This document shows, one piece after another, positions 1-64,000 of a stretch of DNA of 64,000 bases; position 1 is the first letter of the stretch; each line of letters opens with the position of its first letter. Below the pieces are notes generated by a model. The model had not been told where the DNA came from. It did no database searches and was given only the letters and a program-made list of their open reading frames with translations. Position numbers and translations under genes: made by a program. The stretch is taken from assembly GCF_036345155.1 (NCBI RefSeq), contig NZ_CP107772.1, positions 9,300,001 to 9,364,000 on the forward strand, in the 5' to 3' direction. Source of the stretch: Streptomyces sp. NBC_00582 (GTDB taxonomy: Bacteria > Actinomycetota > Actinomycetes > Streptomycetales > Streptomycetaceae).

Positions 1-1
1 C

Positions 2-982
2 CGCACCCGGCGCTCCCGGCAGATGCTGTTCGGGCTGATCAACCGGCCCGAGTTCGATCAGCAGCTCGTCGAACACGCCCAGAAGGCGGGCGCCGAGCTG
101 CGTACGGGCGTCACGGTCACCCGCGTCGAACAGCACGGCTCGGCGGTGCCCGACCGGCGCACCGTCGCGATCGTCCTCCAGGGCGGCGAGACCGTCCTGG
201 CGCGCGCGGTGGTCGGCGCGGACGGCAGCGCCAGCCGCATAGGGGCGCATGTCGGTGTGAAGCTCGACCAGGTCGACCTCGGCCTGGAGGCCGAGATCCC
301 GGTGCCGGACACGGTCGCCGAGGACTGGAAGGGCCGCGTCCTCATCGACTGGGGTCCGATGCCCGGCAGCTACGGCTGGGTGTTCCCCAAGGGCGACACG
401 CTGACGGTCGGCGTGATCTCCGCGCGCGGCGAGGGCGCCGCCACCAAGCGGTATCTGGAGGACTTCATCGGACGGCTCGGCCTCGCCGGCTTCGAACCGA
501 GCATCTCCTCCGGCCATCTCACCCGCTGCCGCGCTGACGACTCGCCGCTCTCCCGGGGGCGGGTGCTGGTCTGCGGTGACGCGGCGGGGCTGCTGGAGCC
601 CTGGACCCGCGAGGGCATCTCCTTCGCGCTGCGCTCGGGCCGGCTCGCGGGCGAGTGGGCCGTGCGCATCGCGGAGGCGCACGACGCGGTGGACACCCGC
701 CGCCAGGCCCTGAACTACGCGTTCGCGATCAAGGCGGGCCTGGGGGTGGAGATGGCCGTCGGCAAGCGGATGCTGGCCGCCTTCGAGCGCCGCCCTGGGC
801 TGTTCCACGCGGCCCTCACCGGTTTCCGCCCGGCCTGGCGCGCGTTCACCGACATCACCCGTGGCCGTACGACCCTCGGCGAGCTCGTCCGTGCGCATCC
901 GATGGCCCAGCGCGCGCTGACCCTGATGGACCGCCGGCCGGAGCCGGTCGCGCCGGCGGCCGAGGAGACCGAGGACTCCTGA
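2..982 (+). CDS. Geranylgeranyl-reductase-family FAD oxidoreductase (5' end missing)
   Basis: The frame is open to the left edge of the window, so this is only the C-terminal ~325 residues of a flavoprotein of about 400 residues. The visible part carries the second FAD motif, CGDAAGLLEPWTREGIS, followed by an aliphatic helix (SFALRSGRLAGEWA). This is the signature of the geranylgeranyl reductase / digeranylglycerophospholipid reductase branch of the p-hydroxybenzoate hydroxylase fold. Members reduce isoprenoid double bonds, for example in menaquinone side chains, or act as general NAD(P)H/FAD oxidoreductases. The N-terminal GxGxxG that would prove FAD binding lies outside the window. The substrate cannot be told from sequence. 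The stop is 27 bp from the stop of the next, convergent gene. Confidence 0.85.
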   Translation, partial: RTRRSRQMLFGLINRPEFDQQLVEHAQKAGAELRTGVTVTRVEQHGSAVPDRRTVAIVLQGGETVLARAVVGADGSASRIGAHVGVKLDQVDLGLEAEIPVPDTVAEDWKGRVLIDWGPMPGSYGWVFPKGDTLTVGVISARGEGAATKRYLEDFIGRLGLAGFEPSISSGHLTRCRADDSPLSRGRVLVCGDAAGLLEPWTREGISFALRSGRLAGEWAVRIAEAHDAVDTRRQALNYAFAIKAGLGVEMAVGKRMLAAFERRPGLFHAALTGFRPAWRAFTDITRGRTTLGELVRAHPMAQRALTLMDRRPEPVAPAAEETEDS

Positions 983-1009
983 GCCGGGAGTTTCCCGGGA
1001 GCGGGGCGG

Positions 1010-1462
1010 TCAGCCCTCGACCGTGATCCGGAACACCGGGTGGTCGGGGGCCGCCGCCCTGAGCTCCTCGTCCGACGACTTCGCCGTGACCCCGTTGAAG
1101 TACTGGTTGACCTCCCAGCCCCACTTCTCGAGGTAGGTCCGCAGGATTGGGAGCTTCTCCTCGTCGGGAAGCTCCACCGCGGTGAACGTCCGCACCTTGC
1201 GGCCCACCCGCAGCTCCCCGCCGCCGGCCGCCCGCATGTTGCGCACCCACTGGGAGTGCCCGCGCGCCGAGACCAGGAACCGCGCGCCCTCGTACGTGTG
1301 CGGGTTGACCGGGATGCGCTGCATCTGCCCGCTCCTGCGGCCCCGCACGGACATCTCCGCCGAGCCCATGAGGCTCACCCCGTGCCGGGCCAGCCAGCCG
1401 ACGAGGCTGTTGAACCGGACGTTGAGCGGGCTGCCCTTGAGGTAGTACGGCTGCGACGACAT
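1010..1462 (-). CDS. F420 (deazaflavin)-dependent oxidoreductase, Ddn/nitroreductase family
   Basis: A 150-residue single-domain protein. The N-terminal amphipathic segment, the GRRSGQMQRIPVNPHTYEGA strand region and the motif SARGHSQWVRNMRAAGGGEL are typical of the deazaflavin-dependent nitroreductase family (DUF385/PF04075; Mycobacterium Ddn). These enzymes use reduced F420 to reduce quinones or nitro compounds. It is transcribed away from a TetR gene, and the ~145-bp gap holds two copies of a palindrome, so it is the likely repressed target of that TetR. The natural substrate is unknown. Full length for the family. Confidence 0.85.
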   Translation of the reverse strand: MSSQPYYLKGSPLNVRFNSLVGWLARHGVSLMGSAEMSVRGRRSGQMQRIPVNPHTYEGARFLVSARGHSQWVRNMRAAGGGELRVGRKVRTFTAVELPDEEKLPILRTYLEKWGWEVNQYFNGVTAKSSDEELRAAAPDHPVFRITVEG

Positions 1463-1481
1463 GGTGACCCCCAGTCATTTG

Positions 1482-1496
1482 GAGAGCGGTGCTCTC
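1482..1496. promoter_or_regulatory. Palindromic operator 1 of the TetR/F420-oxidoreductase pair
   Basis: Perfect inverted repeat GAGAGC-GGT-GCTCTC, 20 bp upstream of the oxidoreductase start codon. Its form (6-bp arms, 3-bp centre) fits a TetR dimer. A second copy lies about 40 bp further on and a half site (GCTCTCGAA) follows. Assignment to the adjacent TetR is inferred from position. Confidence 0.65.
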
Positions 1497-1535
1497 GCTT
1501 GATTCGAGTGTGCCGGAGGCCGGTGTCCACATGCA

Positions 1536-1548
1536 AGAGCAGTGCTCT
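1536..1548. promoter_or_regulatory. Palindromic operator 2 of the TetR/F420-oxidoreductase pair
   Basis: Second copy of the same palindrome, AGAGC-AGT-GCTCT, followed by CGAAT. The half site GCTCTCGAAT recurs about 20 bp downstream. Two and a half sites between divergent genes suggest that the regulator controls both promoters, including its own. Confidence 0.6.
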
Positions 1549-1608
1549 CGAATTTTTGCGCCGCTCTCGAATGTGTGCACTGCTCCGCATCGTGGAAGAC
1601 TGGCCCCC

Positions 1609-2301
1609 ATGAGCAGCAACGCCGCCCAGGGGGCCCGCGCCCGTGCCCGGATCGAAGTCACCGCCGCCATCAAGGAGGAGGCGCGCAGACAACTGGCGGC
1701 CGAGGGCGCGGCCAAGCTCTCGCTGCGGGCCGTGGCCCGTGAGCTGGGCATGGTCTCCTCCGCGCTGTACCGGTACTTCCCGAGCCGCGACGACCTGCTC
1801 ACCGCCCTCATCATCGACGCGTACGACTCCCTGGGCGAGCGGGCGGAAGCGGCCCACGCCGCCGTCGCCGGGGCGGAGCCGGTCCGGCGCTGGGTCGCGG
1901 TGTGCGAGGCGGTGCGCGGCTGGGCGCAGACGCATCCGCACGAGTACGCGTTGATCTACGGCTCGCCCGTCCCCGGCTACAGCGCGCCGCAGACCACCGT
2001 GCCGGCCGCGTCACGCGTCGGCCTTCTCCTCATCGGCATCGTCCGGGAGGCGCATCGGACGCAGGTCCTGGAGGTGCCGCTGCTGACGGACGAACTCGTC
2101 CCGGAGGCCGTACGCATGGCGGGCGACCTCGCCCCCGACCTGCCGCCGGGAGCGGTCGCGGCGCTGGTCGCGGCCTGGGCGCAGATCTACGGACTGGTCG
2201 GCTTCGAACTGTTCGGCCAGTTCAACCGCGTGGTCGAGGAGCGCGAGCCGTTCTTCCGACACGCGGTGACGCGGCTGGCGCAGGGGGTGGGGCTGCGCTG
2301 A
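1609..2301 (+). CDS. TetR/AcrR-family transcriptional regulator
   Basis: 230 residues from the ATG reading MSSNAAQGARARAR. The frame stays open upstream to 1489, but that would place the start inside the operators. Residues ~10-60 form the TetR helix-turn-helix (LSLRAVARELGMVSSALYRYFPSRDDLL). The C-terminal half, with WAQTHPHEYALIYGSPVPGY and WAQIYGLVGFELFGQF, matches the TetR C-terminal domain often called WHG/TetR_C_33. It is divergent from the F420-dependent oxidoreductase gene with palindromic operators between, which predicts autoregulation and repression of that gene. The ligand is unknown. Confidence 0.9.
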   Translation: MSSNAAQGARARARIEVTAAIKEEARRQLAAEGAAKLSLRAVARELGMVSSALYRYFPSRDDLLTALIIDAYDSLGERAEAAHAAVAGAEPVRRWVAVCEAVRGWAQTHPHEYALIYGSPVPGYSAPQTTVPAASRVGLLLIGIVREAHRTQVLEVPLLTDELVPEAVRMAGDLAPDLPPGAVAALVAAWAQIYGLVGFELFGQFNRVVEEREPFFRHAVTRLAQGVGLR

Positions 2302-2326
2302 GCCGCTCGGGAGGGCGGACCGCGCG

Positions 2327-2854
2327 TCAGGGGGTGCGGTCGCGCCTGCGTCCGCCCGGCGGGCCAGGGTGCTCGGTGAGGTCCGTGAAGTCCCGGACGA
2401 AACGGGTCAGCAGCAGGGCCAGGGCGGCGCGGTCCTCCGCCGGCCAGTCGGCGACCGTCTCGGTGACCACGCGGTGCCGGAAGTCGTGGATGCGGGCGAG
2501 GGCGGTCCGTCCATCGGCCGTGAGGGTGAGCAGGGACCGGCGCCCGTCGCGCTGATCGGCCTCGCGGCGCACCAGCCCGGCCCCCAGTGCCTGTGCGGCC
2601 AGCCGGCTGGCACGGGGCTGGTCGACGCCGAGCGCGGCCGCCGCCTCGGTCACCGTCAGGGTCTCGCCCCGTTCCGTCGCGGACTCGACCGCGTCCAGCA
2701 GATCGAAGACCCCGTCGGGGAGCGCGGCGTGCTCACCGACGCGCTCCCCGCGCCGCTCCGAGAGCCGGGCCAGATTCCGGCGCCGCTGCGCCCGGCGCAG
2801 GGCGACGAGCGCCCGCTCGATCGACGCGGAGTCCGTATCCCGCTTGCCACCCAT
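2327..2854 (-). CDS. MarR-family winged-helix regulator
   Basis: 175 residues from the ATG preceded by an AGGGG sequence; in-frame upstream starts lack a ribosome-binding site. The core (LTVTEAAAALGVDQPRASRLAAQALGAGLVRREADQRDGRR) is a MarR winged helix with the wing DQRDGRRS. The N-terminus is rich in Arg and Glu. It is divergent from a second small MarR-like gene. The short gap contains an imperfect palindrome (TAGTCGAAGACAACTA) that could be a shared operator. No efflux pump or enzyme is adjacent, so its target outside the pair is unknown. Confidence 0.85.
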   Translation of the reverse strand: MGGKRDTDSASIERALVALRRAQRRRNLARLSERRGERVGEHAALPDGVFDLLDAVESATERGETLTVTEAAAALGVDQPRASRLAAQALGAGLVRREADQRDGRRSLLTLTADGRTALARIHDFRHRVVTETVADWPAEDRAALALLLTRFVRDFTDLTEHPGPPGGRRRDRTP

Positions 2855-2925
2855 GTCCCGCCCCTGCATAGTCGAAGACAACTACATGTCACCTTACATG
2901 CTTCTCTTCCGTGCAGGAGGCCCCG

Positions 2926-3360
2926 ATGTCGGCACCGGCCCGTCCTCTCGGCTACTGGCTCAAACACCTCGACAACCTTCTGGAACGGCATGTCGAGACC
3001 ACCCTCGCCGGTCTCGGCGTCAGCCGTCGTGAGTGGCAGGTGCTCAACGCGCTCGCCGACGGCGGACGGGTCCGCCGCGCAGGGCTCGTCGACGCCCTCG
3101 CCCCGTTCTGGACGGAGGACGGCCCGACCCTCGACGAGGTGCTGGGGCGGCTCACCGCCCGGGAGTGGCTCCTGCCCGCCTCGGACGAGGGTCTCGCCCT
3201 GACGGAGGCGGGTCGCGCGGCGCACACGGAGGTGCGGGTCCGGGTCGAGAGCACCCGCGCCACCGTCCTCACGGGTCTGACCGGTGAGCAGTACACCGAG
3301 ACGGTGCGCGTGCTGTCCGTGATGGCGGGGAACGTGGAGGCGGCGCTCGCGGCCCGCTGA
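2926..3360 (+). CDS. MarR-like winged-helix protein
   Basis: 144 residues. The start is the ATG (MSAPARPLGYWLKHLD) placed 5 nt after a strong AGGAGG; the upstream GTG at 2911 overlaps that ribosome-binding site. The fold is MarR-like: helix-rich N-terminus, wHTH around residues 30-90 (GVSRREWQVLNALADG, LVDALAPFWTEDGPTLDEVLGRLTAREWL) and a long C-terminal helix. The recognition region is unusual for MarR and matches the short MarR-winged-helix proteins common in Streptomyces. It pairs divergently with another MarR gene. No ligand or target can be deduced. Confidence 0.75.
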   Translation: MSAPARPLGYWLKHLDNLLERHVETTLAGLGVSRREWQVLNALADGGRVRRAGLVDALAPFWTEDGPTLDEVLGRLTAREWLLPASDEGLALTEAGRAAHTEVRVRVESTRATVLTGLTGEQYTETVRVLSVMAGNVEAALAAR

Positions 3361-3363
3361 AGA

Positions 3364-3402
3364 GGCCGTGCGTGAAGGGGCCGTGCGTGAAGGGGCCGTG
3401 CG
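3364..3402. repeat. 15-bp tandem repeat, about 2.6 copies
   Basis: GGCCGTGCGTGAAGG is repeated twice exactly and continued by a third partial copy just after the stop codon of the MarR-like gene. It lies in the leader of the histidine kinase gene. It is too short and too few to be a CRISPR array; replication slippage is the simplest explanation. Confidence 0.8.
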
Positions 3403-3511
3403 CGCGGGCATCGGGTCGACCGGGTCGGCCGGGCCTACTTCCAGGGGAGTACGGGCGATCACCTCGCCCGGCGGACGTCCGGTCCGGGCGGTGACGTCTA
3501 GCGTGGCGGAC

Positions 3512-4708
3512 ATGGACGCAGAGCAGGCGCACGGGCCCGGTGGCCCGCGGTGGTGGCGCGGGCGGGGGACACCGTGGCGGTCCACCCTGCTGCTGACCGT
3601 CTTCGTCTTCGTCGGGTCGGCCTTCGCCGCCCGTATGCAGCAGGGCGAGCGGGCCGAGCTGGACCTCTTCGCCCGGGTCCTGCTGTTGGTCGCCTGCGCG
3701 CTCCTGCTGTGGCGGCGACGGTATCCGGTGGCCGTCGTGTTCGGCACGGCCGTCGCGGTCGCGCTCTATCTGGGGGCGGGCTATCCGTACGGGCCGGTCT
3801 TCCTCACGGTCGCCGTGGCCTGCTTCTCCGCCGTCGTCGCCGGGCACCGCCGGGCCGCCTGGACCGCGCTCGGGCTGCTGTGCGCCGTCCATCTGCTGGT
3901 CGCGTACTGGCTGTACCGATGGCTGCCGCCGTCCGGGGACGCGCCGGCGTCCCTCGGTCAGGAGCTCGTGGTCGCCGGCTGGGTCGTCGCCATCGTGGCG
4001 CTCGCGGAACTCGCCCGGTCCCGTCGCGAGCAGTGGGCGCGGGAGCGGGCCGAGCGCGCGCAGGCCGCCCGGCGCCGGGCCGACGAGGAACGGCTGCGGA
4101 TCGCCCGCGAACTGCACGACGTCCTCGCGCACAGCCTCTCCGTCATCAACGTCCAGGCGGGCGTCGGCCTCGCCCTCCTCGACGCCGACCCGGAACAGGC
4201 GCGCACCGCGCTCACCACCATCAAGTCCGCCAGCAAGGAGGCGCTCGGCGAGGTGCGCCAGGTGCTCGACTCCCTCCGTACGCCGGGAGACGCGCCGCGC
4301 ACCCCCGCGCCCGGTCTGGACCGGCTTCCCGAACTGGTCGAGCAGGCGGCCCGCGCGGGCCTCACGGTCGAGGTGGCGGGGGAGCCGCCCCGGCTGTCGC
4401 CCGGCACCGACCTCGCCGCCTTCCGTATCGTCCAGGAGGCCCTCACCAATGTCGTACGGCACTCCGGTTCGCGGCACGCGCGCGTACGGATCGACGAGGA
4501 GCGGGGGACGCTACGGCTGCGGATCGACGACGACGGGCCGGCGACCGGTGCGGACGCGGGCGGCGGCGGCAACGGTCTGGCCGGGATGCGGGAACGGGCG
4601 GCTGCGCTGGGTGGCACGATCGAGGCGGGGCCGCGGGCCGACGGAGGTTTCCGGGTGCTCGCCGTACTGCCGGTGAAGGCGACCGCCGAGGGTGGGGAGG
4701 ACCAGTGA
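3512..4708 (+). CDS. NarL-type sensor histidine kinase
   Basis: 398 residues from ATG (MDAEQAHGPGG). The first ~190 residues contain several hydrophobic helices, with no large extracellular sensor, followed by a basic coiled linker (ARSRREQWARERAERAQ). The dimerisation/phosphoacceptor box ARELHDVLAHSLSVI carries the conserved His of the HisKA_3 class. The ATPase domain ends the protein with an N-box-like FRIVQEALTNVVRHSG and the G-box GGGNGLAGMRERAAALGG. It overlaps the downstream response regulator by 4 bp, so the two are translationally coupled. Membrane-localised; signal unknown, possibly cell-envelope stress as in other intramembrane-sensing kinases. Confidence 0.95.
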   Translation: MDAEQAHGPGGPRWWRGRGTPWRSTLLLTVFVFVGSAFAARMQQGERAELDLFARVLLLVACALLLWRRRYPVAVVFGTAVAVALYLGAGYPYGPVFLTVAVACFSAVVAGHRRAAWTALGLLCAVHLLVAYWLYRWLPPSGDAPASLGQELVVAGWVVAIVALAELARSRREQWARERAERAQAARRRADEERLRIARELHDVLAHSLSVINVQAGVGLALLDADPEQARTALTTIKSASKEALGEVRQVLDSLRTPGDAPRTPAPGLDRLPELVEQAARAGLTVEVAGEPPRLSPGTDLAAFRIVQEALTNVVRHSGSRHARVRIDEERGTLRLRIDDDGPATGADAGGGGNGLAGMRERAAALGGTIEAGPRADGGFRVLAVLPVKATAEGGEDQ

Positions 4709-5370
4709 TCCGTGTGCTGCTCGCCGACGACCAGTCCCTGGTCAGGGCGGGATTCCGGGCGTTGCTCGACGCGCAGCCGGACATCGAGGTGTGCGGGGAG
4801 GCCGCCGACGGCGAGGAGGCGGTGCGCGGGGTCCGCGCGCTGCGTCCGGACGTCGTCCTGATGGACATCCGCATGCCGGTGCTGGACGGGCTGGCGGCCA
4901 CCCGCCGGATCACCGGGGACGCGGCGCTCGCCCAGGTCAGGGTGGTCATGCTGACCACGTTCGAGCTCGACGAGTACGTCTTCGAGGCGATCCGGTCCGG
5001 GGCCTCGGGCTTTCTGGTCAAGGACACCGAACCCGAGGAGCTCCTGCGTGCCGTACGGGCGGTGGTGGCCGGTGACGCGCTGCTCTCGCCCGGCGTGACG
5101 CGGCGGCTCATCGCCGAGTTCGCCGCCCGCTCCAAGGAGCCCGCCGCGGCGGACGAGTTGAGCCGCCTCACGGAACGCGAACGGGAGGTGATGGCCCTGG
5201 TCGGCATCGGCCTGTCCAACGAGGAGATCGCCCGCCGCCTGGTCGTCAGCCCCCTCACCGCGAAGACCCACGTCAGCCGCACGATGGTCAAGTTGGGCGC
5301 CCGCGACCGCGCCCAACTGGTCGTCCTGGCCTACGAGTCGGGGCTGGTCCGCCCGGGCTGGCTGGGCTGA
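4705..5370 (+). CDS. NarL/FixJ-type response regulator
   Basis: 221 residues. The GTG start overlaps the kinase stop codon (GTGA). The receiver domain (residues ~1-120) has the acidic pair (LLADDQ), phospho-acceptor Asp in VVLMDIRMP and conserved Lys in FLVKDTEP. The C-terminal LuxR-type HTH (LTEREREVMALVGIGLSNEEIARRL...TAKTHVSRTMVKLG) binds DNA. It forms a cognate pair with the upstream kinase. The target genes are not evident from the neighbourhood. Confidence 0.95.
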   Translation: MIRVLLADDQSLVRAGFRALLDAQPDIEVCGEAADGEEAVRGVRALRPDVVLMDIRMPVLDGLAATRRITGDAALAQVRVVMLTTFELDEYVFEAIRSGASGFLVKDTEPEELLRAVRAVVAGDALLSPGVTRRLIAEFAARSKEPAAADELSRLTEREREVMALVGIGLSNEEIARRLVVSPLTAKTHVSRTMVKLGARDRAQLVVLAYESGLVRPGWLG

Positions 5371-5430
5371 CCGCCCACCACGGCGAAGCGCCGCGGCACA
5401 CGAACCAAACAGGCGTGGTGAACAGTGTGT

Positions 5431-5463
5431 GCGCCCGGCGGGGCAACCACCCCCGCCGGGCGC
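5431..5463. terminator. Strong hairpin terminator between convergent genes
   Basis: A perfect 13-bp stem (GCGCCCGGCGGGG) with a 7-nt loop lies between the response regulator stop and the stop of the convergent MFS gene. A short T-containing tract follows on the + side. Streptomyces terminators often lack a long U run. It probably serves both strands. Confidence 0.8.
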
Positions 5464-5481
5464 TTGCTTGTGGACGGCTCG

Positions 5482-6981
5482 CTAGTCGCGGACCGGTACG
5501 CGGTTCTCCTGGGGCTCTTCCGCCGTGGACCTCGCGACCACGACCGAGCCTCGGGTGTGGCGGGCGCGGAGGCCCGGGAGGGTGATCAGGAGGCCTGCGG
5601 CGGCGATGGCCGTCACGACCGCGAGGCCGGGGCGGTAGCTGTCGAGGACGGCCTGGGGAGTGGGGTCGGCCGGAGCGCCCGCGGTGACCACCGCCGTCAC
5701 CACGGCGAGGAAGATCGCACCGCCGACCTGCACGGAGGTGTTGAGCAGCCCCGAGACCATGCCCTGCTCATGGTCCGCCACACCGTTGGTGGCCTGGATG
5801 TTGAGCGAGGGGAAGACCAGGGCGCAGGCGGCGCCGATCAGCAGCATGGTCGGCAGGATCACGGCGGCGTAGACCGGATCGAGGTCCACCCGCAGGAACA
5901 GCGCGTATCCGGCGACCATGAGGGCGAAGCCGGCCGCGATCAGCCGCGGGGTGCCGAACCGGTCCACGATCGCCCCGACCCTGGTCGAGGACACCGCCAC
6001 CAGCGCACCCGCCGGCAGGAAGGCCAGGGCCGTGTGGAGGGCGGACCAGCCGAGCAGCGACTGCATGTAGAGGGTGGCGAGGAACTGGAAGCCGACGTAC
6101 GACCCGAAGAACGCCATCGCGCCGAGCTGGGCGCGGATCTGGCTGCCCGAACGCAGGACGCCGAGCCGGATCAGTGGTCCGGCGGAGCGCCGCTCCACTC
6201 GCACGAACACCGTCAGCAGGACGGCGACCGCGAGGAACGAGAGCAGGGTGCGCGCGGACGCCCAGCCGGCCTCCGGTGCCTGGACGACCGTGAACACCAG
6301 CAGCAGCATCGACAGCGTGCCGAGGACGGCGCCGGGGACGTCGTACCCGTTGTGCTCCCGTTCGCGCTCGCTGCGCGGCAGCAGCCGGAGCCCCGCGAGC
6401 AGCGCGATCAGGGCGATCGGCGCGGGCAGCAGCATGGTCAGGCGCCAACTGGCCTCCGTCAGCAGGCCGGAGAGGACCAGCCCCATGGAGAAGCCGGTGG
6501 CCGCGCAGGTGGTGTAGATGGACAGCGCCCGGTTGCGCAGCGGACCCTCGGGGAAGGTCGTCGTGATGATCGAGAGCCCGGCCGGTGCGGTGAACGCCGC
6601 GCTCAGCCCCTTGATGAAACGGCTGGCGATCAGCAGCGGACCCGAGTCGACGAGCCCGCCCAGCAGCGAGGCGAGCGCGAAGACGCCGAGGGCGACCAGG
6701 AAGACCTGGCGCCGGCCCAACAGGTCGGCGGTCCGGCCGCCGAGGAGCAGCAGTCCGCCGTAGCCGAGGATGTAGCCGCTGACGACCCATTGCAGGGTCG
6801 AGGTGGAAAGCCCCAGGTCGGAGCCTATGGACGGCAGTGCGACGCCGACCATCGACACATCCAGGGCGTCCAGGAACATCGCGGCGCACAGCACCAGCAG
6901 GGTGCCCCACAACCGGGCGGTCCAGCGCCCTTCGGACACGCCGGACACGCCGGAGGCGGGGGAGGTGAGCGGAGAGGTCAT
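5482..6981 (-). CDS. MFS drug-efflux transporter (DHA2-like)
   Basis: 499 residues with about 14 hydrophobic helices. It begins WGTLLVLCAAMFLDALDVSMVGVALPSIG, including the LD-D-S-V-ALP motif of the 14-TM drug:H+ antiporter family. The loop GGRTADLLGRRQVFL is motif A. The inner-membrane protein probably exports an antibiotic or toxic compound by proton antiport. It is divergent from a MarR regulator, with a 10-bp-arm inverted repeat in the gap, so MarR derepression by the exported drug is the expected control. Confidence 0.9.
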   Translation of the reverse strand: MTSPLTSPASGVSGVSEGRWTARLWGTLLVLCAAMFLDALDVSMVGVALPSIGSDLGLSTSTLQWVVSGYILGYGGLLLLGGRTADLLGRRQVFLVALGVFALASLLGGLVDSGPLLIASRFIKGLSAAFTAPAGLSIITTTFPEGPLRNRALSIYTTCAATGFSMGLVLSGLLTEASWRLTMLLPAPIALIALLAGLRLLPRSEREREHNGYDVPGAVLGTLSMLLLVFTVVQAPEAGWASARTLLSFLAVAVLLTVFVRVERRSAGPLIRLGVLRSGSQIRAQLGAMAFFGSYVGFQFLATLYMQSLLGWSALHTALAFLPAGALVAVSSTRVGAIVDRFGTPRLIAAGFALMVAGYALFLRVDLDPVYAAVILPTMLLIGAACALVFPSLNIQATNGVADHEQGMVSGLLNTSVQVGGAIFLAVVTAVVTAGAPADPTPQAVLDSYRPGLAVVTAIAAAGLLITLPGLRARHTRGSVVVARSTAEEPQENRVPVRD

Positions 6982-7004
6982 GACCAGGACAGTACATGCG
7001 CATG

Positions 7005-7028
7005 CATCAAATGCAAGCGCATTTAATG
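7005..7028. promoter_or_regulatory. MarR operator between MFS pump and MarR gene
   Basis: An inverted repeat with arms CATCAAATGC and GCATTTAATG (one mismatch) around a 4-nt centre. Further ATGC/GCAT words flank it on both sides (ATGCGCAT upstream, CCGATGCAAC downstream). The local AT-richness and position between the two start codons make it the likely binding site of the adjacent MarR protein. Confidence 0.65.
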
Positions 7029-7067
7029 CCGATGCAACAAAACCGTTTCTCTGCTACGGTGCGGGCC

Positions 7068-7490
7068 ATGGCGGCGAAGAACGGCGAGGTGGACAGAGCC
7101 GAGCGGGCGCTGGTCGAACAGTGGCGGGACATGCTGGCGCTGCACGCCCGGACCCAGTGCGAACTCGACCGGGCCCTGCACCGACACGGGCTGTGCGCCA
7201 GTGACTTCGAGGTGCTGGACGTGCTCGCCGAGTCGGCGGCGGACGTCACGTGCGGCTACCGCGTCCAGGAGATCGCCGAGCGTGTCCATCTCAGCCAGAG
7301 CGCCCTGTCCCGGCTGATCGCCCGCCTGGAGAAGGACGGTCTCGTCGAGCGCGGCCTGTGCGCCGAGGACCGCCGGGGCGTCCGCGTGGCGCTCACGGGC
7401 GAGGGGCGGGCGCTGCACGGGGATGTCCTGCCGGTGCAGCGAGCAGTGCTCACGCGGATGCTGGCGCAGCCGGACGTCAGCTCCAGGTGA
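7068..7490 (+). CDS. MarR-family repressor of the divergent MFS pump
   Basis: 140 residues from the ATG reading MAAKNGEVDRAERAL. The open frame reaches 6996, but those upstream ATGs lie in the palindromic operator. Winged helix: VQEIAERVHLSQSALSRLIARLEKDGLVERGLCAEDRRGVRVALTGEG, a textbook MarR core with the D-x-R wing. Two cysteines (HGLCASDFE, GLCAEDRR) might allow redox or thiol sensing, which is inference only. The last 14 bp overlap the 3' end of the convergent mycothiol-dependent isomerase-family gene. Confidence 0.9.
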   Translation: MAAKNGEVDRAERALVEQWRDMLALHARTQCELDRALHRHGLCASDFEVLDVLAESAADVTCGYRVQEIAERVHLSQSALSRLIARLEKDGLVERGLCAEDRRGVRVALTGEGRALHGDVLPVQRAVLTRMLAQPDVSSR

Positions 7491-8232
7491 CGGCGGAGTT
7501 CTCCCGCCACAGGGTGGCGAGCGACGTGTCGCCGGTGACGGCGGGGAACGGCAGGCGGTTCCACAGCGCCAGATAGAGCCGCGCCGCCGGTCCGTTGATC
7601 TCGCAGTCCGCGTGGCCGTCGGCGGTCCGCTCCGTCACGGGCGGTTCGGGGGACAGCCGTACGGTCCACACGGCGTCCTCCTCCAGATCGGTCGCCCGTA
7701 CTCGCAGCACCCGGGGCTTCCCGCTGCGCACCTTGCTTCTGCCGCGGGCGTGGAATCCGCTCAGCAGCTCGTCGATGCCGTCGGCGGCGAAGGCGGCGGG
7801 CAGACTCCGCGCACTGTCCTCCGGCGTGCGGCCCTGTGCCGAGTCGGCGTCGGCGCGGTGGACGGCCGTCTCGTGCGCCTGCCGTCTGGCCCAGAACGCG
7901 AGCGGCGAGGGGGCGGGCAGAAAGTGCCAGCACGCCACATCGGGCGGTGCGGTGGTCAGGGTGTCGACGAGCCGGCGGTGCCCCTCGCGGAACCACTCCA
8001 GCAGCTCGGACCCGTCGAGGTCCGGCTCGCCCTCGCCGGGGTGGTACTCCGTCCTGCCCTCGGCCACGAACGACCCCGCCCAGCGGTGGACCATGCCCGT
8101 GTGCCGCAGCAGGTCCCGGACCTGCCAGCCCGGGCAGGTGGGCACCTTGGCGTCGGTGCCCGCCCCGGCCGCCGCGTCGGCCAGTGCGCGGCCCTCCCGG
8201 TCGAGCACCTGGATGAACTCGGCAGTCTCCAT
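7477..8232 (-). CDS. Maleylpyruvate-isomerase-family (mycothiol/DinB-like) protein
   Basis: 251 residues starting at METAEFIQVLDREGRALADA; the frame extends further upstream but METAEF is the family-typical start. The N-terminal four-helix DinB/MDMPI domain has the conserved TCPGWQVRDLLRHTGMVHRW, including the metal-ligand His positions, and a later HETAVHRADA. The C-terminal ~100 residues are an SCP2-like alpha/beta domain ending in LWRENSAVTWS. Such proteins use mycothiol as cofactor in actinobacteria, but most paralogues have no assigned reaction. Convergent, 14-bp overlap with the MarR gene. Confidence 0.8.
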   Translation of the reverse strand: METAEFIQVLDREGRALADAAAGAGTDAKVPTCPGWQVRDLLRHTGMVHRWAGSFVAEGRTEYHPGEGEPDLDGSELLEWFREGHRRLVDTLTTAPPDVACWHFLPAPSPLAFWARRQAHETAVHRADADSAQGRTPEDSARSLPAAFAADGIDELLSGFHARGRSKVRSGKPRVLRVRATDLEEDAVWTVRLSPEPPVTERTADGHADCEINGPAARLYLALWNRLPFPAVTGDTSLATLWRENSAVTWS

Positions 8233-8316
8233 GGGGGTGAGTCTGCCGGATGGAGCGCGGTCCGACGCCGGTGTTCTTCTGCGCCCGGGCGGCACCTCTC
8301 GCCTGCCTGCGGCTGC

Positions 8317-8640
8317 TCAGGCCACCCGACGCGTACCGAAGCCGATCAGCGCGGCCGGCGCGGCGAGGACGGCCACGCTCGTCAGCGCGGCGGGCAGGGA
8401 GATCCACTCGGCCATGAACCCGATGGCGGGCGGTCCGAGGAGCATGCCGCCGTAGCCGAGGGTGAACGCGGTGGCGACCCCGCCGGGCCCTGCCAGGGCA
8501 CCCGCGCGTTCGACGGCCACCGGGAAGAGGTCGGCCAGGCCGAGCCCCGCGACCAGATAGCCCAGCAGCGCCGCCCACAGCGCGGGGGCGAGGGCACCGA
8601 GCGGCATCCCGGCGGCGGCGACGGCACCCCCGGTCACCAC
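8317..8640 (-). pseudogene. Truncated MFS transporter (C-terminal ~108 residues)
   Basis: The frame encodes only the last three or four membrane helices of a 12-TM MFS protein (GGAVAAAGMPLGALAPALWAALLGYLVAGLGLADLFPVAVERAG, then TLGYGGMLLGPPAIGFMAEW). No N-terminal half is present. Instead, the frame runs upstream into GGAGGAATCACGAAGCGC, which looks like the ribosome-binding site and first codons of another gene. A deletion seems to have fused the start of a gene divergent from the GntR regulator to the end of this transporter. It is unlikely to be functional. Confidence 0.7.
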
Positions 8641-8782
8641 CGTCGGCGCCCGGCAGCGGGCGGGGCTGATGCGGACGCGCTTCGTGATTCCTCCGGAACA
8701 ACGCTCGATGGATGTTGACAGGAATGTTGGAAGTCGACAGGAAGCGGGGGATCCCGTGTCCGGCGCGACACGGGGTGGGATA

Positions 8783-8792
8783 GTGTCGACAC
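8783..8792. promoter_or_regulatory. Putative GntR operator GTGTCGACAC
   Basis: Perfect 10-bp palindrome about 45 bp upstream of the GntR start. A related GTCGACAG element lies 50 bp further upstream. The TGTCGACA core recurs twice in front of the broken SDR gene, which suggests a common regulator. Confidence 0.55.
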
Positions 8793-8837
8793 CGTTGAAC
8801 CGGCTGTGAGCCCGGACCAGGCAGGGAGAAGTGCCGC

Positions 8838-9581
8838 ATGACCGACCAGGACACGCACCTCGTGCTGGAGCGCCTCCTGCGGTTGCGGGACCGGCGCGAG
8901 CCGCTGGTCGCGCAGATCGCCGAGTGGGTCGGCGCGGGCATCATCGAGGGCCGGCTGGAACCAGGGCAGGACCTCAACAGCGTTGATCTGTCACGCCGGT
9001 TCGACACCAGCCGCACCCCGGTGCGCGAGGCGCTGATGCTCCTCGAACAGGAGGGCCTGGTCGAGATGAAGGCGCGCCGCCGGCCCCGGGTCGCCGCGCC
9101 CTCCCCGCAGGACATCCGGGACATCTACCAGGTGCGCAAGAACCTCCTGTCGATGCTCGCGGCCCTGCTCGTCGAGCGGGCGAGCGAGGAGGAGATCGCC
9201 GAGCTGCGCACCCGGGTCGAGCGGATGCGGAAACTGGCGGACGACGGTGATGTGGACGGCTACTTCTGGAGCCATGTCACGCTCCAGGAGCGGATGACGG
9301 AGATCGTCGGCAACGCCACGCTCAAGCGGATCCTGGACTCCCTCGCGTTGCGCACCCTGATGCTGCGGCACCTGAGCCTCACCCGGGCCGGCCGTCTCGC
9401 CTCCAGCGTCGACGACCAGGAGCGGCTGCTCCAGGCGGTCGAGGAGCGGGACGGCGAACTGGCCTCCGCGCTGATCGCGGGCGCGACGGTGCGGGCCCAG
9501 CGGGCCGTCGAGAAGCAGTTGGAACAGGACGCGGCGGTCCGGGGCCGGGGGCCCGAGCGGCGCCGGCGCGCGGCCTCCTGA
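8838..9581 (+). CDS. GntR-family regulator (FadR/FCD type)
   Basis: 247 residues. The N-terminal wHTH (residues ~20-85) contains GRLEPGQDLNSVDLSRRFDTSRTPVREALMLLEQEGLVEM, the GntR signature. The C-terminal all-helical FCD domain (~100-225) has the metal/ligand-binding pattern DIYQVRKNL, HVTLQERMTEIVGN, HLSLTRAGRLASSVDDQERLLQAVEERD. It probably responds to a carboxylate or sugar acid. Its neighbours on both sides are decayed (MFS remnant and SDR pseudogene), so its original regulon at this locus has been lost while the regulator itself is intact. Confidence 0.9.
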   Translation: MTDQDTHLVLERLLRLRDRREPLVAQIAEWVGAGIIEGRLEPGQDLNSVDLSRRFDTSRTPVREALMLLEQEGLVEMKARRRPRVAAPSPQDIRDIYQVRKNLLSMLAALLVERASEEEIAELRTRVERMRKLADDGDVDGYFWSHVTLQERMTEIVGNATLKRILDSLALRTLMLRHLSLTRAGRLASSVDDQERLLQAVEERDGELASALIAGATVRAQRAVEKQLEQDAAVRGRGPERRRRAAS

Positions 9582-9598
9582 GGGGGCACACGCGCGGC

Positions 9599-10131
9599 TC
9601 ACTTGGCGAGCACTCCGCCGTCCACCGGGAAGTTCCCGCCGGTCACCCACGCCGAAAGGTCCCGCTGCCCCGGAAGGCGTTCACCGAGGCGAAGGTGACG
9701 ATCGAGCCGCCGCCCGAGGCCTCCATGAGCGGCCGCACCGCCCGGACGGGCAGGAAGGCGACGTCGATCTCACCGCGCAGGGTCGGCGTCCACCGCGCGT
9801 CGAAGTCCATCTCGGCGGTCGCCGCCGTGTGCGGGGCGATCGCCCCGGCGGTCACCAGGACGTCGACCCGCCCGTGCCGCTCGTACGCCTCGTCGGCGAA
9901 GCGCCGCGCGTCGGCCGGGACCTCATGTCGTACGGCGCGAGCACCTCGACGGTCGGCCCCCGGTCGGCGGCCTCCCTGCGGGTGCGTTCGGAGGCGGCCG
10001 CGTCGATGTCACAGCCGACGACGGTCGCGCCCTGCTCCGCGAGGTGCAGCGCGCAGCCCTGGCCGATCCCGGCTCCCGCGCCGGTGACGAGTGCGACTTT
10101 CCCGGAGAGCCTGCCGGTCGCATGGACCCCT
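9599..10131 (-). pseudogene. Short-chain dehydrogenase/reductase pseudogene
   Basis: Reading the minus strand gives [19 protein letters not shown] (SDR cofactor motif TGxxxGIG), then [22 protein letters not shown] and a frameshift near 9925. In another frame [24 protein letters not shown] and SGGGSIVTFASVNAFRG follow. Immediately after the catalytic Ser region the frame jumps to VTGGNFPVDGGVLAK and stop. The YxxxK active site and about 80 residues are missing, and the start region is also out of frame. An NAD(P)-dependent sugar or alcohol dehydrogenase has decayed here. The upstream TGTCGACA sites tie it to the neighbouring GntR regulator. Confidence 0.85.
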
Positions 10132-10183
10132 TTTCTCGTGACGTCCGCACGAGACGCGGCGCGACTCGCTCTCCCTTTTTTAG

Positions 10184-10191
10184 TGTCGACA
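10184..10191. promoter_or_regulatory. TGTCGACA element upstream of the SDR pseudogene
   Basis: Core TGTCGACA in the context TAGTGTCGACAGTATG, matching TAGTGTCGACA in front of the GntR gene. It lies between the SDR pseudogene and htpG. Confidence 0.5.
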
Positions 10192-10232
10192 GTATGACTG
10201 GGCCAAGGGGCATGGATTCGTCAAAACGCTTT

Positions 10233-10244
10233 TCTGTCGACAGA
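10233..10244. promoter_or_regulatory. Perfect palindrome TCTGTCGACAGA upstream of htpG and the SDR pseudogene
   Basis: 12-bp perfect palindrome containing the same TGTCGACA core, 51 bp from the previous site. It faces the SDR pseudogene on one side and lies ~120 bp before the htpG start on the other. Probable GntR-type operator, by repetition and position only. Confidence 0.55.
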
Positions 10245-10365
10245 TTCGGCTTCCCCTGTCGGACGGTGCTTGGTGCGAACGGCACGAGGGGCGCCCCGGC
10301 CTTTTGTAAAGTTGCCGTGACCACCACTCCACGCGACCCCGGAATCCGTGAGGTACACCCGAACC

Positions 10366-12261
10366 ATGACGACCGAAACGTTTGAGTTCCAGGTAGAGGC
10401 CCGTCAGCTGCTCCAGTTGATGATCCACTCGGTCTACTCGAACAAGGACGTCTTCCTGCGCGAGCTCGTCTCCAACGCCTCCGACGCGCTGGACAAGCTG
10501 CGCCTCGCCAAGCTGCGGGACGACACGCTCGACGCCGACGTCTCCGACCTCCACATCGAGATCGACACCGACACCGAGGCCCGTACGCTCACCGTGCGGG
10601 ACAACGGGATCGGGATGTCGTACGACGAGGTCGGCAAGCTCATCGGCACCATCGCCAACTCGGGCACCGCGCAGTTCGCCGAGGAACTGCGCGAGGCCCA
10701 GGACGCGGACAGCGCCGAGGGGCTCATCGGGCAGTTCGGCGTCGGCTTCTACTCCGGCTTCATGGTCGCCGACGAGATGACCCTGGTGACCCGGCGCGCC
10801 GGCGAGAGCCACGGCACCCGCTGGTCCTCGCGCGGCGAGGGGACGTACACCCTGGAGACCGTCGACGACGCGCCGCAGGGCACCTCGGTCACCCTGCACC
10901 TCAAGCCCGCCGACGACGAGGACAAGCTCCACGACTACACGTCCGCCTGGACGATCAAGGACATCGTCAAGCGGTACTCCGACTTCATCACCTGGCCGAT
11001 CCGCACGGTCCCGCGGCAGGGCGAGGACGGCACCACGCCCGAGGCCGAGACGCTCAACTCGATGAAGGCGCTGTGGGCTCGCTCGCGCGAGGAGGTCTCC
11101 GACGACGAGTACCACGAGCTGTACAAGCACATCAGCCACGACTGGCGCGAGCCGCTGGAGACCGTCAGGCTCCAGGCGGAGGGCACCTTCGAGTACCAGG
11201 CCCTGCTGTTCGTGCCCTCGCACGCCCCGCACGACCTCTACACCCAGGGCTACAAGCGCGGAGTGCAGCTCTACGTCAAGCGCGTCTTCATCATGGACGA
11301 CTGCGAGGCGCTGCTGCCGCCCTACCTGCGCTTCGTCAAGGGCGTGGTCGACGCGGCGGACCTCTCGCTGAACGTCTCCCGCGAGATCCTCCAGCAGGAC
11401 CGGCACATCCGCATGATGCAGCGCCGGCTCACCAAGAAGCTCCTGTCCACGGTCAAGGAGATGCGGGAGAACGCCCCCGAGCGGTACGCCACGTTCTGGC
11501 GGGAGTTCGGCTCGGTCCTCAAGGAGGGCCTGCTCAGCGACTCCGACAACCGCGAGACCCTGCTCGCCGCCGCGTCCTTCGCCAGCACCCACGACGGCGA
11601 ACCCACCACGCTCGCGGCGTACGTGGAGCGGATGAAGGACGGCCAGGAGGACATCTACTACCTGACCGGCGAGTCCCGCGAGAGCATCGAGAACTCCCCG
11701 CACATGGAGGCGTTCCGCGCCAAGGGCGTCGAGGTCCTGCTGCTCACCGACCCCGTCGACGAGGTGTGGGTCGACGTGGTGGGCGAGTTCGAGGGCAAGC
11801 GGCTGCGGTCCGTCGCCAAGGGCGAGGTGGACCTCGACGGCGAGAGCGACGACTCCTCCGACAGTGAGCGGGAGAAGCAGGGCGAGGAGTACGCCGCCCT
11901 GCTCGGCTGGATGAAGGAGCAGCTCGGCGACGACATCAAGGAGGTACGCCTCTCCTCGCGTCTCACCGTCTCCCCGTCCTGCCTCGTCTCCGACACCGGC
12001 GACCTCACCCCCGCGCTGGAGAACATGTACCGCGCGATGGGCCAGGAGGTGCCCAAGGCCCAGCGGATCCTCGAACTCAACCCCGGTCACCAGCTCGTGC
12101 AGGGCCTGAACAAGGCGTACCAGGAGCGTGAGGACCGCACCGAGCTCGCCGGGACCGCCGAACTGCTGCACGGCCTCGCGGTCCTCGCCGAGGGCGGCCG
12201 GCCGACGGACCCCGGACGGTTCGTGAAGCTGGTGGCCGAGCGACTGGAGCGCGCGCTCTAG
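10366..12261 (+). CDS. htpG: Molecular chaperone HtpG (Hsp90)
   Basis: 631 residues from [36 protein letters not shown], the universal Hsp90 start. The N-terminal GHKL ATPase shows [14 protein letters not shown] (Glu/Asn), [18 protein letters not shown] and [10 protein letters not shown]. The middle domain holds [14 protein letters not shown] and the catalytic-loop Arg region [12 protein letters not shown]. The C-terminal dimerisation domain ends without an MEEVD tail, as in bacteria. It is a cytosolic ATP-dependent folding chaperone. It is monocistronic, with a strong hairpin after the stop. I saw no CIRCE-type element upstream; a palindrome linked to the GntR locus lies ~120 bp before the start. 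Confidence 0.97.
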
Positions 12262-12273
12262 CGGTCGCCGCGC

Positions 12274-12317
12274 GATTCCGGGCGGGGGGAGTCCCCGAAC
12301 GTCCCCTGCCCGGAATC
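12274..12317 (+). terminator. htpG terminator hairpin
   Basis: Perfect 10-bp inverted repeat GATTCCGGGC / GCCCGGAATC separated by 24 nt, beginning 12 bp after the htpG stop and followed by TTC. The intervening GGGGGAGTCCCC can form a nested hairpin. Confidence 0.75.
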
Positions 12318-12345
12318 TTCACGCCCCGCACACCGCATCTTCTGA

Positions 12346-12362
12346 TTGGTTGAGTCAATCAA
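12346..12362. promoter_or_regulatory. Near-palindromic operator upstream of the MFS fusion gene
   Basis: TTGGTTGAGTCAATCAA is a 17-bp near-perfect inverted repeat centred on G, with one mismatched pair. It sits just before a -10-like TACGAT, about 75 bp upstream of the ATG. Sites of the TTGATT/GTCAA type are common for MarR proteins. No MarR gene is adjacent, so the regulator would act in trans. Confidence 0.5.
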
Positions 12363-12422
12363 CTGGGCCTACGATGCTGGGCAGTTCGTGCTGGACCGCA
12401 TCCCCCCACGGAGGCCCGCCCC

Positions 12423-14747
12423 ATGTCCCAAGCGCATCCGACACACGCGGAAACAGGGGAGGTTGCCCCGCCGCGGGCGGGTCTCGTCGTCGCGGTGCTG
12501 GCCTTCGGCGGGATCGTCGTCTCGCTCATGCAGACGCTGGTCATCCCGATCGTCCCCGAACTGCCGAAGCTGCTCGACGCGTCGGCCTCGGACGCGGCCT
12601 GGGCCGTCACCGCCACCCTGCTCGCCGCCGCCGTCGCCACCCCCGTGACGGGCCGGCTCGGCGACATGTACGGCAAGCGGCGCATGCTGCTGGTCGGTCT
12701 GGTCATGCTGGTCGCCGGATCCGTCACGGCCGCCCTCAGCGACACCCTCGCCCCGATGATCGTCGGCCGGGCCCTGCAGGGCCTCGCCTCCGGTGTCATC
12801 CCGCTCGGCATCAGCATCATGCGCGACGAACTGCCCGCCGAGCGGCTCGGCCCGGCCACCGCGCTGATGAGCGCCTCCCTCGGCGTCGGCGGCGCCCTCG
12901 GTCTGCCCGCCGCCGCGCTCATCGCGGACCACCTCGACTGGCACGCGCTGTTCTGGACGTCCGCCGTGCTGGGGGTCGTCGCTGCGGTGCTCGTTCCGCT
13001 GTTCGTACCGGAGTCGCCGGTGCGCGCGGGCGGCCGCTTCGACGTGGTGGGCGCCCTCGGGATGGCGGTCGGGCTCGTCTGTCTGCTGCTGGGCATCTCC
13101 AAGGGCGCCGACTGGGGCTGGGGCAGCGCCACCACGCTCGGGCTGTTCGGCGCGGCCGTCGTCGTCCTCCTTCTGTGGGGCCTGTTCGAACTGCGCGTCA
13201 CCGAGCCCCTGGTGGACCTGCGGACCACCGCCCGCCGCCAGGTGCTGGTCACCAACCTCGCCTCCCTGGCCTTCGGGTTCTCCATGTTCGCGATGTCCCT
13301 GGTCCTTCCCCAGCTCCTGCAGTTGCCTGAGGCGACGGGCTATGGTCTGGGCAAGTCGCTGCTGGCCGCCGGACTCGTGATGGCCCCCACGGGCCTGGTC
13401 ATGATGGCCACCGCGCCGCTGTCCGCCCTGGTGTCCCGGGCACGCGGACCCAAGGCGACCCTGATGATCGGCGCCGTGATCGTCGCCGTCGGGTACGGGC
13501 TCGGTGTCGTGCTGATGGCCGCCGTCTGGCAGCTCGTGCTGGTCTCCTGCGTCATCGGCGCCGGCATCGGCTTCGCCTACGGGGCCATGCCCGCGCTCGT
13601 CATGGGCGCGGTGGACCCCTCCGAGACGGCCGCGGCGAACAGCCTCAACACACTGATGCGGTCCATCGGCACCTCGACCGCGAGCGCCGTCGCCGGGGTG
13701 GTCCTGGCCCGGATGACCACCTCCTTCGGCGCCGTCGCCCTGCCGTCCGAGCACGGGTTCACGGTGGTCATGGCGGTGGGGTCGGGCGCGGCGGTGCTGG
13801 CGCTGGTGGTCGCCGCGTTCCTTCCGCGCCGGCGGGTGGCCGCGGCGGAGGGCGAGCCGGACGCCCCAGCCGCTGCCGTACGGGACGAACGGGCCGTCGG
13901 GGCCGCGGTCGCCGTGCCGCTGGCCCGTGCCGTCGCCGAGCTGGTCGCGACGGTGCCGGGACTCGGCGACGGGGAGCCGGGCGGCGGTGGGCATCCGGTG
14001 CGCGGGCAGGTGCGCGATGCGCGGAGCACGCCGGTCGCCGGGGCCGCGCTGACGCTGATCTCGCTGAGCGGACGGCAGTTGGGCCGCGTGGTCACCGCCG
14101 CCGACGGCTCCTACGCCCTCGACGCGCCGGGCGAGGGCCCGTATGTGCTGATCACCGCCGCCGACGGCCATCAGCCGCAGGCGACGACCGTCGTGGCGGG
14201 GGCGGCTCCGGTGACGTACGACGTTCTCCTCGTCGGGGGCAGCGGGCTCACCGGTGTGGTGCGCTCCGCCGACGGCGGTGCCCCGGTCGCCGGGGCGGTC
14301 GTCATCGTCACGGACGTGCGCGGGGATGTGCTGGCCAGTGTGCGGACCGACGGCACGGGCGCCTTCACGGTGGCCGACCTGGTGCCCGGACCGGTGACCG
14401 TCGCCGTCGGCTCGCCCAAGCACCGGCCGCTGGCCCTGCCCGTGGAGATCGGCGCCGCCGGTCTCACCCGGGTCGACGTGGAGCTGCGGCCCGGCGCACA
14501 GGTCCGGGGCACGGTACGCGGAGCGGGGGCCCCGCTGGGCGACGCGCGGGTGACCCTGGTGGACGCCGCCGGGAACGTCGTCGCCTCCACGACGACCGGC
14601 AGCGACGGCGCGTACGCCTTCTCCGACCTGGACGGCGGCCGGTACACGGTGATCGCCACCGGCTATCCGCCCCGCGCGAGCGGGATCAGCCTCGGCGGCG
14701 GTGACGTGAACGCCCACGACATCGAACTCGCCCACGCCGGCGACTAG
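12423..14747 (+). CDS. MFS transporter fused to carboxypeptidase-regulatory-like repeats
   Basis: 774 residues. Residues ~20-475 form a DHA2-like 14-helix MFS transporter: LVVAVLAFGGIVVSLMQT at the start, motif A in GRLGDMYGKRRMLLVG, and the MRDELPAERLG loop. After the last helix a ~40-residue linker leads into about 260 residues of Ala/Gly/Val-rich beta repeats. Each repeat has the pattern V-x-GxVR...PVAGAxVxLxD...Ax-T-xxDGxYxFxDLxxGxYxVxATGYxP, the carboxypeptidase regulatory-like (transthyretin-like) Ig fold, about three copies. An even number of helices would keep both ends in the cytosol; if the last helix leaves the C-terminus outside, the repeats face the cell wall. The function is presumably efflux; the repeats may bind substrate or partners. 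Confidence 0.9.
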   Translation: MSQAHPTHAETGEVAPPRAGLVVAVLAFGGIVVSLMQTLVIPIVPELPKLLDASASDAAWAVTATLLAAAVATPVTGRLGDMYGKRRMLLVGLVMLVAGSVTAALSDTLAPMIVGRALQGLASGVIPLGISIMRDELPAERLGPATALMSASLGVGGALGLPAAALIADHLDWHALFWTSAVLGVVAAVLVPLFVPESPVRAGGRFDVVGALGMAVGLVCLLLGISKGADWGWGSATTLGLFGAAVVVLLLWGLFELRVTEPLVDLRTTARRQVLVTNLASLAFGFSMFAMSLVLPQLLQLPEATGYGLGKSLLAAGLVMAPTGLVMMATAPLSALVSRARGPKATLMIGAVIVAVGYGLGVVLMAAVWQLVLVSCVIGAGIGFAYGAMPALVMGAVDPSETAAANSLNTLMRSIGTSTASAVAGVVLARMTTSFGAVALPSEHGFTVVMAVGSGAAVLALVVAAFLPRRRVAAAEGEPDAPAAAVRDERAVGAAVAVPLARAVAELVATVPGLGDGEPGGGGHPVRGQVRDARSTPVAGAALTLISLSGRQLGRVVTAADGSYALDAPGEGPYVLITAADGHQPQATTVVAGAAPVTYDVLLVGGSGLTGVVRSADGGAPVAGAVVIVTDVRGDVLASVRTDGTGAFTVADLVPGPVTVAVGSPKHRPLALPVEIGAAGLTRVDVELRPGAQVRGTVRGAGAPLGDARVTLVDAAGNVVASTTTGSDGAYAFSDLDGGRYTVIATGYPPRASGISLGGGDVNAHDIELAHAGD

Positions 14748-14844
14748 GTGTATTGATCACGAGCGTTGTTGGCAGTCGTCGGTGCTTGATCCAGGGCCCT
14801 TCTGACGGTACTCCGCGGGCACGGCCTGGTGCCGCCCCTCGAGC

Positions 14845-14877
14845 GGACCGGCATCCGCCCCACTCGGGTGCCGGTCC
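14845..14877. terminator. Hairpin between MFS fusion gene and DeoR gene
   Basis: 12-bp inverted repeat GGACCGGCATCC / GGGTGCCGGTCC (one G-T type mismatch) with a 9-nt loop, in the 167-bp gap between convergent genes. It may terminate both transcripts. Confidence 0.65.
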
Positions 14878-14914
14878 TTCAGTTCCGCCGACACGGGCAC
14901 CCTCACCAGCGCTC

Positions 14915-15694
14915 TCACACCCTGACGACCCGGATCCCCGCCTCCTCGAACCGCCCCGCCGTCTCCGCGTCCGCTCCCGTGTCCGTGACCAGGGTGTCCA
15001 CCGCCTCGGCCGCGCAGATCCGGGCGAAGGCGCGCCGCCCCAGCTTGCCGGAGTCCGCGGCCACCACGACCCTCTCCGCGCGGTCGCACAGCAGCCGGTT
15101 GACCGCCGCCTCCGCCTCGTCGTGCGCGGCGGCGCCGTCCGTTACGTCGAAGGCCACCACGCCGAGCACCGCCACGTCGAGGGCGATCCGGCCCAGTACC
15201 CCGTCGGCGAGCGGCCCGACGAGCTCGTACGACTGGGCCCGCGCCACCCCGCCCGTCACGACGATCTTGAACTGCGGGCGCACGGCCAGCTCGGTGGCGA
15301 TGTTCAGGGCGTTGGTGACCACGGTCAGCGCCGGTGAGCCGGACGCCAGATCGGCGCGCACCGCCAGCGCCCGCGCCACCTCCGTCGTCGTCGTGCCCCC
15401 GGTCAGCCCGACCGCCTCGCCCGGCGCGACCAGATCCGCCACCGCCCGCGCGATCCGCTGCTTCTCGGAGGCGCGGCGGGCCGTCTTGTAGCGCAACGGC
15501 AGCTCGTACGACACCCCGTGGACCACCGCGCCGCCCCGGGTGCGGACCAGCATCTGCTGCTCGGCGAGCCGGTCCAGGTCCCGCCGGATCGTCGCGGCCG
15601 ACACCGCCAGCTCCGCCGCGGCCTCCTCCACGTCCAGCCGGCCCCGTGCGACGAGCAGCTCCAGCAGGGCCTTCCAGCGGGCGTCGCGCGACAT
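14915..15694 (-). CDS. DeoR/GlpR-family sugar-phosphate regulator
   Basis: 259 residues. The N-terminal HTH reads LDVEEAAAELAVSAATIRRDLDRLAEQQMLVRTRGGAV, the DeoR signature. The C-terminal DeoRC sensor domain (residues ~75-235) has LTGGTTTTEVARAL, VVTNALNIATEL, VVTGGVAR and VVVAADSGKLG, related to the phosphosugar-binding isomerase fold. It is divergent from a SIS isomerase and aldolase operon, which it very probably represses until a sugar phosphate binds. The intergenic GCTTGAAGTTGTTCGAAAGC could hold the operator. Confidence 0.92.
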   Translation of the reverse strand: MSRDARWKALLELLVARGRLDVEEAAAELAVSAATIRRDLDRLAEQQMLVRTRGGAVVHGVSYELPLRYKTARRASEKQRIARAVADLVAPGEAVGLTGGTTTTEVARALAVRADLASGSPALTVVTNALNIATELAVRPQFKIVVTGGVARAQSYELVGPLADGVLGRIALDVAVLGVVAFDVTDGAAAHDEAEAAVNRLLCDRAERVVVAADSGKLGRRAFARICAAEAVDTLVTDTGADAETAGRFEEAGIRVVRV

Positions 15695-15777
15695 CGGCCG
15701 CCTCCGTTCGCATGCTTGAAGTTGTTCGAAAGCAGCCTCTATCTTGCAGTAACAATCACCGTCGGCGGGAGGTGGGC

Positions 15778-16653
15778 ATGACCCACGTCGAGGACGAGCT
15801 GAGGAGCCAGCCCGAGTGCTGGACCCGGGCCGCGGCCGAGGCCGGCCGGTACGCGCGGGAGCTGCCCCCGGCAGGGGAGCGGGTGGCGGTCGTCGGCTGC
15901 GGCACCTCCTTCTTCATGGCCCAGGCCGTCGCCGCCCTCCGCGAGGGGGCCCGGCAGGGCGAGACGGACGCGTTCGCCGCCTCCGAGTTCCCCCACCACC
16001 GTCGCTACGACCGCGTCCTCGCCCTCACCCGCTCCGGCACCACCACCGAGGTGCTCGATCTCCTCGCCCGCCTCCGGGGCCGTACGCCCACGACCGCCGT
16101 CACCGCCGACGCGCACACCCCCGTCAGGGAGGCGGCCGACCGGGTCGTCGCCCTCGACCACGCCGACGAACGCTCCGTCGTGCAGACCAGGTTCGCGACC
16201 ACCGCGCTCACCCTCCTGCGCGCCCACCTGGGTCTGCACCCCGGCACCGCCGTCGCCGACGCCCGCACCGCCCTCGCCGATCCGCTGCCCGAAGGGCTCG
16301 TGCGGTGCGGGCAGTTCACGTTCCTGGGGCGGGGCTGGACCGTGGGGCTGGCGAACGAGGCCGCCCTGAAGATGCGCGAGGCCTCGCTCTCCTGGGCCGA
16401 GGCGTACCCCGCCATGGAGTACCGGCACGGTCCCGTCAGCGTCAGCACGGCCGGCACGGCCACCTGGATGATCGGCGAGGCACCCGACGGACTCGCCGCC
16501 CAGGTGCGCGCCACCGGCGCGTCATGGGTGCACGGAGCGCTGGACCCGCTCGCCGAGCTGGTCCGTGTCCAGCGGCTCGCCGTGGCCGTCGCCGCCGCCC
16601 GGGGGCTCGACCCGGACCGGCCCCGCCACCTCACCCGTTCCGTGATCCTCTGA
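15778..16653 (+). CDS. SIS-domain sugar-phosphate isomerase/deaminase-like protein
   Basis: 291 residues from the ATG after GGGAGG (MTHVEDELRSQPECWTRAA). The frame is open further upstream, but that part overlaps the DeoR gene antisense. Two SIS domains: VAVVGCGTSFFMAQAVA with LALTRSGTTTEVLDLLAR, then FLGRGWTVGLANEAALKMREASLSWAEAYPAMEYRHGP. The last motif matches the isomerase half of GlmS and the AgaS/FrlB family. It lacks the glutamine amidotransferase domain, so it is likely a catabolic ketose/aldose isomerase or deaminase acting on an amino-sugar phosphate. It is the first gene of a two-gene operon with the aldolase, 22 bp apart. Confidence 0.85.
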   Translation: MTHVEDELRSQPECWTRAAAEAGRYARELPPAGERVAVVGCGTSFFMAQAVAALREGARQGETDAFAASEFPHHRRYDRVLALTRSGTTTEVLDLLARLRGRTPTTAVTADAHTPVREAADRVVALDHADERSVVQTRFATTALTLLRAHLGLHPGTAVADARTALADPLPEGLVRCGQFTFLGRGWTVGLANEAALKMREASLSWAEAYPAMEYRHGPVSVSTAGTATWMIGEAPDGLAAQVRATGASWVHGALDPLAELVRVQRLAVAVAAARGLDPDRPRHLTRSVIL

Positions 16654-16675
16654 CCCCGGCCGACCGGGAGCTGCC

Positions 16676-17512
16676 GTGCCCCTGACCCCCACCGGCGAGC
16701 TGGTCGTCCGGGCCCGCGCGGCCCGTACCGCCGTCGTCGCCTTCAACGTCATCACGTTGGAACACCTCGAGGCCGTCGTCGCAGGCGCCGAATCCGCCGG
16801 CTCGCCCGTCGTCGTCCAAGTCAGCGAGAACGCCGTGAGGTTCCGCCAGGACCGGTTGCTCCCGCTGGCCCGCGCCGCGGTCGCCGCCGCCGAACAGGCC
16901 GCCGTGCCCGTCGCGTTGCACCTCGACCACGTCCGGAGCGATCCCCTGCTCGACCGGGCCGCCGACGCCGGGTTCAGCTCGGTGATGTACGACGCCTCCC
17001 GGCTGCCGTACGCCGCGAATCTCGCCGCCACCCGCGCCGCCGTCGACCGGGCGCACTCCCAAGGCCTTTGGATCGAGGGCGAGTTGGGCGAGATCGGCGG
17101 CAAGGGTGCCCATGCTCCCGGTGCACGCACCGATCCCGGCGAGGCGTGCGCCTTCGTGGACGCCTCCGGTGTGGACGCCCTGGCCGTCGCCGTCGGCAGC
17201 GTCCACGCCATGACCACCCGCACCGCCACCCTCGACCACGCCCTCCTCGCCCGGCTCGCCGCGGCCGTCGACGTGCCGCTGGTCCTGCACGGCTCGTCCG
17301 GGGTCCCCGACGACCAGCTCACCGCCGCCGTCGCGGGCGGGATCGTCAAGGTCAACATCGGCACCGCGCTCAACCAGGCCCTCACCGAAGCGGTCCGGGA
17401 GTTCCTGGAGGCCGAGCCGACCGTGGTCGACCCGCGCCGCTACCTGAGCGTGGGGCGGGCGGCGATGGCCCGCACGGTGGAGCGGAGCATCCGCCTCCTC
17501 AGCCGCGCCTGA
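16676..17512 (+). CDS. Class II fructose/tagatose-bisphosphate aldolase
   Basis: 278 residues from GTG preceded by GGGAGC. Class II features: AFNVITLEHLEAVVAGAE at the start, VALHLDHVRS (zinc-ligand His after the active-site Asp), GFSSVMYDASRLPYAANLAATRA, the EGELGEIGGKG zinc/loop region, VAVGSVHAM, LVLHGSSGVPDDQL and GIVKVNIGTAL. It cleaves a ketose 1,6-bisphosphate or related sugar phosphate to DHAP and an aldehyde. Short class II members with this sequence style are GatY/KbaY-like. Together with the SIS protein and DeoR it points to use of an amino sugar or hexitol rather than central glycolysis. The last 14 bp overlap the convergent methyltransferase gene. Confidence 0.9.
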   Translation: MPLTPTGELVVRARAARTAVVAFNVITLEHLEAVVAGAESAGSPVVVQVSENAVRFRQDRLLPLARAAVAAAEQAAVPVALHLDHVRSDPLLDRAADAGFSSVMYDASRLPYAANLAATRAAVDRAHSQGLWIEGELGEIGGKGAHAPGARTDPGEACAFVDASGVDALAVAVGSVHAMTTRTATLDHALLARLAAAVDVPLVLHGSSGVPDDQLTAAVAGGIVKVNIGTALNQALTEAVREFLEAEPTVVDPRRYLSVGRAAMARTVERSIRLLSRA

Positions 17513-18653
17513 CGGCGCGCAGCACCACGAACTTGGGGTCTCCGGCCACCACCCGGCAGTTCCCGAACAGCCGCTTCAGCGTCACGTGGTAGCCCAGATG
17601 ACGGTTGCCCACCACCCACAGCTCCCCGCCCGGCCGCAGCACGCGCCGCGCCCCGGTGAACATGCGCCGGGCCGTCGCGTCCGTGGTGGCCTGGTGGGAG
17701 TGGAACGGCGGATTGTTCAGCACCACGTCCACACTGCCGTCCGGCACCCCCGTCAGTCCGTCGCCGACCCGGAACTCGGCGTGCCCCGGCACCCCGTTCG
17801 CCTTGAACGTCGCCTCCGCCGAGGCCACCGCCTGGAACGACTCGTCGGTGAACAGCACCTCGGCCTGCGGGTTGGCCAAGGCCACCGCCGTACCGACGAT
17901 CCCGTTGCCGCAGCCCAGGTCCACGACCCTGCGGGTGCCGACCGTCTCCGGAAGGTGCCGCAGGAAGAACCGGGTGCCGATGTCCAGCCGGTCGGCGCAG
18001 AACACCCCCGCGTGGTTGACGACCGGCCGGCCCGAGAGCGCGCCGACGTCGCCCGGAAGGTCGTAGGCGTACGGCCAGGGGTTCGCGGGGCGGGACAGCG
18101 ACCCGTCCGGGGTGCAGAAGATCAGCCGGGCCTTCTGCTCGGCCAGTGAGGTCCTGGTCGGGCCGAGGATCCGCTCGAACAGGTTCAGCGTGGAGGTGTG
18201 GATCTCCTTCACCATGCCGGTGCCGAGCACGACCGTGCCCGGGTGGACGGCGGGCGCCAGCCGCAGGAGCTGGTCCTCCAGGAGCGCCAGGCTCTTCGGC
18301 ACCCGGACCAGGAGCAGGTCGACGCGGTCCGGCACCGGGTCCCGCGTGGTGAGCAGCCGCACGGAGCCGGGTTCGACACCCGCCCGCGCCAGGTTCGCCC
18401 GGGTCGCCTCCTGCCCCAGCCAGGAGTCGGTGATCTGCACCGGGCGGTGCGCCGCGAGCGCCGTGACCAGCGCGCCCCAGCGGTCGCCCAGCACCACGAC
18501 CGTGCCGGACAGGGGCAGGTCCGCCTCCCGCTCCGCGAGGTGCCGCAGCAGATAGGCGTCGGAGGCGTCCCAGGCACGCAGCCGGTCGCGCGGATCCTCG
18601 GGGAAGCGGGCCAGGGCGACCTCGCCCCACGGCGTCGTCATACGGTCGTTCAT
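17499..18653 (-). CDS. RlmG/RsmC-like rRNA guanine-N2 methyltransferase
   Basis: 384 residues with the two-domain layout of RlmG/RsmC. The degenerate N-terminal methyltransferase-like domain (VVVLGDRWGALVTALAAHRPVQITDSWLG) is followed by an active C-terminal class I domain. The latter has the SAM motif VVDLGCGNGIVGTAVALANP and the catalytic NNPPFHSH (N-P-P-F), typical of enzymes methylating the exocyclic amine of guanine. The probable target is a guanosine of 23S or 16S rRNA, judged by homology alone. It is transcribed alone, convergent with the aldolase gene and divergent from an AlkB-like gene. Confidence 0.88.
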   Translation of the reverse strand: MNDRMTTPWGEVALARFPEDPRDRLRAWDASDAYLLRHLAEREADLPLSGTVVVLGDRWGALVTALAAHRPVQITDSWLGQEATRANLARAGVEPGSVRLLTTRDPVPDRVDLLLVRVPKSLALLEDQLLRLAPAVHPGTVVLGTGMVKEIHTSTLNLFERILGPTRTSLAEQKARLIFCTPDGSLSRPANPWPYAYDLPGDVGALSGRPVVNHAGVFCADRLDIGTRFFLRHLPETVGTRRVVDLGCGNGIVGTAVALANPQAEVLFTDESFQAVASAEATFKANGVPGHAEFRVGDGLTGVPDGSVDVVLNNPPFHSHQATTDATARRMFTGARRVLRPGGELWVVGNRHLGYHVTLKRLFGNCRVVAGDPKFVVLRAVRRG

Positions 18654-18719
18654 GGTGCCCCAAGGCTAGCCCAGCCCCAGCTCAGACCAGGTGTCGGTGC
18701 GGTGGGGGAGGATGGGCGC

Positions 18720-19424
18720 ATGGACGGCGAGCTGTTTCCCCGGGAGCGGGCCCGGATCGCGCCGGGCGCGGTGCACGTGCCCGACTGGCTCGACGCGGAC
18801 CGCCAGCGCGGGCTCCTCGAGGCCTGCCGCACCTGGGCCCGGCCCCCGGCGGGCCTGCGCACGGTCCGCACCCCGGGCGGCGGCACGATGACCGCCCGCC
18901 AGGTCTGTCTGGGCTGGCACTGGTACCCGTACGCCTACGCCCGCACGGTCGTCGACGGCGACGGTACGCCGGTGAAGCCCTTCCCGGACTGGCTGGGCGA
19001 GCTGGGCCTGCGTGCGGTGGCCGACGCGCTCGGACCGCGGGCGGCGACCACGGCCCCCTACGACATCGCACTGATCAACTTCTACGACGGCGACGCCCGC
19101 ATGGGCCTGCACCGGGACGCCGACGAGAAGTCCGACGCACCCGTGGTGTCCCTGAGCCTCGGCGACACCTGTGTGTTCCGCTTCGGCAACACCGAGACCC
19201 GCACCCGGCCGTGGACCGACGTGGAGCTGCGCAGCGGTGATCTGTTCGTCTTCGGCGGACCGTCCCGGCTCGCCTACCACGGAGTGCCGCGCGTCCTGCC
19301 CGGTACGGCACCGGCGTGGCTGGGGCTGACGGGGCGGCTGAACGTGACGCTGCGGGTGAGCGGCTTGCCCGTCACACCGCCGCGTTCGGCCGGCGCACCC
19401 GCCGGCTTCCCCGGCGGCGACTGA
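18720..19424 (+). CDS. AlkB-like 2-oxoglutarate/Fe(II) dioxygenase
   Basis: 234 residues from ATG MDGELFPRERARIAPGAVH. The double-stranded beta-helix core shows the iron ligands in MGLHRDADEK (HxD) and RLAYHGVPRV (His), and the 2-oxoglutarate Arg pair in GRLNVTLRV. NFYDGDARMGLH and the upstream WYPYAY segment match the bacterial AlkB family, which oxidatively demethylates 1-methyladenine and 3-methylcytosine in DNA or RNA. No ada gene is adjacent. A few dozen extra C-terminal residues are Pro/Ala/Gly-rich. Confidence 0.9.
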   Translation: MDGELFPRERARIAPGAVHVPDWLDADRQRGLLEACRTWARPPAGLRTVRTPGGGTMTARQVCLGWHWYPYAYARTVVDGDGTPVKPFPDWLGELGLRAVADALGPRAATTAPYDIALINFYDGDARMGLHRDADEKSDAPVVSLSLGDTCVFRFGNTETRTRPWTDVELRSGDLFVFGGPSRLAYHGVPRVLPGTAPAWLGLTGRLNVTLRVSGLPVTPPRSAGAPAGFPGGD

Positions 19425-19451
19425 GGAACGGATCATGGGAGACTCGCCCTC

Positions 19452-20696
19452 ATGAGCGGCAAGGCGGACCCCCGGCCGACGGGGGAAGGGACCACGTCGA
19501 GGGCGCGGCTGGACCGGGGGCGCGGTGCGCTCGGCCCCGCGCTGGAGCTCGTGCACACCGGACGGGCGCCCACCCGGTCCGTGCTCACCGCGGAACTCGG
19601 CGTCACCCGCGCCACGGCCGGCGCGGTCGCCGCGGAACTGGAGGCTCTGGGGCTGATCCGGGTGGACGCCCGGCCCGGCGCCGCCGCCGGTTCCCAGGGC
19701 CGCCCCTCGCACCGGCTCGAACTCGCCGAGGAGGGCCCGGTCGCGCTGGCCGCGCAGGTGCACGCCGACGGGTTCCGGGCCGCGCTGGTCGGCCTCGGCG
19801 GCCGGATCGTCGCCACCACCCCCAGCTGCGAGGCCGTCGACGCCGATCCGGCGAAGGTGCTCGGCGCCGCCGTGGAGGCCGGTGCCGACCTGCTGCGGCG
19901 CACCGGGCGCCGGTGCGTGGGCGCCGGGCTCGCCGTGCCGTCGGCGGTCACCGAACCGGAGGGCCTCGCGCTGAACCCCCTGCACCTGGCCTGGCCGGTG
20001 GGGGCGCCGGTGCGCGAGGTCTTCGCCGAACGCGTCCGTGCCGCCGGGATCACCGGCCCCGCCTTCGTCGGCAACGACGTCAACCTCGCCGCCCTCGCCG
20101 AACACCGGCACGGCGCCGGACGCGGCGCCCGCGACCTGCTGTGCGTGGCCACCGGACACCGGGGCGTCGGCGGGGCACTGGTCCTCGACGGCCGTCTGCA
20201 CACGGGCAGTTCGGGACTGGCCCTGGAAGTCGGCCACCTCACCGTCACCCCCGAGGGCCGCCCCTGTCACTGCGGCGGACGCGGCTGCCTCGACGTGGAG
20301 GCCGACCCGCTGGCCCTGCTGACGACCGCGGGGCGAGAACCCGGCCCCGAGGGCTCCCTGCTCCACCAGGCCAACGAGCTGATCCGCGAGGAGTACGGCG
20401 ACCCGGTCGTCCGCACGGCCGCCGAGACCCTCATCGACCGGCTCGGCCTCGGCCTCGCGGGCCTGGTGAACATCCTCAACCCCGATCGCATCATCCTCGG
20501 CGGCCTGCACCGCACCCTCCTCGACGCCGCCCCCGAGCGGCTGCGCGCCGTCGTCGCCGACCGCAGCCTGTGGGGCCGCAGCGGCGGTGTCCCCATCCTC
20601 GCCTGCTCCCTCGACCACAACAGCCTGGCCGGAGCGGCCGAGCTGGCCTGGCAGCCGGTGCTCGACGACCCACTCGGGGCACTGAGCGCGGCCTGA
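19452..20696 (+). CDS. ROK-family transcriptional regulator
   Basis: 414 residues. The N-terminal winged helix (GRAPTRSVLTAELGVTRATAGAVAAELEALGLIRVD) is followed by a ROK (NagC/XylR) domain with GLAVPSAV, FVGNDVNLAALAEHRHGAGRG, GGALVLDGRLHTGSSGLALEVGH and the zinc motif CHCGGRGCLD. The domain pair indicates a sugar-responsive repressor rather than a kinase, although the ATP-binding motif GHRGVGG partly survives. The gene stands alone with no sugar operon next to it; the SIS/aldolase operon 2 kb away is a possible but unproven target. Confidence 0.9.
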   Translation: MSGKADPRPTGEGTTSRARLDRGRGALGPALELVHTGRAPTRSVLTAELGVTRATAGAVAAELEALGLIRVDARPGAAAGSQGRPSHRLELAEEGPVALAAQVHADGFRAALVGLGGRIVATTPSCEAVDADPAKVLGAAVEAGADLLRRTGRRCVGAGLAVPSAVTEPEGLALNPLHLAWPVGAPVREVFAERVRAAGITGPAFVGNDVNLAALAEHRHGAGRGARDLLCVATGHRGVGGALVLDGRLHTGSSGLALEVGHLTVTPEGRPCHCGGRGCLDVEADPLALLTTAGREPGPEGSLLHQANELIREEYGDPVVRTAAETLIDRLGLGLAGLVNILNPDRIILGGLHRTLLDAAPERLRAVVADRSLWGRSGGVPILACSLDHNSLAGAAELAWQPVLDDPLGALSAA

Positions 20697-20709
20697 CCAG
20701 CCGACCGCC

Positions 20710-21564
20710 TCACGGCCCGGTGAGGCTCCACAGCGCCGCCACCGCCGGCCTGCGCAGGTCCGCCCTGCGCACGCACAGCCCGATCGGGAACGACTCCGGC
20801 GGCGGACCGGCCACCGGCACCACCGCCAGCCGCCCCCGCACCGCGCTGTGCTCCAGGACCAGCCGCGGCACCACCCCGGTGCCGCAGCCCAGGGCGACGA
20901 GCGCGAGCAGCCCCTCGTGGCCGTCCGGTTCGCAGACCACCTCGGGGGTGCGGCCGCGGGCCCGGAACCAGCGGTCGGCCGCCTCCCGCACCAGCCCGCG
21001 CTGCGGGAGCACGAACGGCCCGTCCAGGCCCTCGTCCGGCCGCTCCCGCGCGGTCACGCAGACCAGCTCCGTGACCGCCACCGTCCGGCTCACCAGCGCC
21101 GCCGGCAGCCGCGCCGGGATCCCCGCCACCGCCACGTCGACCTCGCCCTCGTCCAGCCGGGCCAGCGCGGCCGCCGCGTCCCCGGTCCGCAGATCCAGCC
21201 GGACCTGCGGATGCGCCGCGCGGAACGGCGCCAACAGGTCCGGCAGCAACGCCTGACAGGCGGTCACCGTCGCGAACAGGGCCAGGCGGCCGGTGAGTTC
21301 GGCCGGATCCGGATGCTCCTCCCGGTACGCGCGCCACAACTCCAGCGCCTGCAGCGCGTACGCGCGGAACCGGTGGCCCTCCGCCGTCAGCGCCACCCCG
21401 CGCGGCCCGCGGTCCAGCAGCCGGTGCCCGAGATCCGCCTCCAGCCGCTGCACGGTCCGCGTCAGCGTCGCCGGACTGACGTGACAGTCCAGGCTCGTCC
21501 GCCCGAAGTTCAGCGTCCGTGCCAGATGCAGGAACAGCCGCAGCTCCCGATGGTCGTCCCGCAT
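20710..21564 (-). CDS. ilvY: IlvY-like LysR-type regulator of ilvC
   Basis: 284 residues. The N-terminal HTH (FLHLARTLNFGRTSLDCHVSPATLTRTVQRLEADLG) and effector domain (LPDLLAPFRAAHPQVRLDLRTGDAAAALARLDEGEVDVAVAG; GHEGLLALVALGCGTGVVPRLVLEHS) line up throughout with E. coli IlvY as I remember it. E. coli IlvY activates the divergent ilvC when acetolactate or acetohydroxybutyrate accumulates. The same divergent arrangement is present here, with TTGC/GCAA palindromes in the 83-bp gap. IlvY is typical of gammaproteobacteria, and a dedicated IlvY next to ilvC is not the usual Streptomyces layout. Confidence 0.85.
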   Translation of the reverse strand: MRDDHRELRLFLHLARTLNFGRTSLDCHVSPATLTRTVQRLEADLGHRLLDRGPRGVALTAEGHRFRAYALQALELWRAYREEHPDPAELTGRLALFATVTACQALLPDLLAPFRAAHPQVRLDLRTGDAAAALARLDEGEVDVAVAGIPARLPAALVSRTVAVTELVCVTARERPDEGLDGPFVLPQRGLVREAADRWFRARGRTPEVVCEPDGHEGLLALVALGCGTGVVPRLVLEHSAVRGRLAVVPVAGPPPESFPIGLCVRRADLRRPAVAALWSLTGP

Positions 21565-21604
21565 GACCTGGCCCTTTCATGTTCCGCAACACCCCGCTGC
21601 AAGA

Positions 21605-21621
21605 GTTGCGCTTGTCGCAAC
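21605..21621. promoter_or_regulatory. Putative IlvY operator
   Basis: Inverted repeat GTTGCG-CTTGT-CGCAAC between the ilvY-like and ilvC-like genes. A second, looser pair (CCGCAAC about 20 bp upstream and TGCAAG) lies beside it. Tandem sites between divergent genes match the known IlvY control scheme. Confidence 0.55.
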
Positions 21622-21647
21622 ACCGGCCCGGAGCCTACAACTCGACC

Positions 21648-23132
21648 ATGACCTCGACGACGTACACCTCCACGCCGTACACCTCCCGTGTGTTCCCCCT
21701 GGAGACCATGGCCGTGCCCGGCGGCACCGAGACCGTCCTGCGCGGTGGCCGGCACCTCTTCCCGCTGCTGCCGCGGGCGTTCGCCGGAGTGCGCCGGATC
21801 GGGGTGCTCGGCTGGGGGCCGCAGGGCCGTGCCCAGGCCCTCAACCTGCGGGACTCGCTCGCCGACACCGGCATCCTGGTCACCGTCGGGCTGCGCCCGG
21901 GCTCCCCGTCGGCCGACGACGCCCGCGCCCACGGCTTCACCGAGGAGGACGGAACGCTCGGCGACTGGCTGGCCGTGGCCGCCGACAGCGACCTGCTGAT
22001 CCTGCTCATCGCCGACGCCGCCCTCGCCGCGCACCACGAGGAGATCTTCCGGGCCCTGAGGCCCGGCGCCGTGATCGGACTCTCCCACGGCTTCCTGCTC
22101 GGCCATCTCCGGGAGAACGGCGGCGACTTCCCGCGCGGCCACGCCGTGATCGCCGTCTGCCCCAAGGGCATGGGTGACTCCGTCCGCCGCCTCTACCAGC
22201 AGGGTGCCGAGACCGACGGCGCCGGGATCAACAGCAGTTGGGCCGTGCACGCCGACCCCGACGGCCGGGCGACCGACCTCGCGCTCGGCTGGTCGGTGGC
22301 GCTGGGCTCGCCGTACACCTTCCGCACCACCCTCGACAGCGAGTACCGCTCGGACGTCGTCGGCGAACGGGCCGTCCTGCTCGGCGCGGTCCACGGCATC
22401 GTCGAGAGCCTGTACGGGCGTTACCGGCTCGCGGGCGACGACGCGATCACCGCGTACGAGAAGTCGTGCGAGAACGTCACGGGCCCGATCGCCCGTACGA
22501 TCTCCCGGTCCGGACTGCTTGCGGTGCGCGAGGACCTCGACCCGGCCGGCCGGGAGGTCTTCGACCGCGCGTACACGGCGACGTACGCACCGGCCCGCGA
22601 GATCGTCGCGGAGATCTACGACGAGGTCGCCGACGGCACCGAGCTGCGCAGCGTCGTCCTCGCCGAACGGCGCCTCGCGCGGCGCCCGATGACCGGGATC
22701 GAGGGTTCACCGATGTGGGCGGTGGCCCCGCGCGTCCACGCCCGCCGGGGCGGACGGGAGCTCGCCGTCGAGCCGTTCACGGCCGGGGTGTTCGTCGCGA
22801 CGACGATCGCCCAGATCGACGAGTTCGCCGAACGCGGCCACCCCTGGTCGGAGATCGTCAACGAGTCCGTCATCGAGGCCGTCGACTCCCTGCTGCCGTA
22901 CATGCACGCCCGGGACGTGGCGTACATGGTCGACAACTGCTCCCGCACGGCCCGGCTCGGCGCCCGCCGCTGGGGTCCGCGGTTCCAGGCGGCCTACGAG
23001 CAGATCGCCTACCCCGCCGCCGAACTCCCCGCGGACGACGCCCTGGTGCGAGCCTTCGCCACGCACCCCGCGCACGCGGCGCTGGCCGCGGCGGCCGCGC
23101 TGCGGCCCTCCGTGGACATCCGCGTCGCCTGA
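21648..23132 (+). CDS. ilvC: Class II, plant-type ketol-acid reductoisomerase
   Basis: 494 residues from ATG MTSTTYTSTPYTSRVF; the frame opens further upstream but into the operator region. Catalyses Mg2+/NADPH-dependent isomeroreduction of acetolactate and acetohydroxybutyrate in valine, leucine and isoleucine synthesis. The Rossmann motif GWGPQG is at 55-60. Metal ligands are Asp236 and Glu240 (SDVVGER) and Glu402/Glu406 (SEIVNESVIEAVD). The substrate Ser432 is in DNCSRTARLG. The length (~500) is class II; Streptomyces IlvC is normally class I (~330). Motifs such as LSHGFLLGHL, VIAVCPKGMGDSVRRLY, GAGINSSWAVH and DGRATDLALGWSVALGSP resemble the spinach chloroplast enzyme more than E. coli IlvC. 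It has no transit peptide. Controlled by the divergent IlvY-like activator. Confidence 0.93.
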   Translation: MTSTTYTSTPYTSRVFPLETMAVPGGTETVLRGGRHLFPLLPRAFAGVRRIGVLGWGPQGRAQALNLRDSLADTGILVTVGLRPGSPSADDARAHGFTEEDGTLGDWLAVAADSDLLILLIADAALAAHHEEIFRALRPGAVIGLSHGFLLGHLRENGGDFPRGHAVIAVCPKGMGDSVRRLYQQGAETDGAGINSSWAVHADPDGRATDLALGWSVALGSPYTFRTTLDSEYRSDVVGERAVLLGAVHGIVESLYGRYRLAGDDAITAYEKSCENVTGPIARTISRSGLLAVREDLDPAGREVFDRAYTATYAPAREIVAEIYDEVADGTELRSVVLAERRLARRPMTGIEGSPMWAVAPRVHARRGGRELAVEPFTAGVFVATTIAQIDEFAERGHPWSEIVNESVIEAVDSLLPYMHARDVAYMVDNCSRTARLGARRWGPRFQAAYEQIAYPAAELPADDALVRAFATHPAHAALAAAAALRPSVDIRVA

Positions 23133-23218
23133 GCCGGCACGCGGGCCGTCACCAGGCGGAGGCGGCGGCCCGCAGACGGTCGCGCACCCGCGGCACGTCC
23201 GGGTTGGCGTCGGCAACC

Positions 23219-23520
23219 GGCGACAACGTCGTCTCCAACGAGGTGATCGTCACGGGCCTCACGGCCGCCCGGGTCTGGGACTTTTCGACCGACACCCCGG
23301 ACGGCTCTCCTGGACGGCGAAGCAGGACGGGGGCGAGGGGCGGCTGGACGTGCTGCACGCCTGGCTGGTCGAGGACCTGCCCGGCGCCCGGGTCCGTGTC
23401 CTCACCCAGGAGACACAGCACGACCGGCCCGCGGCGGCGCCGGCCCAGGAGCGCCCCAACCCGATGCTCAACGGTCACCAGGCCTGGCTGGACGGCCTCG
23501 TCGGCGCCGCGTCGAAGTAG
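23219..23520 (+). pseudogene. SRPBCC-family protein remnant
   Basis: Two pieces of one SRPBCC/START-like protein lie in different frames. The first piece reads GDNVVSNEVIVTGLTAARVWDFSTDTP. After a break near 23300 the second piece reads RLDVLHAWLVEDLPGARVRVLTQETQ...NPMLNGHQAWLDGLV and stops. About half of the usual 150-residue domain is missing. The bases before it (23149-23215, minus strand) read DANPDVPRVRDRLRAAASAW and stop, the tail of another lost gene. The 397-bp gap between ilvC and the dehydrogenase thus consists of gene debris. Confidence 0.6.
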
Positions 23521-23529
23521 GTTGATGCC

Positions 23530-24420
23530 ATGACCGACAAGACCACCGTGAGTGTCCTCGGCACCGGCATCATGGGCGCCGCCATGGCCCGCAACCTCGC
23601 CCGCGCCGGACACACCGTCCGCGCCTGGAACCGCACCCGGGCCAAGGCCGAGCCGCTGGCCGCCGAGGGCGTCACCGTCACCGACACCCCCGCCGAGGCC
23701 GTCCGCGGCGCGGACGTCGTCCTCACCATGCTCTACGACGGTCCCGCCGCCCTCGACGTCATGCGCGAGGCCGCCCCCGCCCTGCGCTCCGGCGCCGCCT
23801 GGGCGCAGTCGACCACCGCCGGCATCGAGGCGATCGGCGACCTGGCCGCCTTCGCCCACGAGCACGGGCTCGTCTTCTTCGACGCGCCGGTGCTGGGCAC
23901 CCGCCAGCCCGCCGAGGCCGGGCAGCTCACCGTCCTCGCAGCCGGTCCGGCCGCGCACCGGGACGCGGTCGCGCCCGTCTTCGACGCGGTCGGCGCCCGC
24001 ACCGTCTGGACCGGCGAGGACGGCGGCGCGGGCAGCGCCACCCGGCTGAAGCTGGTGGCCAACAGCTGGGTCCTCGCCGCGACCGCCGCGACCGGCGAGG
24101 TGCTCGCTCTCGCCCAGGCGCTCGAAGTCGACCCGGAGGCGTTCTTCGGGCTCATCGAGGGCGGGCCGCTGGACATGGGCTATCTGCGCGCCAAGGCCGG
24201 GATGATCCTCGACGGCCGGCTCACCCCGCCGCAGTTCGCGGTGGAGACGGCGGCGAAGGACGCCCGCCTCATCGTCGAGGCCGGCCGCGCGGGCGGAGTC
24301 CGCCTGGACGTGGCGGCCGCGAGCGCCGAACGCCTGCGACGGGCGGCGGCGCAGGGCCACGGCGACGAGGACATGGCGGCGGCCTATTTCGCGAGCTTCG
24401 ACGAGAAGCCGCCCGCCTGA
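23530..24420 (+). CDS. NAD(P)-dependent beta-hydroxyacid dehydrogenase / imine-reductase-like protein
   Basis: 296 residues. N-terminal Rossmann fold: VSVLGTGIMGAAMARNLARAGHTVRAWNRT (GxGxMG), then the substrate motif DAPVLGTRQPAEAGQLTVLAAG and the catalytic-lysine helix ATRLKLVANSWVLAATAATGEVLAL of 3-hydroxyisobutyrate/6-phosphogluconate dehydrogenase relatives. NRT after the second strand suggests NADPH preference. The conserved Lys (RLKLVANSW) is present, which supports a beta-hydroxyacid dehydrogenase rather than an imine reductase. Location downstream of ilvC might hint at valine metabolism (3-hydroxyisobutyrate), but the debris between them argues against an operon. Confidence 0.88.
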   Translation: MTDKTTVSVLGTGIMGAAMARNLARAGHTVRAWNRTRAKAEPLAAEGVTVTDTPAEAVRGADVVLTMLYDGPAALDVMREAAPALRSGAAWAQSTTAGIEAIGDLAAFAHEHGLVFFDAPVLGTRQPAEAGQLTVLAAGPAAHRDAVAPVFDAVGARTVWTGEDGGAGSATRLKLVANSWVLAATAATGEVLALAQALEVDPEAFFGLIEGGPLDMGYLRAKAGMILDGRLTPPQFAVETAAKDARLIVEAGRAGGVRLDVAAASAERLRRAAAQGHGDEDMAAAYFASFDEKPPA

Positions 24421-24912
24421 GCCGGCTCCTCGTGACGTCGCGGCCCGGCAGCAGCCGGTCGCCGTACACGGCGACCCGCATCTGCCGGTCGGTCGCCCGA
24501 CGAGGCGTCACCGCGCCATCGCGTTCCGGCCCGCCGCGCGGAACGTCCCCGAGCACGGTGCGTACGGCGGTCACCACTGCGGGCCCGGGGCAGACAGGTG
24601 CGGCACACCGGGAACAACTCTCCGTCGGCCTTCGGCGTGTCGTGCTCCCACAGCGGCGGTGGCCCGCGTCTCCTCGGCCCCTGAAGTGGTCCATGCTGCC
24701 CTGCCCGGCGCCCGCCCGTTCCAGGCTCGCCTTCGGGCTGGTGCCCCCGTGGCCGAGGCACCCGGGGAGCACCCCGGAAGCGCGCGCGTACTCCCCGGGA
24801 GGTATCCGCACTGCCGCCGGCCGTACGACGACCCGACCCCCCTCCCGGCGGGACTCTCGAGGCATCGCAGCACCAAGCCCTCACCGAGCCCGCACCGAGG
24901 AGATGACCCGAG
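24421..24912. other. Intergenic region without a convincing gene
   Basis: About 490 bp. The minus strand carries two overlapping frames with some protein-like character: LWEHDTPKADGELFPVCRTC (CxxC) and, shifted, VTAVRTVLGDVPRGGPERDG. They could be a frameshifted small cysteine-containing protein. Neither has a start with a ribosome-binding site, so I do not call a gene. The last ~30 bp hold the GAGGAG ribosome-binding site of the SHOCT-protein gene. Confidence 0.4.
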
Positions 24913-25194
24913 ATGAACACCCTGGCGAACTGGGACGGCGGCGGCCCCGGCCCCTGGATCCTGTTCCTCCCGCTGATCTGGGCGGCCGTCGTCGTCGGCG
25001 TCGTCACCCTGCTGCGCCGCACCGTGTGGCGAGGGCGGCGCGGCCCCTGGAACCCCGTCGACCGGCCCACCGGCGACTCGCCCCTCGCCGTCCTCGGCCG
25101 GCGTTTCGCCTCCGGCGAGATCGACGAGGACGAGTACTGGCGCCGGCTGTCCGTCCTCGACGAGCAGTTCGGCCGGAAGGGCGGTGCGCCGTGA
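24913..25194 (+). CDS. Small SHOCT-domain membrane protein
   Basis: 93 residues. One N-terminal membrane helix (PWILFLPLIWAAVVVGVVTLL), a basic stretch (RRTVWRGRRG), then the SHOCT motif SPLAVLGRRFASGEIDEDEYWRRLSVLDEQF. SHOCT domains are short oligomerisation modules. In Streptomyces such proteins commonly precede ABC-transporter genes, and here the stop overlaps the GTG of a former ABC ATPase gene. That partner has been destroyed by a deletion, so the protein may be orphaned. Confidence 0.85.
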   Translation: MNTLANWDGGGPGPWILFLPLIWAAVVVGVVTLLRRTVWRGRRGPWNPVDRPTGDSPLAVLGRRFASGEIDEDEYWRRLSVLDEQFGRKGGAP

Positions 25195-25725
25195 CCACCG
25201 CGACCGCCCTCACGACGGCCGCCCGCGTCACCGACGCCGTGAAGGTGTCGCCGCGCAGTACGGCGACCCCGAGGTCCAGACCCGTGACGCGTACGCGGCG
25301 TCGTCGGCGGCGGCATCGACATGATGCTCACCCTCGTCTACGCCCTGCTCGCCTTCGCGGTCCTCATCGCGCTCCTCGGCATCGCCAACACCCTGACGCC
25401 GGCGATCCACGAACGCACCCGCGAACTCGGCCTGCTGCGGGCCGTCGGCCAGACCCGCGCCCAGCTGCGGGCCATGGTCCGCTGGGAGTCGGTCCTGGTC
25501 GCCGCCTTCGGCACGGCGGGCGGCCTGGTGCTCGGCGCCTTCCTCGGCTGGGTGCTGGTGCGGGCCTCCGACGGCGCGAGCGACAGCGCGTTCACCTTCG
25601 CGCTGCCGCCCGCCCCGCTCGCCGTGGTCGCCCTCATGGGCGTCGCCGCTGGAGCCCTCGCCGGTCTGCGCCCGGCCCGGCGCGCGGCCCGCATGGACGT
25701 GCTGCGGGCCGTCGCCACCGAATGA
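25191..25725 (+). pseudogene. Deletion-fused ABC transporter remnant (ATPase start + FtsX-like permease end)
   Basis: The GTG start overlaps the SHOCT gene. The first ~19 codons (TTATALTTAARVTDAVKV) are the conserved N-terminus of a MacB/LolD-type ABC ATPase, but the Walker A region never follows. Instead the sequence jumps to AQYGDPEVQTRDAYAAS and, after a frameshift near 25305, to the last ~130 residues of an FtsX/MacB permease (MMLTLVYALLAFAVLIALLGI ... HERTRELGLLRAVGQTRAQL ... AARMDVLRAVATE). Most of both genes, roughly 2-3 kb, has been deleted. The permease tail still forms an open frame from 25321 but is unlikely to work. Confidence 0.85.
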
Positions 25726-25754
25726 CCGGCCCGGACGAGCAGGTCACCGCCCGG

Positions 25755-26294
25755 TCAGCCGACGACGGCGGACCGGGCGGGAGCATGGGCGGGCCGGTGC
25801 GCGTCGACGGCGACGACCTCCGGGAACCGGGGCGCGACCTGTTCGCGGGGCGCCCGACGCGGCGGACGCGCCGCCCGCTCCGGTGCGACGATCGCCGCGG
25901 GCAGCGTGAACCAGACGACCTTGCCGGACTCCCCGTCCGGGCGCGCGCCCCAGCTCTCGCTCATCGCGGCCACCATGGCGAGCCCGCGCCCGCAGGTGGT
26001 CAGGGCCCCGGTGTCCTTGACGTCGTCCAGCACCGGAAGGCGGGGATCGCGGTCGCGCACGGAGACGGTGAGCCGGTCCAGCAGCAGCTCCATCTCCACG
26101 ACACACGTCTTGTCGGGCCGGGCGTGCAGGTGGACGTTGGTCAACAGCTCCGTCACACCGAGCGCGGCCCGGTCTATCAGGGGATCCAGATGCCAGTAGC
26201 GCAACTGCGCCGATACGATTCTGCGGACCTGGCCGATCCGCGACGGCAGGGCTTGGAGCTCCACCGTGCAGTGCCTGCTTGGGTTGCTGATCAC
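25755..26294 (-). CDS. RsbW-like ATP-binding (anti-sigma/serine kinase) protein
   Basis: 179 residues with a GTG start after GGGGAG. GHKL ATPase fold: N-box GVTELLTNVHLHA (Glu/Asn), G1 VRDRDPRLP and G2 TTCGRGLAMVAAM. This matches the HATPase_c_2 regulators abundant in Streptomyces, which phosphorylate anti-sigma antagonists or act alone in development. The ~45-residue C-terminal tail is Arg/Pro/Ala-rich and probably disordered. No sigma factor or antagonist gene is adjacent, so the partner is unknown. Confidence 0.85.
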   Translation of the reverse strand: MISNPSRHCTVELQALPSRIGQVRRIVSAQLRYWHLDPLIDRAALGVTELLTNVHLHARPDKTCVVEMELLLDRLTVSVRDRDPRLPVLDDVKDTGALTTCGRGLAMVAAMSESWGARPDGESGKVVWFTLPAAIVAPERAARPPRRAPREQVAPRFPEVVAVDAHRPAHAPARSAVVG

Positions 26295-26489
26295 GGCTGC
26301 GACTCCCCGACTGAGGTCCGGAAGAACACGGAGTTCGGATCGATCGAGCAGAGCTGCTGCGCAAGGCGGCCGCCTGCTGCGGTGGCCGGCGGGCTGGTTC
26401 GCAGCGTTATCGCCGGTAAACCCAGAGTGACGTGAGAACAGCGTGACTCAGGGGGTGCTGCGGCGCAACTCGCACTGCCGGTGGCCGGC

Positions 26490-26813
26490 TCAGCGGGGGT
26501 GCCCCGCCGCCTTCCGTACGGCCTCGATGAACCGGCGTGCCGCGGGCGGCCCCGGCTCGCCCGGCGCGGGGTCGTGGTCGCCGAGGGTCAACAGGTACCG
26601 GTTGCCGTTGAGGTCCGCCAGCGCCCGGTCCTCCGGGGCGAACCACGGCCGGGAGGCGCGGACCGCCTGCACCGGCGCGCTGTCGATCTCGCTGCCGTAG
26701 CTGGTGAGCAGCTCGAGCCTGCCGCCGCTGATCCGGACCTGTCCGGCCCGGGTGAGCGAGCGCAGTCTCTTGCCGATCCGCACGCCCGTCGCCGTGAACT
26801 CCGGCTCCGCCAT
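26490..26813 (-). CDS. Conserved actinobacterial protein of unknown function
   Basis: 107 residues from the ATG (MAEPEFTATGVRIGKRLRSLTRAGQVRISGGRLELL) placed after GGGCGGGAAGG; the frame extends upstream without a better start. Soluble, mixed alpha/beta, no cysteine, no signal peptide. The central part (SYGSEIDSAPVQAVRASRPWFAPEDRALADLNGNRYLLTLGDHD) reads like a small PH-like barrel. I do not recognise a function; codon use looks genuine. Confidence 0.7.
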   Translation of the reverse strand: MAEPEFTATGVRIGKRLRSLTRAGQVRISGGRLELLTSYGSEIDSAPVQAVRASRPWFAPEDRALADLNGNRYLLTLGDHDPAPGEPGPPAARRFIEAVRKAAGHPR

Positions 26814-27178
26814 GCCTTCCCGCCCCCTTGCGGTCGTCCTCGCGTGAGCGAACTCGTGGTCCGTGATCCAGTGTGCGCCCCCGTCCGGGACCCGCGCCCG
26901 CGTCGGGGACATACGCCCTGACCGGGAGCTCCGCCCCGCCCGGTGCAGTCTGCCCGCGCACGGCGTCGAGCACCAGTGCGTACGACACGCCGACGACGCC
27001 CTTCAGGAGCACTCGCGTGAATGCGCCCCCCGTGCGCCCGTACCCACCCCCCAGGGCCGCCTTTGAGGCCCCCAAAGGTGTGTTTATGCAGGTGAGAAGC
27101 GGTGCGGATGGTGCTTATGATCGGGGTGTGGGCCGCGTTCGGCGCCCGTCGCCGCGCAGCGTGTAAGGAGCTCCTGCC
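26814..27178. other. 365-bp upstream region of the PLP-enzyme gene
   Basis: No supported gene. It contains an inverted repeat at 27060-27078 and a -10-like TATGAT about 60 bp before the next start, in a slightly AT-richer stretch. Likely promoter region; nothing else seen. Confidence 0.5.
27060..27078. promoter_or_regulatory. Inverted repeat upstream of the cysteine-synthase-like gene
   Basis: CCTTTG-AGGCCCC-CAAAGG, 6-bp perfect arms with a 7-nt centre, about 40 bp upstream of the -10-like TATGAT. It could be an operator or a weak hairpin. Confidence 0.4.
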
Positions 27179-28303
27179 GTGACCACCCCCCAGCAGACCA
27201 GGACCGGCGCCACCCTCGACGTCGACCGCAGTGACGGCTTCTACCGCGACTGGCTGAAAGAGGCCGTGCGCAAGGTCCAGGCCGACGCGAACCGCTCGGC
27301 CGACACGCATCTGCTCCGCTTCCCCCTCCCCGATGCCTGGGGCGTCGACCTCTACCTCAAGGACGAGTCGACCCACCCCACCGGCAGCCTCAAACACCGC
27401 CTCGCCCGCTCGCTGTTCCTCTACGGCCTGTGCAATGGCTGGATCCGGCCGGACCGCCCGGTGATCGAGGCGTCCAGCGGTTCCACCGCCGTCTCCGAGG
27501 CGTACTTCGCCAAGCTGATCGGCGTGCCGTTCATCGCCGTCATGCCCCGCACGACGAGCGCCGAGAAGATCCGCCTCATCGCGTTCCACGGCGGCCGCTG
27601 TCACTTCGTGGACGACCCCCGCACGATGTACGAGGAGTCGGCCCGCCTCGCGACGGAGACCGGCGGCCACTACATGGACCAGTTCACCTACGCCGAACGG
27701 GCCACGGACTGGCGCGGAAACAACAACATCGCCGAATCCGTCTTCCGCCAGCTCGAGCGGGAGCGGTTCCCGGAGCCCGCCTGGATCGTCGCCACGGCCG
27801 GCACCGGCGGCACCTCCGCGACCATCGCCCGGTACGTCCACTACACCCAGCGCGACACCCGCATCTGTGTCGCCGACCCCGAGAACTCGTGCTTCTACGA
27901 GGGCTGGACCACCGGCGATCCGGACGTCACCTGCGACTGCGGCTCCCGTATCGAGGGCATCGGACGGCCCCGCATGGAGCCGAGCTTCGTGCCGGGTGCC
28001 GTCGACCGCATGATGAAGGTCCCCGACGCGGCCAGCGTCGCCGCCGTACGGGCCCTGGAGCAGGCCATCGGCCGCAAGGCGGGCGGCTCCACGGGCACCG
28101 GGCTGTGGAGCGCGCTCAAGATCGTCGCCGAGATGGTCGCCGAGGGCCGGCGGGGCAGCGTGGTGACCCTGCTGTGCGACCCCGGCGACCGCTACCTCGA
28201 CAAGTACTACTCCGACGCCTGGCTGGCCGAACAAGGCCTGGACATCGCCCCGTACACCGCGGCCCTCGAGTCGATGCTGGCGACGGGGGTGTGGCCGGAA
28301 TGA
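27179..28303 (+). CDS. PLP-dependent cysteine synthase-like / cysteine desulfhydrase (Cds1-like)
   Basis: 374 residues from GTG preceded by AAGGAG. Fold type II PLP enzyme: the Schiff-base lysine is in [10 protein letters not shown], the substrate loop is [13 protein letters not shown], and the glycine-rich phosphate loop is [14 protein letters not shown]. The long C-terminal extension and motifs ([34 protein letters not shown]) place it with the longer actinobacterial family that includes M. tuberculosis Cds1 (Rv3684), which releases H2S from cysteine, rather than with CysK or CysM. The [11 protein letters not shown] segment holds two cysteines of unknown role. Single gene; likely cytosolic sulfur metabolism. 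Confidence 0.85.
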
Positions 28304-28318
28304 GCGGGGCGAGCGGCT

Positions 28319-28795
28319 CTACGCGCCCGTGGTGAGCCGTCGGTCGAGCCGGGTCATCGCCTCCCGGAACGAACGCCCCAGCCCCGGTGCCGCCAGCCGC
28401 AGCAAGCCTCTCACCAGGACGGTCCCGTCCGCGGCGAACGTCCACCGCACCCGGGTCCCCGGGCCGTCGGGCGCGAGCCGCCACTCCTCGACCAGCGCCC
28501 GCACCCCCGGCGCGTTGGTGACGTCCACCCGGTAGGCGTACAGCTCGGGCTCCTTCGCCGCGAGCACCGTCTCCCGGAACCGCCCGCCGCCCCACAGCCG
28601 TACGTCCCGCCCCGCTCCTTCGTCGAGCGGCACGATGGAGGTGACGGCCGGGAACCACTCGGCCCAGCCGGAGACGTCCTCGGCCAGCGCGTGGAAGACC
28701 CGCTCCGGCGGGGCGGAGACCGCACGCGTGAACACCAGCCGTACAGGAGCGACCCCGACGAAGTCGAGCCCCTCGGCGCGCAGACGACGGACCAT
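28319..28795 (-). CDS. SRPBCC (START-like) family protein
   Basis: 158 residues from the ATG (MVRRLRAEGLDFVGVAPVRL) downstream of GAGGGGG; an in-frame start 48 bp upstream is possible. Helix-grip fold pattern: FTRAVSAPPERVFHALAEDVSGWAEWFPAVTSIVPLD, GGRFRETVLAAKEPELYAYRV, then VEEWRLAPDGPGTRVRWTFAADG and a C-terminal helix. Binds a hydrophobic ligand by family analogy; the function is unknown. Same strand and 52 bp downstream of the DeoR gene, so possibly cotranscribed. Confidence 0.8.
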   Translation of the reverse strand: MVRRLRAEGLDFVGVAPVRLVFTRAVSAPPERVFHALAEDVSGWAEWFPAVTSIVPLDEGAGRDVRLWGGGRFRETVLAAKEPELYAYRVDVTNAPGVRALVEEWRLAPDGPGTRVRWTFAADGTVLVRGLLRLAAPGLGRSFREAMTRLDRRLTTGA

Positions 28796-28847
28796 GACGA
28801 CACGAACCCCCTCGGTCGGCGGATCCGTCACCCTAGCCGTCACCCCG

Positions 28848-29678
28848 TCAGATGTCTTCCCCCGTACCGTTCTCGCCGGCCACCACCAGTCGCCGCAGAT
28901 GCTCCGAGATCTCCGTGCGGGCGGCGCCCGGCAGCCCGGCGTCCGTGACCAGCGTGTCGACCTGCTCCAGGGCCGCGAACGAACTCAGGCCCACCACACC
29001 CCACTTGGTGTGGTCGGCGACCACCACGACCCGGCGCGCCGACTGCACCAGACGCCGGTTGGTCTCGGCCTCCGCCAGGTTCGGCGTCGACAGCCCGGCC
29101 TCGGCGGATATGCCGTGCACACCGAGGAACAGCAGATCGAAGTGGAGCGCCGCGATGGCCTGGTCGGCGACCGGCCCCACCAGCGAGTCGGACGGGGTGC
29201 GCACCCCACCGGTCAGCACCACCGTCGCCGCGCCCTGCCGGGGACCCGAGATGCGCTGCGCCCCGTGGAACACATCGGCGACCCGCACCGAGTTCGTCAC
29301 CACGGTCAGGTCCGGCACCTCGAGCAGCTGATGCGCCAGCGCGTACGTCGTCGTACCGCCCGACAGCGCGATCGCGCTGCCCGGCGCCACCAGCTCCGCG
29401 GCGGCCCGCGCGATGTCCTCCTTGGCGGTCAGCTCAAGACCCGACTTCGCCTCGAAGCCCGGCTCGTGCGTACTCGCCTCCACCACCGGCACGGCGCCGC
29501 CGTGCACCTTCTCCAGCACACCCTGGCGGGCCAGCGCGTCCAGATCGCGGCGGACCGTCATGTCCGACACGCCGAGCTTGCGGGTGAGCTCGTTGACGCG
29601 GACGCCGCCCCGGCGACGCACCTCGTCCAGGATCAGGGAGCGGCGCTGCTCCGCGAGGAGGTTCTGATTCTCGCTCAC
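28848..29678 (-). CDS. DeoR/GlpR-family transcriptional regulator
   Basis: 276 residues from GTG (MSENQNLLAEQRRSLILDEVRRRGGVRVNELTRKLGVSDMTVRRDL). HTH followed by GVLEKVHGGAV, then the DeoRC domain with LSGGTTTYALAHQL, VVTNSVRVADVF, VVLTGGVRTPSDSLVGPVA, FLGVHGISAEAGLSTPNLAEAETNR and VVVADHTKWG. This last set is the classic AgaR/GlpR/GatR pattern. No sugar genes adjoin it. A perfect palindrome lies 55 bp upstream of the start, suggesting autoregulation. Confidence 0.92.
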   Translation of the reverse strand: MSENQNLLAEQRRSLILDEVRRRGGVRVNELTRKLGVSDMTVRRDLDALARQGVLEKVHGGAVPVVEASTHEPGFEAKSGLELTAKEDIARAAAELVAPGSAIALSGGTTTYALAHQLLEVPDLTVVTNSVRVADVFHGAQRISGPRQGAATVVLTGGVRTPSDSLVGPVADQAIAALHFDLLFLGVHGISAEAGLSTPNLAEAETNRRLVQSARRVVVVADHTKWGVVGLSSFAALEQVDTLVTDAGLPGAARTEISEHLRRLVVAGENGTGEDI

Positions 29679-29732
29679 GTACGCTCCGGTCCTTTCCTCG
29701 AACGGGTCGGCAGGCCCGCTCACCTGCGGCGA

Positions 29733-29746
29733 CGAGAACATTCTCG
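29733..29746. promoter_or_regulatory. Palindrome CGAGAA-CA-TTCTCG upstream of the DeoR gene
   Basis: Perfect 6-bp arms around a CA centre in the 263-bp gap between the DeoR gene and the divergent membrane hydrolase gene. Possible DeoR autoregulatory site. Confidence 0.45.
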
Positions 29747-29960
29747 CCGGTCCCAGGTACGCGGGCGTCCCATCCTCGCACGACAGGCCGCCGACCGTGC
29801 CGGCACCCCGATGCGCGTATGCCGTCAACGGGCTGTGATCTTCCTGTGTCGCACGGATCGGGGAGATTCGGTGCGCCGAGGTGTAGACGCCCTCCGGAGC
29901 GGAGATCCTGTGCCCGCACGGCAGACCGGGAAGCGGCGTGTCATGGGGGAAGTGCGAACA

Positions 29961-32279
29961 GTGGAACGTTCCTCGACGGACCGAGCGGCGCTGGAACTCC
30001 TCGTCCACGGCGTGGGCGGCGCCACGCCCGAGAAGATGCTGAACGATCCGCGCACCGTGCGGATCACCGGCGACGACACGGCCGCGGTCTACCGGCGCGC
30101 CGAGGACGCCGACGCGGACAGCCCGGCCGCCGACGCCAACACACCGTCCGGCGACCACGACGGACGGCCGGTCCCGGAGGCGTACGTCTGGTCCAACCTG
30201 ACCTCGGGCAACGGCACCCGCGCCCTGTGGCTGTTGCTGCTGCCGTTCATGGTGGTCAACCTCGCCCACTGGATGCGCCCCGCCGCCCGCGAGGGCACCC
30301 GCGCGGTCCGCCTCTACGGCCTGCTGGTACGGCTCGCCGGCCTCAGCCTGACGGTCCTGCTCGTCGCCGCGGCCTGCGAGGTCGCCCTGGACCTCACCGC
30401 CTGGCAGTGCGCGGGCACCCGCGCGTGCGCCGCGCGCCACTCCTGGCTGGGCTTCCTCTCCCCGAGCGGCTCGCACGAGGGCTGGTGGAGCCCGCCGGGC
30501 CGCCGTCTCGCCCTCGCCGCCCTGGTCCCGACCGCCCTGACCGGACTCCTGTGGTACCTCTCCCACCGCACCTGGCGGGCGTACGAGTCCCAGGAACCCC
30601 TCGACCGGGGCCCCGAGCCCGAGCACGGTCCCGCCCAGACCGCGCTGAGCCGCCCAGGCTTCTGGTACGGCCGCCGCCTCGTCGCCCGGCTGCGCGCCGC
30701 CCACACCGCGGCTGGCCTGCTCACGGTGGCCGCGGCGGTCGGTACGGCGGCCGCCCGCGAGGACCACCGCCCCGGCGGCCCCGCCGCCCTGGACGCGCTC
30801 GGCCGGCTGCTGGAGGTGTCCCTGACCCTCGGGGCGCTCGCCGTGGTCTGGGTGGTGTGCCGGCGCGGACGCAGCGAGAACCGCCTCGACCGCACCCTCG
30901 ACGCCCACCTCGTCCACCGCCTCCCCCTCACCGCCCTCACCTTCCTCGCCCTCACCCTCGTCTACGCCGCCTGGGACCGCCCGCACTGGCACTCCTCCGG
31001 CCGCCTGGCCGGCGACACGACCTTCGGCACCCTCGCCCTGGCCCAGGGCGCCCTGGTGATCACCCTGGCCGCCGTCGCGCGCGTCCTGCACCGAGGACCC
31101 GGGACCGGGCCGCGCCCGGACGACCGGGAGCGGTCCGCCCTGCGCGGACTCGGCGGGCCCGCTGTGGTGATGCTGGCCTGCGCGCTGGGCGGAGTGATGT
31201 CCGGCGGGGTGTCCCAACGGGTCTCGGACTGGCTGGACGGGACCGGGACCTCGCTCGACGGCCCGCCGGTGCTGCTGACCTGGCAGGCGTCCGTGATCCC
31301 CGTACTGCTCCTCGTCCTGCTGGCGCTGTCCGCGCTGCTCGGACGCCGCACCTGGCGGCTCACCCGGGCCGAGCGGGAGGCGGTGGCCCGGGAGTACGGC
31401 GCCGTTCCGGGCGACCCGGCCCGCACCGGCCGTATCGCCCGTACGCGGTCGATGGCCACCCTCACCGACCGCGGCCCCCTGCTCGTCGCCGTCACCGCCA
31501 CCACCACCCTGCTCCTGGGCGCGGGCGCCCTCGCCGGAACCTTCGTCAGCGGTGAGACCCCCGTCCGGGCCGCCGAGGCGGCCGGCCCCTTCGTGCAGGG
31601 CGCCGCCCGGACCGCGCAGGCGCTCGGCTCCTGGCTGATCGGCCTCGGCTTCCTCCTCTTCGTCACCTGGGGCCGCCGCGCCTACAAGGACGCCTCCGCG
31701 CGCCGCACCATCGGGATCCTCTGGGACGTGGGCACCTTCTGGCCCCGCGCCGCCCACCCCTTCGCCCCGCCCTGCTACGCCGAGCGCGCGGTGCCCGACC
31801 TGACCTGGAGGATGACCGGCTGGACCCGGGCCACCGGCGGCCGTCTCGTCATCTCCGGGCACTCCCAGGGCAGCGTCCTCGCCGCGGCCGCCGCCTGGCA
31901 GCTCAAGCCCTCCGACCGCAAACGGGTCGCCCTGCTCACCTACGGCTCACCGATCGAGCGCCTCTACGGCCGCTGGTTCCCCGCCCACTTCGGCCCGGCC
32001 GCGCTCGCCGCCCTGCACCGGGACATCGACTGCTGGCGCAATCTGTACCGGCTCACCGACCCCATCGGCGGCCCGGTACGTCTGACCGGCGACGACTGCG
32101 GCCCCGCAGTGGACCGCGCTCCCCTCGCGGACCCCCTGGCGTACGGCCGCACCGCCGCGCACCCGCTGCCCGCCCCCATCCTCGGCCACTCCGACTACCA
32201 GGCGGATCCGGCCTTCGCCGAGGAACGCGCCCGCCTGCTGGCCCGGCTCCACCCCGACCTGCCCGTACAGCGCGCCTGA
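29961..32279 (+). CDS. Multi-pass membrane protein with split alpha/beta-hydrolase motifs
   Basis: 772 residues from the GTG 8 nt after GGGGGAAG; an ATG at 29943 overlaps that ribosome-binding site. Residues 10-20 read ALELLVHGVGG, like the strand and oxyanion turn of an alpha/beta hydrolase. There follow ~570 residues with roughly ten hydrophobic helices (for example LWLLLLPFMVVNLAHWM, LTALTFLALTLVYAAW, PVLLLVLLALSALLG, LLVAVTATTTLLLGAGALAG). The C-terminal ~170 residues carry the nucleophile elbow LVISGHSQGSVLAAAAAW (Ser near 634), TYGSPIERLYGRWFP and a late His (LGHSDYQADP). This suggests a membrane-anchored serine esterase or lipase. Substrate unknown. It ends 5 bp from the convergent AAA+ gene. 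Confidence 0.75.
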   Translation: MERSSTDRAALELLVHGVGGATPEKMLNDPRTVRITGDDTAAVYRRAEDADADSPAADANTPSGDHDGRPVPEAYVWSNLTSGNGTRALWLLLLPFMVVNLAHWMRPAAREGTRAVRLYGLLVRLAGLSLTVLLVAAACEVALDLTAWQCAGTRACAARHSWLGFLSPSGSHEGWWSPPGRRLALAALVPTALTGLLWYLSHRTWRAYESQEPLDRGPEPEHGPAQTALSRPGFWYGRRLVARLRAAHTAAGLLTVAAAVGTAAAREDHRPGGPAALDALGRLLEVSLTLGALAVVWVVCRRGRSENRLDRTLDAHLVHRLPLTALTFLALTLVYAAWDRPHWHSSGRLAGDTTFGTLALAQGALVITLAAVARVLHRGPGTGPRPDDRERSALRGLGGPAVVMLACALGGVMSGGVSQRVSDWLDGTGTSLDGPPVLLTWQASVIPVLLLVLLALSALLGRRTWRLTRAEREAVAREYGAVPGDPARTGRIARTRSMATLTDRGPLLVAVTATTTLLLGAGALAGTFVSGETPVRAAEAAGPFVQGAARTAQALGSWLIGLGFLLFVTWGRRAYKDASARRTIGILWDVGTFWPRAAHPFAPPCYAERAVPDLTWRMTGWTRATGGRLVISGHSQGSVLAAAAAWQLKPSDRKRVALLTYGSPIERLYGRWFPAHFGPAALAALHRDIDCWRNLYRLTDPIGGPVRLTGDDCGPAVDRAPLADPLAYGRTAAHPLPAPILGHSDYQADPAFAEERARLLARLHPDLPVQRA

Positions 32280-32284
32280 GGGGG

Positions 32285-34729
32285 TCAGGGCAGCTCGGGC
32301 AGGTCCTCCACGAACAACAGGGTCAGATCGTCCGTGCTCGGCTCGGCGAGCTGCGCGACCCGGCTCGCGTGCCGCTCCACCATCGCCTCGAACGTCTGGC
32401 GCGCCGTACGCCCGTTGCCGAAGGCGGCACCCTTGGGGATCTCCGTGAAGTACTTCGACAGGGCCTCCGCGGTGCCCGGCGCCAGCCGGTACTCGTGCTC
32501 CTCCGCCTGCTGCTCCACGATCCGCAGCAGTTCCTCGGGGCCGTAGTCGCCGAAGGTGATGGTCCGTGAGAAACGGGACGCCACACCCGGGTTGACCGTG
32601 AGGAACCGCTCCATCTCGGCCGTGTAGCCCGCCACGATCACCACCACCGAGTCCCGGTGGTCCTCCATCAGCTTCACCAGGGTGTCGATGGCCTCCTTGC
32701 CGAAGTCCCGCCCCGCGTCCTCCGGCGACAGCGCGTACGCCTCGTCGATGAACAGCACCCCGCCGTGCGCCCGCTGGAACGCCTCCTGCGTACGGATGGC
32801 GGTGGAGCCGATGTGCTCGCCGACCAGGTCGACCCGGGACACCTCGACGAGATGACCCTTCTCCAGCACTTCGAGGGAGGCGAGGATCTCGCCGTACAGC
32901 CGAGCGACCGTCGTCTTGCCGGTGCCGGGGGAGCCGGTGAACACCAGATGGCGCTTGACCGAGGCCGCCTTCAGGCCCGCCCGCTGGCGGCGCCGGCCCA
33001 CCTCGATCATGTCGGTCAGCGCCCGTACCTCGCGCTTGACGCTCTCCAGACCCACCAGCGCGTCGAGTTCGCCCAGCACGTCCGTCGACGTCCGCACCGA
33101 CGCCTCCGTCCCACCCTCGGCCGCGCCCGGCTGCGGCTCCGGCAAGGTCACCCGCTGCTCGGGGAACGGACCGAGCAGACCCACCGCGGAGGGGGTCGTC
33201 TGGACGGCAGTCTCCCGGGAGGCCGCGGTCCGCAGGCCGGCGCTCTCGTCGCTGGTGCAGTCCTCGACCACGGCTCCCGCACCGGGCGCCCCGTCGGCCC
33301 CGGTCTCCGCGAACTCGTACCCCCCGCGGGCGCAGCGCTCGGTGCGGCACCGGCGCAGGGTGGCGCGGCAACCGTCTATCACGTGGAAGCCATAGCCGCC
33401 GCTGTCGGTCACCCGGCAGTTCAGGAAGCTGCCCCGGCCGCCGGCGGAGACGTAGAAACCGGCTTCGGCGGGGGAGGTGACCGTGCAGCGCTCCACCGTG
33501 GGGTCGGCGCCCTTGGTGACGATCACGCCGGTCTGCACGCCGTCCACCGTGCAGTTGTTGAGGGTGCCGCCGCTGCCGTGGTCGCGGAACCAGGCGCCGG
33601 TCGCCGCCTCCCGGATCCGGCAGTCGTCGAGCTGGGCGGTCGCGCCGTCGCTCACCGACACGGCTGTGTTGCGCACCTGGGCCAGATCGCTGTCGATGAC
33701 GTCCGCGCGCGAGCCGCGGTCGAGGACGAACAACGCGTCCGGCACGTCGTGCACCCGGCAGGAGTCGAGCACGGCGGTCGCGCCGTCACTGACCCATACG
33801 GCCGGGTAGTCGCCGGTGCTGTCGAAGATCTCGCACTGGTTGGCGTCCACCCGGGTGCCCGGGTCCCACACCGACAGCCCGTTGCGCCCGAACTGACGCA
33901 CCGTCGTGCGCGTCAGTGTCAGCACGGAGCGGGACCGCAGGTCGATCGCGTTCTCGGGGATGTCGTGGATACGGCAGTCGGCGAGCGTGAGCACGGCGTC
34001 CGTGTCGATCGTGACGCCGTCCGCGGTGGTGCGGTGCACGGCGCAGTCCGTGAGGTGGGCCGTCGCCCGCGCGGTGACCTGCACCCCGCTGCCGCGGATC
34101 TCGTAGATCTCGCAGCCCACCGCCTCCAGGCCGGAGTTGTCGCCGGTGACGCTCACCCCGGTGCCGGAGGCGTGATGGACCCGGGAGCGCTCGAGCCGGG
34201 GGTGCGCGCCCCCGCGGACCAGGACGCCCGCCTGCCCGGCCGCGACGACCTCGCACTCCTCGAAGACACCGCCGCCGCCGTCGACCACCGCGATCCCGAT
34301 GCCCGCGGGGTTGTCGACCGTGCACCGCCGCACCGTCGGACGGGCGTTGCCGCGCACCTCGATGCCCGTGGCGGAGCGGGTGACGATCCGCATGTCCAGC
34401 AGCTCGGGCGTGCCCTCCTCCACGAGGACCGCCGGAGCGGCCGCGTCCTGGCCCTCCACGTGCAGGTCCTGCACCACCGCCGACGCGCACACCGTCAGCG
34501 GCACCCCGTCCACGGGAGCGATCCGCACGGAGCCGGGCGAGCCCTCGGGGCCGCGCAGCGTCACCGACCGCTGGACGACGAGGTTCTCCCGGTAGGTGCC
34601 GGGAGCGATCGTGAGGACGTCGCCCTCGGCCGCGGCCTCCAGGGCGGCGGCGAGCGATGCGTACTCACCCGTGCGGCGCCGCCACCTCGATGTGCCGGTG
34701 TGCGTCACCTGGACCGTGCCCTGTGCCAT
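32285..34729 (-). CDS. Right-handed beta-helix protein fused to a CbbX/SpoVK-type AAA+ ATPase
   Basis: 814 residues from ATG MAQGTVQVTHTG; the frame continues upstream without a better start. Residues ~1-500 are parallel beta-helix repeats, starting with the pectate-lyase-like GEYASLAAALEAAAEGDVLTIAPGTYRENL. About 20 rungs follow (motifs such as AVLDSCRVHDVPDALFV, VERCTVTSPAEAGFYV). After a linker rich in Pro/Glu/Thr, residues ~560-810 form an AAA+ ATPase. It has Walker A GSPGTGKTT (~600), Walker B VLFIDEAYAL (~660), sensor VVIVAGYTAEM, arginine finger NPGVASRFSRTITF and lid GNGRTARQTFEAMVERH. The ATPase belongs to the CbbX/SpoVK/EccA clade. No signal peptide. The helix may recruit a client for ATP-driven remodelling; the client is unknown. 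Confidence 0.9.
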   Translation of the reverse strand: MAQGTVQVTHTGTSRWRRRTGEYASLAAALEAAAEGDVLTIAPGTYRENLVVQRSVTLRGPEGSPGSVRIAPVDGVPLTVCASAVVQDLHVEGQDAAAPAVLVEEGTPELLDMRIVTRSATGIEVRGNARPTVRRCTVDNPAGIGIAVVDGGGGVFEECEVVAAGQAGVLVRGGAHPRLERSRVHHASGTGVSVTGDNSGLEAVGCEIYEIRGSGVQVTARATAHLTDCAVHRTTADGVTIDTDAVLTLADCRIHDIPENAIDLRSRSVLTLTRTTVRQFGRNGLSVWDPGTRVDANQCEIFDSTGDYPAVWVSDGATAVLDSCRVHDVPDALFVLDRGSRADVIDSDLAQVRNTAVSVSDGATAQLDDCRIREAATGAWFRDHGSGGTLNNCTVDGVQTGVIVTKGADPTVERCTVTSPAEAGFYVSAGGRGSFLNCRVTDSGGYGFHVIDGCRATLRRCRTERCARGGYEFAETGADGAPGAGAVVEDCTSDESAGLRTAASRETAVQTTPSAVGLLGPFPEQRVTLPEPQPGAAEGGTEASVRTSTDVLGELDALVGLESVKREVRALTDMIEVGRRRQRAGLKAASVKRHLVFTGSPGTGKTTVARLYGEILASLEVLEKGHLVEVSRVDLVGEHIGSTAIRTQEAFQRAHGGVLFIDEAYALSPEDAGRDFGKEAIDTLVKLMEDHRDSVVVIVAGYTAEMERFLTVNPGVASRFSRTITFGDYGPEELLRIVEQQAEEHEYRLAPGTAEALSKYFTEIPKGAAFGNGRTARQTFEAMVERHASRVAQLAEPSTDDLTLLFVEDLPELP

Positions 34730-34844
34730 GGCGTTGCTGTGCCCCCACCTCGTCGTACGCGGGTTTGATGCCGAATCATGCATGGTTCGGCCGGACCACC
34801 GTAGCGTGCGCGCGGGCGGAGAGTTGACCACTGACCGAACGACG

Positions 34845-35459
34845 TCAGCTACCGGTACCTGTACGGCCCCAGTCCGGGCCGGCGCGGTCCCATGCCTGGT
34901 CCCAGCGGGCGTACCGGCGGCGGACCATGCGCCAGACGATCAGCCGCCTGCAGCCCTCGACCGCGCCGGCGGTCAGCAGGGCCGCGCCGAATCCGGCCAG
35001 GACCGCGTGTGTCGTGGCGGTGGCGGAGTCCAGTGGACGGGCCACCAGCCGGCCGTGCGCGTCCGTCCATATCGCGAAGTGGTCGCCGCGGTGCGGGGTC
35101 TTCAGGGTCGCCAGCACCGTGCCGTGCTGTGCGGTGCCGTCCGGGGCGGTCCAGTCGGCGACGACCCGACTGCGGGTCTCCCGCCCGGACGCGGCCTCGG
35201 GGTCGGCCTCCAGCGGCGAGGCGCCCGCCTTGCGCACCACGGTGGCCGTGATCTCATGGCGCGCCAGCCGCTGCTCGCGGACAGCCTGTTGCAGGGAGTC
35301 CTGGGCCACGGCGCCGATCAGGGAGCCGACGACGGGCGCGACGAGCAGGATCAGCAGCAGCGCCGACAGCGCCACCCATGCCTCGACCAGATCCGTCCCG
35401 CGGCGCAGCGGATTGTGCCGCCAGCGCCAGATTCCACCGATCGCTCGCACGTCCCGCAC
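34845..35459 (-). CDS. Rv1733c-like membrane protein
   Basis: 204 residues from GTG; other in-frame starts exist up to 35528, and a second GTG is 9 bp downstream. Layout: a basic N-terminus (WRWRHNPLRRGTDLVE), TM helix WVALSALLLILLVAPVVGSLIGAV, ~90 residues outside the membrane with TARVVADWTAPDG-type beta strands, a second TM (AVLAGFGAALLTAGAVEGC) and a basic C-terminus. RRGTDLVEAWV is the fingerprint of the Rv1733c family of actinobacterial membrane proteins, whose role is unknown. It is upstream of and codirectional with the beta-helix AAA+ gene, separated by 115 bp. Confidence 0.85.
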   Translation of the reverse strand: MRDVRAIGGIWRWRHNPLRRGTDLVEAWVALSALLLILLVAPVVGSLIGAVAQDSLQQAVREQRLARHEITATVVRKAGASPLEADPEAASGRETRSRVVADWTAPDGTAQHGTVLATLKTPHRGDHFAIWTDAHGRLVARPLDSATATTHAVLAGFGAALLTAGAVEGCRRLIVWRMVRRRYARWDQAWDRAGPDWGRTGTGS

Positions 35460-35653
35460 CCCCTTCCCGCTCCGTGATAACCCCCGTTGGAGCCGTTCAC
35501 GCGGGAATCCGGGCGAAGAGAGAGCCAAATCACCCGCGCCCGGGACCTCTCATGAACTTCTCACGACAGCCCAACGCTCCGGCACCCGGTGGAGGTTCCC
35601 GCACGTCGGGGCGGCGCGGAACGAGGCCTGAACGCGTGGGCGCCCGGCCGGAT

Positions 35654-36478
35654 CTAGCCGATCACCCGCACCGGGTCGCCGACCCGGACGGTGCCACGGG
35701 TGAGGGGGACCAGGTTCTGCCCGAAGACGAGTTTGCCGCCGAGGCGGCGGTGGCGGCCGAGGGTGTGCAGGGGCTCCCTGCCGCGCTCGGCGGTGGCCTG
35801 GTCGGTGGTGGTCACGACACACCGTCCGCAGGTCTTGGCGACGCGGAAGGGGACCTCCCCGATCTCCACCCGCGACCAGCCGTCCTCCGCCCAGGGCTCG
35901 GTGCCGGCCACGACCACGTTCGGCCGGAAACGGTTCATCGGCAAGGGGCCCTCGCCGGCGTGTTCTCCGTCGGCCGTCAGCGTGTTGAGGGCGTCGAGCG
36001 AGGCGACCGTGGTGAGCAGCAGCGGATAGCCGTCGGCGAAGGTGACGGTCTCTCCGGGCAGCGCGTACTCGGCGTCGACGGGCCGGCGGGTCGCGGGATC
36101 GTCCATGTGGACCAGGCGGACGCCGGCGCCGAGATACGCGCTGCACCAGGCATGCGCCTCGGCGTCGGCGAGGACCCCCTCCACCTTGTCACGGAAGATC
36201 TCCAGCGCGACCGTGCCCAGCGGGTCGGGCACCGCCACGGTCAGCGGCTCCAGGCCGGGTGCGGACAGCCGGACGCCGCCGCCGGGCAGAAGCTCGGCGG
36301 CGGCCAGTGCCAGGCGCGGCTGCTGGCGTTGCGTGACGACCTTTCCCCCGTCGTCGATCAGCGCCCAGCGTCTGTCTCCGGCCAGCCCCCAGGGCTCCAC
36401 GACGGCCTCCCGGGGCGCCTGGCCCCGGCACGCCTTGACCGGATACAGATGGATGGACAGCAGTTCCGCGTTCCCCAT
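35654..36478 (-). CDS. MOSC-domain protein (MOSC_N + MOSC)
   Basis: 274 residues. The N-terminal beta-barrel (LLSIHLYPVKACRGQAPREAVVEPWGLAGDRRWALIDD) is the MOSC_N domain. The C-terminal MOSC domain (residues ~130-270) includes NRFRPNVVVAG, PFRVAKTCGRCVVTTTDQ with the conserved Cys, and the ending GKLVFGQNLVPLTRGTVRVGDPVRVI. Homologues (YcbX, mARC) carry molybdenum cofactor and reduce N-hydroxylated compounds. That the Cys in KTCGRC binds Mo is inferred from the family. No ferredoxin domain is attached. Confidence 0.9.
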   Translation of the reverse strand: MGNAELLSIHLYPVKACRGQAPREAVVEPWGLAGDRRWALIDDGGKVVTQRQQPRLALAAAELLPGGGVRLSAPGLEPLTVAVPDPLGTVALEIFRDKVEGVLADAEAHAWCSAYLGAGVRLVHMDDPATRRPVDAEYALPGETVTFADGYPLLLTTVASLDALNTLTADGEHAGEGPLPMNRFRPNVVVAGTEPWAEDGWSRVEIGEVPFRVAKTCGRCVVTTTDQATAERGREPLHTLGRHRRLGGKLVFGQNLVPLTRGTVRVGDPVRVIG

Positions 36479-36520
36479 GGGGTCATCCTGCCAGGTGGCA
36501 CCGACGACACCGGGGCGGGA

Positions 36521-36949
36521 TCAGTAGCCGCGGTACTGCTGGTTGTTGTACGGGTCCTGGTACTGGGGCGCGGCCGGCCGGGGAGCGGCGGGGCGCATCG
36601 CCTCGTAGCCCATCCCGGGCGCCGCCGGGCGCGGCTGCTGCGGCACCTGCGGACCGGGGTAGCCGCGCGGGGCGGCCTGCGGCGGGATGTACGCAGCGGG
36701 CGCCTGCTGCAGCGGCGAGGGCTGCTGCGCCTGCGGGTAGCCGTAGGCCGCCTGGGAGGGGGCGGCCGGGAGGGCCGGCAGTGCCGACGGCAGCGCGGGC
36801 AGGTTGCCGCTGCTCGGCGTGTCGTAGGCGGCGGGGACCCGGATGGGAGCGATCTGCGGGGTGCCCCGCTCGGCGACGAGCGAGTCGTAGATCGGGGTGT
36901 CCGGGAAGGCGGAGTAGTAGCCGCCATAGGTGGAGCGGGGGGAGGTCAT
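36521..36949 (-). CDS. Pro/Gln/Tyr-rich low-complexity protein (DUF6643-like)
   Basis: 142 residues from ATG MTSPRSTYGGYYSAFPDTPIYDSL; further upstream codons are in frame but non-conserved in style. Only the first ~45 residues are of normal composition (LVAERGTPQIAPIRVPAAYD). The rest is a disordered tract of Pro, Gln, Ala and Tyr (QAQQPSPLQQAPAAYIPPQ, QYQDPYNNQQYRGY). It matches a small family conserved across Streptomyces (as I recall, DUF6643) without known function. No signal peptide. The tract could support condensation or surface adhesion; that is speculation. Confidence 0.75.
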   Translation of the reverse strand: MTSPRSTYGGYYSAFPDTPIYDSLVAERGTPQIAPIRVPAAYDTPSSGNLPALPSALPALPAAPSQAAYGYPQAQQPSPLQQAPAAYIPPQAAPRGYPGPQVPQQPRPAAPGMGYEAMRPAAPRPAAPQYQDPYNNQQYRGY

Positions 36950-37204
36950 GGCACATAAGTTAAGCCCACGATGTGCTGGTTGGGGAGACCGATAAGAGGG
37001 TTGTTTTCCGTGTCCGCCGTGACCTCGGATCCCCAATGGGAGCGAACTTGGCAAAAAGGGGCGGCACGGACTGCCCCGATCGTGTAAAAGCCGAGTTCCG
37101 GGCGGGTTACCGGCGGGTCGGGGGAGGGCGTTCCTGTGCCTGTCCTGGGCCTGAACCGTCCGGCGGATTAGGTTGACGGGGTGGACAACCGAGAGGGGGC
37201 GGAC

Positions 37205-38566
37205 ATGTCGATGCCGAAGGGTTCCAACACCCCGGTGCCGACCACGGCGCTACGGGTCGAGCTGGGCTGGCGTTCGGGGCCCGGGGTGCCCGACGCGGAC
37301 GCCTCGGCGCTGCTGCTCGTGGGGGGAAAGGTCCGCTCGGACGCCGACTTCGTCTTCTACAACCAGCCGGCCCACTCCTCCGGCGCGGTCCGCCACGAGG
37401 GCAAGAGCACGGCCGGCGGCCGCGTGACCGACACCCTCCTCGTCGACCTCGCGCGCGTGGAGCCCGCCATCGAGACCGTGGTCCTGGCCGCCTCCGCCGA
37501 CGGCGGCACCTTCGCGCAGCTGCCCGACTTCTACATCGAGGTGCGGGACGCGGCCCGGGACACCGTGGCCGCCCGGTTCGACCCCGCGGGCGCGACGGTC
37601 GAAACCGCTTTCGTACTGGGCGAGTTCTACCGCCGTCAGGGCGCCTGGAAGTTCCGCGCCGTCGGACAGGGGTACGGAACGGGCCTGGAGGGCCTGGCCA
37701 CGGACTACGGCATCACCGTGGAAGAGCCGCAGCACGCGGCACCGCCGACGCTCGCCCCGTCCCCTCCGCCGACGCCGGCCACCGCCCCGCCCCCGCCCCC
37801 GCTGTCCGCCCAGCCCACCATGCCCGCGTTCCCGGTCACCGTGCCCCCGCCCGCCCACCAGGCCCCGCCGCCCCCGCCGCCGGCTCCGCCCGCCCACCAG
37901 ACCCCGCCGCCCCCGCCCGCCGCACCGGTCCGTCTGACCAAGGTGACGCTCACCAAGGCCGCTCCCGCGGTGTCCCTCGCCAAACAGGGCGCTACTTCGG
38001 GCGTCATGCGGGTGAACCTCAACTGGGAGGTGCGCAAGCAGTTCTCGGGCTGGGGCGGCAAACGCGGCCGTGCCGTCGCCCTCCACAACGATCTCGACCT
38101 CGACCTGTGCGCCCTGTTCGAACTCGCCGACGGCCGCAAGGGCGTCGTCCAGGCCCTCGGCAACGCCTTCGGCGCGCTGCACCAGCCGCCGTACATCCAT
38201 CTCGACGGCGACGACCGCACCGGGGCCGTCGCGCAGGGCGAGAACCTCACCATCAACCTCGACCACCGGAACGACTTCCGGCGCATCCTCGTCTTCGTCA
38301 CCGTCTACGAGGGCGCCCGCTCCTTCGCCGACCTGCACGCCACGGTCACCCTGCACCCCCAGTACGGCGCCCCGGTCGACTTCTCCCTCGACGAGTGCAC
38401 CGTCCCCTCCACCGTCTGCGCGCTCGCGCTGATCACCCAGCAGGGCGGCGACCTGATCGTCCAGCGCGAGGCCCGCTACCTCGTGCCCGAGCGCGGTGTC
38501 AGCCCGCAGCGGACCGTCGACCGCGCCTACAACTGGGGCATGAACTGGACACCCGGCCGCAAATAG
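37205..38566 (+). CDS. TerD/TerA two-domain protein
   Basis: 453 residues from the ATG ([12 protein letters not shown]) after GAGAGGGGGCG. Domain 1 (~10-180) is a TerD fold: [53 protein letters not shown] and [36 protein letters not shown] Pro-rich linker (~185-255) follows. Domain 2 (~260-450) matches Ter[52 protein letters not shown] and [23 protein letters not shown]. Ter proteins bind Ca2+ and take part in tellurite, phage and membrane-stress responses, usually as separate genes. Here two are joined and no other ter gene is in the window. Confidence 0.9.
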
Positions 38567-38581
38567 CCCCCGCGCGCGACC

Positions 38582-39757
38582 TCAGCTCTCGTCGGCCACC
38601 GTGTCCGGACGGGCGTAGGTGCGGCCCTTCCAGGCCGCGCCGCGCCCCCGGTAGTGCTGCACCGCGGAATCCACCGTCATCAACAGATAGAGGAACGCGG
38701 TGAACGGCAGCAGCGGCGCGAGCCACAGCGGCTGCCGGTGGTAACGGAGCATCGGTACGTACGTCCCGGTCATCAGCAGCCACGCCAGACCGCCCAGCAG
38801 CGCGGCGGACGTACCGCCGACGAGGAGCCCGGCGACCAGGGCCACGGGCGGCACCAGGTAGACCAGCGCCAGACCCAGCACCGTACCGGCCAGCAGCGGC
38901 GGACTGTGCCGGAGCTGCGCGTAGGCGCTGCGCGAGACCATCCGCCACAGGTCGTGCAACGTCGGATAGGGGCGCACGCTGTCCACCCGGTCGGCCAGCC
39001 CCAGCCAGACGGATCCTCCCGAACGCTTCACCGCGCGCGCGAGCGCCACGTCGTCGATGACCGCGTGCCGGATCGCCTCCGGGATCCGCGCCCGCTCGGC
39101 CGTCTCGGCGCGCAACAGGACACAGCCGCCCGCCGCCGCCGCGGTCCGCGCCCCGCGCCGCCCGATCCGGCGGAACGGATAGAGCTGGGCGAAGAAATAG
39201 ACGAACGCCGGCACGACGAGCCGCTCCCACCGGCTCTCCACCCGCAGCCGCGCCATCTGCGACACGACGTCGAAGCCCCCGGTGCGCGCCGCCGCCACCA
39301 GCGCCCGCAGACTGTCGGGCGCGTGCGCGATGTCGGCGTCCGTCAGCAGCAGGTACTCCGGCTCACGCGCGCGTGCCAGCGCGATGCCGTGCCGCACCGC
39401 CCACAGCTTCCCGGTCCAGCCCGCCGGAGGCTCACCCGGCGAACCGACGGTCAGCGGCAGCCCGCCGTGCCGCCGCGCGAGCGTCCGTGCCAGCTCCCCG
39501 GTGCCGTCCGTGCTGCCGTCGTCGACGAGGAACACCTCCGCCCGGCCCGGATAGTCCTGCGCGAGCAGCGACGGCAGACTCGCCGGCAGCACCGCCGCCT
39601 CGTCGCGCGCGGGGACGACCACACAGACCGGTGGCCACTCCTCGGGGTCCCGGCGGGCCGGCAGCCTGACGTCGGTGCGCCAGAAGAAGCCCTGACAGAG
39701 CGACAGCCACACCCAGGCGGCCAGGGACACGGCGGCGATCCACACGACGGCGCTCAC
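38582..39757 (-). CDS. HpnB-like family 2 glycosyltransferase
   Basis: 391 residues from GTG. An N-terminal TM helix (VVWIAAVSLAAWVWLSLCQGFFW) anchors a GT-A domain with VCVVVPARDEAAVLPASLPSLLAQDYPG, VFLVDDGSTDGTG, LLTDADIAHAP (DxD-like) and HAVIDDVALARAVK. At least three TM helices follow (LAGTVLGLALVYLVPPVALVAGLLV, LLGGLAWLLMTGTYV, LLPFTAFLYLLMTVDSAV). This matches the hopene-associated HpnB family. No hopanoid genes are present here, so the acceptor is uncertain. Divergent from the racemase gene. Confidence 0.85.
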   Translation of the reverse strand: MSAVVWIAAVSLAAWVWLSLCQGFFWRTDVRLPARRDPEEWPPVCVVVPARDEAAVLPASLPSLLAQDYPGRAEVFLVDDGSTDGTGELARTLARRHGGLPLTVGSPGEPPAGWTGKLWAVRHGIALARAREPEYLLLTDADIAHAPDSLRALVAAARTGGFDVVSQMARLRVESRWERLVVPAFVYFFAQLYPFRRIGRRGARTAAAAGGCVLLRAETAERARIPEAIRHAVIDDVALARAVKRSGGSVWLGLADRVDSVRPYPTLHDLWRMVSRSAYAQLRHSPPLLAGTVLGLALVYLVPPVALVAGLLVGGTSAALLGGLAWLLMTGTYVPMLRYHRQPLWLAPLLPFTAFLYLLMTVDSAVQHYRGRGAAWKGRTYARPDTVADES

Positions 39758-39814
39758 CCGCGCAGTCTGCCCCACCCCGCCGGTCCGCAGGAGCACATCG
39801 TCTATCGTGGCCGG

Positions 39815-40600
39815 GTGAAGATCGCGCTCATGGACTCCGGAATCGGGCTGCTGGCTGCCACCGCCGCGGTACGGCGTCTGCGACCCGACGCCGATCTGGT
39901 GCTCTCCCTCGACCCCGACGGCATGCCCTGGGGCCCGCGCACCCCGCAGGACCTCACCGCACGTGCCGTGGCCGTCGCGGAGGCGGCCGCCGCCCACCGC
40001 CCCGACGCCCTGATCGTCGGCTGCAACACCGCGACCGTGCACGCCCTGCCCGCCCTGCGCGCCCGCCTCGAGCCGGGCATCCCGGTCATCGGCACCGTCC
40101 CCGCGATCAAGCCGGCCGCGGCCGGCGGCGGCCCCGTCGCGATCTGGGCCACCCCCGCCACCACCGGCAGCCCGTATCAGCGCGGCCTGATCGAGGACTT
40201 CGCCGCCGGGGTCACCGTCACCGAGGTGCCCTGCTGGGGCCTGGCCGAGGCCGTGGAGCACGCGGACGAGACGGCCATCGCCTCCGCCGTCGCCGCGGCC
40301 GCCGCCCTCACCCCCGAGGACGTGACGACCGTCGTCCTCGGCTGCACCCATTACGAGCTCGTCGCCGACCGCATCCGCACCGCGGTCCGGCCGCCCGACG
40401 GGGAGCACCTCGTCCTGCACGGTTCGGCCGGTGCCGTCGCCGCCCAGGCCCTGCGCCGCATCGGCGCCCGGCCCGAGCCCGGAGCGACCGGCCTCGGCTC
40501 GGTGACCATCCTGCTCAGCGGCCGGGAGGGCGGCCTTCCGCAGCCCGCCCTCGCCTACGCGGAGGGCCGGCTGCTCCAGAGCGTCAGCCCCGCCCCGTGA
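39815..40600 (+). CDS. Glutamate racemase (MurI)-like protein
   Basis: 261 residues from GTG (VKIALMDSGIGLLAA). Asp/Glu racemase fold with the catalytic set seen in MurI: Asp7-Ser8 (MDSGIG), Cys70 (GCNTAT), Cys177 and His179 (GCTHYE). Both cysteines of the two-base mechanism are present, so activity is plausible. The sequence is divergent from housekeeping MurI: LMDSGIGLLAATAAVRRL replaces the usual GVFDSGVGGLTV, and the strand before it is shorter. It may be a second racemase or act on another amino acid. Confidence 0.82.
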   Translation: MKIALMDSGIGLLAATAAVRRLRPDADLVLSLDPDGMPWGPRTPQDLTARAVAVAEAAAAHRPDALIVGCNTATVHALPALRARLEPGIPVIGTVPAIKPAAAGGGPVAIWATPATTGSPYQRGLIEDFAAGVTVTEVPCWGLAEAVEHADETAIASAVAAAAALTPEDVTTVVLGCTHYELVADRIRTAVRPPDGEHLVLHGSAGAVAAQALRRIGARPEPGATGLGSVTILLSGREGGLPQPALAYAEGRLLQSVSPAP

Positions 40601-40699
40601 GCGGCGGTCACCGTCCGTAGACCCTGTCCGGAACACCGCCCACTCGGCGCAGTGACCCTGTGCGACGCCCTACCCGCGCAGGGAAACCTGAGTAACCTC

Positions 40700-41263
40700 A
40701 TGTATATGAGGGACCACTCCCACGTTCACCCCCCGGGCGAGGACACCCCGCATCCCGACGTCTGGACCGGCCGTGCCACCAACCGGTTCCAGTGGCTGCT
40801 CGCCCTGGTCGGCGCCGCCTGCATGGCGCTCGGCATCGAGCTCGCCGTCGACTCCGCCTGGACGTCCGGCACCGTCCCCCTCGTCATGTCCGTCGTCGGC
40901 TGCATCGCCGCCGGACTGCTGGTCCTCTTCGGCACCCTCGCCTTCGTCCACGTCGACCTCAAGCTCGAGCGGGACGTGCTGGAGGTGCGCTGCGGGCACA
41001 TCGGCGTGCCGCGTCGCCGTATCCCGCTCGCCCATGTGGTCGGCGCCGACTTCGAACCGCACGTCACCCCGCGTCACTGGGGCGGCTGGGGCTACCGCTG
41101 GCGTCCGGAGAAGGGCACCGCCGTCGTCGTACGCCGTGGTGAGGGTGTGGTGCTGCGGCTGTGGGACGGGCACACGTTCACGATCACCGTGGACGAGGCC
41201 GAGTCCGCCGTGGAGGCGATCGAGGCGCGGCTGCGGGCGCGGACGCCCGGTCCCGCCGTCTGA
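40700..41263 (+). CDS. Small membrane protein with PH-like C-terminal domain
   Basis: 187 residues from ATG (or two codons later, MRDHSHVHPPGED). The His/Pro-rich N-terminus is followed by two TM helices (QWLLALVGAACMALGIELAV; TVPLVMSVVGCIAAGLLVLFGTLAFV). A cytosolic beta domain follows (LKLERDVLEVRCGHIGVPRRRIPLAHVVGADFEPHVTPRHWGGWGYRWRPEKGTAVVVRRGEGVVLRLWDG) and a last helix. This resembles bacterial PH-domain membrane proteins. The function is unknown. The convergent O-antigen-ligase-like gene ends 20 bp away. Confidence 0.75.
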   Translation: MYMRDHSHVHPPGEDTPHPDVWTGRATNRFQWLLALVGAACMALGIELAVDSAWTSGTVPLVMSVVGCIAAGLLVLFGTLAFVHVDLKLERDVLEVRCGHIGVPRRRIPLAHVVGADFEPHVTPRHWGGWGYRWRPEKGTAVVVRRGEGVVLRLWDGHTFTITVDEAESAVEAIEARLRARTPGPAV

Positions 41264-41282
41264 CCCCCCTTTCGTCCGGACG

Positions 41283-42353
41283 TCAGACGGCCGGCCGGTC
41301 GCGTTGCCTGCTCGATCCGGTCGGCAGCCCGGACACCGGCTCGTCGGTGAGCGGCCGGGCCGTCGCGAGGCCCGCCAGGAGGCCCGCACCGACCGACACC
41401 GGCGTGAAGCTCAGCGCGTTGCCGACCGAGGCGAGCGCCGCGAGGGCGGTGAGGGCGGCCCCCGCCGTGAGGACCACCGGCGTGGGACGGGGCGCACGCC
41501 ACAGGGCGTACAGCACCCAGCAGTAGGCCGCGGCAAGAAGCAGCACTCCTACGACGCCCTGTTCCGCCGCGAGCTGCAGGGGCGCCGAGTGCGGTTTGCC
41601 GTCGGAGAGCGTCGACTGCGCCGCCGTGGCGCTCAGCTCCCCGAACCGGCCCGGTCCGACGCCGAGCCCGGGGTCGCCGTGCGCGAGGTGCAGGGCGTCC
41701 CGCCAGAGGTTGACCCGGTGCGGTGTGAGCTGGTCCTCCAGGGACGAGGCGAGCCCCTTGGGCAGGGCGTTCCCGGCGATCGCCCAGGTCAGACCGGTCA
41801 CCGAGGCCGTCGTGAGGGCGAGGCCGGCGAGCGCCGGGCCCCGGTGCGGCATACGGCCCGCGGCCAGTGAGCACAACAGGACGGCACCGCAGGTCACGAC
41901 CGCCGTGACCGACCCCAGGGCCGCCCCCGCGACCACGGCGCCGCAGGCAGCCGACCGCAGGGCGAGCCGCAGCGAAGGCACGGGCGTCGCCCAGGCGGCG
42001 CAGCACGCGGCACCGGCCGACAGCGTCAGCACCGCGGCGGTGGCACCCGCGTGGCCCAGCGGTGCCGCGATCTCGGGCCCCGGCGCGAGCCGTGGCAGCG
42101 CCACGGTCAGGGTGAGGCCGGTGAGCGCGGCGGCGGTCGGCGCGGCCACCGGAAGGAGCACACCGCAGATCCGCCCCATGGCGTATCCGGCCGCCACCGC
42201 CAGCACCGCCAGCAGGACGCCCTCGGGCCGCCCGCCGTGCACGGCCGCGCTGACCAGCGACCATGCGGCGCAGGCCCCCAGCACGGCCACCCCGGCCGCG
42301 TCGGAAACGTTCCGTCTCTCCCCGTCGGCGTCCGAGCCGGACACCGACGTCAT
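41283..42353 (-). CDS. O-antigen ligase/polymerase-like membrane protein
   Basis: 356 residues, about ten TM helices, rich in Ala/Leu/Val/Gly. The loop HRVNLWRDALHLAHGDPGLGVGPGRFG, with the following HSAPLQLAAEQGVVGVLLL, is the Wzy_C (WaaL/Wzy) motif with conserved Arg, His and Trp. Such proteins join or polymerise undecaprenyl-linked glycans outside the membrane. It is shorter than typical family members. An in-frame GTG 24 bp upstream is an alternative start. Near the HpnB-like glycosyltransferase, but no polysaccharide operon is evident. Confidence 0.82.
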   Translation of the reverse strand: MTSVSGSDADGERRNVSDAAGVAVLGACAAWSLVSAAVHGGRPEGVLLAVLAVAAGYAMGRICGVLLPVAAPTAAALTGLTLTVALPRLAPGPEIAAPLGHAGATAAVLTLSAGAACCAAWATPVPSLRLALRSAACGAVVAGAALGSVTAVVTCGAVLLCSLAAGRMPHRGPALAGLALTTASVTGLTWAIAGNALPKGLASSLEDQLTPHRVNLWRDALHLAHGDPGLGVGPGRFGELSATAAQSTLSDGKPHSAPLQLAAEQGVVGVLLLAAAYCWVLYALWRAPRPTPVVLTAGAALTALAALASVGNALSFTPVSVGAGLLAGLATARPLTDEPVSGLPTGSSRQRDRPAV

Positions 42354-42572
42354 CCCCGTGGAACCCGTGGACCCCACCAGACCCCCCGAACCCGGTCGCC
42401 CCCGGCCAGTACCGCCCCGGACGTCTGTGCGAACGGGGCTCTGGCACACCGTAACGGCTGAGGGGGTTGTTTGTGGATGAGCCGTGCCCGGGTTGTGCGC
42501 GAGGCGGTTGTCACGGCGTGCGCCCGCGGACCGCGCTGTCGGCCGAAAGGTGACCCGCCGTACACTCCCGGA

Positions 42573-44183
42573 GTGACCGCCACCGCAACTTCCGTGGGCC
42601 AGCCCGACCAGCTCGAGCCCCAGGCCACGCCGGTTTCCCGCCGCGCGCGACTTCTGCGCCTCCTCCCCGCCGTCGCGGCGGCACTCGCCGGAGTGCTGCT
42701 CTACGTCAGTTTCCCGCCACGGACGGTGTGGTGGCTGGCCCTGCTGGCCTTCGCCGTCTTCGGCTGGGTGCTGCGCGGCCGCAGCTGGAAGGCGGCGCTG
42801 GGTCTCGGCTACCTCTTCGGTCTGGGCTTCCTGCTGCCGCTGCTGGTGTGGACCGGCGTCGAGGTCGGTCCCGGTCCCTGGCTCGCCCTGGTGGCCATCG
42901 AGGCGGTCTTCATCGCTCTGGTCGGGGTCGGGATCGCCAAGGTCTCGAAACTGCCGGCCTGGCCGGTGTGGGCGGCCGCGCTGTGGACGGCCGGTGAGGC
43001 CGCACGCGCGCGTGCGCCGTTCCACGGCTTCCCCTGGGGCAAGATCGCCTTCGGTCAGGCGGACGGTGTCTTCCTGCCCCTCGCCGCACTCGGCGGCACC
43101 CCCGTGCTCGGCTTCGCCGTCGTCCTGTGCGGTTTCGGTCTCTACGAGACGGTCCGGCTGGTCCTGGACCGCAGGCGGACGGGTGAGCTGCGGACGTCGG
43201 CCGCCGCAGTGGCCCTGCTCAGCCTCACCGTCCCCGTCGGCGCGGCGCTGGCCTCGCGGGCCCTGGTGAGCGACACGGCGGAGGACGGCACCGCGACGGT
43301 CGCCGTCATCCAGGGCAACGTCCCCCGTCTCGGCCTGGACTTCAACTCCCAGCGCCGCGCCGTTCTCGACTACCACGCGCGCGAGACGGAACGGCTGGCC
43401 GCCGAGGTCAAGGCGGGCAAGAAGCCGCAGCCCGACTTCGTGCTGTGGCCCGAGAACTCCTCCGACATCGACCCCTTCGCCTACGCCGACGCGGCCGCCG
43501 TCATCGACAAGGCGGCCAAGGCCATCGGCGTGCCCATCTCGGTCGGCGGTGTCGTCGAGCGGGACGGCAGGCTCTACAACGAGCAGATCCTCTGGGACCC
43601 GGTGAAGGGCCCCACCCAGACCTACGACAAGCGGCAGATCCAGCCGTTCGGCGAGTACCTCCCGCTGCGCTCGCTCATCGGCGCGATCAACAGCGAGTGG
43701 ACCTCGATGGTCCGCCAGGACTTCAGCCGCGGTACCAAGCCCGGTGTGTTCACCATGGACGACGCCAAGGTGGGCCTGGTCACCTGCTACGAGGCCGCCT
43801 TCGACTGGGCGGTGCGCTCCGAGGTCACCGACGGCGCCCAGATCATCTCCGTGCCCAGCAACAACGCCACCTTCGACCGCAGCGAGATGACCTACCAGCA
43901 GCTCGCGATGTCCCGCGTCCGCGCCGTCGAGCACAGCCGCACCGTGACCGTGCCCGTCACCAGCGGTGTCAGCGCGATCATCATGCCGGACGGGAAGATC
44001 ACCCAGAGGACCGGCATGTTCGTCGCGGACAACCTGGTGCAGAAGGTGCCGCTGCGGTCCTCCGAGACACCCGCGACCCGGCTCGGGATCCTCCCGGAGA
44101 TGGCCCTGGTGCTGGTCGCCGCGGGCGGCCTGGGCTGGGCGATCGGCGCGGGCCTGCGGGCCCGGCGGGGTGCGGACGCCTGA
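42573..44183 (+). CDS. lnt: Apolipoprotein N-acyltransferase
   Basis: 536 residues from GTG (VTATATSVGQPDQLEPQ). Six to seven N-terminal TM helices, with the typical SFPPRTVWWLALLAFAVFGWVLRGRS and WTAGEAARARAPFHGFPWG. A periplasmic-side nitrilase domain follows. The catalytic triad is visible: Glu294 (LWPENSSD), Lys353 (TYDKRQIQPFGEYLP) and Cys405 (VTCYEAAFD). A C-terminal TM anchor (MALVLVAAGGLGWAIGAGL) ends the protein. It transfers a third acyl chain to the N-terminal cysteine of lipoproteins, for example substrate-binding proteins such as the CchF homologue in this window. Streptomyces often has two lnt paralogues; which one this is cannot be told. Confidence 0.95.
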   Translation: MTATATSVGQPDQLEPQATPVSRRARLLRLLPAVAAALAGVLLYVSFPPRTVWWLALLAFAVFGWVLRGRSWKAALGLGYLFGLGFLLPLLVWTGVEVGPGPWLALVAIEAVFIALVGVGIAKVSKLPAWPVWAAALWTAGEAARARAPFHGFPWGKIAFGQADGVFLPLAALGGTPVLGFAVVLCGFGLYETVRLVLDRRRTGELRTSAAAVALLSLTVPVGAALASRALVSDTAEDGTATVAVIQGNVPRLGLDFNSQRRAVLDYHARETERLAAEVKAGKKPQPDFVLWPENSSDIDPFAYADAAAVIDKAAKAIGVPISVGGVVERDGRLYNEQILWDPVKGPTQTYDKRQIQPFGEYLPLRSLIGAINSEWTSMVRQDFSRGTKPGVFTMDDAKVGLVTCYEAAFDWAVRSEVTDGAQIISVPSNNATFDRSEMTYQQLAMSRVRAVEHSRTVTVPVTSGVSAIIMPDGKITQRTGMFVADNLVQKVPLRSSETPATRLGILPEMALVLVAAGGLGWAIGAGLRARRGADA

Positions 44184-44226
44184 GTCGTCCCTCCGGACGG
44201 GGGGCCGGTCCGGTTAGGGTCGGCCC

Positions 44227-44706
44227 ATGCCGACTCCTGAGTTCATCACCGAGATCCGGGCCTCCGCGGGCCACCAGCTCCTGTGGCTCCCCGGCGTCAG
44301 CGCCGTCGTCCTCGACGACGAGGGACGCGTCCTGCTGGGACGGCGCGCGGACAACGGCCAGTGGACCGTGATCACCGGGATCCCCGACCCGGGTGAGCAG
44401 CCGGCGGACTGCGCCGTGCGGGAGGTCGAGGAGGAGACGGGCGTGCACTGCGTCCCCGAGCGGGTCGTCCTGATCCGCTCCGGGCGCCAGGTCGAGTACC
44501 CCAACGGCGACCGGTGCCAGTTCATGGACGTCACCTTCCGCTGCCGGGCGACCGGCGGCCAGGCGCGGGTCAACGACGACGAGTCCCTCGAGGTCGGCTG
44601 GTTCGAGGTGGACGCCCTGCCGCCGATGCACGAGAAGCAGCTGTTCCGGATCAAGCAGGCCCTCTCCGACGCACCCACATGGTTCGAGACCACCCTTTCC
44701 GAGTGA
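44227..44706 (+). CDS. NUDIX hydrolase
   Basis: 159 residues. Complete Nudix box GIPDPGEQPADCAVREVEEETGV (G-x5-E-x7-RE-x2-EE-x-G). Preceded by VVLDDEGRVLLGRRADNGQWTVITG and followed by DVTFRCRATGGQARVNDDESLEVGWF, where the ADP-ribose/NUDT-type fold places the substrate. Probably hydrolyses an (oxidised) nucleotide or ADP-ribose-type dinucleotide. Substrate unknown. Single gene, 43 bp after lnt on the same strand and possibly cotranscribed. Confidence 0.92.
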   Translation: MPTPEFITEIRASAGHQLLWLPGVSAVVLDDEGRVLLGRRADNGQWTVITGIPDPGEQPADCAVREVEEETGVHCVPERVVLIRSGRQVEYPNGDRCQFMDVTFRCRATGGQARVNDDESLEVGWFEVDALPPMHEKQLFRIKQALSDAPTWFETTLSE

Positions 44707-44760
44707 AGTGTGGGTGCTGACCACATGGGGCGAGGGCGGGGCGCCGCCTAGGGTCGCGTC

Positions 44761-45552
44761 ATGACCACCCCGCGGCCGGCCCCGGCCCCCTCGCTCGACC
44801 TCGACGGTCGTACCGCCCTCGTCACCGGCGCCGCCGGCGGCATCGGCCGTGCCTGCGCGCTGCGGCTGGCCGCCGCCGGGGCAAAGGTCCGGGCGGTCGA
44901 CCGGGACACGACGGGCCTCGAGGCCCTCGCCGGCGACGCGGCCGGTCTGCCGGGCACCGTCGAACCGCACGTCCTGGACCTCACCGACCTGGACACCGCC
45001 GAACTCGCCGCCGCCGGGACCGACGTCCTGGTCAACAACGCCGGACTGCAACACGTCAGCCCCCTGGAGGACTTCCCGCCGGACGTCTTCCACACCGTCC
45101 TGACCGTGATGCTGGAGGCGCCCTTCCGCCTCATCCGCGGCGCCCTGCCCCATATGTACGCTCAGGGCTGGGGCCGTGTCGTCAACGTCTCCTCCGTCCA
45201 CGGACTGCGGGCCTCCGCCTACAAGGCGGCGTACGTGGCCGCCAAGCACGGCCTCGAGGGCCTGTCCAAGACCACCGCCCTCGAGGGCGCGCCCCACGGC
45301 GTCACCTCCAACTGCGTGAACCCCGCCTACGTCCGCACCCCCCTCGTCCAGCGGCAGATCGCCGACCAGGCGCGGGCCCACGGCATCCCCGAGGACCGGG
45401 TGATCACCGAGGTCCTGCTGAAGGACAGCGCCGTCAAGCGGCTCATCGAACCGGAGGAGGTCGCCGAGGCCGTCGCCTACCTCTGCGGCCCCCGGTCGTC
45501 CTTCGTCACCGGCACCTCGCTCGTCCTCGACGGCGGCTGGACCGCGCACTGA
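44761..45552 (+). CDS. 3-hydroxybutyrate dehydrogenase (SDR)
   Basis: 263 residues. Classical SDR: TALVTGAAGGIGRACAL, NNAGLQHVSPLEDFP, catalytic Ser in VVNVSSVHGLRAS and YVAAKHG (Tyr-x3-Lys). The motifs GLQHVSPLEDFP, SVHGLRASAYKAAYVAAKHG, VRTPLVQRQIADQA and LLKDSAVKRLIEPEEVA are those of D-3-hydroxybutyrate dehydrogenase, interconverting 3-hydroxybutyrate and acetoacetate with NAD+. Followed on the same strand by a GAF/PucR-type regulator and a convergent MHS transporter, together a plausible hydroxybutyrate-use module. Confidence 0.9.
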   Translation: MTTPRPAPAPSLDLDGRTALVTGAAGGIGRACALRLAAAGAKVRAVDRDTTGLEALAGDAAGLPGTVEPHVLDLTDLDTAELAAAGTDVLVNNAGLQHVSPLEDFPPDVFHTVLTVMLEAPFRLIRGALPHMYAQGWGRVVNVSSVHGLRASAYKAAYVAAKHGLEGLSKTTALEGAPHGVTSNCVNPAYVRTPLVQRQIADQARAHGIPEDRVITEVLLKDSAVKRLIEPEEVAEAVAYLCGPRSSFVTGTSLVLDGGWTAH

Positions 45553-45628
45553 ACACGCGTTCGATATCGGCCTCCGGGGTTTTCCACAGGGCTGACGGGG
45601 CGAGCCCGTCATGAGGAATCCTGTGGGC

Positions 45629-47560
45629 ATGTCCCGCGATCACACGAAGGGCACCACGACGGCCCTCGACACCGCCCACGACGCCGACGCGCCGTTCCTC
45701 GAGCTGCTCGCCCGGGGCGCGGCCGCCGAGGCGTACGAACGGCCGGTGCTGCGCGCCCGCGCCGAGGGACGGCCGGCCGAGCGGATCGCGGCACTCGAGC
45801 GGGCCAAGCTGCTGGCGCTGCGCGTCCACGCGGAGCTGGAGGGCAGGCGCCGCCGCGAGGCCGAGCTGTCGGCGCTGTTCGAGACGGCCCACGATCTGGC
45901 GGGCCTGCGCGACCTGGACGCCGTGCTGCGGGCGATTGTGCAGCGCGCCCGCTCCCTGCTCGGCACGGACGTCGCCTACCTCAGCCTCAACGACCCCGCC
46001 CGGGGCGACACCTACATGCGGGTCACCGAGGGCTCGGTCGCCGCCCGCTTCCAGCAGCTGCGCCTCGGAATGGGGGAGGGGCTCGGCGGACTGGTCGCCC
46101 AGACCGCCCGCCCGTACGTCACCGACGACTACTTCCGCGACGACCGCTTCCGGCACACCTCGACCATCGACGCGGGCGTGCGGGACGAGGGCCTGGTCGC
46201 GATCCTGGGGGTGCCGCTGGCCCTCGGCCCGGACGTCATCGGGGTGCTGTTCGCCGCCGACCGACGCGCCCGTGTCTTCGAACGGGAGCAGATCGCCCTG
46301 CTCGGCTCCTTCGCGGCGCTCGCGGCGGCCGCCATCGACACCGCCAACCTCCTGACGGAGACCCGCTCGGCCCTCGCCGGCCTCGAACACGCCAACGAGA
46401 TCATCCAGGACCGCAGCGCCGTCATCGAGCGCGCCTCCGACGTCCACGACCGGCTCGCCGAGCTGGTGCTGCGCGGCGGCGGCGTGCACGACGTGGCCGC
46501 CGCCGTCTCCCAGGTCCTCGACGGCACGGTCGAGTTCACGGAGACCGCACCGGCCCGGGCACTGGAGGCATCCCGCGCCGAGGGCCACGCCGTACGGCAC
46601 GCCGACGACTGGATCGCCGCGGTGGCCGCCGGAGGCGAACTGCTCGGCGCGCTGGTGCTGCGCGGGCACCCCGGCCTCGACCCCGTCGACCAGCGCACCC
46701 TGGAGCGCGCCGCCATGGTCACCTCCCTGCTGCTCCTGGCCAGACGCTCCGCCGCCGAGGCCGAACAGCGCGTCCGCGGAGAACTGCTGGACGACCTGCT
46801 CGACGCACGCGACCACGACCCCCGCCTGCTGCGCGAACGGGCCTCGCGCCTGTCCGCCGACCTCGACGCCACCCATGTCGTCCTCGCCGCCCGCCTCGAC
46901 GGCGCCGCGTCCGACGCCGACCAGGAGGCGGGCGCCCGCCGGCGCCTGTGGTCCGCCGCCTCCCACCTCGCGGCGACCCGGCAGGGCCTCGCCGCCGCCC
47001 GCGACGGCGGTACGGTCCTGCTGCTGCCCCTGGAACCGGGCGACACCGCCACCGACCTGGCCCGCCGTACCGCCCGGCACCTCGGCACCGCCGTCCACGA
47101 GGCGGTCACCGTCGGCGCCTCCGCCCCCGTCCGTGACCTCACCACCCACCCCGACACCGTGGCCGCCGCCTACGAGGAGGGCCGCCGCTGCCTGGACGCC
47201 CTGCGGCTGCTGGGCCGCTCCGGGGACGGCGCGGCCGCCGAGGACTTCGGCTTCCTGGGTCTGCTCCTCGCCGGCGACCGCGATGTGACCGGCTTCGTGG
47301 ACCGCACCATCGGCCGCGTCGTCGCCTACGACGAGCGGCGCGGCACCGACCTGCTGCGCACCCTGGACGCGTACTTCGCCTGCGGGATGAGCCCGGCCCG
47401 CACCAAGGACGAACTCCACGTCCATGTGAACACGGTGGCCCAGCGCCTCGAACGCGTCGGCCGCCTCCTGGGCGATGACTGGCACAGCCCCGGCCGCGCC
47501 CTGGAGATACAGCTCGCCCTGCGTCTGCGCCGACTGGCGGTGGCCCCCTCGGCGCACTGA
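45629..47560 (+). CDS. GAF-domain PucR-type transcriptional regulator
   Basis: 643 residues from ATG (MSRDHTKGTTTALDTAHDADAP); an ATG 18 bp upstream is also in frame. An N-terminal helical part (~1-75) with an Arg/Glu-rich coiled coil is followed by a GAF domain (~80-250: VLRAIVQRARSLLGTDVAYLSLNDPARGDTYMRVTEG, GMGEGLGGLVAQTARPYVTDDYF, AILGVPLALGPDVIGVLFAADR). A degenerate GGDEF-like region (~430-560) precedes a C-terminal PucR HTH (LLRTLDAYFACGMSPARTKDELHVHVNTVAQRLERVGRLLGDDW). By position it likely activates the upstream 3-hydroxybutyrate dehydrogenase and the MHS transporter in response to a small ligand bound to GAF. Confidence 0.88.
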   Translation: MSRDHTKGTTTALDTAHDADAPFLELLARGAAAEAYERPVLRARAEGRPAERIAALERAKLLALRVHAELEGRRRREAELSALFETAHDLAGLRDLDAVLRAIVQRARSLLGTDVAYLSLNDPARGDTYMRVTEGSVAARFQQLRLGMGEGLGGLVAQTARPYVTDDYFRDDRFRHTSTIDAGVRDEGLVAILGVPLALGPDVIGVLFAADRRARVFEREQIALLGSFAALAAAAIDTANLLTETRSALAGLEHANEIIQDRSAVIERASDVHDRLAELVLRGGGVHDVAAAVSQVLDGTVEFTETAPARALEASRAEGHAVRHADDWIAAVAAGGELLGALVLRGHPGLDPVDQRTLERAAMVTSLLLLARRSAAEAEQRVRGELLDDLLDARDHDPRLLRERASRLSADLDATHVVLAARLDGAASDADQEAGARRRLWSAASHLAATRQGLAAARDGGTVLLLPLEPGDTATDLARRTARHLGTAVHEAVTVGASAPVRDLTTHPDTVAAAYEEGRRCLDALRLLGRSGDGAAAEDFGFLGLLLAGDRDVTGFVDRTIGRVVAYDERRGTDLLRTLDAYFACGMSPARTKDELHVHVNTVAQRLERVGRLLGDDWHSPGRALEIQLALRLRRLAVAPSAH

Positions 47561-47582
47561 CCCCCGTACGGGTGTACGGGGG
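47561..47582. terminator. Bidirectional hairpin terminator
   Basis: Perfect 9-bp stem CCCCCGTAC / GTACGGGGG with a 4-nt loop, directly after the stop of the regulator and before the stop of the convergent MHS transporter. Confidence 0.75.
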
Positions 47583-47603
47583 CCGGTGAGGACGCGAGCG
47601 GGC

Positions 47604-48986
47604 TCAGACGGCCCCGGCCTCCTGGGCCGTCGCGAGCTCGGCCTCCTCGGAAGCCCCGACCCGGGCCAGGTCGCGGTGCCGGGTCTCCTTCGCCGCTCCC
47701 ACGGCGACGACGGTCACCAGGGCCGCGGCGATCACGTACAGGGCGATCGGGGTGGAGCTGTCGTAGTCGGCGAGCAGGGCGGTGGCGATGAGCGGTGCCG
47801 GCGCACCCGCCGCGACCGAGGCGAACTGGGCGCCGATGGAGGCGCCGGAGTAGCGCACGCGGGTCGCGAACATCTCGGAGAAGAACGCGGCCTGGGGCGC
47901 GTACATCGCGCCGTGCAGCACCAGGCCCACGGTCACGGCGAGGAGGAGGCCACCGAAGTCACCGGTGTCGACGAGCGCGAAGAACGGGAACATCCACAGA
48001 CCCACCCCGGCCGCACCCAGCAGATACACGGGCCGCCGTCCGACCCGGTCCGACAGCGCGCCCCAGGCCGGGATGACGGCGAAGTGCACCGCCGAGGCGA
48101 TCAGCACGGCGTTGAGCGCGGTCTGCTTCGAGACACCGGCGGAGGTGGTGGCGTACACGAGGATGAAGGCGGTGATGACGTAGTAGGAGATGTTCTCGGC
48201 CATCCGTGCCCCCATCGCGACCAGTACGTCACGCCAGTGGTGGCGCAGTACGGCGACCAGCGGCAGCTTCTCGGACCCGGAGGCCCGGTCGGCCCGACGG
48301 GCCTCGGCCTGCGCCAACGCCTGCCGGAAGACCGGCGATTCATCGACGGAGAGACGAATCCACAGACCCACGACCACCAGCACGCCCGAGAGGAGGAACG
48401 GGATCCGCCAGCCCCAGGAGGCGAAGGCGGAGTCCGACAGCACGGCGGTCAGCAGCGACAGCACACCCGTCGCCAGCAACTGCCCGGCCGGCGCGCCGGT
48501 CTGGGGCCACGAGGCCCAGAACCCGCGCCGCCGCGCGTCCCCGTGCTCCGACACCAGCAGCACGGCCCCGCCCCACTCACCGCCCAGCGCGAATCCCTGC
48601 ACCAGCCGCAACGCGGTCAGCAGCACGGGCGCGGCGGCCCCGACCGTCGCATGCGTCGGCAGCAGCCCGATCGCGAAGGTCGCCCCGCCCATCAGCAGCA
48701 GACTCAGCACCAGCAGCCGCTTCCGGCCGAGCCGGTCGCCGTAGTGCCCGAACACCAGCGCTCCGAGCGGGCGCGCCGCGAATCCCACGGCGTACGTCAG
48801 GAAGGACAGCAACGTGCCGACGAGCGGTTCGGAGTCCGGAAAGAACAGCTTGTTGAACACGAGCGCGGCGGCGGAGCCGTACAGGAAGAAGTCGTACCAC
48901 TCGATGGTGGTCCCGATGAGACTGGCGGCGACGATGCGCCTGAGGCGGGCGGGGGGTGGGGGAGCGGATGCGGTCTCTGATGCCAT
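47604..48986 (-). CDS. MHS-family MFS metabolite:H+ symporter
   Basis: 460 residues from ATG (MASETASAPPPPARLRRIVAASLIG); in-frame upstream codons lack conservation. Twelve TM helices. TTIEWYDFFLYGSAAALVFNKLFFP, RPLGALVFGHYGDRLGRKR and GEWGGAVLLVSEH are hallmarks of the metabolite:H+ symporter family (ShiA, ProP, KgtP), which take up carboxylates and related solutes. By context the substrate may be 3-hydroxybutyrate or a similar acid. Convergent with the GAF/PucR regulator gene. Confidence 0.9.
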   Translation of the reverse strand: MASETASAPPPPARLRRIVAASLIGTTIEWYDFFLYGSAAALVFNKLFFPDSEPLVGTLLSFLTYAVGFAARPLGALVFGHYGDRLGRKRLLVLSLLLMGGATFAIGLLPTHATVGAAAPVLLTALRLVQGFALGGEWGGAVLLVSEHGDARRRGFWASWPQTGAPAGQLLATGVLSLLTAVLSDSAFASWGWRIPFLLSGVLVVVGLWIRLSVDESPVFRQALAQAEARRADRASGSEKLPLVAVLRHHWRDVLVAMGARMAENISYYVITAFILVYATTSAGVSKQTALNAVLIASAVHFAVIPAWGALSDRVGRRPVYLLGAAGVGLWMFPFFALVDTGDFGGLLLAVTVGLVLHGAMYAPQAAFFSEMFATRVRYSGASIGAQFASVAAGAPAPLIATALLADYDSSTPIALYVIAAALVTVVAVGAAKETRHRDLARVGASEEAELATAQEAGAV

Positions 48987-49156
48987 GGGCGCCACTTCCT
49001 CGTGTGCGGTGGGGACGGGTGGTCGTCCGGACACCGTAGGAACGCCCAGATCAGGGTCACATGTGGTGGGGCTACACAGTTTCGCGGCGGGGGGTGAGCG
49101 GCGAACCCACGCCAAGCTCACGGCGCCCCGCAGGGGTGCTTAAGTCAGGCAAGTAA

Positions 49157-49370
49157 ATGATCACCATGACGCTCCGGCTCGCCGGCTACCGGGTGGCCGA
49201 CACGGCGGTCACCGGCGCCGAGGGGTTCGCCCGGATCTCCCGGCACCGGTTCGGCCTGGTGGTCCGGGACGCCATGCCGCCCGACCTCAGGGACCTGATC
49301 CGTCACCGCGGAGCCGCGCCGGCCGAGGTGCCGCCGGTGCTGGACGACGGACATCGCCGCCCTGTCCACC
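49157..49370 (+). pseudogene. Response-regulator receiver-domain remnant
   Basis: The frame reads MTLRLAGYRVADTAVTGAEGFARISRHRFGLVVRDAMPPDLRDL...RGAAPAEVPPVLDDGHR. This is recognisable as the first ~70 residues of an OmpR-type receiver (LRLAGYEV...TGAEGL..I..HRPDLVVLDVMLPDL.GL). The phospho-acceptor position is altered (VVRDAMPP) and the remainder of the receiver and the whole DNA-binding domain are missing. It runs into the antisense of the SMI1 gene end. Decayed fragment. Confidence 0.6.
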
Positions 49371-50546
49371 CCTCGGCGTGGACAGCAGTTCGCGGCCCCG
49401 CTCAGGCGTCAGCAACGGCCCGAGCACGGGGTCGGCCAGCCACCCAAGCGGCGCCAGATGGTCCGGTCCCAGAGGCTCCCACCGGGGCAGGGCGCTGCTC
49501 AGCGCCCGCCACGCCCCGTCGCTGTCGCCCCACCGGGCCAGCTCCCGCGCCCGCTCCACCGCCTCCCCGAACGGTCCGGCCGCCGTGTACCGGAAAGTGC
49601 CGCTCCGCACCTGATCCAGCGTCGCGTACGCCAGGGACACGAGGTCCTCGTCGGCGCCGCGCAGGGAGAAGGTCAGCGTGGAGTCGTCCCGGTAGGTGTG
49701 CGCCGCGTGCTCGGCGACCAGCGGCGGCAGCAGGTCGAGCGCGTAGCGGTGGTCCGTCACCACGTCCTCGAAGGACACCGAAGAGGTGTCGCCGAGCAGA
49801 CGGCGTATCTGGTCGCCCAGCCCCGCCGCCCGCGGTCTGCCGTACCCCTTGGCCTGGTTCAGTACCTGCAGGGCCCGCTCCCAGTCACCGCGCAGCGCCT
49901 CCAGGCGAGCCTCCTCGACCTGGGCGTCCAGGGTGCGCGTCGTGTCGTTGGCGAACTCAGGCTCCCCGTCGCTCCGGTGCGCCCGCAGGCTGTGGAACTC
50001 CCGGTACATGTCCTGCATGAACGCGCGGAAGCTCGCGTGCCGTTCCGGTGGCGCGGCCCTCCAGCTCGCCCAGGTGTACGCGGCCCACTCGCCGTCCTCG
50101 TCGACGTCCTCGGGGTCGAGGAGGACGTGAGTGATGTCGGATTCCACGTCGAGCTGCAGCCCGCGCCGCCAGAGGTCCGCCTCCCACTGTTCCTCGGGCC
50201 CGGCGTCCTCGTCCAGGTACTCCTCGTACATCTCCGCGAGCCCCGAGGCGTCCTCGTGCCAGCGCGCGTCCGTCGTCCCGGCGAGCAGCCACACGAACCC
50301 GCCCGCATGTCGCCATCCGTCGCTGACCCGGAGGAACTCGCGGTACGACGGGGGCATCCGTCGGCCCAGGCGCTCCTCCAGGGCGGCGATCCGCTCCTCG
50401 GACGCGGGCGGCAGACCCAGCCACCGCGCCTGCCGGGCGGCCTCGTCGTCCTCGCTCCGCGTCTCGTCCTCCGGCAGGGAATCCGCCCACTCCCCGCTCC
50501 ACCGGAGCAGGAAGGACCGCCAGTCGAATGCCGTGGTGTCCGTCAT
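49287..50546 (-). CDS. SMI1/KNR4-family protein
   Basis: 419 residues from ATG (MTDTTAFDWRSFLLRWSGEW). Residues ~30-190 contain the SMI1/KNR4 (SUKH) signature: ARWLGLPPASEERIAALEERLGRRMPPSYREFLRVSDGW, GGFVWLLAG, and an acidic segment with VLLDPEDVDEDGEWAAYTWASWRA. The C-terminal ~200 residues are helical (ARELARWGDSDGAWRALSSALPRWEPLGPDHLAPLGWLADPVLGPLLTPERGRELLSTPRG). SUKH proteins are often immunity proteins against toxins or housekeeping regulators. The last ~30 residues (GGDVRRPAPAAPRPARL) are translated antisense to a receiver-domain remnant, so the natural end was probably near 49365. No toxin gene is adjacent. Confidence 0.85.
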   Translation of the reverse strand: MTDTTAFDWRSFLLRWSGEWADSLPEDETRSEDDEAARQARWLGLPPASEERIAALEERLGRRMPPSYREFLRVSDGWRHAGGFVWLLAGTTDARWHEDASGLAEMYEEYLDEDAGPEEQWEADLWRRGLQLDVESDITHVLLDPEDVDEDGEWAAYTWASWRAAPPERHASFRAFMQDMYREFHSLRAHRSDGEPEFANDTTRTLDAQVEEARLEALRGDWERALQVLNQAKGYGRPRAAGLGDQIRRLLGDTSSVSFEDVVTDHRYALDLLPPLVAEHAAHTYRDDSTLTFSLRGADEDLVSLAYATLDQVRSGTFRYTAAGPFGEAVERARELARWGDSDGAWRALSSALPRWEPLGPDHLAPLGWLADPVLGPLLTPERGRELLSTPRGGQGGDVRRPAPAAPRPARLRGDGSGP

Positions 50547-50690
50547 ACGCCCGATGCTGCCACCCGCCACTGACAATGCTCCGCCGCCTTCTCGCCGGCC
50601 ACGGGGATGCCGGCCTCCGGTCTGACGGGCACTCCGACGCGGGGGCGCGCCGGGCTGGGGCGACCCTCCCGGCCCGCAACCCCCCAGAAA

Positions 50691-51638
50691 TCAGGGCTGG
50701 TTGGTCAGATAGCCGCCCATGGAGGTGAAGTACTCGGCCGCGGGCAGTTCACGGCCGTCCTCGGTGCGGACACGGGTGAGGGCCAGGCCGTGGTTGCGGC
50801 CGGTGCGGGCGTCGGCTCCGGCGACGATGACCACGCCGTCGCCCTCGCGGTAGAAGATGCGGCCGGGCGTGCCGCCGTAGAGCCCCTGGGAGACCACGGC
50901 GGCCAGGACCTCGAGCCGCCTGCCCCTGTGGTGGGTGAACGCGCTGGGGTACGGCTCGGACTGGGCGCGGATCAGGCGCTCCAGGTCCTCGGCGGGCCAG
51001 CTCCAGTCGATGCGGCTGTCCTCGAGGGACCGCTTGTGGAAGAAGCTCGCCTGCGAGCGGTCCTGTCGGGTGAACTCCGTCTGTCCGGAGGCGATGAGAT
51101 CGAGCGCGCCGATGGTGACGGGGGCGATGAGGTCGACGGTCTTGTGGAAGAGGTCGGTCGCCGTGTCCGTCGGTCCGACCGGCACCGCCTCCTGCCGCAC
51201 GATGTCCCCGGCGTCGAGCTCGTCGTTCATCATGTGCGCGGTGACGCCCACCTCGGGCTCTCCGTTGATGAGCGCCCAGATCAGCGGGGAGAAGCCGGCG
51301 TACTTCGGCAGCAGGGAGTCGTGCACGTTGAGCGTGCCGTGGCGCGGCAGGCCGAAGACGCGCGGCGGGATCCAGGTACGCCAGTTGTTGGCGACGATGA
51401 TGTCCGGGTCGGCCTCCTTCAGACGCTCGAACAGCTCCTCGTCGTCGGGGCGGTTGCGGATGACGACCGGTACGCCGTTCTCCTCGGCGAGGTCGGCGAC
51501 CGAGTCGCTCCAGATCTTCTCGTACGCGTGCTCGCTCTTGGGGTGGGTCACGACGAGGACCACGTCGTGCTCGGAGTCCAGGAGGGCTTGCAGGGTGCGG
51601 TGCCCCCAGGTCTGGTAACCGAACATGACGACCCGCAT
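50691..51638 (-). CDS. cchA: Methionyl-tRNA-formyltransferase-like N5-hydroxyornithine formyltransferase
   Basis: 315 residues from the ATG preceded by AGGAGG (MRVVMFGYQTWGHRTLQALLDS). Formyl_trans_N fold with the catalytic triad Asn104, His106 (GTLNVHDSLLPKYAGFSPL) and Asp142 (ELDAGD). A C-terminal domain of the ArnA/Fmt type follows. It should transfer formyl from N10-formyl-THF to N5-hydroxyornithine, giving the formyl-hydroxamate ligand of coelichelin. Divergent from the monooxygenase gene that makes its substrate. Two iron boxes in the shared gap indicate DmdR/IdeR repression under iron sufficiency. Confidence 0.92.
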   Translation of the reverse strand: MRVVMFGYQTWGHRTLQALLDSEHDVVLVVTHPKSEHAYEKIWSDSVADLAEENGVPVVIRNRPDDEELFERLKEADPDIIVANNWRTWIPPRVFGLPRHGTLNVHDSLLPKYAGFSPLIWALINGEPEVGVTAHMMNDELDAGDIVRQEAVPVGPTDTATDLFHKTVDLIAPVTIGALDLIASGQTEFTRQDRSQASFFHKRSLEDSRIDWSWPAEDLERLIRAQSEPYPSAFTHHRGRRLEVLAAVVSQGLYGGTPGRIFYREGDGVVIVAGADARTGRNHGLALTRVRTEDGRELPAAEYFTSMGGYLTNQP

Positions 51639-51676
51639 GGGGTTCCTCCTCAAGCCAGGGATGGGGCCTGGACAGT

Positions 51677-51695
51677 AAAGCAAGGCTTACCTAAG
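51677..51695. promoter_or_regulatory. Iron box (DmdR/IdeR site) before cchA
   Basis: AAAGCAAGGCTTACCTAAG. On the minus strand it reads TTAGGTAAGCC..., matching the actinobacterial iron-box consensus TTAGGTTAGGCT-ACCTAA in its right arm. It is 39 bp upstream of the cchA start. Confidence 0.75.
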
Positions 51696-51782
51696 TGGTC
51701 AACGGGGCCTGCTTGGCGGTGGATTGACGGGAGCTCATATGCCGACAGTCCGAATTGTTCTATGGACAGGCTCCACAGGATG

Positions 51783-51801
51783 AGCTTAGCCTTACCTAAG
51801 T
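51783..51801. promoter_or_regulatory. Iron box (DmdR/IdeR site) before cchB
   Basis: AGCTTAGCCTTACCTAAGT, an almost symmetric TTAG-N6-CTAA iron box in the cchA/cchB intergenic region on the cchB side. It predicts derepression of cchB-cchE when iron is low. Confidence 0.8.
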
Positions 51802-51903
51802 TCCGGGTCGCGGCTCTTCGGCGTGCCCCGGCTTCCGTACTTCCCGATGCTCGACCAACGGCCGCCTTCCCCGCAGGGCGGCCGCCCGCACGATGGGAGT
51901 GAC

Positions 51904-53253
51904 ATGGCACAGGCTCGTCCTGGCGACGCCCCTTTGATCCACGACCTCATAGGCATCGGCTTCGGGCCGTCCAATGTGGCCATGGCGATCGCGCTCAGCG
52001 AGCACAACGCAGGCGTCGCCCCCGAGGAAGCGGTCACCGCCCACTTCTTCGAGCAGCAGCCGCGCTTCGGATGGCACCGGGGCATGCTCATCGACGACGC
52101 GACCATGCAGGTCTCCTTCCTCAAGGACCTGGTGACGCTCCGCAACCCGGCCAGCGAGTACAGCTTCCTGTGCTACCTCCAGAGCCGGGGACGGCTGATC
52201 GACTTCATCAACCACAAGAACCTCTTCCCGCTGCGGGTGGAGTTCCACGACTACTTCGAGTGGGCCGCCGGCAAGGTCGACGACATGGTCTCCTACGGCC
52301 ACGAGGTCGTCGGCGTCATGCCCGTCGTCCGCGACGGAGTGGTGGACCACCTGGACGTGACGGTCCGGTCCGCGGAGGGGCTCGCGGTCCACCGCGCCCG
52401 CAACCTCGTCATCGGCACCGGTCTGCGTCCCCTCATGCCGGACGGTGTGGAGCGCTCCGAGCGCGTCTGGCACAACTCCGAACTGCTGGCGAAGGTCGAG
52501 GGGTTGGACGGCGAGGCGCCCTCCCGCTTCGTCGTCGTCGGCGCCGGACAGAGCGCCGCAGAGAACGTCGCCTACCTCCACCGGCGCTTCCCGCGGGCCG
52601 AGGTGTGCGCCGTCTTCTCGCGCTACGGCTACAGCCCCGCCGACGACAGCAGCTTCGCCAACCGGATCTTCGACCCCGCGGCGGTCGACGAGTACTTCAC
52701 CGCGCCGGAGAACGTCAAACGCCGGCTGATGGACTACCACGGCAACACCAACTACTCCGTGGTGGACATCGACCTCATCGACGACCTGTACCGGCAGATG
52801 TACCAGGAGAAGGTCCTCGGCAGCGAGCGCCTGCGCTTCCTCAACGTCTCCCGGCTCACCGGGGTCAAGGACGCGCCCGACAAGGTGCGGGCCACCGTCA
52901 CCTCCCTCGTCACCGGGGAGGAGACCCTCCTGGACGCGGACGTCGTGGTCTTCGCCACCGGCTACAGCCCCGCCGACCCGGTCGCCCTGCTCGGCGAGGT
53001 CGCGGACCGCTGCCTGCGCGACGACGAGGGCCGCGTCCGCGTCGAGCGCGACTACCGCATCGCGACCGACCCCGACCTGCGCTGCGGCATCTATCTCCAG
53101 GGCGGCACGGAGCACACGCACGGCATCACGTCGTCACTGCTGTCCAACACCGCCATCAGGGTCGGCGAGATCCTGGACTCGCTCCTCGGCCGCGGCCCCG
53201 CCCCTGCCGCCGCCCGGACGGTCACCGACGGAACCAGCAGCACCGCCCGCTAG
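51904..53253 (+). CDS. cchB: L-ornithine N5-monooxygenase
   Basis: 449 residues from ATG (MAQARPGDAPLIHDLIGIGFGPSNVAMAIAL). FAD motif GIGFGPSN; NADPH motif VVVGAGQSAAENVAYLHRRFP; ATGYSP motif VVVFATGYSPADP; FLKDLVTLRNPASEYSFLCYL and the C-terminal GGTEHTHGITSSLLSNTAIR. These are the diagnostic signatures of SidA/PvdA/CchB hydroxylases. It makes N5-hydroxyornithine from ornithine using NADPH and O2, the first committed step of hydroxamate siderophore synthesis. The transport genes follow 12 bp downstream on the same strand. Confidence 0.96.
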   Translation: MAQARPGDAPLIHDLIGIGFGPSNVAMAIALSEHNAGVAPEEAVTAHFFEQQPRFGWHRGMLIDDATMQVSFLKDLVTLRNPASEYSFLCYLQSRGRLIDFINHKNLFPLRVEFHDYFEWAAGKVDDMVSYGHEVVGVMPVVRDGVVDHLDVTVRSAEGLAVHRARNLVIGTGLRPLMPDGVERSERVWHNSELLAKVEGLDGEAPSRFVVVGAGQSAAENVAYLHRRFPRAEVCAVFSRYGYSPADDSSFANRIFDPAAVDEYFTAPENVKRRLMDYHGNTNYSVVDIDLIDDLYRQMYQEKVLGSERLRFLNVSRLTGVKDAPDKVRATVTSLVTGEETLLDADVVVFATGYSPADPVALLGEVADRCLRDDEGRVRVERDYRIATDPDLRCGIYLQGGTEHTHGITSSLLSNTAIRVGEILDSLLGRGPAPAAARTVTDGTSSTAR

Positions 53254-53264
53254 CCGATCAAGGG

Positions 53265-54338
53265 ATGACGTACGTCGACATGGGCACGACTGGAGTGGAG
53301 CGACCGGCGGCCGGGGTCTCGACTCGACTTCGCCACAGGCGAGTCGTAGGTCTCGGTCTGCTGGTGGTCGTCCTCGTCGCGGCGGGGGTGGTGTCGTTGG
53401 CGGTGGGGGCGCGCGCGTTGACTCCGGCCGAGGTGTGGCACGGGCTGTTCGCGGCGCCCGACGCCGACCGGCGGCTGACGGAGATCAGGCTCATCGTGCA
53501 GACCGTACGGGTGCCCCGGACGGTGCTCGCTGTCGTCGCGGGCGTCGCCCTGGGCGTCGGCGGTGCCCTGATCCAGGGGTACACCCGCAACCCGATCGCC
53601 GACACCGGCCTGCTGGGGGTGAACTCCGGCGCGTCCTTCGCCGTCGTGTCGGCGATCGCCGTGTTCGGGTTCTCCGACCCCTTCCAGTACGTCTGGTTCG
53701 CCTTCCTGGGCGCGGCGCTCGCCGGTGTCGTCGTGTTCGGGCTGGCGAGCATCGGCCGGGGCGCCGGCAATCCGCTGACGCTGGCCCTCGCCGGACAGGG
53801 CGTCACCGTGTTCCTCGCCGCGATGACCACCGCGGTCGCGCTGTCGGACCAGAAGTCGCTGAACGCCCTGCGGTTCTGGAACGCGGGCTCCGTGGCCGGC
53901 GTCGGATTCGCCGTCATCTGGCCGGTGACCGCGTTCATCGTGGTCGGGCTCGTGCTGGCGCTGACCACACTGCCCACCGTCAACCTGCTGAACCTCGGCG
54001 AGGACGTGGCACGCGGGCTCGGCGCGAACATCGCGCTCAGCCGGACGATCGGCATCGCCGCCATCACCCTGCTGGCGGGCGCGGCGACGGCGGCGTGCGG
54101 CCCCATCGCGTTCCTCGGGCTCATGGTGGCCCACGTGGCCCGGTACCTGACCGGCCCCGACTACCGCTGGCTGGTGCCCTACGCCGGTCTGCTCGGCGCC
54201 GTCGTCCTGCTGGTCTGCGACATCGTGGGCCGCCTGGTGGTCCGTCCGGGCGAGCTGGACGCGGGTGTCCTCGTCGCGCTCCTCGGTGCGCCGTTCTTCG
54301 CGGGGCTGGTGTGGCTGGGAAAGTTCAAGAACGCGTGA
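53265..54338 (+). CDS. cchC: Ferric-siderophore ABC permease (FecCD/BtuC family), subunit 1
   Basis: 357 residues; the ATG at 53265 or the one five codons later could be used. About ten TM helices. BtuC/FecCD motifs: RVPRTVLAVVAGVALGVGGALIQGYTRNPIADTGLLGVNSGA, ALAGQGVTVFLAAMTTAVAL, LGEDVARGLGANIALSR (coupling region to the ATPase) and AACGPIAFLGLMVAHVARYLTGPDYRWLVP. One half of the heterodimeric inner-membrane channel for ferri-coelichelin; the other half overlaps by 4 bp downstream. Confidence 0.94.
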   Translation: MTYVDMGTTGVERPAAGVSTRLRHRRVVGLGLLVVVLVAAGVVSLAVGARALTPAEVWHGLFAAPDADRRLTEIRLIVQTVRVPRTVLAVVAGVALGVGGALIQGYTRNPIADTGLLGVNSGASFAVVSAIAVFGFSDPFQYVWFAFLGAALAGVVVFGLASIGRGAGNPLTLALAGQGVTVFLAAMTTAVALSDQKSLNALRFWNAGSVAGVGFAVIWPVTAFIVVGLVLALTTLPTVNLLNLGEDVARGLGANIALSRTIGIAAITLLAGAATAACGPIAFLGLMVAHVARYLTGPDYRWLVPYAGLLGAVVLLVCDIVGRLVVRPGELDAGVLVALLGAPFFAGLVWLGKFKNA

Positions 54339-55405
54339 ACGGGACGGATGTGAAGCCCTCGGTGGCGCCGGGCCTCAGGCTCGGCCGTATGTCGTTCGTG
54401 TGGCGGCCCTGGCTCGTCCTGGTCACCCTGCTGCTGGCGGCGAGCACCTTCGTGGTGTTCTGTGTGTCCGTCGGCGTCGGGGACTTCCCCATCGGCCTGC
54501 CCCGGGTGTTCGCCACGATCCTCGGGCGGGGCGAGCAGATCGACGAGTTCGTGATCATGGATCTGCGGATGCCGCGCGCCCTGGCCGGGGTCGTCGTCGG
54601 GATCGCGCTCGGCGTGTCCGGGGCGATCACGCAGTCCGTCGCCCGCAATCCGCTGGCGAGCCCGGACATCCTGGGGATCACCGGGGGCGCCGGAGCGACC
54701 GCGGTGTTCCTGGTGACGGTGTCGGGCGGCACCGCCTCGGCGATCGTCGACTCCCTGGGGGTGTCCGCGGCCGCGCTCGTCGGCGGCCTCGGCACCGGGC
54801 TGCTGGTGTACTTCCTGGCCTGGCGGCGCGGGATCGACGGCTTCCGGCTCATCCTCATCGGCATCTCGGTGAGCGCCGTCATGGAGGCGATCACGACCTG
54901 GCTGCTGGCCACCGCCGACATCCGGGACGTGGCCCGGGCCCAGGCCTGGCTGGTCGGCTCGCTGGACAACCGGTCGTGGGACGAGGTCCGCATCGCGCTC
55001 TGGGGCACACTCGCGCTCCTGGTCGTGGTGGCGTGCGTCTCGTTCCAGTTCAAGCCGCTGCATCTCGGCGACGACGTCGCCGCCGGGCTGGGCGTCCGCC
55101 ACTCGGCGGTGCGGGCGGCCCTCCTGCTGTGCGCGGTCCTGCTGGCCGGTGTGGCGGTGAGCGCGGCGGGCCCGGTTCCGTTCGTCGCTCTGGTGGCCCC
55201 CCAGGTGGCGATGCGGCTGACGCGGTCACCGACGCCGCCGATGCCGGCCTCCGGCATGGTGGGCGCCCTGCTGCTGATCGGCTCGGACCTCCTCGCGCGT
55301 ACGGCACTCCCCGACGGTCTGCCGGTCGGTGTGGTCACCGCCGCGATCGGCGGCCCCTTCCTCGTCCATCTGCTGGTGCGGGCGAACCGCAGACAGCCGA
55401 CATGA
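54335..55405 (+). CDS. cchD: Ferric-siderophore ABC permease (FecCD/BtuC family), subunit 2
   Basis: 356 residues from GTG overlapping the cchC stop (GTGA). About ten TM helices with FecCD motifs: RMPRALAGVVVGIALGVSGAITQSVARNPLASPDILGITGGAGA, GISVSAVMEAITTWLL, LGDDVAAGLGVRHSAVRAALLL, AAGPVPFVALVAPQVAMRLTRSP. It pairs with CchC. Translational coupling implies equal amounts of the two permease subunits. Confidence 0.94.
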   Translation: MNGTDVKPSVAPGLRLGRMSFVWRPWLVLVTLLLAASTFVVFCVSVGVGDFPIGLPRVFATILGRGEQIDEFVIMDLRMPRALAGVVVGIALGVSGAITQSVARNPLASPDILGITGGAGATAVFLVTVSGGTASAIVDSLGVSAAALVGGLGTGLLVYFLAWRRGIDGFRLILIGISVSAVMEAITTWLLATADIRDVARAQAWLVGSLDNRSWDEVRIALWGTLALLVVVACVSFQFKPLHLGDDVAAGLGVRHSAVRAALLLCAVLLAGVAVSAAGPVPFVALVAPQVAMRLTRSPTPPMPASGMVGALLLIGSDLLARTALPDGLPVGVVTAAIGGPFLVHLLVRANRRQPT

Positions 55406-56280
55406 AGTCAGACAATCCTGAGCAAGGGGGCCTTGTGGTCGTGCAGTCCGTCACCGGCGTGGAGTCCGGGACCGAAACAGCCTCGCCGGAGCGGCTGGCA
55501 GCCAGGGGTGTCACGGTCGGGTACGGCGCCCGGACCGTCATCGAGGATCTCGACGTGGCGATACCGCCCGGCGTGATCACCACGATCATCGGCCCCAACG
55601 GCTGTGGGAAGTCGACCCTGTTGAGGACCCTGGCCCGGCTGCTCAAACCGTCCGGCGGGAGGGTCGTGCTGGACGGCGAGGACATCGCCCGACTCAGGAC
55701 CAGGGACGTGGCGAAGAAGCTCGGTCTGCTGCCGCAGGCGCCGGTCGCCCCGGAGGGTCTGACCGTGTCCGACCTGGTGGCCCGGGGCCGGCATCCGCAC
55801 CAGAGCTGGCTGCGGCAGTGGTCCTCCGACGACGCCGCCGTGGTGGAGCGCGCGCTCGCCATGACCGGGGTGTCGGACCTCGCCGACCGTGCGGTCGACA
55901 CGCTGTCCGGCGGACAGCGGCAGCGCGTCTGGATCTCGATGACCCTGGCCCAGGGCACCGACCTGCTGCTGCTCGACGAACCGACCACCTATCTCGACCT
56001 GGCGCACGCGATCGACGTGCTCGACTTGGTGAGCGACCTCCAGGGCGCGGGGTGCACCGTGGTCATGGTGCTGCACGACCTCAACCTGGCCGCGCGCTAC
56101 AGCGACAACCTCGTCGTGATGCGGTCCGGGTCCCTTCTGGCGCAGGGGCACCCGCGTGACGTGATCACGGCCGAGCTGCTGTACGAGGCGTTCGGACTGC
56201 GTGCCCGGGTGATCGACGACCCGGTGGGAGACCGGCCGCTCATCGTCCCGATCGGACGTACCCACGTCCAACTCGACTAG
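55402..56280 (+). CDS. cchE: Ferric-siderophore ABC ATPase
   Basis: 292 residues from ATG overlapping the cchD stop (ATGA). FepC/FhuC-type ATPase: Walker A GPNGCGKST (64-72), Q-loop LPQAP, signature LSGGQRQRVW, Walker B DLLLLDEPTTYLD and switch VLHDLNLAARYSD. The N-terminal ~35 residues before RLAARGVTVGY are an extension. Energises import of the ferric siderophore through CchC/CchD. The 3' end is followed by the cchF promoter region with its own iron box. Confidence 0.95.
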   Translation: MKSDNPEQGGLVVVQSVTGVESGTETASPERLAARGVTVGYGARTVIEDLDVAIPPGVITTIIGPNGCGKSTLLRTLARLLKPSGGRVVLDGEDIARLRTRDVAKKLGLLPQAPVAPEGLTVSDLVARGRHPHQSWLRQWSSDDAAVVERALAMTGVSDLADRAVDTLSGGQRQRVWISMTLAQGTDLLLLDEPTTYLDLAHAIDVLDLVSDLQGAGCTVVMVLHDLNLAARYSDNLVVMRSGSLLAQGHPRDVITAELLYEAFGLRARVIDDPVGDRPLIVPIGRTHVQLD

Positions 56281-56301
56281 ACAGCAACAAAGTTGGTTAA
56301 G

Positions 56302-56320
56302 TTAGGCTAGGCTAACCTTA
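56302..56320. promoter_or_regulatory. Iron box (DmdR/IdeR site) before cchF
   Basis: TTAGGCTAGGCTAACCTTA, 19 bp, very close to the iron-box consensus, about 75 bp upstream of the cchF start. It lies within a locally AT-rich stretch (AAGTTGGTTAAG). Confidence 0.85.
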
Positions 56321-56393
56321 CTTCAATGCGGTACGGTTTGCCTGCCCTTACCCGGGGCGCACTGGACAGCGCGAACAGCAAGGGGATTGACGG

Positions 56394-57455
56394 ATGCTCC
56401 TCCACAGAACGACGCGCCGGAAGCCGTGGCGGCGGCTCGCGGCGACCCTGTCCGCCGCGGCCCTCGGCGTCGGCCTCCTCGCGGGGTGCGGTTCCGACTC
56501 GGACACGGCCGACAAGGCGGGCGACGCCGCGGCGACCACCGCGGCCGGCGCCTTCCCGGTCACCGTGGAGCACGCCTTCGGCAGCACGACGGTCAAGAAG
56601 GCCCCCGAGCGGGTCGTCACCGTCGGCTACACCGACGACCAGACCGTCCTGGCGTTCGGCATCAAGCCCGTCGGCATGGTCGACCAGTACCCGAACCCCG
56701 AGGGCCAGAGCCCCGACATCAACACCCAGTGGCCGTGGGTGAAGGACAAGTGGGGCGACACCAAGCCCGAGGTCATCATGAAGAACGGCGACTCCGGCCC
56801 CAACTACGAGAAGATCGCCGCCCTGCGCCCGGACCTGATCATCGCGGTCTACTCCGAGGTCGACCAGGCCGCCTACGACAAGCTCTCCAGGATCGCGCCC
56901 ACGGTGGGCCGCACCAAGACGGAGAAGGAGCCGTTCAGCGCGCCCTGGCAGGACAACGCGCTGCAGATCGCCAAGGCACTCGGCAAGGCCGAGGAGGGCG
57001 AGAAGATGGTGGACGACATCCAGGCCAAGCTCGACGCGGCCAAGAAGGCCCACCCCGAGTTCGCCGACCAGAAGGCCGTCGTCCTGTCCTGGTACGAGAA
57101 CTCCGTCGCGCCGTTCACCTCCACCGACGTCCGCGCACGCCTGGTGTCGGGCATCGGCTTCGCGTACCAGACCGAGATCGACAAGATCGCGGACGGCAGC
57201 TTCTACACCAAGCTCTCGCCCGAGCGCGTCGACCTGGTCGACGTCGACCACATCTTCGTCATCAACGACAAGGCCGACACCGAGGCGCTCAAGAAGTTCA
57301 AGCTGTTCGCCAACCTCGACGCCGTCAAGAAGGGCAACGTGTCCTACCTGCTGGACAGCGAGGGTCCGGCGGTCGGCGCGGCCATCTCCCAGGGCACCCT
57401 GCTGTCGATGCCCTACGCCGTGGACGAGCTCGTCGAAGCGGCGGCCGGCTCCTAG
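56394..57455 (+). CDS. cchF: Ferric-siderophore substrate-binding lipoprotein
   Basis: 353 residues. Type II signal peptide with basic n-region (RTTRRKPWRR), hydrophobic core and lipobox LLAGC, placing the mature Cys near residue 31. The remainder is a class III (FepB/FhuD-like) periplasmic-binding fold: RVVTVGYTDDQTVLAFGIKPVGMVDQYP, IAALRPDLIIAVYSEVDQAAYDKLSRIAPTV, VVLSWYENSVAPF. It captures ferri-coelichelin at the outer membrane face and hands it to CchCD. The gene stops directly before cchG with no gap. Confidence 0.95.
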   Translation: MLLHRTTRRKPWRRLAATLSAAALGVGLLAGCGSDSDTADKAGDAAATTAAGAFPVTVEHAFGSTTVKKAPERVVTVGYTDDQTVLAFGIKPVGMVDQYPNPEGQSPDINTQWPWVKDKWGDTKPEVIMKNGDSGPNYEKIAALRPDLIIAVYSEVDQAAYDKLSRIAPTVGRTKTEKEPFSAPWQDNALQIAKALGKAEEGEKMVDDIQAKLDAAKKAHPEFADQKAVVLSWYENSVAPFTSTDVRARLVSGIGFAYQTEIDKIADGSFYTKLSPERVDLVDVDHIFVINDKADTEALKKFKLFANLDAVKKGNVSYLLDSEGPAVGAAISQGTLLSMPYAVDELVEAAAGS

Positions 57456-59240
57456 ATGTCGACCGACACGCGGGTGCCCCCCGCGACCCTGCGCACGGCG
57501 TCCGGGCGCGAGGCCACCCGGTGGGTCACGGCGCACTGCCGCGAGGTCCCCTGGCTGACCGCGGCCACCGTGCTCACCACGGTGGCCGGGGCGGCGCTCC
57601 AGGTCCTCCCCGTGCTCCTGCTCGGCCGGGTGGTGGACGCGGTCGTCGAGGGCGGGTCGCGCTCGGTCCTCGTCACCGTCGGTGTGCTGATCGGGGCCGC
57701 CGCGCTGCTCGGCGCGACGGCCACCGCGGCGTCGACGTATCTGATCGGCCGGCTCGGCGCGGATCTGCTCGCCCGGCTCCGCGAAGGCGCCGTCCGCGCG
57801 GTGCTCGGGATGCCGAGCGCCCGCATCGAGCAGGTCGGCCGCGGAGACGTGCTCTCCCGGGTCGGAGACGACGTGGCCGTCGTCTCCAAGGGCATCCGTA
57901 CGGCCGTCCCCACCGTGTTCTCCGCGGGAGTGCTGGTCACCATCGCCACGGCCGGCATGTTCGGACTGGACTGGCGGCTGGGCCTGGCGGGCGCCGCCGC
58001 CCTCCCCGCGTACGCACTGGCCCTGCGCTGGTACCTGCCGCGCTCCGCTCCCCTGTACCAGAAGCAGCGGGCGGCCCAGGCCGACCGCGCCCAGGCGCTG
58101 ATCAGCGGTCTCGACGGGATCGACACGGTCCGGGCCTACCGTCTCGAGGAGTCCTTCCGTGAGAAGGTCACCGCCGAGTCCTGGCGGGTGCGCGAGCTGG
58201 GCATCGAGGTGTTCCGGTTCTTCGGCCGGTTCGTCGGCCGGGAGAACCGCGCCGAGTTCATCGGGCTGGTCCTGATCCTCCTGGTGGGATACGGCCTGCT
58301 GGAGGCGGACGCCGCCACCCTCGGCGAGGTGTCCGCGGCGCCGCTGCTGTTCCACCGGCTCTTCACCCCGCTGGGCCTCATCATGTTCACCTTCGACGAG
58401 GCACAGAAGTCGGGCGCGAGCCTGACCCGGCTGGTGGGCGTGCTGGGGGAGGCCGCCGAGGGCCGGCTGGTGGGCGACCCGGCCGTCGCACCGGCGGACC
58501 CCGCGCCCCTGCCGGTGACGGTGAAGGGACTGACCTTCACCTATCCCGGCAGTGCGGAACCGGTCCTGCGGGACGTCGACCTGAGGATCCCCGCCGGCGG
58601 TTCGCTCGCCCTGGTGGGGGCGACGGGCGCGGGCAAGACGACCCTGGCCGCGCTGATCGCCGGCATCGGGACCCCGACCTCCGGATCGGTGCGCATCGGG
58701 TCCACCGACCTCGCCGGTCTGGACGAGGCCGGGGCGCGCGCCCTGGTGAGCATCCTCACCCAGGAGACCCATGTGTTCTCCGGTCCGCTCGCCGACGATC
58801 TGCGGCTGGCGGCACCGGAGGCCACCGACGGCGAACTCGCGGGCGCCCTGCGCACGGTCGGCGCCGGAGCCTGGGCCGAGGCGCTGCCCGAGGGGCTGAA
58901 CACCCCGGTCGGCGAGGGCGGCGAGCGCCTGGACGTCACCAAGGTCGCCCAACTCGCCCTGGCCCGGCTGGTGCTGGCCCGCTCGCCGGTGGTCGTGCTC
59001 GACGAGTCGACCGCGGAGGCGGGCAGCGAGGGCGCCGCCGAACTGGAGCGGGCCGTCCTGGCCGCCTGCGCCGGCCGGACCACCCTGTTCGTGGCGCACC
59101 GGCTCACCCAGGCGATGGCGGCCGACCGGATCGCCGTACTGGACGCGGGGCGCGTGGTCGAACAGGGCACGCACGACGAGCTGGTGGCGGTGGGCGGCCG
59201 GTACGCACGACTGTGGCGGGCCTGGCGAGAAGGCAGTTGA
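57456..59240 (+). CDS. cchG: Siderophore ABC exporter (TMD-NBD half transporter)
   Basis: 594 residues; ATG directly follows the cchF stop. The N-terminal TMD has six helices (LTAATVLTTVAGAALQVLPVLLLGRVVDAVV ... ENRAEFIGLVLILLVGYGLL). The NBD starts near residue 355, with Walker A GATGAGKTT (Lys394), Q-loop ILTQETHVFSG, Walker B VVVLDEST and switch His in LFVAHRLTQ. The family signature LSGGQ is replaced by LDVTK (492-496, in GERLDVTKVAQLALARLVLA), and the D-loop reads EAGSEG instead of SALD. Probably exports the finished siderophore as a homodimer. The altered signature implies either a catalytically asymmetric site or a partner. Confidence 0.92.
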   Translation: MSTDTRVPPATLRTASGREATRWVTAHCREVPWLTAATVLTTVAGAALQVLPVLLLGRVVDAVVEGGSRSVLVTVGVLIGAAALLGATATAASTYLIGRLGADLLARLREGAVRAVLGMPSARIEQVGRGDVLSRVGDDVAVVSKGIRTAVPTVFSAGVLVTIATAGMFGLDWRLGLAGAAALPAYALALRWYLPRSAPLYQKQRAAQADRAQALISGLDGIDTVRAYRLEESFREKVTAESWRVRELGIEVFRFFGRFVGRENRAEFIGLVLILLVGYGLLEADAATLGEVSAAPLLFHRLFTPLGLIMFTFDEAQKSGASLTRLVGVLGEAAEGRLVGDPAVAPADPAPLPVTVKGLTFTYPGSAEPVLRDVDLRIPAGGSLALVGATGAGKTTLAALIAGIGTPTSGSVRIGSTDLAGLDEAGARALVSILTQETHVFSGPLADDLRLAAPEATDGELAGALRTVGAGAWAEALPEGLNTPVGEGGERLDVTKVAQLALARLVLARSPVVVLDESTAEAGSEGAAELERAVLAACAGRTTLFVAHRLTQAMAADRIAVLDAGRVVEQGTHDELVAVGGRYARLWRAWREGS

Positions 59241-59286
59241 GCAGCCCCTCACGCCAGCAGGACCGACGTTATGTGAGGCAACTTTC

Positions 59287-64000
<4,714 letters not shown>

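Follow-up and report, generated by a model that had tools for sequence, protein, structure and literature searches.

KARI Systems with Related Parts

In E. coli, the gene of the class II ketol-acid reductoisomerase (KARI), ilvC, lies divergent from ilvY, and the region between the two carries TTGCAAAAATTGCAA, which corresponds to the core of O1, the operator described in PMC5002191. The co-inducers of the E. coli regulator are reported to be acetolactate and acetohydroxybutyrate (PMC6483228), so that the enzyme is made when its substrate is present. Another class II enzyme is the chloroplast KARI of plants, with structures from rice (3fr7) and spinach (1qmg, 1yve). As given in PMC5940873, the Km for acetolactate is ~10 µM for the spinach and barley KARIs and 280 µM for that of E. 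coli, with values of about 800-12,000 µM for Streptomyces class I KARIs. In Streptomyces itself, a second KARI gene is known from S. coelicolor, whose IlvC1 and IlvC2 (SCO7154) are described as 97% identical to each other (PMC4353338) and as class I enzymes (PMC5940873). The main text of PMC4353338, on Streptomyces KARI paralogues, uses the terms 'class II' and 'IlvY' 0 times, and a literature search by title or abstract start found no publication dealing with plant-type KARIs of Streptomyces.

The locus described here lies in a window of DNA from Streptomyces sp. NBC_00582, by which we mean the whole stretch of 64,000 nucleotides that was analysed, and comprises two genes:

20710..21564, minus strand: IlvY-type LysR regulator, divergent from the KARI gene (NF008722 model; divergent neighbour in related loci)
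21648..23132, plus strand: KARI, plant-type class II, A-type, 494 aa (Pfam; sequence, residue and fold comparison)

With the plant enzymes the window KARI shares colinear sequence, fold, and metal and NADPH residues, but the plant enzymes have a 6-residue insert, are ~55% identical to it and fall outside the A-type clade. The E. coli ilvY-ilvC system has in common with it a divergent IlvY-type LysR gene, a TTGC-N7-GCAA operator and a class II KARI as the target, but the KARI encoded in E. coli belongs to a separate, distantly related class II type, whereas the window KARI is a second one beside class I. The S. coelicolor case is likewise one of a second KARI gene in a Streptomyces, although both of its enzymes belong to class I. 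Lastly, a group that we call B-type (loci L034-L037, protein P0122) also consists of plant-type class II enzymes from Streptomyces and other actinobacteria, but these are ~58% identical to the window KARI and make up a clade of their own, nearer to the plants. No match to the window IlvY was present in any of the four B-type loci, and in three of them (L034, L036 and L037) a MEKHLA-domain (PAS-like) gene adjoins the KARI gene just upstream, as a two-piece match in L034.

A Plant-Type Class II Enzyme beside a Class I Copy

Both Pfam domains of the family were recognised in the window KARI, PF07991 (KARI_N) with 89.1 bits for a cut-off of 20.6 and PF01450 (KARI_C) with 100.5 bits for a cut-off of 29.1. 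Its scores lay below the cut-offs of the NCBIfam ilvC equivalogs (166 of 226 bits for TIGR00465, 114 of 336 for NF004017 and 61 of 713 for NF003557), models apparently derived from class I enzymes and from those of the E. coli type. Sequence comparison gave ~55% identity with the rice enzyme, and the same figure holds for spinach, well over the value for the E. coli KARI, which was 26% across part of the length. Moreover, the predicted fold matched that of spinach KARI at 1.3 Å across 488 residues, so that a protein of ~490 residues matches plant KARI over nearly its full length in both sequence and fold. KARI_C appears as a single Pfam stretch in the window protein, with a weak second stretch in relatives, and the predicted fold aligns across the duplicated part of the spinach enzyme. 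Twelve metal, NADPH and catalytic positions, which we take to be Mg/substrate residues and NADPH loop residues, were the same as in plant KARIs in 73/73 rows of the alignment, including all 24 A-type rows. The frame at 21648-23132 is, on these comparisons of sequence and predicted fold, a plant-type class II KARI with predicted isomeroreductase activity. This agrees with an earlier note made from the DNA alone, which had assigned the protein to this type and had held its metal and substrate residues to be kept, as they are at the 12 positions tested.

The genome of the strain (11.15 Mb in two contigs) contains two KARI genes. The other one, a class I ilvC encoding 332 aa, is preceded by ilvB and followed by a 3-phosphoglycerate-dehydrogenase-like gene; the presence of such a copy, which the earlier note had left to be checked, makes the window KARI a second, separately placed KARI. 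Among genomes carrying an A-type gene, 32 were hand-picked from the 80 A-type loci described below, and 31 of them also have a class I KARI. Streptomyces ipomoeae (L072, G636) was considered as a genome with the plant type only and was rejected, because the ilvB contig of this draft stops ~600 bases beyond ilvB and is thus uninformative on class I. A plant-type KARI without any class I match was observed in G329 (L128/L132), a genome of the same phylum but another class that is 94% complete, and there the plant type may be the sole KARI.

The IlvY Regulator and the Conserved Pair

The regulator scored 260 bits with NF008722, the IlvY equivalog (cut-off 246), and shares 37% identity with the IlvY of E. 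coli. Relatives of the window KARI were collected in a GTDB scan with one genome per species, which yielded 328 loci. The best 80 of these 328, referred to as the A loci, are all actinobacterial, and the genera named among them are Streptomyces, Nonomuraea, Kribbella, Pseudonocardia, Microlunatus, Dactylosporangium, Micromonospora, Actinocatenispora and Actinopolymorpha; a few of the loci carry no genus name. When 6 kb on each side of the KARI gene were examined for neighbours, IlvY was the divergent neighbour in 73 of the 80 A loci, across nine genera, as expected from the earlier identification of the regulator as an IlvY homologue in divergent layout. The ROK, RlmG-like, aldolase, dehydrogenase and Cds1 genes found around the window pair recur in Streptomyces loci and were not found within those 6 kb per side in the other named genera. 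What is conserved from one genus to another is the pair of IlvY and KARI genes.

The region between the two genes measures 83 bp, and the following elements are predicted in it:

21606..21620, plus strand: predicted IlvY operator TTGCGCTTGTCGCAA (TTGC-N7-GCAA; exact motif in related intergenic regions)
21586..21600, plus strand: second conserved block GCAAC....CGNTGC beside the operator (column conservation in 66 anchored regions)
21612..21617, plus strand: TTGTCG, predicted -35 hexamer for KARI, within the operator (sequence and conserved columns)
21636..21641, plus strand: predicted -10 hexamer TACAAC, 6 bp ahead of the ATG (conserved offset)

An exact TTGC-N7-GCAA motif occurs in 66 of 74 IlvY-KARI intergenic regions (73 loci plus the window) and is always 15 bp long, though 14-16 were permitted; the remaining eight regions carry a near match, as judged by eye. 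By chance, 0.285 regions would be expected to contain it from single-base shuffles and 1.065 from first-order Markov resampling, and the 66 are not independent events, because the loci are related and kinship inflates such counts. The motif persists across genera whose KARIs are ~30% different from that of the window, and it agrees with the E. coli element in both half-sites and in their spacing. Such a 15-bp TTGC-N7-GCAA operator between IlvY and KARI genes, to which IlvY is predicted to bind, is new in this analysis. As the 15-mer TTGCGCTTGYYGCAA has one match in the whole genome of the strain, KARI is probably the only target at this stringency. The block at 21586..21600 probably represents further half-sites for IlvY.

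Regarding the promoter, TACAAC is exact at offset 30-35 from the operator in 54 of the 66 regions, the ATG stands at offset 42 in 49 of the 52 that could be evaluated, and both coincide in 48. The spacer between the predicted -35 and -10 hexamers is 18 bp in the window. Since the A of the KARI ATG falls at the predicted +1, the mRNA is perhaps leaderless. A scan with the sigma-70 consensus found no promoter, and the promoter with its -35 inside the operator consists of predicted elements.

An adjacent full IlvY was missing in seven of the 80 loci, namely six of Kribbella (L116-L121) and L125. All six Kribbella loci carry the operator directly before KARI, and in the five displaced genomes that were searched (5/5) IlvY lies ~6-7 kb from KARI, with the operator found in none of the five 250-base stretches upstream of the displaced gene; in two control Kribbella with an intact pair it was present upstream of IlvY in both. 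The operator has therefore been retained where KARI is. The TACAAC -10 was not found in the six loci with displaced IlvY. In L116-L121, a subclade of Kribbella, transporter, ThuA and MocA genes precede KARI. A new operon of transporter, ThuA, MocA, KARI and LtrA was considered for these loci and rejected, as IlvY was separated and the operator kept at KARI.

A Proposed Substrate-Inducible Second KARI

The two genes are best read, with a probability that we put at roughly 0.78, as a unit of IlvY and a second KARI that is induced by its substrate and may have a higher affinity than the class I enzyme. IlvY would bind the operator, which overlaps the -35 hexamer predicted for KARI, and acetolactate or acetohydroxybutyrate, the substrates of KARI, would act as co-inducers of IlvY when they pile up, raising KARI expression as in E. 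coli ilvYC. In a weaker extension of this proposal, a high-affinity second KARI would clear the acetohydroxy acids left by the class I enzyme encoded beside ilvB. The idea of high affinity comes from the Km of ~10 µM of plant class II enzymes against the ~0.8-12 mM of Streptomyces class I, and may perhaps be carried over to the A-type from plant enzymes that are ~55% identical and on another branch.

A different possibility is that the enzyme was neofunctionalised on another substrate, with IlvY sensing that molecule. A KARI-family protein of bacteria, BurG, is a cyclopropanol synthase (PMC9359912), Streptomyces KARIs are reported to be promiscuous (PMC4353338), and the A-type clade stands on a long stem of its own. 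Such a change is nevertheless unlikely, since all 24 A-type rows keep the plant residues at the 12 tested positions, only three clade-diagnostic positions of the A-type rose above the threshold used in the alignment, and the regulator, like the operator, is IlvY-type.

The earlier note had also raised a self-resistant or inhibitor-tolerant copy. Such a copy would protect the strain against a KARI inhibitor made by itself or its neighbours, and this would suit an accessory gene of patchy distribution whose B-type counterpart is found on plasmids of Streptomyces, two of the three plasmid copies having MFS transporter genes at a distance of up to 9 kb. The window moreover contains a candidate cluster: between 50691 and 64000 there are genes for a formyltransferase, an ornithine/lysine monooxygenase, a binding protein and ABC transporters, together with the first part of an NRPS that continues past the end of the window, so that from ~50.7 kb onwards the gene content is that of a hydroxamate-siderophore type cluster. 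This cluster is, however, of the iron-uptake type and begins ~27 kb downstream of KARI, with many unrelated genes between them. The neighbours of KARI are genes for a ROK regulator, an RlmG-like methyltransferase, an aldolase, a 3-hydroxyisobutyrate-type dehydrogenase, a permease piece, an ATPase and Cds1, and a Pfam scan of all 48 window ORFs picked by composition (some picks past 53 kb being on the wrong strand) found no biosynthetic cluster near KARI, which is thus not inside a natural-product gene cluster. Furthermore, the IlvY-KARI pair is kept in other genera where the other window neighbours are missing, an IlvY-type regulator fits flux control, and the tested residues are those of the plant type, to which, according to the title of 1yve, the inhibitor IpOHA binds. 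With a cross-genus unit that is just the pair, no adjoining cluster and plant-like active-site positions, the proposal is unsupported and self-resistance appears improbable.

A substrate-inducible second KARI, if that is what the pair encodes, would be an unrecognised inducible step in the branched-chain precursor supply of some Streptomyces. Branched-chain precursors feed many polyketides and branched fatty acids. A short promoter responsive to acetolactate, if real, might serve as a biosensor, and a bacterial relative of KARI, which is a herbicide target in plants, could aid inhibitor work. The interest of the unit is modest but testable.

Phylogeny and Origin

Trees were built from the window KARI, 23 of the 80 A loci, 20 of the best 120 B-type proteins, 27 of the best 120 proteins of a third set (C), drawn from the best matches to one protein, and two plant sequences on a long branch; the bacterial rows were hand-picked for spread, and L115 was excluded for its stops and broken frame. 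These were trees of the quick type with SH-aLRT values and no bootstrap, free of algae and cyanobacteria. In the tree without an outgroup, the 24 A rows form one clade and the 20 B rows another, with SH-aLRT of 100 each, and the plants group with all B rows and 10 of the 27 C rows (SH-aLRT 99), apart from A. The same groups were recovered with the strain's own class I enzyme as outgroup; only the grouping was used and not the root, as this outgroup branch is very long (length 10) and the rooting unreliable. By their source names, the C rows include Actinomycetota, Armatimonadota, Polyangia, Dehalococcoidia and Acidimicrobiales.

A recent transfer of the KARI gene from a plant to Streptomyces, which the ~55% identity to rice and spinach, far over that to E. 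coli class II, might suggest, is extremely unlikely, since the plant rows stand apart from the single A clade, the seven bacterial rows inspected all lack the plant 6-residue insert, as does the window KARI, and the organism-named matches among the best 120 of each of three protein searches are all bacterial. The 'plant-chloroplast-like' of the earlier note thus holds as resemblance but not as origin, the plant sequences branching among other bacterial ones; if anything, the grouping places the plant enzyme within a bacterial family, whose members offer a route to the question of where plant KARI came from.

More tentatively, and with the odds somewhat against it, plant KARI may be one branch of an old and widespread bacterial class II family, with another branch serving scattered actinobacteria as an overflow KARI that is induced by substrate, has high affinity and works alongside their class I enzyme, the pairing of switch and enzyme being independent of enzyme class. 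This last element follows from an IlvY operator geometry that is as in E. coli although the KARI type differs.

Distribution and Decay

An intact A-type gene was present in 24 of 295 sampled Streptomyces genomes, that of the strain included, and an intact B-type gene in one (G122; 58% identity to the window KARI); all 25 contain at least one further KARI-like match. The earlier note had contemplated a placement inside ordinary actinobacterial class II sequences present in most Streptomyces, and the window KARI does fall inside an actinobacterial clade, but one that occurs in a minority of Streptomyces and not in most. In an even but thin draw of 346 Actinomycetota genomes (E <= 1e-50), the two positives were the genome of the strain and G329.

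Three genomes (G182, G104 and G124) contain partial matches, and a second copy in G196 is degenerate and interrupted by stops. The G104 remnant has lost both N-terminal parts and the stretch between them, and the ROK gene that lies near the window pair also adjoins the remnants in G104 and G182. Such remnants indicate that the IlvY-KARI unit can be lost, and the unit is dispensable, being missing from most sampled Streptomyces and decayed in some. In L125 (Streptomyces sp. MNU76), KARI is in two pieces ~200 bases apart and only 25 IlvY residues match, so that this locus also looks decayed.

In a phage collection four records matched, none with at least 80% of the query covered, and there is thus no sign of phage carriage of the A-type. 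Plasmids gave 43 records, three of which cover at least 80% and are all ~59% identical to the window KARI, hence B-type. The B-type plasmid copies L035 and L036 lie amid transposases and MFS transporters.

Other Reading Frames of the Window

Downstream of the pair, an open frame of 1214 aa (28635-32279) resembles coding DNA in its composition and matched nothing in Pfam at 1e-5. At 32285-34831, right-handed beta-helix repeats are joined to an AAA ATPase with a lid domain, and at 12423-14747 an MFS transporter and carboxypeptidase-regulatory-like repeats are found in one frame.
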